From NCBI GenBank assembly GCA_031288635.1, contig JAITQZ010000051.1, forward strand, positions 1 to 19,715: a stretch of DNA of 19,715 nt. The letters run 5' to 3'. The notes under the pieces are model-generated. The model was not told the origin of the DNA and did not search any database. It worked only from the letters and a program-made list of their open reading frames with translations. The position numbers and the translations under genes were made by a program. Source of the DNA: Candidatus Peribacteria bacterium (lineage in GTDB: Bacteria > Patescibacteria > JAEDAM01 > Absconditabacterales > Absconditicoccaceae). Positions 1 to 19,715 of the stretch are shown here, in pieces. Numbering within the stretch: position 1 is the first letter of the stretch; every line of letters begins with the position of its first letter.

Positions 1-2
1 TC

Positions 3-77
3 CTAGAGCCCTTTTCTAAAAACCTTGATGAAATCCGTCAGTTTTTGAAGGACATTTTGTCGTTTGTTATGAAATAA
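3..77 (+). CDS. C-terminal end of an unidentified protein (partial)
   Basis: An open frame enters from the left edge and ends at TAA (75-77), giving about 24 residues that finish in LKDILSFVMK. The composition (Asp, Glu, Lys and hydrophobic residues at helical spacing) resembles the end of a real protein more than intergenic sequence. Too little is present to name a family, and the alternative that this is non-coding cannot be excluded. No clear terminator follows before argS. Confidence 0.35.
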   Translation, partial: LEPFSKNLDEIRQFLKDILSFVMK

Positions 78-257
78 ATACAGTATGTAACTTATATTTA
101 TCTGTATCCATTTTTCAAGTTTTTTCCTTGTCCTATGAAAAATTACTTTTGCAGAGGTTCCTTAAATAGATAAATCTACTTCCCATTATACTGACATCTC
201 TATTTTTGCCTACTACTCTCATTTTAACTCTGCTGGTACTATTCTCACAGCTTCCCC

Positions 258-285
258 TTGTAAACTCTTCCCATTTTTATATGAT
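258..285 (+). promoter_or_regulatory. Candidate sigma70-type promoter for argS
   Basis: TTGTAA (258-263) and TATGAT (280-285) are separated by 16 bp and lie about 40 bp before the argS start, predicting a short leader of roughly 30 nt. Another TATACT at 187-192 lacks a matching -35. The rest of 78-324 shows only AT-rich sequence with no gene. Confidence 0.45.
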
Positions 286-324
286 AGCAACGTACAAAAT
301 TTTACCTTTCATCCCCAACGCTCT

Positions 325-2058
325 ATGCTCTCGGACTACCAATCAGCCTTTGCCAAACTTCTCGAAAAACAACTCGGAATCCTCTCTGAAGTCCTCCAAG
401 ACCAAATCACTCTCGCTCCTGAAAATATCCAAGGAGACCTCGCATTCCCCTGCTTTAGAATCGCAAAAGACTTTGGGACAAACCCCGCAGAACTCGCAAA
501 AGACCTCGCCAAAAAACTGAATAAAGAACTGCAATCTCCAACAACCGCCAATCAAATTTTTTCTTCTTTTTTGGCACTTTGACCCTATGTAAATGTTTTC
601 ATCAGAGAGGGAATACTTGCAAAAAACCTCCTCACAGAAATTCTCAACAAAAAAGCTGACTACGGACGCTGAACAGCTACAGGAAAAGAAATCTTGGTAG
701 AAGGACGAAATATCAATACACATAAAGCACTCCATATTGGACATATTAGAAATATTCTGATGAGTGAAAGTATTGCCAGAATTGGGAAATTTGCAGGGGA
801 CAAGGTCATCAGAGTCTGTTATCCTGGAGATATCGGAGCTCACGTAGCAAAATGGATTTGGTATTATCTCAATTTCACCGACCAAACCCTCCCTCAGCAA
901 AACTTTAATAAACGAGTAGGAGAAATCTATTCCCAAGCCACACAAAAAGTAGATGAAAACCCTGACCTCTACAAACCACAAATTGGTGAACTACAGAAAA
1001 AATTAGAAGACGGAGACTCCACCTTACAGAAAATTTGGAAAGAAACCAGAATACGTTGCTTACAAGCACTTGAAACGACCTTGGCAGAACTCGGAAGTGA
1101 ACACTTTGATAAGCGGTACTTTGAAAGTGAAGTAGAACAGCCTTGAATACAAATAGTCCAACAAATACTAGCTGATGGCATTGCTCAATATTCCGAAGGT
1201 GCTATTGCAGTAAATCTCGAACAGCGAAATCTTGGTCGGTTTCTCCTCTTAAAATCCACAGGAGCATCGCTATATTCGACAAAAGATATTGCCCTAGCCT
1301 ATAGAAAAAGAGAAGAATACCCTACCTATACTACCTCTCTGTACGTAGTAGGCAGCGAACAAGAACACCATTTTCAACAGCTTTTCAAAACGCTGGAATT
1401 GATAGGGTTTGAACATCATAAATTACATCATCTTTCTTATGGATTGCTAGATTTGAAAGACGGAAAAATGTCTTCACGTGCAGGGAATGTCATCTTGTAT
1501 GAAGATTTCCGTGACCAAATGCTCGAACAAGCAGAAACAATGATGAAGGACAGAGCCCTGCCCGAGGAACAAAAAAAGCTGACTGCTCGTGCGGTAGCCT
1601 TTGGTGCAATAAAATTCCGAATTTTATTACAAGACAGCGAAAAGAAAATCCTCTTTAACCAAGAGCAAGCCCTTTCCTTTGAGGGAGAAACTTGACCGTA
1701 TTTACAGTATACTTACGCAAGGATTAACTCAATTATCAAAAAAGCACCGTTTACGATGGAACCCACAGCCATAACCTATGATGTACTTCAAGAAAAGGAA
1801 GAAAAACAATTGCTCCTCCAGCTTTCTTCATTTGCTGAAGAAATCCAAAAATCAGCTACCACCTACAAACCCAACTATATCGCAAGGTTTTGCTTGGATA
1901 CCGCACAGCTTTTCAATACCTATTACCATCACCATAAAATCATTGATGAAACTAATGGAGAAGTAAGTAAAGCACGTCTAATGCTCATCCAAGCCGTACA
2001 ACAAGTCTTAAAAAACGGACTAGAACTTCTCGGAATTGATACCGTCGAAAATATGTAA
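325..2058 (+). CDS. argS: Arginyl-tRNA synthetase (class I), four in-frame TGA read as Gly
   Basis: Charges tRNA-Arg with arginine in the cytosol. The 577-residue product has the usual ArgRS length and layout: an N-terminal tRNA-recognition domain (QGDLAFPCF near residues 37-45), the class I HIGH motif as HIGHIRN at residue 137, a KMSS loop (GKMSSRAGN, K381), and a C-terminal anticodon-binding helical domain. TGA occurs in frame at 580, 670, 1144 and 1693 (residues 86, 116, 274, 457). The last falls in FEGET-G-PYLQY, where the family has an invariant glycine, so this gene is the clearest proof of UGA = Gly. The gene ends in TAA 11 bp from the convergent ATPase gene, with no obvious terminator between. 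The ATG at 325 is chosen because family similarity begins there; no Shine-Dalgarno is seen. Confidence 0.97.
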
Positions 2059-2069
2059 AAACCAATTTC

Positions 2070-5000
2070 TTACTCCGCAGGAGAAGCCGATATTTCTTCC
2101 GAAGGAGCCGATGAGTCTCCTGAAGAAGCTGGTGTCTCCGTAGCAGGAGCTGCGACCTCTGCTGAAGGAGTTTCTGCCGACGGTTCTCCAGCACTATCAG
2201 CAGATTCAGTAGTATCTGGTAAATTTTCCTCTTCAATGCTCAGTCCAAGCCTCGCTTTAGTTTCTGCATCCACAAACTCTCTCCTCCTTCCGTATTTTTT
2301 CGCAGAATACTCTTTCAAAATCGGAACAATCTTTTTATTCTGATAGTCTTTGGTAAAAATAGAATTCATACTGAAAACACGCGTCGTCGCATTATCAATA
2401 TTCAGCTTTACATACGCTTTATAGTTGGCAATACCCACAATATCCTGAGGTCAAAGCACCGGAGCATATTCTTTTTCCAAGAATTCGGCATCAGGAGCAC
2501 CAACTTTGAAGGACATCATCGTACCCACGTTTCCAAATACCGCTGCTTTTACATCAGATTTTCCTCCTCCACTATCTCCCAAACCTTTCGCAGGGTCCAG
2601 CTGAGCTATATACTGGTGTGCCATAATTAAGCCCAAACGGTACTTTCTGGCTTCAGATAAAATATCAGCAAACGTACCAGACACAAAATTCTGAAACTCA
2701 TCGACATAAAGATAGAAATCTTTTCTGTCTTTTGCATCCATTGAAGCACGAGCCATCGCAGAATTATAGATTTTTGAAACAATAATCATCCCCAGCAGCT
2801 GAGCATTAAGTTCCCCGATTTTCCCTTTGGAGAGATTAATAAGCAGAATTTTTTGGTTATTCATAATATCATCAAACATAAATGCTGACTTCGTCTGACC
2901 GATAATATTACGGATAAGTCTGTTGGTATTAAACGATACGAATTTTGAAGAGAAGTACGGGATAATTTCCTGTTTTTCTCTATCTCCCATTGCATTGTAC
3001 GTTTTTTCTCGCCAATTACGAACAACAGCATTTGTCACTTTTTTCAATTTGAATTCTCTATATCCATCATCCGTAAACAGTCTTGTCACATCCAGCAAAG
3101 TCGGTCTATCTTCAAAATCCTCAAGCAAAGTCAGACTTCCATATTTGAAATACTCCTGAATACGCGGCCCAAAAATCTCTGGTCCAAACATTTTGAGGAA
3201 AATCTCCGTAGCATCATTTACCGTACGGTCAGCTTGGTCGAGATTATCAATCTCGTACAGATTAAGTCCCATCGGACGTTCTTCGTCTCACGCCTCAAAG
3301 TAAACAACATCTTTGGCTCTCTCTTTGGGAACATAAGCCAACATATCTTCCGCAAGGTCTCCGTGGGGGTCAATTAAACACAGTCCATCTCCATTCCAAA
3401 TATCCTGACGGGCAAGCGTCTGCAAAAATACGGATTTTCCTGTACCAGACTTTCCAATACAATAATGATGCCTGGTCCTATCCTCCCTTTTGATATACAC
3501 AGGAGAAAAAACATTTCTATAGATATTTACTCCCAAGAGCACTCCATCCTTGAAAATTTTGTATCCCCTAATTTTTTTCTCTTCTGTGGTGGGTTGTCCA
3601 CCTTCTCCTGCTAGTTCTATCGTCTCTGTACGAGAACCAACAGCTCGGGTATGTTCATACTCTTTCAGAATTGCAGACAGATTTCCTTTCTTGTAGTTTT
3701 CAGCCAAAACCCCAGAAATCACACGCCCATTTCGTTGGTCATCAGGAAAAGAAGGCAGATTGGAAGGCGGAGCAACTACTTTATACTGCATTCGTTCAAT
3801 TGCTGGAGCACGGTTGTACGTTCCATCCGGAAAGTGATAGAGAGAAGTCAATTCATTGGTAGAAAAGAAAGAATACTTGGAAAAGAACCCCGTAAGATAC
3901 ATATTCACTGCTACCGTCCACAGTGGCAGAAACAGCCACCCAAAGATATCGTGCTTGGTATTGGAAGCTTCCAGAGAATTACTATATTCATCCGCATAGA
4001 CATTATAAGCAGTTTCCAGATTATTCAGAATTTCGCGAGGTTTTCCCGGAGTATCTGAAGTAGCGACTAAAGAAATACAGGAACGAAACGCAGGATTTGC
4101 AGCTTCTTCCCCCATCGCATTTCTACTATCTTCTTTGGCTTTAACCATACGTACCATCGTCACTTTATCTTCTTCCTTTTTACTAGAAACCAATTTTTCA
4201 GACGGTCAGTAAAAAAGAAAACTGAACCATTTAAGCGGATTAATCAGATTTTTTCGGTGCCATCGCTGCGTCTCATATAAATCCAAATTTTTATAAAGCC
4301 TATCTGCCGCCACCTGTCTCCTAGCATTAAAATTAGAATTTTCTGGCTTAACTACGAAAACAATATTTACGGTATCCTCTGGAGAAACTTTTCCTATCGA
4401 ATCCAGAATATTATTGATAGGGTCATCGGGCAGATTTTTATAAAGCTTAATCGTATACAAAGGGTCTTTCGCTGGCTCTAACACCTCAATATCATAGTAC
4501 TTTTTAGTAAAAAACTTCGGCTTGGCTACTCTCTCAATAGAAGCAGAAGCATATTGGGAAGCAATTGCACTCTCCACCATATGCTGATACTCCGAATAGG
4601 TTCCAATCAAACAATGGATTTGTCCCTCTTCGTATTGATAGATGAGAACAAGTTTCTGCTTTCCAAAGAATTTTCCCATAAGTTTTTCGTGGGTAGAAAT
4701 ATCTCCCATCTTGTAGAGATTGTTGAAAACCTGAGACATTCTTCAGATTTTTTCTTTCATATCTTTGGCAATTTCTTTTTCAGCTTCACGGTCAGACTTC
4801 CCATCTCCACGAGGTAAAAGAACTTTGAGAAAAATAAGTCTATGAGAATTGAGAAACGCATATCCATAACGAAATACTCTCTCCAACATCGTCAATAAAA
4901 TTCTGAGCCCTATCGCGAGAAGCAAGATAATCAATACCCACTTTCCAAACACGGTAATTCCTGCTACCATCTGGTCCCCCCAATCCAAAGCCGCCCCCGT

Positions 5001-5267
5001 TTGAGTGGAAGCCTGCGTACTACCAGAAGCAGAAGAAGCAGCGGAAGGCACTCAATGCTGTTCAGCACTAGGAACTTCATTTTTATTGAGTTTGACTTGC
5101 TGTAGGAAATTATTTACTGCAACCATTCCTCCCATCGCATCAATACACACATATTTATTTGCTCCCCAAGCATCCGTCGTCAGCTTCCCAACATTTTCCG
5201 ATTGAGAAAACCCCTTGAGAAACTGTGTTTCGAGTTGAGACTGACATACAGATTGGGAAATTACCAT
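2070..5267 (-). CDS. Membrane-anchored VirD4/TraG-like type IV secretion/DNA-transfer ATPase
   Basis: A 1065-residue P-loop ATPase of the FtsK/HerA/VirD4 kind common in CPR genomes. Five in-frame TGA codons (residues 72, 175, 354, 660, 939) must be read as Gly to join it. Order: an N-terminal roughly 100-residue domain with two cysteines; a transmembrane helix near 105-127 (KWVLIILLLAIGL); a cytoplasmic region with a second hydrophobic stretch near 440-460; Walker A GKSGTGKS (605-612) followed by LIDPHGDLAEDM; Walker B LYVDEFQ (D856, E857); a TraM-recognition-like tail (FGNVGTMMSFKVGAPDAEFL); and an acidic Ala/Ser/Pro/Glu-rich C-terminus. It probably pumps DNA or protein across the membrane or moves pilus/secretion substrates; no relaxase or pilus genes are nearby. 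It ends in TAA. The ATG at 5267 lacks a Shine-Dalgarno and has an in-frame TAG upstream (5286-5288); translation may be coupled to the small ORF overlapping it. Confidence 0.9.
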
Positions 5268-5359
5268 TGAAAGGGAAAAGAAAGACTAAAGAGAGCAAAG
5301 AGGAAAGACCAAAGAGGAAAGACCAAAGAGGAAAGAATAATATTTTCGAAGAAAAGCAT
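5261..5359 (-). CDS. Hydrophobic 32-residue upstream ORF overlapping the ATPase start
   Basis: ATG at 5359 follows an AGAGGAAAGG Shine-Dalgarno-like stretch. The frame encodes a Leu/Phe/Ser-rich peptide (begins MLFFENIILSSLVFPLW) and stops at TAA 5261-5263, so its stop overlaps the ATPase start in the arrangement ATGGTAA. The 14-nt repeats provide most of its codons. This could be a leader peptide giving translational coupling. It could also be a remnant signal sequence that a -1 shift near 5285 would join to the ATPase. Seen: the ORF, the ribosome-site-like run and the overlap. Function is inferred and expression is unproven. Confidence 0.35.
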   Translation of the reverse strand: MLFFENIILSSLVFPLWSFLFALFSLSFPFQW

Positions 5360-5390
5360 TTGCACCCTTTCCTCTTTCAACTTTCCTCTT
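5296..5390. repeat. 14-bp tandem repeats, three direct plus two inverted copies, forming a long hairpin
   Basis: Three tandem copies of CAAAGAGGAAAGAC lie at 5296-5337 (the last ends in AA). Two copies of the complementary unit (CTTTCCTCTTT), also spaced by 14, lie at 5367-5390. The two arrays can pair into a stem of about 24 bp with a small internal loop and a loop of about 29 nt. This sits in the predicted leader of the VirD4-like gene. Three pyrimidine copies against two purine copies (in RNA sense) allow alternative registers. The repeat period is not a multiple of three. Confidence 0.8.
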
Positions 5391-5391
5391 A

Positions 5392-5419
5392 AGTATACTC
5401 AGAATTTCTTTTTTTGCAA
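5392..5419 (-). promoter_or_regulatory. Candidate promoter for the VirD4-like ATPase gene
   Basis: On the minus strand TTGCAA (5414-5419) and TATACT (5392-5397) are 16 bp apart. They lie between the terminator after the btpA-like gene and the repeat hairpin, so the transcript would start near 5385 and carry a leader of about 118 nt containing both repeat arrays and the 32-residue upstream ORF. Confidence 0.55.
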
Positions 5420-5440
5420 AATTTCAGAGAGATTTTTTAT

Positions 5441-5479
5441 AAAAAAAATAGAGCTACTCCCAACAATAAGGAATAGCCC
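5441..5479 (-). terminator. Rho-independent terminator after the BtpA-family gene
   Basis: On the minus strand GGGCTATTCC pairs with GGAGTAGCTC (5470-5479 with 5451-5460; two G-U pairs), with a loop of 9 nt, followed by a run of T corresponding to A at 5441-5448. It begins 14 nt past the TAA of the upstream gene. Confidence 0.85.
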
Positions 5480-5493
5480 TAAGCTCTAATACA

Positions 5494-6243
5494 TTATCTT
5501 AATTTTTGTATTTGTTTTACGAATTTCTGGATATGGTCTACTGAGACCTCACCAAAGTCTTTATACGTATCCTTGAAATAACTTCCAACGATACACGCAT
5601 CGCCAATTGCCATTTGTTCCAAACAATTATCAGCGGTCAAGCCCGCTGCTACCACTAAGGGAAAATTTCCTATCACGCTACGGAATCTTTGGATTTTTTC
5701 CAAATCCGTTTCTATTCCTGTACCTTCTCCAGTCACGGCGATAGCATCGCAACGCCCCATACCGACCAAAAGGTCTTCTTCTTCGCTACGACCCGACAAA
5801 ACCGATTGATATTTAAATCGTACCCCACCAATGATAGGGATTGAAAAGTTATCGCGAAGTCGTTGAAGATTCTGAGCAAAATGCTCATCTTGACTGCTAG
5901 GTAAATGCCCTGCCACCGAATCAATCTGTATAAATTTCGCCCCAAACTCACCAGCCAAGTTAAAGGCCAGCAACTCAGGCATAACTTGCGAAAGCAAATT
6001 CAAGCCATAAACCAGCTGACTCCGTTCTCTAGAAAGCCATTTTAGGACCTTTTCCACATCGGAAAAGCTTCCAAAATAATTTTCCACTAACACGGCATCA
6101 ATGCCGTTTTCCACCATAAGGTCGATTTCCCTTTTTGCTCGGTTCAATCTGCCTTGCCTATCATCTCCTTTCAAGTGAATCATCCCAATAACAGGCTTCT
6201 CTACAGAAAAAAGAGATAAAAATTTTGATTTTTTCTTTTCCAT
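5494..6243 (-). CDS. BtpA/SgcQ-family TIM-barrel protein
   Basis: A 249-residue protein of the BtpA/SgcQ family, a TIM-barrel group named after a cyanobacterial photosystem I biogenesis factor but widespread in non-photosynthetic bacteria, where the reaction is unknown. Visible family signatures: KPVIGMIHLKG near the N-terminus, EIDLMVENGIDAVLVENYFG, FIQIDSVAGHLP, PIIGGVRFKYQSVLS, DAIAVTGEGTG and LVVAAGLTADNC, a phosphate-binding-type barrel end. The ATG at 6243 is preferred over a TTG three codons upstream; neither has a Shine-Dalgarno. It lies 19 bp after the Clp gene, probably in the same transcript, and is closed by a strong terminator. No in-frame TGA is used. It has no link to photosynthesis here. 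Confidence 0.88.
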   Translation of the reverse strand: MEKKKSKFLSLFSVEKPVIGMIHLKGDDRQGRLNRAKREIDLMVENGIDAVLVENYFGSFSDVEKVLKWLSRERSQLVYGLNLLSQVMPELLAFNLAGEFGAKFIQIDSVAGHLPSSQDEHFAQNLQRLRDNFSIPIIGGVRFKYQSVLSGRSEEEDLLVGMGRCDAIAVTGEGTGIETDLEKIQRFRSVIGNFPLVVAAGLTADNCLEQMAIGDACIVGSYFKDTYKDFGEVSVDHIQKFVKQIQKLR

Positions 6244-6262
6244 TTTTTTCAATTTTATTAAG

Positions 6263-8839
6263 CTATTTATTTACTGCAGTAAACGCTAAAGATTTTCCTC
6301 ACAAAATCAAGTCCAAATCCACAGCCACCTCATTTCCTTCTGTAAAACGCTTCCCAATAATCTCTTTTGCCAAAGGGTCAACGAAATACTTTTCGATCGC
6401 CCTATCAATCGGTCTCGCTCCATTCGCAGGGTCTCGTCCCTTATGAGCCAAAAGATTCTTTGCGGCATTAGTAAAGGTAATCATAATCCCATTCATCTCA
6501 AAAATCTGCTTGCTTTTTTTGCGAAGCTTCAAATCGAGGATTTCCTTGAACATTTCTGGCGACATCGGATTGAAAAGTAAATTTCCATCAAATCTATTCA
6601 CTAATTCAGGACGGAGAAATTCCAACGTCAGTTCATCAACGATAGCTCTAAGTTCCGCTTTTTTTGCTAAAGCAGACGCATTTTGTATTTCAGCCTTTTC
6701 TACTAACGTTTTTTTCGGTCTACGATTTCTCTTCTTTTGAGAAGATTCTACTTCCTTTTTATCCATAATATTTTCCGCCACTCCTTCTTTTTCAACAGCA
6801 TATAAATCTGGCAAAGAAACCTGATTTGCCTGCAAGGAATCCATAATCTCCTGAGAACCGATATTACTCGTCATCAGAATAATCGTATTTTTGAAATCCA
6901 CAGTATGGCCGTAAGCATCCGTTAACATCCCATCATCCAACACTTGGAGAAAGAGATCAAAAATTTTCGGATGAGCTTTTTCTATCTCATCAAAAAGAAG
7001 CACGGAATAAGGTTTTTCTCTAACCTTATTGGTGAGAATTCCCCCTTCTTCATAGCCAACATACCCTGCAGGAGCTCCAATTAATTTAGAAACCGAATGC
7101 TCTTCTTTGAATTCACTCATATTAAATCTGAGTAAAGCTTTTTCATCTCCAAAAAGTTGCTCCGCAAGAGCTTTTGCAAGTTCCGTTTTTCCCACTCCCG
7201 TAGGTCATAGAAAAAGAAAGGAACCCATCGGCTTTTTCGGGTCTTTCAAACCAATTCTTGCACGACGAATAGCCCCACTCAAAACAGCAATCGCCTCCTC
7301 CTGACCAATGACTCTTTTGGCGAGTTCTTGTTCCAAATGCAAAAGTTTCCCACTATCTTCCGACTGCAATTTTGTCAGTGGAATAGCGGTTTGCTCAGAG
7401 ATAACCTGTGCAATATCCTTCTCATCCACCACCAACTTTTTCTCAGAGGTTTCCCAATTTGTTTTTTGTTGATGATACTGAGTCTGCAGAATAGAAATAC
7501 TCCCAGGAATTTCTGAAAGCTGACGCTCAATCTGTTGACGTTTTAGAGGAGAAAGAGAAAACTGAAGCTCTTCAGTGAGAGAACGCTGTTTCTCTGTCAG
7601 AGTAGTAATTTCCTCAGCAAGACTGGAAATCTGCAAGGGTAAAGTCGTAGCATCTGATTTCACTTTTGCACACGCTTGATTGAGAACTAGCATTGCCTTA
7701 TCAGGAAAGTTCCTTTCCTTGAGATAGGTACCAGCCAAATCAACCGTAGCCTCTAAAGCACTATCACGAATAGTCAAACCATAATGTTGCTCCAACCCTT
7801 GTTCAATTTTCCTGAGAATGGTCAACGTTGCTTCCTTGTTAGGTTCCTGAACAACAAGATTCTCAAATCTTCTGGAAAAAGCTGCATCCTTTTCCAAGGT
7901 TTTACGATATTCAGCAGAAGTCGTTGCTCCAATCAGACGAAGAGAATCATCAGAAAGTTTAGGCTTGAGCAATTCAGCCATATCCATAGAACCTTCTGTT
8001 TTTCCCATTCACTTAATATTGTGAATCTCATCAATAAACAGCAAGACATCAGGATTTGCAGCCTCTTTCAGCAGGGCAGAAACCTTTTGCTCAAATTGTC
8101 CTCTATACTGAGAATCAGAAAGTAGTTCTCCAAGATTGATTTTCAGAATTTTCTTCTCTTTGAGAAAATCAGGCACTTCCCCACTTGCAATTTTCTGAGC
8201 CAAGAGGTCGACAATCACGGTCTTCCCTACCCCAGACTCTCAAAGAATCATCACGTTATTTTTCTCTTTTTTCGAAAGGATTTCAATTAACTTGCGAAAT
8301 TCTTTATCTCTACCAATCACCGCATTAAGTTTTCCCGCTTTTGCAGAAGCAGTAAGCTCTATTCAAAAAGCTGAAGGCTGTCCATTTTCCGATGTATCCA
8401 TCATTTTCTTGGTAGCAATCAGTCTTTCAACCTTTTCTGGAGTAATCCCCTGTTGACGAAGTGTCTGAGAAAGAGGATGAGAAGACTGCAAGAGAGAAAG
8501 TAAGAGATGATATGGGGAAGTTTCCTGGTTTCACCCTATCATAGCTACCTCATTAGCCTGCTGTAATACTTCATATACCTCCTGCGACATAGAGAGCGTT
8601 CAAGTAGCATTATGAGGCACTTTTGCCAACATTCCTTCAGCTGAGAGAGAGATTTCTTGGGGATTTTGCGATAATCCAGAGAAAAGCTCCCTAATTTGCT
8701 GATTAGTAGATAAAGTAGAAAAAAGATGAGCAACATCAAAACAATCTCTCCCTTGTTCTTTTGCTAGAGAAAAAGAATCCACCACAACGGTCGCCGCCTC
8801 TTCATTATACTTTCCTAAAATACTGCCAATATCTGCCAT
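6263..8839 (-). CDS. Clp AAA+ ATPase (ClpB/ClpC type), seven in-frame TGA read as Gly
   Basis: Hexameric, two-ring protein unfoldase/disaggregase of 858 residues. An N-terminal Clp_N-like repeat domain (1-150) is followed by NBD1 with Walker A GESGVGKT (200-207) and Walker B FIDEIHNI (D270, E271). A short coiled middle domain (about 400-475) comes next, then NBD2 with Walker A GPTGVGKT (545-552), Walker B LLFDEIEKAHP (D617, E618), sensor TSNIG and the FLRPELVNRFD arginine-finger region. TGA at residues 80, 103, 159, 200, 277, 545 and 847 reads as Gly; residues 200 and 545 are the first glycines of both P-loops. The short middle domain favours ClpC/ClpE over ClpB, but I see no IGF-type ClpP loop: that place carries a Lys/Arg-rich insertion (about 670-715). 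The true end is TAG at 6263, since the TGA at 6299 is Gly. Its own promoter lies upstream, and the BtpA-family gene follows. Confidence 0.94.
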
Positions 8840-8870
8840 AGAAAAATTTTGATAAATAAAACTATTTGTT

Positions 8871-8898
8871 AGTATAATTATCTGATAAGCAATGTCAA
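8871..8898 (-). promoter_or_regulatory. Strong sigma70-type promoter for the clp gene
   Basis: On the minus strand a consensus TTGACA (8893-8898) and TATACT (8871-8876) are spaced by 16 bp, 31 bp before the clp ATG. No inverted repeat resembling a CIRCE or other heat-shock operator is visible between 8840 and 8943. Confidence 0.75.
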
Positions 8899-8943
8899 GT
8901 CATAATACAGATATTACACAATTTAGAGACATTTTTCAATAAC

Positions 8944-8974
8944 AAAAAAAAGCTGCCCATTGTTGATGAACAGC
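8944..8974 (-). terminator. Rho-independent terminator after the ion-channel gene
   Basis: On the minus strand GCTGTTCAT (8966-8974) pairs with ATGGGCAGC (8952-8960), with two G-U pairs and a 5-nt loop, followed by eight T (A at 8944-8951). It starts 25 nt after the TGA at 9000-9002 but before the first in-frame TAA (8922-8924), which matters for where the channel gene ends. Confidence 0.85.
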
Positions 8975-8999
8975 CGAAGAATAACGTCTTGGCTACTCT

Positions 9000-9803
9000 T
9001 CATTGTGAATTGTCGCCAGTATTCTTTTCTTTACATAATCTTTCGAGCATTTGCCCTTGTTGTTCTATCAGATTTTTCAGCTCCCTGATTGCATTCAGCT
9101 GCTCTTGATTCTCATCTTGAGCCATCGCGTCATTGATACTCCCCAAAAACATTGGGAAAACCATTAACCCTCCAATAATCAATTGAGCCAAAAAATACAT
9201 CTGAACTAAATAATACCAAATATCCTCTTTTGTCCCCGTAATCGCTTCAGGAATTTCATTCCATCCCTCTATAATAAAAATATGGAAAGTCGTAATCAAA
9301 GACCTAATAGGATTACCGAAATATTCTGGCGACAAATGTTGAAACAACACTGTCGAAAGCGTCGAAAAGAGAAAAATCATCAAGAGCAGAATAGGTAGCA
9401 AAGCAATACTCGCTTTTAACCCTAACAAGAAAGAATCTAATTTAATCCCTACTTGCTTAAAGAAACGGACTAACCGCAGCACCCTCAATACCCTAATAGA
9501 GCGAAGCCCTAAAACCACCAGATAATGAGTATCCAAACTCTCCGCCATTATCAAAATGGTAATAATCACTAATAGCAGACAGAGTATCAAATCCATTTTA
9601 TCCCAAACATCTTTGAAAAACTGCTTTTTTTTTGCCATCATCTTTACCGTAATTTCCAAGAAAAAGGCAAACGTAAGCAACATTTCTAAAGAGTTTAATA
9701 CGGGTATCTCTACAAAACTTTGTATCAATACCACAATAATATTCAAGATAATGATTCGATGAACATTCCTCTCATTGAGGAAAAATTTTGTTAATTGTCC
9801 CAT
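9000..9803 (-). CDS. Single-domain voltage-gated cation channel (NaChBac/Cav-like)
   Basis: A six-helix Ion_trans protein, 267 residues to the TGA. S4 is unmistakable: five arginines at every third position (R101, 104, 107, 110, 113). The pore loop has FIIEGWNE (E179-G180-W181), matching the TLESW filter of bacterial sodium channels but with EGW as in eukaryotic calcium-channel repeats. S6 is followed by a C-terminal coiled coil (about 225-260) expected to tetramerise the channel. It probably conducts sodium or calcium upon depolarisation. ATG 9803 is chosen over 9848, whose extension overlaps the upstream microprotein. A TGA stands at the natural C-terminus. If read as Gly by the host, the frame adds 26 residues to TAA 8922 and crosses the terminator hairpin. 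It lies 4 bp after the 55-residue microprotein. Confidence 0.88.
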   Translation of the reverse strand: MGQLTKFFLNERNVHRIIILNIIVVLIQSFVEIPVLNSLEMLLTFAFFLEITVKMMAKKKQFFKDVWDKMDLILCLLLVIITILIMAESLDTHYLVVLGLRSIRVLRVLRLVRFFKQVGIKLDSFLLGLKASIALLPILLLMIFLFSTLSTVLFQHLSPEYFGNPIRSLITTFHIFIIEGWNEIPEAITGTKEDIWYYLVQMYFLAQLIIGGLMVFPMFLGSINDAMAQDENQEQLNAIRELKNLIEQQGQMLERLCKEKNTGDNSQ

Positions 9804-9807
9804 ACTT

Positions 9808-9975
9808 TTACGTTTTATATCCAAAAACCAACAGAATGATACCAACAACGAAAACTACAATAACCAAAGAAAAAACGATTATCATCTTGAGTTCATTATA
9901 GTGTAATTTACCATCATTAGGGTCAATACCTATTGATATATGGTATTTCTTAATCCATTTAATCAACTTTTTCAT
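9808..9975 (-). CDS. 55-residue one-helix membrane microprotein with EF-hand-like loop
   Basis: ATG at 9975 and TAA at 9808-9810 enclose a 55-residue product. The N-terminus is basic (MKKLIKWIKKY), then comes DPNDGKLHYNE (18-28), which resembles an EF-hand loop one residue short (D1, N3, D4-G5, L7, E11), then a single hydrophobic helix (about 32-51) ending in GYKT. The stop is 4 bp before the channel ATG, so the two are almost certainly co-translated. By position and topology it is a candidate auxiliary subunit or calcium sensor of the channel. That function is inference, and the EF-hand similarity is imperfect. No family is recognised. Confidence 0.7.
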   Translation of the reverse strand: MKKLIKWIKKYHISIGIDPNDGKLHYNELKMIIVFSLVIVVFVVGIILLVFGYKT

Positions 9976-10000
9976 TTTTTACTTTTTTTTTATTTTACAT

Positions 10001-10029
10001 AAGGAAAGAAAGCTGACAAAAATGCCAGC
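10001..10029 (-). terminator. Probable terminator after the 58-residue membrane protein gene
   Basis: On the minus strand GCTGGCA (10023-10029) pairs with TGTCAGC (10012-10018), with one G-U pair and a 4-nt loop, followed by a T-rich but interrupted tract (10011-10001). It starts 24 nt after the TAG. The weak tail suggests partial read-through into the microprotein/channel pair. Confidence 0.55.
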
Positions 10030-10053
10030 CCCTCCCAGTTTTTTACTTTACAT

Positions 10054-10230
10054 CTACTCCTCAGAATTTTCATCCTTAGGAGATTTAGAGGTGAATATCT
10101 TATATAAATAATACACCACCCCAGCCACAAGAGCCAGTCCAAGCAATGGTTTGATAACAGACCACGCCAAAACCAGCCCAACAATCGCTGCCACGATAAT
10201 AATCGCGACTTTCCAATACAACTTCTTCAT
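10054..10230 (-). CDS. 58-residue two-helix membrane microprotein
   Basis: ATG 10230 to TAG 10054 encodes a small basic-start protein (MKKLYWKVAIII). It has two hydrophobic segments (about 7-25 and 29-47), joined by an SVIKP turn, and a charged tail (SKSPKDENSEE). It starts 11 bp after the ABC ATPase stop, so it is probably translated as the last gene of the transporter operon. It has no recognised family. It may be a small transporter subunit or regulator; this rests only on position. No glycine is encoded by TGA. Confidence 0.65.
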   Translation of the reverse strand: MKKLYWKVAIIIVAAIVGLVLAWSVIKPLLGLALVAGVVYYLYKIFTSKSPKDENSEE

Positions 10231-10241
10231 TTCTTTTTATT

Positions 10242-11093
10242 TTAAGAGTTGATAATATCACTTGAAATTTGTTTTACCAAATCCAAATGACCTTGTCCGA
10301 ACGGTTGCCAAGCCAGTCCCAATTCTTTCAAATTGTACTGACTTACTATCGTGCCGATACGAATCAGGTCTCCCTGTTCATCCCGAGGATAACCAATCAC
10401 ATAAATTTGGTCAGCCAACTCTACAGCCAGCTCTAAATCGTGAGTCGAAAAAATAATCGTATTCAACTCATCAGCTGCCATAGTGAGCTCCATCATCTCT
10501 TTTGTGTTTTGGATTCCTCGTATGCTCAATCCTGAGAAAGGCTCATCCATAATAATGAAACGATTTCCTCTCAGAATTTGCATAATGACAGCCGTACGCT
10601 GCTTCTGTCCACCGGAACAATCATTGATATGGTTATGTGCTGCCTCCGATAAATGCCAATTATTCAGATACATATTCACTAAATCCTTTCGTTCAGATTT
10701 AAGAACATTTCCCTTAGCAGCGGCAAACATCAGCTGTTGAAACAGTGTCATATCCCTAAAAAGGGTATATTTCTGGTCAACAAGTCCCATATCACCTTCC
10801 TTCACAATTTTTCCTCCTCCATTTTTCAAATCAGGTATCATAATAGACCCTGTTGTTGGAGGGACGAGCCCAGAAAGCACCTTGAAAAGCGTTGATTTTC
10901 CACGTCCAGAATCGCCAACAATAGCAATCATCTGTCCCTGAAATCGCCCTTCACGGATAACATCCTTCTCTTCAAAAGAAATGTCTTGAATTAAGACCTT
11001 CTGTCCTTTTCCATCGTTGTTATCTACTATCAAAGATACATTTTCTACTTTGAGAATCGTATCTCCATACGTATAATCCAATTTCGTATCCAT
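10242..11093 (-). CDS. ABC transporter ATP-binding protein, NitT/TauT type
   Basis: A 283-residue nucleotide-binding subunit that hydrolyses ATP to drive the adjacent permease. Visible motifs: Walker A GDSGRGKST (60-68), Q-loop region LVDQKYTLF, a signature CSGGQKQR (159-166) in which Cys replaces the usual Leu, Walker B FIIMDEP (D183, E184) and the H-loop STHD. It has the TauB/SsuB/NrtC layout with an insertion-rich N-terminal strand pair. The ATG lies 3 bp after the permease stop. Substrate cannot be told from the sequence; nitrate, sulfonate, taurine, thiamine-precursor and metal systems all belong to this group. Confidence 0.9.
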   Translation of the reverse strand: MDTKLDYTYGDTILKVENVSLIVDNNDGKGQKVLIQDISFEEKDVIREGRFQGQMIAIVGDSGRGKSTLFKVLSGLVPPTTGSIMIPDLKNGGGKIVKEGDMGLVDQKYTLFRDMTLFQQLMFAAAKGNVLKSERKDLVNMYLNNWHLSEAAHNHINDCSGGQKQRTAVIMQILRGNRFIIMDEPFSGLSIRGIQNTKEMMELTMAADELNTIIFSTHDLELAVELADQIYVIGYPRDEQGDLIRIGTIVSQYNLKELGLAWQPFGQGHLDLVKQISSDIINS

Positions 11094-11096
11094 ACC

Positions 11097-11903
11097 TTAA
11101 AACGTTTTTTGAATTTTACTATACGGAAAGAGAGCTGGCTTCAACTTTGCCAATCCAAAATCAATCAAGGCACCTAAGCCAAAAATTAAAAGCTGAATCG
11201 CAAAGATAGAGTCTTGTGCCCCCATACGCTCTGAATCTTTAAGCCAGATACCAACGCCTCCCGCTGAACGGACAATGACTTCCACTGTCACGAACATCAT
11301 CCAGGTGATAGCAAGGTTTTGACGAAGAATTTCTATCAAATAATCTAGCCTCCCTTTGATAACAACACGCCAGAGCATTTCCCAACGGGAACACCCCATC
11401 GTGCGAGCCAAATTATATTCCTCGATAGGAATCTCGGCAATCATCGACATCAGAGACGTGATAAAATACACCGATACAAACATCGTCAGAATAGTAATCT
11501 GTACACTCCGCCCTTGTAATCCTGCCTGCGTAAGGTAAAACGTAATTCCCACCATCGGCAAGAAACGGATTTTACTTACCATCTGAGCCAGTGGTCTCAT
11601 CCACGCCAACGGCGAAAGATAGGAAAACAACATAGATACCAACAGTGCATAAAAGGTTGCCTGCAGACACAGACTCATACTAGTCGCAAACTCACGAACG
11701 AGTCCACGACTCCATAAATCTCCTAATGCTCCCCACACCTCCGACGGAGAGGGAATAAAGGAAACTTCTGTATACATTGATGAACGAATCCAAAAGAAGA
11801 GCAACACTGCCAACCAAAAGATAAGCAGAATAACACTCTGATTATTGGACACGTTTTCAAACGGTATAATCGGCTTTTTCAGCCATTTTTTAATCCTATT
11901 CAT
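11097..11903 (-). CDS. ABC transporter permease, NitT/TauT (BPD_transp_1) type
   Basis: A 268-residue inner-membrane permease with about six hydrophobic helices, the first at roughly residues 25-40. The cytoplasmic coupling loop carries the EAA signature as EEYNLARTMGCSRWE (161-175), the contact site for the ATPase. The overall pattern matches SsuC/TauC-like permeases. Only one permease and one ATPase gene are present, so a homodimeric transporter is expected. A hairpin resembling a terminator/attenuator separates it from the upstream receptor gene, which would make receptor more abundant than transporter. No in-frame TGA. Confidence 0.9.
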   Translation of the reverse strand: MNRIKKWLKKPIIPFENVSNNQSVILLIFWLAVLLFFWIRSSMYTEVSFIPSPSEVWGALGDLWSRGLVREFATSMSLCLQATFYALLVSMLFSYLSPLAWMRPLAQMVSKIRFLPMVGITFYLTQAGLQGRSVQITILTMFVSVYFITSLMSMIAEIPIEEYNLARTMGCSRWEMLWRVVIKGRLDYLIEILRQNLAITWMMFVTVEVIVRSAGGVGIWLKDSERMGAQDSIFAIQLLIFGLGALIDFGLAKLKPALFPYSKIQKTF

Positions 11904-11950
11904 TCTATTTATTTTTTTATTTTATTATTACATATAACACTTAAGCAAAC

Positions 11951-11990
11951 AAAAAGGGAACGTACGATACCGCACGTCCCCTCTGCGTGC
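11951..11990 (-). terminator. Terminator or attenuator with two competing hairpins
   Basis: On the minus strand GGGGACGTGC (11972-11981) pairs with GTACGTTCCC (11956-11965), followed by TTTTT, a typical terminator. The same GGGGACGTGC also contains CGTGC that pairs with GCACG at 11986-11990, making an alternative upstream hairpin that would block the terminator. It lies between the receptor stop (12007) and the permease start (11903). The rest of 11904-11950 is AT-rich without a clear promoter. Confidence 0.65.
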
Positions 11991-12006
11991 CAAATAAGCA
12001 CTAAGT

Positions 12007-13848
12007 TTATTTCGTGGTAGAGATTTCTACCCTTCGACTCAAGATGGCGTCTTCTCTGCCATTTTCATCTCGGATAAGATTTTCCTCACCACGACCATAT
12101 ACTTCGCCAAAACGTTCAGACTTAGCACCCAGTCGAATCAATTCTCTACGAACTGCTTGAGCTCTCTTTTCAGAAAGCGTCAAATTCAACTGGTCATCAC
12201 CATCTGAAGAGGTATAACCGATAATATTGACCTTAAGGTCCTCAGAGAATGCAAGCTGATTATAAATCTGCTTTACTACCTCTTTTCCCTTAGGTTCAAT
12301 CTCATCGCTACCGACACGGAAGGTAATGTTGAAATTACCTGTCGTAACGATTTGCCCTGTATTGGTGGAATAATCCACCTCATAGGCTTCGCCAGACTGG
12401 TCGAACATTTTGGAAGAGATATTTTGAACATAGGTCAAATTGACGGCTTCCTCATACGGAATCGTCCGTTTGATTTCGTTCTTGTATCCCAACGGGGACA
12501 AGTCTTCTAAGTACTGAGCAATCTGAGTATAGACCGGTTCATAGCGGGACGGTGTCCCACTTAACCCGTAATACTGTTGCACATCCGCGTAATTAAATAC
12601 GCGAGTACCACCAATCTCCTGTCCCTCAGCTTTTGAATAGCCTTTGAATGCTCGGTACCAATAATCACCATTCTGCATGTTAAACAGTTTAGAATTACAT
12701 TCCGTAGCATATCTGAGCCATTCATCATATTGTTTGACTTGATTGGTAGCCGTATACATCGCGACCAACATCTTTTCAAACAAATCTGAATTTTTTTGAG
12801 CCCATTCGTCAATAATGATAAGGGTGTTCGGCATTTGGTTGTTATACTCTTTTGTAGAGATTAACGACACATAGCCATCACCCACCGCATCAAAGACCTG
12901 CTTATCAACGGGAAACCATACGGAAGTCGCATCAATAGCTTTTTGCACCGTTTTTCCGGTACGTTTGCCATTGACGATTTCTGCTAGCTCAACTTTGTAG
13001 CCTTTCTTGACTGAAGCAATAAAGTCCTGTCCTGCACGAGCAATACTACCACCTTCTGCGTGAACAAAGTTCACTGCATTAGAGTCGTATGTTTTTTCGT
13101 CAGGATTGACGGGAATACCGAGCTGTGCCGCATAGTTTACGACAATCACCCAGTCTCCATCACCAACAACCGTGGAAACCAAAGCTCCTCTCAGTTTCTG
13201 AGGGTCGCTTTTCCACGCTCTCGGACCAATCAATCGGTCTTCACCATAACTTAATCCGGCTGCAGCAACCACTTTCGCGTGATATTTTCCAGAGCCATAG
13301 ATGTCATCTATCCTCTTTTGAATCACACTAATGTAATACGGTGCTCCATCTCCCATTATCCACACACCAATCGCACCATTCACAGGGAAGTTATTTCCCG
13401 AATGGAACTCTTTTAATGCAGATAATTGAGAGTTTTGGATCGCGTCAAAGCTTTCGTTGGATTCTAGTACGAGATTTACTCCCGCTTTTTCCATTAAAGA
13501 GCCTTCAGCTGTGGCCAAAGTAGCCGTCTGCGGAGAATTATTCCCTACAGCTGCTGACCAACCAGACACCCCATTCCAAAGATACCCCATAAATTTAATA
13601 CGAGGCATTGGTTTGGATGTCGGCTTGCTAGAGGGGAAAGACAATTTCCCCGTTGCCATCTGGTTATCCACTACACTCGTCTCCTGTTCAATACCAGTAA
13701 CGGTCTTGGAAACGAATTGTTTCACATCTGGTGAAAGAAAGTACAGTGCTAGCACTGCAATTATCACCAAGGGAACGCCTACGATAAAACGCTTCGTCCC
13801 TTTTTTCATACCACCCCAAACGGATGGATTTTTACTTAAATTTGTCAT
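12007..13848 (-). CDS. Membrane-anchored substrate-binding protein fused to an OmpA-like domain
   Basis: A 613-residue extracytoplasmic protein. After a short basic N-terminus comes a membrane anchor (RFIVGVPLVIIAVLALYFL, about 20-38) with no lipobox. A periplasmic-binding-like domain spans about 75-480 (KFMGYLWNGVSGW, GAIGVWIMGDG, AAAGLSYGEDRLIGPRAW, LIIIDEWAQ) and fits a receptor for the adjacent NitT/TauT-type importer. Residues about 505-613 form an OmpA/MotB C-terminal domain (ITFRVGSDEIEPKG, LSEKRAQAVRREL). In this domain the usual GHTD is GYTS, so the peptidoglycan-binding Asp is replaced, while the conserved Arg of LSEKRA is kept. An anchored receptor with a wall-binding-type domain makes sense in a cell with one membrane. 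No TGA among about 54 glycines. Ends in TAA. Confidence 0.88.
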   Translation of the reverse strand: MTNLSKNPSVWGGMKKGTKRFIVGVPLVIIAVLALYFLSPDVKQFVSKTVTGIEQETSVVDNQMATGKLSFPSSKPTSKPMPRIKFMGYLWNGVSGWSAAVGNNSPQTATLATAEGSLMEKAGVNLVLESNESFDAIQNSQLSALKEFHSGNNFPVNGAIGVWIMGDGAPYYISVIQKRIDDIYGSGKYHAKVVAAAGLSYGEDRLIGPRAWKSDPQKLRGALVSTVVGDGDWVIVVNYAAQLGIPVNPDEKTYDSNAVNFVHAEGGSIARAGQDFIASVKKGYKVELAEIVNGKRTGKTVQKAIDATSVWFPVDKQVFDAVGDGYVSLISTKEYNNQMPNTLIIIDEWAQKNSDLFEKMLVAMYTATNQVKQYDEWLRYATECNSKLFNMQNGDYWYRAFKGYSKAEGQEIGGTRVFNYADVQQYYGLSGTPSRYEPVYTQIAQYLEDLSPLGYKNEIKRTIPYEEAVNLTYVQNISSKMFDQSGEAYEVDYSTNTGQIVTTGNFNITFRVGSDEIEPKGKEVVKQIYNQLAFSEDLKVNIIGYTSSDGDDQLNLTLSEKRAQAVRRELIRLGAKSERFGEVYGRGEENLIRDENGREDAILSRRVEISTTK

Positions 13849-13909
13849 TTTTTTTAAATTTCTTAATTTTGTTTCTAAATAATTTTTTTTAACTTACATA
13901 ATCCACAGA

Positions 13910-15073
13910 TTAAAGAATATTGAATCCTTTATCTACGGTTTCCTCCGGAGTCAATTCGTGTCCCGGATTTGAGATTTCGCTAATATTCAGCTTTTTAATT
14001 TCACCTCTATCCATTTGTTGGATGAAGTGGTCTAATTCGGCTCTATTGGCACTTGCAGTACCATTGAACAGAACACGTTGTTGACTCAATTGTTGAATAT
14101 TATTACGAATAGTTGCGATATTATCGCTAATAGTTGCCTGAGCCGATTGCATAGCAACTTGGAACACCCAACCATCTTTGATATTAAACGCAGCAGCAAT
14201 ACCTTCTGAAGCATTACGCATTCGGGTAGTTGCCGTCAATTTCCGTTCAATAATCCGAATACTCGTTTTTGTAGCATTCAAATACATTTTAGCCGCTAAA
14301 CGATTGTCTTTTAAGATTTCAATCGCTTTGCCAAACTGATTTGCATACTGAGCGTACATTTTAGACGTATCTTTGTCAGAATCAGCCTCCTGTTTCAGCA
14401 TCAGAGCATTTTGAACATACTCTTGGGCTTCTCTTTCTTTGGCACGAGATTTTTCCAATAAACCTTTGGCTTTTAGTTCCTTGGCTTCTTTTTCAAATTT
14501 CTGTGCCTCAGCATAGATACCTTTTACCCGCAGATATTTTTTATCTGCCTCTTTATCCAAATTGGAAGAATCAGTAATAAAATCTGTGCGTACGCCATCA
14601 GCTTCGTTGATTTTATTATCCACCTCTCTGACTGCTTCTTCTACATCTTCAGCCAACATTTGAAGGTTTTCAATCGGATTTTTAGCAATAAGCCCTTTAC
14701 GTTTTTTGAACATCTGAATATCAAACGCTCTCCCAACAAGGTCCAATGTTGCATTGCCCATATTGTGAAGCATTTTGATAAGACGAGGTGCCAAGCCATA
14801 AAGCGTTATCGCCACAATAGCCACAGCTCCAAAGAGAATAGCTTTGCCTCCAAATTCTACTGCATTGTCCATCATAATGATGAGCGACGGTAAACTCTTA
14901 GCAAACCATACTCCAAGAGCAATAATTCCTCCCCAAACTAAAACCTTTGAAAGAAATTTCTTTCCTTCGGGAGTCTTGAGTTTTTCAGGAATTACACTTC
15001 CTACATATTGCATTATCGGAAGCTCTTTCAATTCATTGGGTATTTCTACCCGTGTTTTACTTTCTGTCGACAT
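13910..15073 (-). CDS. Two-helix membrane protein with long coiled coil, unknown family
   Basis: A 387-residue protein. A soluble N-terminus (ELKELPIMQYVG) precedes two hydrophobic helices (about 42-65 and 75-98). After these comes a long helical, charge-rich region (about 138-320; AEDVEEAVREVDNKINEADG, FEKEAKELKAKGLLEKSRAK) ending in an NPGHELTPEETVDKGFNIL tail. The layout recalls PspA/ESCRT-III-like or other membrane-scaffold coiled-coil proteins, but I do not recognise the family. It lies 61 bp before the receptor gene in the same direction. Its ATG is in the same frame as the preceding gene with no TAA or TAG between, so under UGA = Gly the two could be made as one 670-residue protein. 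Confidence 0.82.
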   Translation of the reverse strand: MSTESKTRVEIPNELKELPIMQYVGSVIPEKLKTPEGKKFLSKVLVWGGIIALGVWFAKSLPSLIIMMDNAVEFGGKAILFGAVAIVAITLYGLAPRLIKMLHNMGNATLDLVGRAFDIQMFKKRKGLIAKNPIENLQMLAEDVEEAVREVDNKINEADGVRTDFITDSSNLDKEADKKYLRVKGIYAEAQKFEKEAKELKAKGLLEKSRAKEREAQEYVQNALMLKQEADSDKDTSKMYAQYANQFGKAIEILKDNRLAAKMYLNATKTSIRIIERKLTATTRMRNASEGIAAAFNIKDGWVFQVAMQSAQATISDNIATIRNNIQQLSQQRVLFNGTASANRAELDHFIQQMDRGEIKKLNISEISNPGHELTPEETVDKGFNIL

Positions 15074-15103
15074 TTTACTACAAATTTTTAATGTTCAAAT
15101 TTT

Positions 15104-15922
15104 TCATTCCGTAATTACCGTCTGGATTTGAGAGATAAACTGCTTCATCTCCTGAATTACCATAGATAATGCCGTCTTACCAGAAACGATTCTCAAATCA
15201 ATCTCTTGCATCTGCGGAAGATACTTTTCAGCAATTTGTCCCGCATTAGCACGCTTTTGAGAAATGATTACCCGTTTCTGTTTAATTTGCTCTTCCAATG
15301 CTTCCACCTCTTGTTCCAGACCATTTACTTCTGTTTCCAGAGTCAACTTTTCTGTATTCAATTGATTTTGCAAAGAAACCTTCTGTTTCTCACGACCAGC
15401 AATATCACTCTCAATCGCCTGAGTAAGCTCTACTACATAGTCATTTCCTGTACTAATGAGAGAATCTTTGGAAACAGAACCACCAGACATCATTTTAATA
15501 GCCGCAAAGGCATTATAAATGTTGTCTGCCGTAATCCCACCTTTCATCGCTTCTACTCCATTCCAAAACTCCAAGAAGTCCACACCCGGTTTATTGATTT
15601 TCTCCAAGAAATCATACATTTTTTGGATCATTTCCTGAGTCATTTCCGGGGTTACCACTGCTGGGGTTGTAAATGAAGATACAGGGACATTACCTTGTCC
15701 TGTAGTTCTTGCCGATGAAGCAAAAACCGTTGAACCAGGAATAGTACTTCCTGGAGGTTGCACGGTTGCTTTCCTCGCCTCAGAGGGCTGTACTTGCTGC
15801 GGTACCTCATTAGCTGCCTCTTGAGCAGCCTGTTGTTCTTTTAATTCAGCGAGATATTCGGGAGTCATAGCCATCTGTGCCAACTTCCCAAAAAGTCCGC
15901 CAAAACCTCTTTCTTTTCCCAT
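15104..15922 (-). CDS. Coiled-coil cytosolic protein, unknown family, ending at TGA
   Basis: First gene of the membrane block. The 272 residues to the TGA comprise a Gly/Phe-rich start (KERGFGGLFGKLAQM), a Gln/Pro/Ser/Thr-rich linker (about 30-90), a globular helical segment (about 90-160; FLEFWNGVEAMKGG) and a coiled coil (about 175-240; LEQEVEALEEQIKQKR). It has no signal peptide or membrane helix, so it is likely cytosolic. Two TGA codons (15104-15106 and 15095-15097) follow the coil. If TGA is Gly the frame runs on into the next gene. The ATG sits in a GTAAAAGTATGGGA context identical to that of the channel gene. The product could work with the following coiled-coil membrane protein; no family is recognised. 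Confidence 0.8.
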   Translation of the reverse strand: MGKERGFGGLFGKLAQMAMTPEYLAELKEQQAAQEAANEVPQQVQPSEARKATVQPPGSTIPGSTVFASSARTTGQGNVPVSSFTTPAVVTPEMTQEMIQKMYDFLEKINKPGVDFLEFWNGVEAMKGGITADNIYNAFAAIKMMSGGSVSKDSLISTGNDYVVELTQAIESDIAGREKQKVSLQNQLNTEKLTLETEVNGLEQEVEALEEQIKQKRVIISQKRANAGQIAEKYLPQMQEIDLRIVSGKTALSMVIQEMKQFISQIQTVITE

Positions 15923-16064
15923 ACTTTTACATTTTTTAATTTATTTAACTTGTTATTTTATTATTTATTTTTCTAACCAACTATCATAAAATAATAGTCG
16001 ACTCGTTGACTTATCTTTTGTTAAAGAACTCATCTACAGAAGGGCATTCCTTCTGATAGATATA
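15923..16064 (-). other. Long 5' leader of the membrane block
   Basis: About 140 nt between the predicted start of transcription and the ATG at 15922. It contains a 6-bp hairpin (AGAAGG 16038-16043 with CCTTCT 16049-16054, 5-nt loop) and several AGTC/GACT half-sites around 15988-16012. No known riboswitch fold was recognised and no ORF of note is present. Leader length is unusual for this window, where other leaders are 20-40 nt. Confidence 0.4.
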
Positions 16065-16095
16065 TTTATAAGGATATATATATATCTAAAGTCAA
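16065..16095 (-). promoter_or_regulatory. TTGACT-(TA)n promoter of the membrane block
   Basis: On the minus strand TTGACT (16090-16095) is followed after 3 nt by the self-complementary GATATATATATATC (16073-16086) and then TATAAA (16065-16070). The 19-bp spacing is long, and the TA tract may act as an operator or need DNA untwisting. The same arrangement recurs at 18726-18754 and 19476-19506. A 14-bp palindrome (16112-16125, TTTACA-TT-TGTAAA) lies just upstream and could be an activator site. The remaining bases to 16219 show no gene. Confidence 0.6.
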
Positions 16096-16219
16096 GCCAA
16101 TTTTATACTTTTTTACATTTGTAAATCAACAGGTGCACATAAACATTTATAGTCTGTCAATAAATATATTTCTAAAAACACACAAAACGCTGAAAAAAAA
16201 TCTTCAAAAAATCTTACAA

Positions 16220-16909
16220 CTACAGCAAAATCTTTTTCACCATTTCTATCGCCCTCCTCTGCTCCAAAAAATACGGCGAAGTCGCAATGGTAATCCCTTC
16301 AGCCTTCTCCATCAAAGCTTTCAACACAGGTACATACTTCTCTACCTCAATCCCCATCTCTGGAGCAAAAAAATCCACATCAATATCGAGCAAATAAGGC
16401 TCCACCGACACCTGCAAATGCTGCAATCCATATTCCGTTACTACCAGCTGAACCTCCGTAATCAATCCACTCTTCAAAGCAGGCTGCACAAAATTCCCCA
16501 CATTGGTACAACGCTGCACAAATGCAAACACCTCAGACGAACAATCCACCTCCAACACACCAACAGGCAAAGAAAACTGATTTTCCCACATATCCGAATG
16601 CTGGTCAATATGAACCACTTTGCACCTCTTACGAGTACGAAGATATTCCTGATACCAAAAAAACAACGCGTGATTATGATTATCAACCACATAACACTTT
16701 CCATATTTCAGAAAATATTGAAGTCCATGAAAACCCCCCTCTTGCTCCGCAAAAGCAACATACCTTTCCTCCACTGCCAGTTTTTTTTCCAGTTCCACAA
16801 AATCCTTCACTTCCACCAGCGGAGCTACTCGCAGCGGTTCAGCAGAACGAGAAAACTGCATATTCCCATCCTCAGGAGCCAGAAAAAATCACGTATACAA
16901 AGTGTTCAT
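16220..16909 (-). CDS. UPF0489-family protein (arginase-like metal motifs)
   Basis: A 229-residue protein resembling the UPF0489 family. Metal-ligand-like motifs are VVHIDQHSDMWEN and LLDIDVDFFAPEM. They correspond in form to the DxHxD and DxDxxDP motifs of ureohydrolases (arginase/agmatinase fold), so a metal-dependent hydrolase is plausible but unproven. The conserved ending ATSPYFLEQRRAI is also visible. The start is moved upstream to ATG 16909: reading TGA 16889-16891 as Gly extends the N-terminus to MNTLYTGFFLAPEDGN, in keeping with the family. It ends in TAG. It is divergent from the rsmF-like gene with an 81-bp gap, and a minus-strand TATATT (16918-16923) suggests a near-leaderless transcript. 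Confidence 0.8.
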
Positions 16910-16977
16910 CGCATTTCAATATACACAAAAACGCCCCAATTACCAGCAAAAAAGGTTTCTTTTTCAGAGAGAAATCG

Positions 16978-16983
16978 TATACT
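16978..16983 (+). promoter_or_regulatory. -10 element giving a probable leaderless rsmF-like mRNA
   Basis: TATACT lies 7 bp before the ATG at 16991, so transcription would begin at or within a base or two of the start codon. The -35 is weak (TTTCTT near 16956-16961). No Shine-Dalgarno precedes the ATG, consistent with leaderless translation. Confidence 0.4.
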
Positions 16984-16990
16984 CACCCCT

Positions 16991-18286
16991 ATGAAACATC
17001 CCAGCTATCTCGATATGGTCAAAATCCTCCTCCCTCCTGCAGAATTTTTGGAATTCGAAAAATGGTATGACAAACCCATAAAAAAAAGTATCAAAATGCT
17101 GAAAAGAACAACATCACAAAACCAAACCCACCACTACCAAGAAACTTACCAACAACTCACTCACGACGGACGAACACTTACCCCACCAAAATTTTCACGA
17201 GAAGCAACCACCTACGACGACCTCCTCTTCGTCGAAAAACCCGACAAACAAAGCCTAGGAAGCCACCCTTTACATCAACAAGGAGCCTTTTATGTCCAAG
17301 AAATGGCTGCTGGCTTACCAGCCCAAATACTGAATATACAACCCAATGACCTCGTCCTCGATATGTGTGCTGCCCCAGGCGGGAAAAGCATACAATTAGC
17401 CGACAAACTCTGAGAAAACGGTCTCCTCATTTCTAACGAACTCAACCCCACCAGAAGAAAAGCTCTAGAAGCAAACCTTGAAAGATGTGGCATTCGGAAT
17501 GCTGTCATCACTGGCTACGATGGGAAAATACTTGGGAATATACTGTCAGAACAATGTGATAAAGTCCTCCTAGACGCCCCTTGTAGTGGAGAAGGAATGC
17601 AGTACAAATCAGACTTCAAAATCTACCACTGGAATGAAAAAATAGCCCACAAGCTCGCCCAAACCCAAAAATCTCTCCTCCTAGCAGGATTAGAAGCTCT
17701 AAAAATCTGAGGAGAATTGGTCTATTCCACCTGTACCACGAATGTAATCGAGAATGAAGGAGTCATTGCCGATGTCTTGGAAATATTAGGAGATAAGGTA
17801 GAATTGTTAAACGTAGAAATCGAAGAAAAGTCACCAGGAATATATGGGAACAACACATCATCTCCCATAAATTGATGTAGGGACACCGCAGTACTGCGGT
17901 GTCCGAACCCTGCAACCAGCGGGGTTGTAATGCACCCAAACCACAAAACAATATCCAACAATGTCGCCCGTTTCCGACCCCACATCCACCACACCGGCGG
18001 ATTTTTCATCGCAAAATTCAAAAAAATCAAATCCATTCCAACCCCAGATAAAAACATCCCCACAGAACATCCAACCCCAGAACGAACCATCACCCATCAC
18101 GATACCATCACCAATTCCAACATCCTCCTCCTCCAAACCAAACACACCATCCGAGCCGTAGCAAAAAGATTTTCAGAAATAAAAAATCAGCTTTTTATCC
18201 AGCGTGCAGGATTGCCGATTTTCAAAATATTAAACGACGGACAACAAAAACCTCTCTCTGGACTAAAAAAGATTTCTGAACGATAG
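16991..18286 (+). CDS. rsmF: RsmF/RsmB/NOP2-family rRNA (cytosine-5) methyltransferase
   Basis: Transfers methyl from S-adenosylmethionine to C5 of a cytosine in rRNA. The 431-residue product has a short N-terminal region, then HPLHQQGAFYVQEMAAGLP, the SAM motif VLDMCAAPGGKS (C126-S133), motif IV DAPCSGEGM (C198), motif VI VYSTCTTN (catalytic C248) and ARFRPHIHHTGGFFIAK. This is the RsmF (YebU) pattern, with a C-terminal RNA-binding-like tail (IQRAGLPIFKI). TGA at 17411, 17708 and 17873 (residues 141, 240, 295) reads as Gly; 17708 gives KIGGELVYSTC. A palindromic insertion of about 20 codons sits near residues 295-316, between the conserved blocks. The frame is open far upstream (from 16133), but that part is antisense to the UPF0489 gene; ATG 16991 fits the family start. 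Ends in TAG. Confidence 0.9.
17881..17904. repeat. Perfect 24-bp palindrome inside the rsmF-like gene
   Basis: Twelve bases GGACACCGCAGT are followed directly by their exact reverse complement. A second small inverted repeat follows (CAACC 17914-17918 with GGTTG 17923-17927). Both lie within an in-frame stretch, about 17873-17935, that is more GC-rich than its surroundings and separates conserved methyltransferase motifs. It resembles protein-coding palindromic repeat elements known from other bacteria, but only one copy is in this window. Confidence 0.85.
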
Positions 18287-18317
18287 AAAAAAGGTGCCAA
18301 TTATTGACACACTTTTT
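18287..18317. terminator. Bidirectional terminator between convergent genes
   Basis: GTGCCA (18294-18299) and TGACAC (18305-18310) form a 5-nt-loop hairpin. It is fully paired on the minus strand (one G-U) and has one mismatch on the plus strand. It has T5 at 18313-18317 in plus sense and A6 at 18287-18292 in minus sense. It follows the rsmF-like TAG by 7 nt and the lipoprotein TAA by 5 nt, supporting both gene ends. Confidence 0.7.
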
Positions 18318-18693
18318 ATAGATTCCGTGATATCAGAGTTCTTCAAAACATTCCCTTTTCACGAAATACTACGTACGATTGAGAATTTACATCACCAATA
18401 GAAACAGAAACTGTCTCAAACTCAGAAAATTGAGCTCTCAACCGCACTGCTATTCTTACAGCCACACGTCCCCTATGGGGAGTATAACACCATTTTTCAT
18501 TATTAACGGTGTAAACTTCTACCTTTTCCCCATCAATAATGATAATCTCTGGGACAATTTTCTCAACTCTCGAACATTTCCCATCTACCACAACAGTAGT
18601 AGTGTTCAACTTCGCAGTAGTCTTTGTTTCCGACTGCTCAGAACAACTCAGAAAAAGGGATACTACCAACCCTATTAACAACATCTTTTTCAT
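18316..18693 (-). CDS. Small lipoprotein, unknown function
   Basis: A 125-residue protein with a lipoprotein signal peptide: MKKMLLIGLVVSLFLSC, lipobox LFLS-C17. The mature part is Thr/Val-rich beta-type sequence (TTTVVVDGKCSRVEKIVPEIIIIDGEKVEVYTV). A TGA at 18343-18345 is read as Gly and the frame then ends at TAA 18316, exactly before the terminator hairpin. This is the reverse of the situation in the channel gene and supports host-type decoding here. Its own TTGACT-(TA)n promoter lies about 33 bp upstream. It is exported and held on the outer face of the membrane; no family is recognised. Confidence 0.75.
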
Positions 18694-18725
18694 ATTCCAA
18701 AAATTTTTTATTTGTTTACTCTTGC

Positions 18726-18754
18726 AGTATACTTATATATATATCAAAAGTCAA
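18726..18754 (-). promoter_or_regulatory. TTGACT-(TA)n promoter of the small lipoprotein gene
   Basis: On the minus strand TTGACT (18749-18754), a 17-bp spacer containing GATATATATATA and TATACT (18726-18731) make a near-consensus promoter. It has the same -35/TA-tract spacing as the other two copies. An inverted repeat TAAATT/AATTTA (18756-18772) abuts it upstream. Confidence 0.75.
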
Positions 18755-18792
18755 GTAAATTTAAAGAATTTATGGCATATTTTTTAATTCAT

Positions 18793-18835
18793 AAAAAAAC
18801 AGCTAAAATAACTCAATATGAATTATTTTAGCTGT
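18793..18835 (-). terminator. Rho-independent terminator of the 196-residue lipoprotein gene
   Basis: A perfect 13-bp stem (ACAGCTAAAATAA 18799-18811 with its complement 18823-18835), an 11-nt loop, then six T in minus sense (A at 18793-18798). It starts 8 nt past the TAA. Confidence 0.85.
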
Positions 18836-18843
18836 AAGGTTTT

Positions 18844-19434
18844 TTATCGGGTCTTAATATAAGGTGCAATCCACAATATCACTCCAACAATTATCATTAT
18901 GAATAAATAGATTGTGAGATATCCATATCCTTCATATAAAGTAAAACCGAACGATGTGATGCATCCTACTACCAGGAGAGTCACACCATGTGCAACCCAG
19001 ATATCTCGAATGTTCTTACAGAGTCCTATGAAAAACATCAGAATAAGCCATATCATGCCAGGAACCCAAAACTGAGAATAAGAAGTTTCATAACATGTTG
19101 TCGTCCCTTCTTCAATAAAGAGCACATTCTCCTTTTGAGAAAGGAGAAATTCTTTTCTTATCTTGTTATTTCGCAGTGGGAAAAAGGATTCGTCCTTATG
19201 ATAACTTTCCACAATTGTTATCCGTTTCCCTGCTGCCAGAGCAAGATATTCCTCTGTTCCTAAAAAGAACTCCTTACCTTGGAAGAATTCTACTACCTCT
19301 TGCGAATAAACAGGAGGAGTTTGATACGTTAATTGGGTATCAGGCTTTTGCAAGTCCCAAGTTGAGCTGGAAGTACACGATGTGAAAGACCCTACAAGCG
19401 ATACTATCGCTACAAACAATACTAATTTTTTCAT
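18844..19434 (-). CDS. Lipoprotein with three C-terminal membrane helices, unknown function
   Basis: A 196-residue protein. The signal peptide MKKLVLFVAIVSLVGSFTSC has a lipobox FTS-C20. A polar extracellular segment (about 21-120) includes CYETSYSQ. Three hydrophobic helices follow: about 122-140 (VPGMIWLILMFFIGLC), 149-168 (GVTLLVVGCITSFGF) and 172-191 (YLTIYLFIMIIVGVILWI), with a short basic tail (KTR). A lipoprotein signal combined with a multi-pass C-terminus is unusual. It shares its promoter type with its neighbour and with the membrane block, so an envelope role is likely. No TGA occurs in frame; it ends in TAA. I do not recognise a family. Confidence 0.8.
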   Translation of the reverse strand: MKKLVLFVAIVSLVGSFTSCTSSSTWDLQKPDTQLTYQTPPVYSQEVVEFFQGKEFFLGTEEYLALAAGKRITIVESYHKDESFFPLRNNKIRKEFLLSQKENVLFIEEGTTTCYETSYSQFWVPGMIWLILMFFIGLCKNIRDIWVAHGVTLLVVGCITSFGFTLYEGYGYLTIYLFIMIIVGVILWIAPYIKTR

Positions 19435-19475
19435 TGCTTTGTTTTTTTAATTTATATTTTTTATTTACTAAAGCT

Positions 19476-19506
19476 AATATAATGATATATATATATCGAA
19501 AGTCAA
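19476..19506 (-). promoter_or_regulatory. TTGACT-(TA)n promoter of the 196-residue lipoprotein gene
   Basis: On the minus strand TTGACT (19501-19506), 3 nt, then the palindrome GATATATATATATC (19484-19497), then TATATT (19476-19481), giving a 19-bp spacing. It is identical in geometry to the promoter at 16065-16095 and about 41 bp before the ATG. Confidence 0.65.
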
Positions 19507-19715
19507 GAGCAATTTTTGTAAGTGTTCACTGTTTTCAGTAAGGCTTCATAACTAGCAAGTTACTTATATGCAAAAATACAATAACTCATTACTACAAAAA
19601 AAACATATTACAATGAAAATAAAGAAATAACTCTTTAAAAATACTCTATCTTGTTATGCCCTATGTATTTACAACATATCTACTATTAGTAATACAAAAC
19701 ATCAAAAATGAAAAT
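19507..19715. other. AT-rich sequence without recognised gene
   Basis: About 210 bp of AT-rich DNA to the window edge. No ORF of convincing composition, RNA gene or repeat is visible. An ATGAAAAT at 19709 on the plus strand could begin a gene continuing beyond the window, but this cannot be judged. Confidence 0.5.

Follow-up and report, generated by a model that had tools for sequence, protein, structure and literature searches.

Within the 19,715-nucleotide stretch of DNA analyzed here (the window), a run of eight genes is, by its codons and those of aligned homologues, written in the standard genetic code, and the genes on both sides of it in a recoded one. We consider it probable, at roughly 0.8, that this whole operon was imported from a standard-code donor into an Absconditabacteria-like host and has kept the spelling of the donor. 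The genes of the block and of its flanks are listed in Table 1.

Table 1. Features of the operon block and of the flanking host genes (window coordinates).
Feature	Position	Strand	Remarks
btpA-like flank gene			22 GGN, no TGA
Arginyl-tRNA synthetase, left flank	325..2055	+	4 TGA, 6 CGA/CGG
T4SS-type ATPase, left flank	2073..5267	-	5 TGA, 6 CGA
ClpB-like AAA+ ATPase, left flank	6266..8839	-	7 in-frame TGA
Terminator-like hairpin	8951..8975	-	10-pair stem and T-run, directly 3' of channel gene
Ion channel (Ion_trans), 267 aa	9003..9803	-	stop TGA 9000-9002, next in-frame TGA 8895
Small ORF s2, 55 aa	9811..9975	-	single hydrophobic segment by eye; stop TAA
Small ORF s1, 58 aa	10057..10230	-	hydrophobic by eye; stop TAG
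ABC ATPase, 283 aa	10245..11093	-	stop TAA
ABC permease (BPD_transp_1), 268 aa	11100..11903	-	stop TAA
Receptor, 613 aa	12010..13848	-	NMT1/TauA/CmpA-type substrate-binding fold between an N-terminal helix (membrane anchor by eye) and a C-terminal OmpA domain; stop TAA
Coiled-coil protein, 387 aa	13913..15073	-	N-terminal hydrophobic segments (by eye); no Pfam family; stop TAA
Coil gene, 272 aa	15107..15922	-	no Pfam family above cut-off; stop TGA 15104-15106, second in-frame TGA 15095-15097
UPF0489 / peptide-arginase-like gene, right flank	16223..16861	-	10 GGN, no TGA if start = 16861
RsmF/NOP2-type RNA methylase, right flank	16976..18283	+	start uncertain; 3 TGA
Flank gene	18844-19434		13 GGN, no TGA

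A prior sequence-only reading of this DNA had counted about 158 glycines without TGA in the block and TGA at 21 of about 246 glycines outside it. Our recount bore this out: internal TGA codons are absent from the eight block genes (9000-15922), which have 157 GGN glycines, and eight flank genes have 218 GGN and 20 TGA codons (20/238 glycines), a difference with a Fisher p of 5.6e-5. Finding 0/157 has a probability of 1e-6 if the flank rate applies and of 1.5e-9 if that of G005 does; G005, a code-25 relative, is the nearest genome by ArgS, and a 314-kb sample of it served for comparison. In this sample TGA accounts for 12% of glycines and no TGA-free run exceeds 65 glycines; checked there, the refuting case of other operons equally free of TGA leaves import standing. 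TGA is, however, also absent from 31 of the 206 ORFs in the sample and from three of the eight flank genes (the btpA-like gene, the gene at 18844-19434 and, with a start at 16861, the UPF0489 gene), so that lone TGA-free genes are not diagnostic, but a run of eight is. Codon usage is alike in block and flanks except for Gly and, weakly, Leu and Pro (one small ORF being out of frame in that comparison), and an A-rich start context, shared by block genes and some flank genes, does not separate the two.

The CGA and CGG codons provide a stronger test than TGA. At 13 such sites in the flanks, aligned relatives carry TGG in 77 and Arg codons in none of 216 cells, and at 17 sites in the block, homologues carry Arg codons in 111 and TGG in none of 632 cells, these cells not being independent (the ClpB of G005 is counted twice, as L081 and L100, and some IMG/VR contigs are nearly identical). 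Log-odds point the same way for CGA in the flanks and for both codons in the block. Variable alignment columns hold many of the CGA/CGG sites. Judged from these alignments, CGA/CGG is Arg in the block and Trp in the flanks. The block accordingly does not conform to the host code (TGA as Gly, CGA/CGG as Trp); the TGA counts and the CGA/CGG test together indicate a standard-code block in a genome that has reassigned UGA, CGA and CGG.

Individual sites in the flanks bear out the recoding. Of the 34 homologue cells aligned with TGA codons 200, 277 and 545 of the ClpB gene, 33 are Gly, one TGA of the RsmF/NOP2-type gene falls at the conserved GG of GGxLVYSTC, and flank UGA sites as a whole face GGN in 79 and TGA in 57 of 191 cells in relatives. 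CGA codons 492 and 753 of the T4SS-type ATPase face Trp in homologues, and three CGA/CGG codons of the RsmF/NOP2-type gene face TGG in G005. These codon correspondences show both flanks to be written in the host code, with UGA at conserved glycine columns and CGA/CGG read as Trp. The remaining flank TGA sites fall in variable columns or are aligned with Ala/Ser, as at positions 660 and 939 of the T4SS ATPase. RF2 had no match above the cut-off in any of nine code-25 relatives, and the weaker matches were the RF1 gene in all eight relatives checked. No tRNA-Gly(UCA) was seen in the window, in about one quarter of G005 or in loci L001-L003.

The two TGA codons that end block genes appear to be natural stops, as had been proposed. 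Homologues of the coil gene end where the window gene ends, the one in L103 with TAA, and the channel homologues P0126-P0129 have lengths of 259-267 aa, against 267 aa in the window. The terminator expected at a normal distance behind the channel gene is likewise present. Each terminal TGA is followed by a further in-frame TGA, and the first TAA/TAG lies at 13910 for the coil gene and at 8862-8864 for the channel gene, neither gene having a backup stop close behind. The 387-aa coiled-coil protein has relatives at 94% (P0121) and 66-68% (P0122-P0124). The small membrane ORFs s1 and s2 were absent from the sequence-only reading, as were the further in-frame TGAs and the CGA/CGG contrast; L103 has a similar small ORF at the place of s1 (13514-13690).

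The block contains an importer set of the NMT1/taurine type, with a binding-protein fold, a permease and an ATPase. The NMT1 Pfam model gave no match for the window receptor and matched only that of G050, a further code-25 genome of the class, and the identity of the receptor is based on Foldseek binding-protein and OmpA rows. The two top Foldseek rows for the receptor, a TssL periplasmic domain with low TM-scores (0.21-0.22), were set aside. Naming after TelA was also rejected, the 387-aa protein having no Pfam match at E 0.01 and the coil protein only a weak unrelated one. PADLOC gave hits only to components of other systems, namely ATPases, OmpA domains and coiled coils. Originally the operon most likely served to take up a small anionic or sulfonate-like solute through an ABC importer, with a binding protein anchored both in the inner membrane and on peptidoglycan, and with an ion channel and a coiled-coil membrane scaffold alongside.

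The receptor was not found in any of 14 genomes, including the nearest ones, although the same query does match in G032, another genome of the class. Among 353 genomes of the class only G032 and G050, both code 25, have a full-length receptor, and a 379-genome sample of the phylum gave one match, to the OmpA part only. The class search included a Peregrinibacteria record (G014), and Peregrinibacteria, earlier offered as an example donor, therefore find no backing here. The relatives of the receptor carry Bacteroidota names or come from the huge phage LR756500 and 58 IMG/VR loci; its kin are thus Bacteroidota and phage contigs rather than sister genomes, which goes against vertical descent. In the receptor tree the window groups with P0001-P0006 and L103 at 100% support, and the G032 copy lies apart; an AU test rejected joining G032 with the window and P0001-P0003 (p 1e-77), but did not reject a grouping with the P0001-P0006 clade as a whole (p 0.067).

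Rare in the class, the operon type is TGA-free in these two further code-25 genomes, with 0 TGA and 137 GGN in G032 and 0 TGA and 101 GGN in G050, against TGA at 62-63% of glycines in adjoining genes. The five genes checked in each all end in TAA or TAG. The G050 operon is internal to a 59-kb contig, and TGA-rich genes adjoin it on either side. That of G032 (L047) lies at the end of a 146-kb contig beside TGA-rich genes, which rules out a small contaminant contig. Three channel homologues (72, 68 and 45%) bear the NCBI name 'Candidatus Peribacteria bacterium', as does the code-25 genome G005. An IMG/VR search with channel P0126 gave seven pattern matches, none a relative, and a plasmid search with the ABC ATPase gave at least 5000 records, all 5000 of them below 60% identity; among the 10 matches listed, the annotated ones were ordinary ABC ATPases.

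These results support the proposal that the operon came from a donor in which UGA means stop and has not yet been amended: TGA is missing, genes end naturally in TGA, and CGA/CGG stands for Arg in the block, to which the absence of the receptor from 14 genomes, the rarity in the class and the Bacteroidota and huge-phage relatives can be added. The source may have been Bacteroidota, a huge phage of theirs, or an unsampled host of the operon, and the recipient is a bacterium in which UGA means Gly and CGA/CGG mean Trp. Decoding there would insert Trp at 19 Arg positions, including Arg605 in the OmpA domain of the receptor, fuse the coil and coiled-coil genes through two UGA codons into one 670-residue protein, and extend the channel by 46 codons past its own end, beyond the terminator, yielding non-stop messages. 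The operon probably works poorly in this host, unless the import was very recent or faulty products are tolerated.

Several observations count against import. Searches for an integrase or other mobility gene, an att site, a clear pair of repeats and an empty site all came back negative for the block, the repeat and att search giving only A/T-rich or short chance-like pairs. Block and flanks resemble one another in general codon usage, which would not necessarily be so after a fresh import; a good many of the CGA/CGG sites fall in variable columns, and the AU test leaves standing the grouping of G032 with P0001-P0006. If the Peribacteria-named genomes are recoded, the channel has long been resident there while TGA-free. 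Synteny in relatives stops short of the block junctions.

It is unlikely, in our estimation, that selection instead keeps the operon readable in two codes while it passes back and forth, as phage cargo for instance, between hosts with the standard code and recoded ones. Such selection would suit an operon type that is TGA-free in three code-25 genomes, ends in TAA/TAG in the G032 and G050 genes checked and occurs in 58 IMG/VR loci, as well as long residence of the channel in Peribacteria, should those genomes be recoded. Code-11-compatible phages are also matched by spacers of these lineages, according to the available part of PMC10746230. The window copy, however, cannot be read in the host code, given two of eight genes that end in TGA with no TAA/TAG nearby and 19 CGA/CGG codons that the host would misread. 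Phage structural genes were also not found among the window genes scanned (PHROGs was run on the six larger block genes).

An assembly chimera, in which both ends of a standard-code piece were misjoined to Absconditabacteria sequence, is very improbable. While the source is a single contig and the G032 operon sits at a contig end, a chimera needs two joins, one in each of the intergenic gaps that bound a complete operon and its terminator, the window contains no N, and the same arrangement recurs within the G050 contig. Finally, a native and highly expressed operon might lack TGA through strong codon selection, the alternative that the sequence-only reading had named, or through chance. This view could draw on the TGA-free genes in the flanks and in G005, but is refuted, barring an alignment artefact, by the CGA/CGG codons, which occupy Arg columns in the block but Trp columns in the flanks and which codon selection leaves unexplained. 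The G005 maximum of 65 glycines and the absence of the receptor from 14 genomes, the nearest among them, also oppose it.

Returning to import, we would tentatively entertain a wider scenario, rather unlikely at present, in which the operon type entered code-25 bacteria at least three times, its standard spelling maintained by a phage-borne pool that passes between hosts of the standard and the altered code, and in which mistranslated, fused and non-stop products may be regulatory or tolerated in the host of the window.

Recoded genomes are often regarded as shielded from foreign genes. Here, the reassigned UGA and CGA/CGG codons serve as separate marks of a complete foreign operon in a recoded genome, and G032 and G050 repeat the TGA part of the case. 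Such islands, which gene prediction with a single code per genome will misannotate, offer a natural experiment on the conversion, or not, of foreign genes after crossing the code barrier, and the three code-25 genomes with a TGA-free operon help show how genes cross it.

The reassignment of UGA to Gly and of CGA/CGG to Trp is known from Absconditabacteria (Shulgin and Eddy 2021, PMC8629427); as far as the available sections of that report describe this recoding, the window flanks conform to it and the block does not, and those sections contain no discussion of foreign standard-code operons. What sets the operon apart from NMT1-type ABC importers (TauA, SsuA, NrtA, CmpA) is a binding protein that carries a fused OmpA domain as well as an N-terminal helix, together with the additional coiled-coil genes and ion channel. 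The Ter/TelA systems of jumbo phages, as covered in the accessible part of PMC7824862, are similar in that membrane-associated genes of broadly this sort occur on jumbo phages, but no window gene matches the TelA family. Liu et al. (2023, PMC10746230) describe, in the portions available, code-11-compatible phages matched by Gracilibacteria/Absconditabacteria spacers, and prophages in these hosts that favor code 25. The block resembles the former in having phage relatives and no in-frame TGA in code-25-associated DNA. It differs from them, within the same portions, in terminal TGAs that lack backup stops, in CGA/CGG codons that clash with the host, and in its position between host housekeeping genes.

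Internal TGA is missing from the eight genes of the operon, as the sequence-only reading had noticed: they hold 0 TGA and 157 standard glycine codons (GGN), versus 20 TGA and 218 GGN in the flanking genes (Fisher p=5.6e-5). Single TGA-free genes are not diagnostic, because three of the eight flank genes also lack TGA. The nearest genome by ArgS, G005, was sampled in 20 stretches that add up to 313,890 bases, roughly one fourth of its length. The 206 ORFs in this sample with a length of 150 aa or more contain 669 TGA and 4840 GGN, and 31 of them are TGA-free; at this TGA rate the chance of 0 in 157 is P=1.5e-9. The explanation that host DNA is simply as free of TGA elsewhere, which would make an import unnecessary, is not borne out, as the longest TGA-free stretch in this sample, with ORFs counted from 100 aa, covers 65 glycines vs 157 in the block.

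Features of the operon and its surroundings in the window
Feature	Positions	Strand	Remarks
Block of eight genes	9000-15922	minus	Read as one operon: coil, coiled-coil membrane protein, receptor, permease, ABC ATPase, two small hydrophobic ORFs, ion channel
Terminator-like hairpin	8975-8951		Behind the channel gene
UPF0489 gene	16223-16861		Weak, sub-cut-off match to peptide arginases (FlmR/OhkR family)
TGA codon	17873		One of three in the RsmF-type gene; adjoins the palindrome
Palindrome	17881-17904		Perfect, 24 bases, GGACACCGCAGTACTGCGGTGTCC; in the RsmF-type gene frame, then a second, imperfect hairpin

The block is bordered by a ClpB-like gene on the left and by the UPF0489 gene and the RsmF-type methylase gene on the right, and ARAGORN found 0 tRNA genes in the window. 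The palindrome and hairpin in the RsmF-type frame are perhaps a small inserted repeat.

The suggestion that the only TGA codons of the block mark natural gene ends was upheld by homologues. The terminal TGA of the coil gene coincides with the end of its homologues, that of L103, an IMG/VR contig of 172 kb, having TAA at the same point, and the terminal TGA of the channel gene coincides with the end of homologues of 259-267 aa. Behind each lies a second in-frame TGA, with no TAA or TAG nearby: neither codon occurs before 13910 in the coil frame, which runs through the following gene, or before 8862 in the channel frame, which extends beyond the hairpin.

Among 11 genomes searched, the nearest by ArgS are G005 (72% identity), G006 (67%) and G007 (63%), whose ArgS genes contain 3, 1 and 4 TGA, respectively, vs 15-26 in the other full-length near ones. 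These three (L001-L003, L065-L067) form a code-25 group with low TGA use, TGA encoding 12% of the glycines sampled in G005 and 12-17% of those in loci L001-L003 vs more than 50% in L022 and L020. G005 bears the NCBI name Candidatus Peribacteria and has TGA inside genes. An RF2 profile gave no match above cut-off in nine code-25 relatives, so no UGA termination is expected there; of 14 control genomes, 10 did give such a match. The weaker RF2-profile matches in the relatives fall on the RF1 gene in the eight checked with an RF1 profile. Judging from these relatives, UGA should be non-terminating in the window's own genome.

CGA and CGG provide a second test, being read as Trp in Absconditabacteria according to Shulgin and Eddy (PMC8629427). 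TGA, CGA and CGG were masked in the queries, and the aligned codons were then read in relatives, each cell being a related sequence and not a separate event. Across 13 CGA/CGG sites of ArgS, the T4SS ATPase and ClpB, 216 cells gave 77 TGG, 72 CGA/CGG and 0 Arg codons. For the block, homologues from 59 phage or IMG/VR loci covered 17 of 19 sites (the other two lie in the channel gene), and 632 cells gave 111 Arg codons, 9 CGA/CGG and 0 TGG. In the right-flank RsmF gene, six sites compared with G005 gave 3 TGG, 1 CGA/CGG, 2 other codons and 0 other Arg codons. Protein columns were read against outgroups, mostly Peregrinibacteria, taken as standard-code. CGA codon 492 of the T4SS ATPase faces Trp in 18/18 and codon 753 in 16/17, and Arg stands opposite CGA codon 605 of the receptor in 169/170; many other sites lie in variable columns and carry little weight singly. 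Summed log-odds for CGA were Trp 2.1 vs Arg -1.9 in the flanks and Arg 1.2 vs Trp -5.4 in the block; for CGG they were Arg 6.8 vs Trp -5.7 in the block, the two flank sites being undecided by themselves. The block is almost certainly written in the standard code.

The receptor search returned 762 proteins. Among the best 120 of these, relatives with organism names are Bacteroidota (Sediminibacterium, Chitinophagaceae, Cytophagales and others), and the closest are metagenome proteins: P0001 (93%), P0002 (66%), P0003 (62%) and P0004-P0006 (50-52%), P0005 being the L103 receptor. All 10 receptor Trp stay Trp in P0001-P0003 under the standard code, and these proteins therefore look standard-coded. 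In the receptor tree, the window joins P0001-P0006 and L103, with the same grouping when L103 is left out. Three of four L103 neighbour proteins tested match PHROGs, one being a phage adenylosuccinate synthetase family. Of 59 phage or IMG/VR loci, 55 have a permease match no more than about 5 kb from the receptor, the remaining four being stretches that end early.

A binding-domain profile run against 353 genomes of the class found full-length receptor copies in just two, G032 and G050; four further matches, including a fragment on contig G032:C11, are weak or partial, and some of them do not belong to this operon. The G032 operon (0 TGA, 137 GGN) is at the end of a 146-kb contig and the G050 operon (0 TGA, 101 GGN) inside a 59-kb contig; TGA makes up 62-63% of glycine codons in the surrounding host genes. 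Each operon was checked at five gene ends, all of them TAA or TAG. The CGA/CGG sites of the operons gave 48 Arg codons and 1 TGG (G032, 286 cells) and 57 and 0 (G050, 249 cells). With 18% identity across the part compared, the receptor of G050 is of a distant type; it has NMT1 and OmpA domains. Grouping the G032 receptor, on a long branch, with the window and P0001-P0003 was rejected (AU p 1e-77); joining it with the whole of P0001-P0006 was not (AU p 0.067). The G032 operon has an extra 203-aa gene between receptor and permease (L177 1975-2583), with a signal-peptide-like start by eye and no Pfam match. On G032:C11, a further mostly TGA-free ORF run at a contig end (L178 2963-10029) holds a mechanosensitive channel (MscS), DUF389 genes and the receptor-family fragment; its ORF 5936-6553 has 3 TGA. 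On G050:C41 (L180-L182), the operon is flanked by ClpB (by eye and alignment) on one side and ArgS on the other; the window operon likewise adjoins ClpB, with ArgS 7 kb away. This setting may reflect a shared insertion site or chance.

That the block is truly inserted in a recoded genome is very likely. Some observations count against a recent arrival: block and flank codon usage is alike outside Gly, Leu and Pro, and channel homologues at 72% (P0126), 68% (P0127) and 45% (P0129) carry the name Candidatus Peribacteria, which G005 also bears. Should these homologues come from recoded genomes, then this gene at least has long remained free of TGA. The best channel match among the 353 genomes has 34% identity. 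With the block standard-coded beside recoded flanks, we put at roughly 80% the proposal that it was imported from a donor in which UGA means stop and is still unconverted to the host code.

Listings of open-access journal papers brought up none that describes an operon in the standard code within a genome of code 25. Liu et al. (PMC10746230) report that prophages in these bacteria favour code 25, and describe phages without in-frame TGA that are tied to these bacteria by CRISPR spacers.
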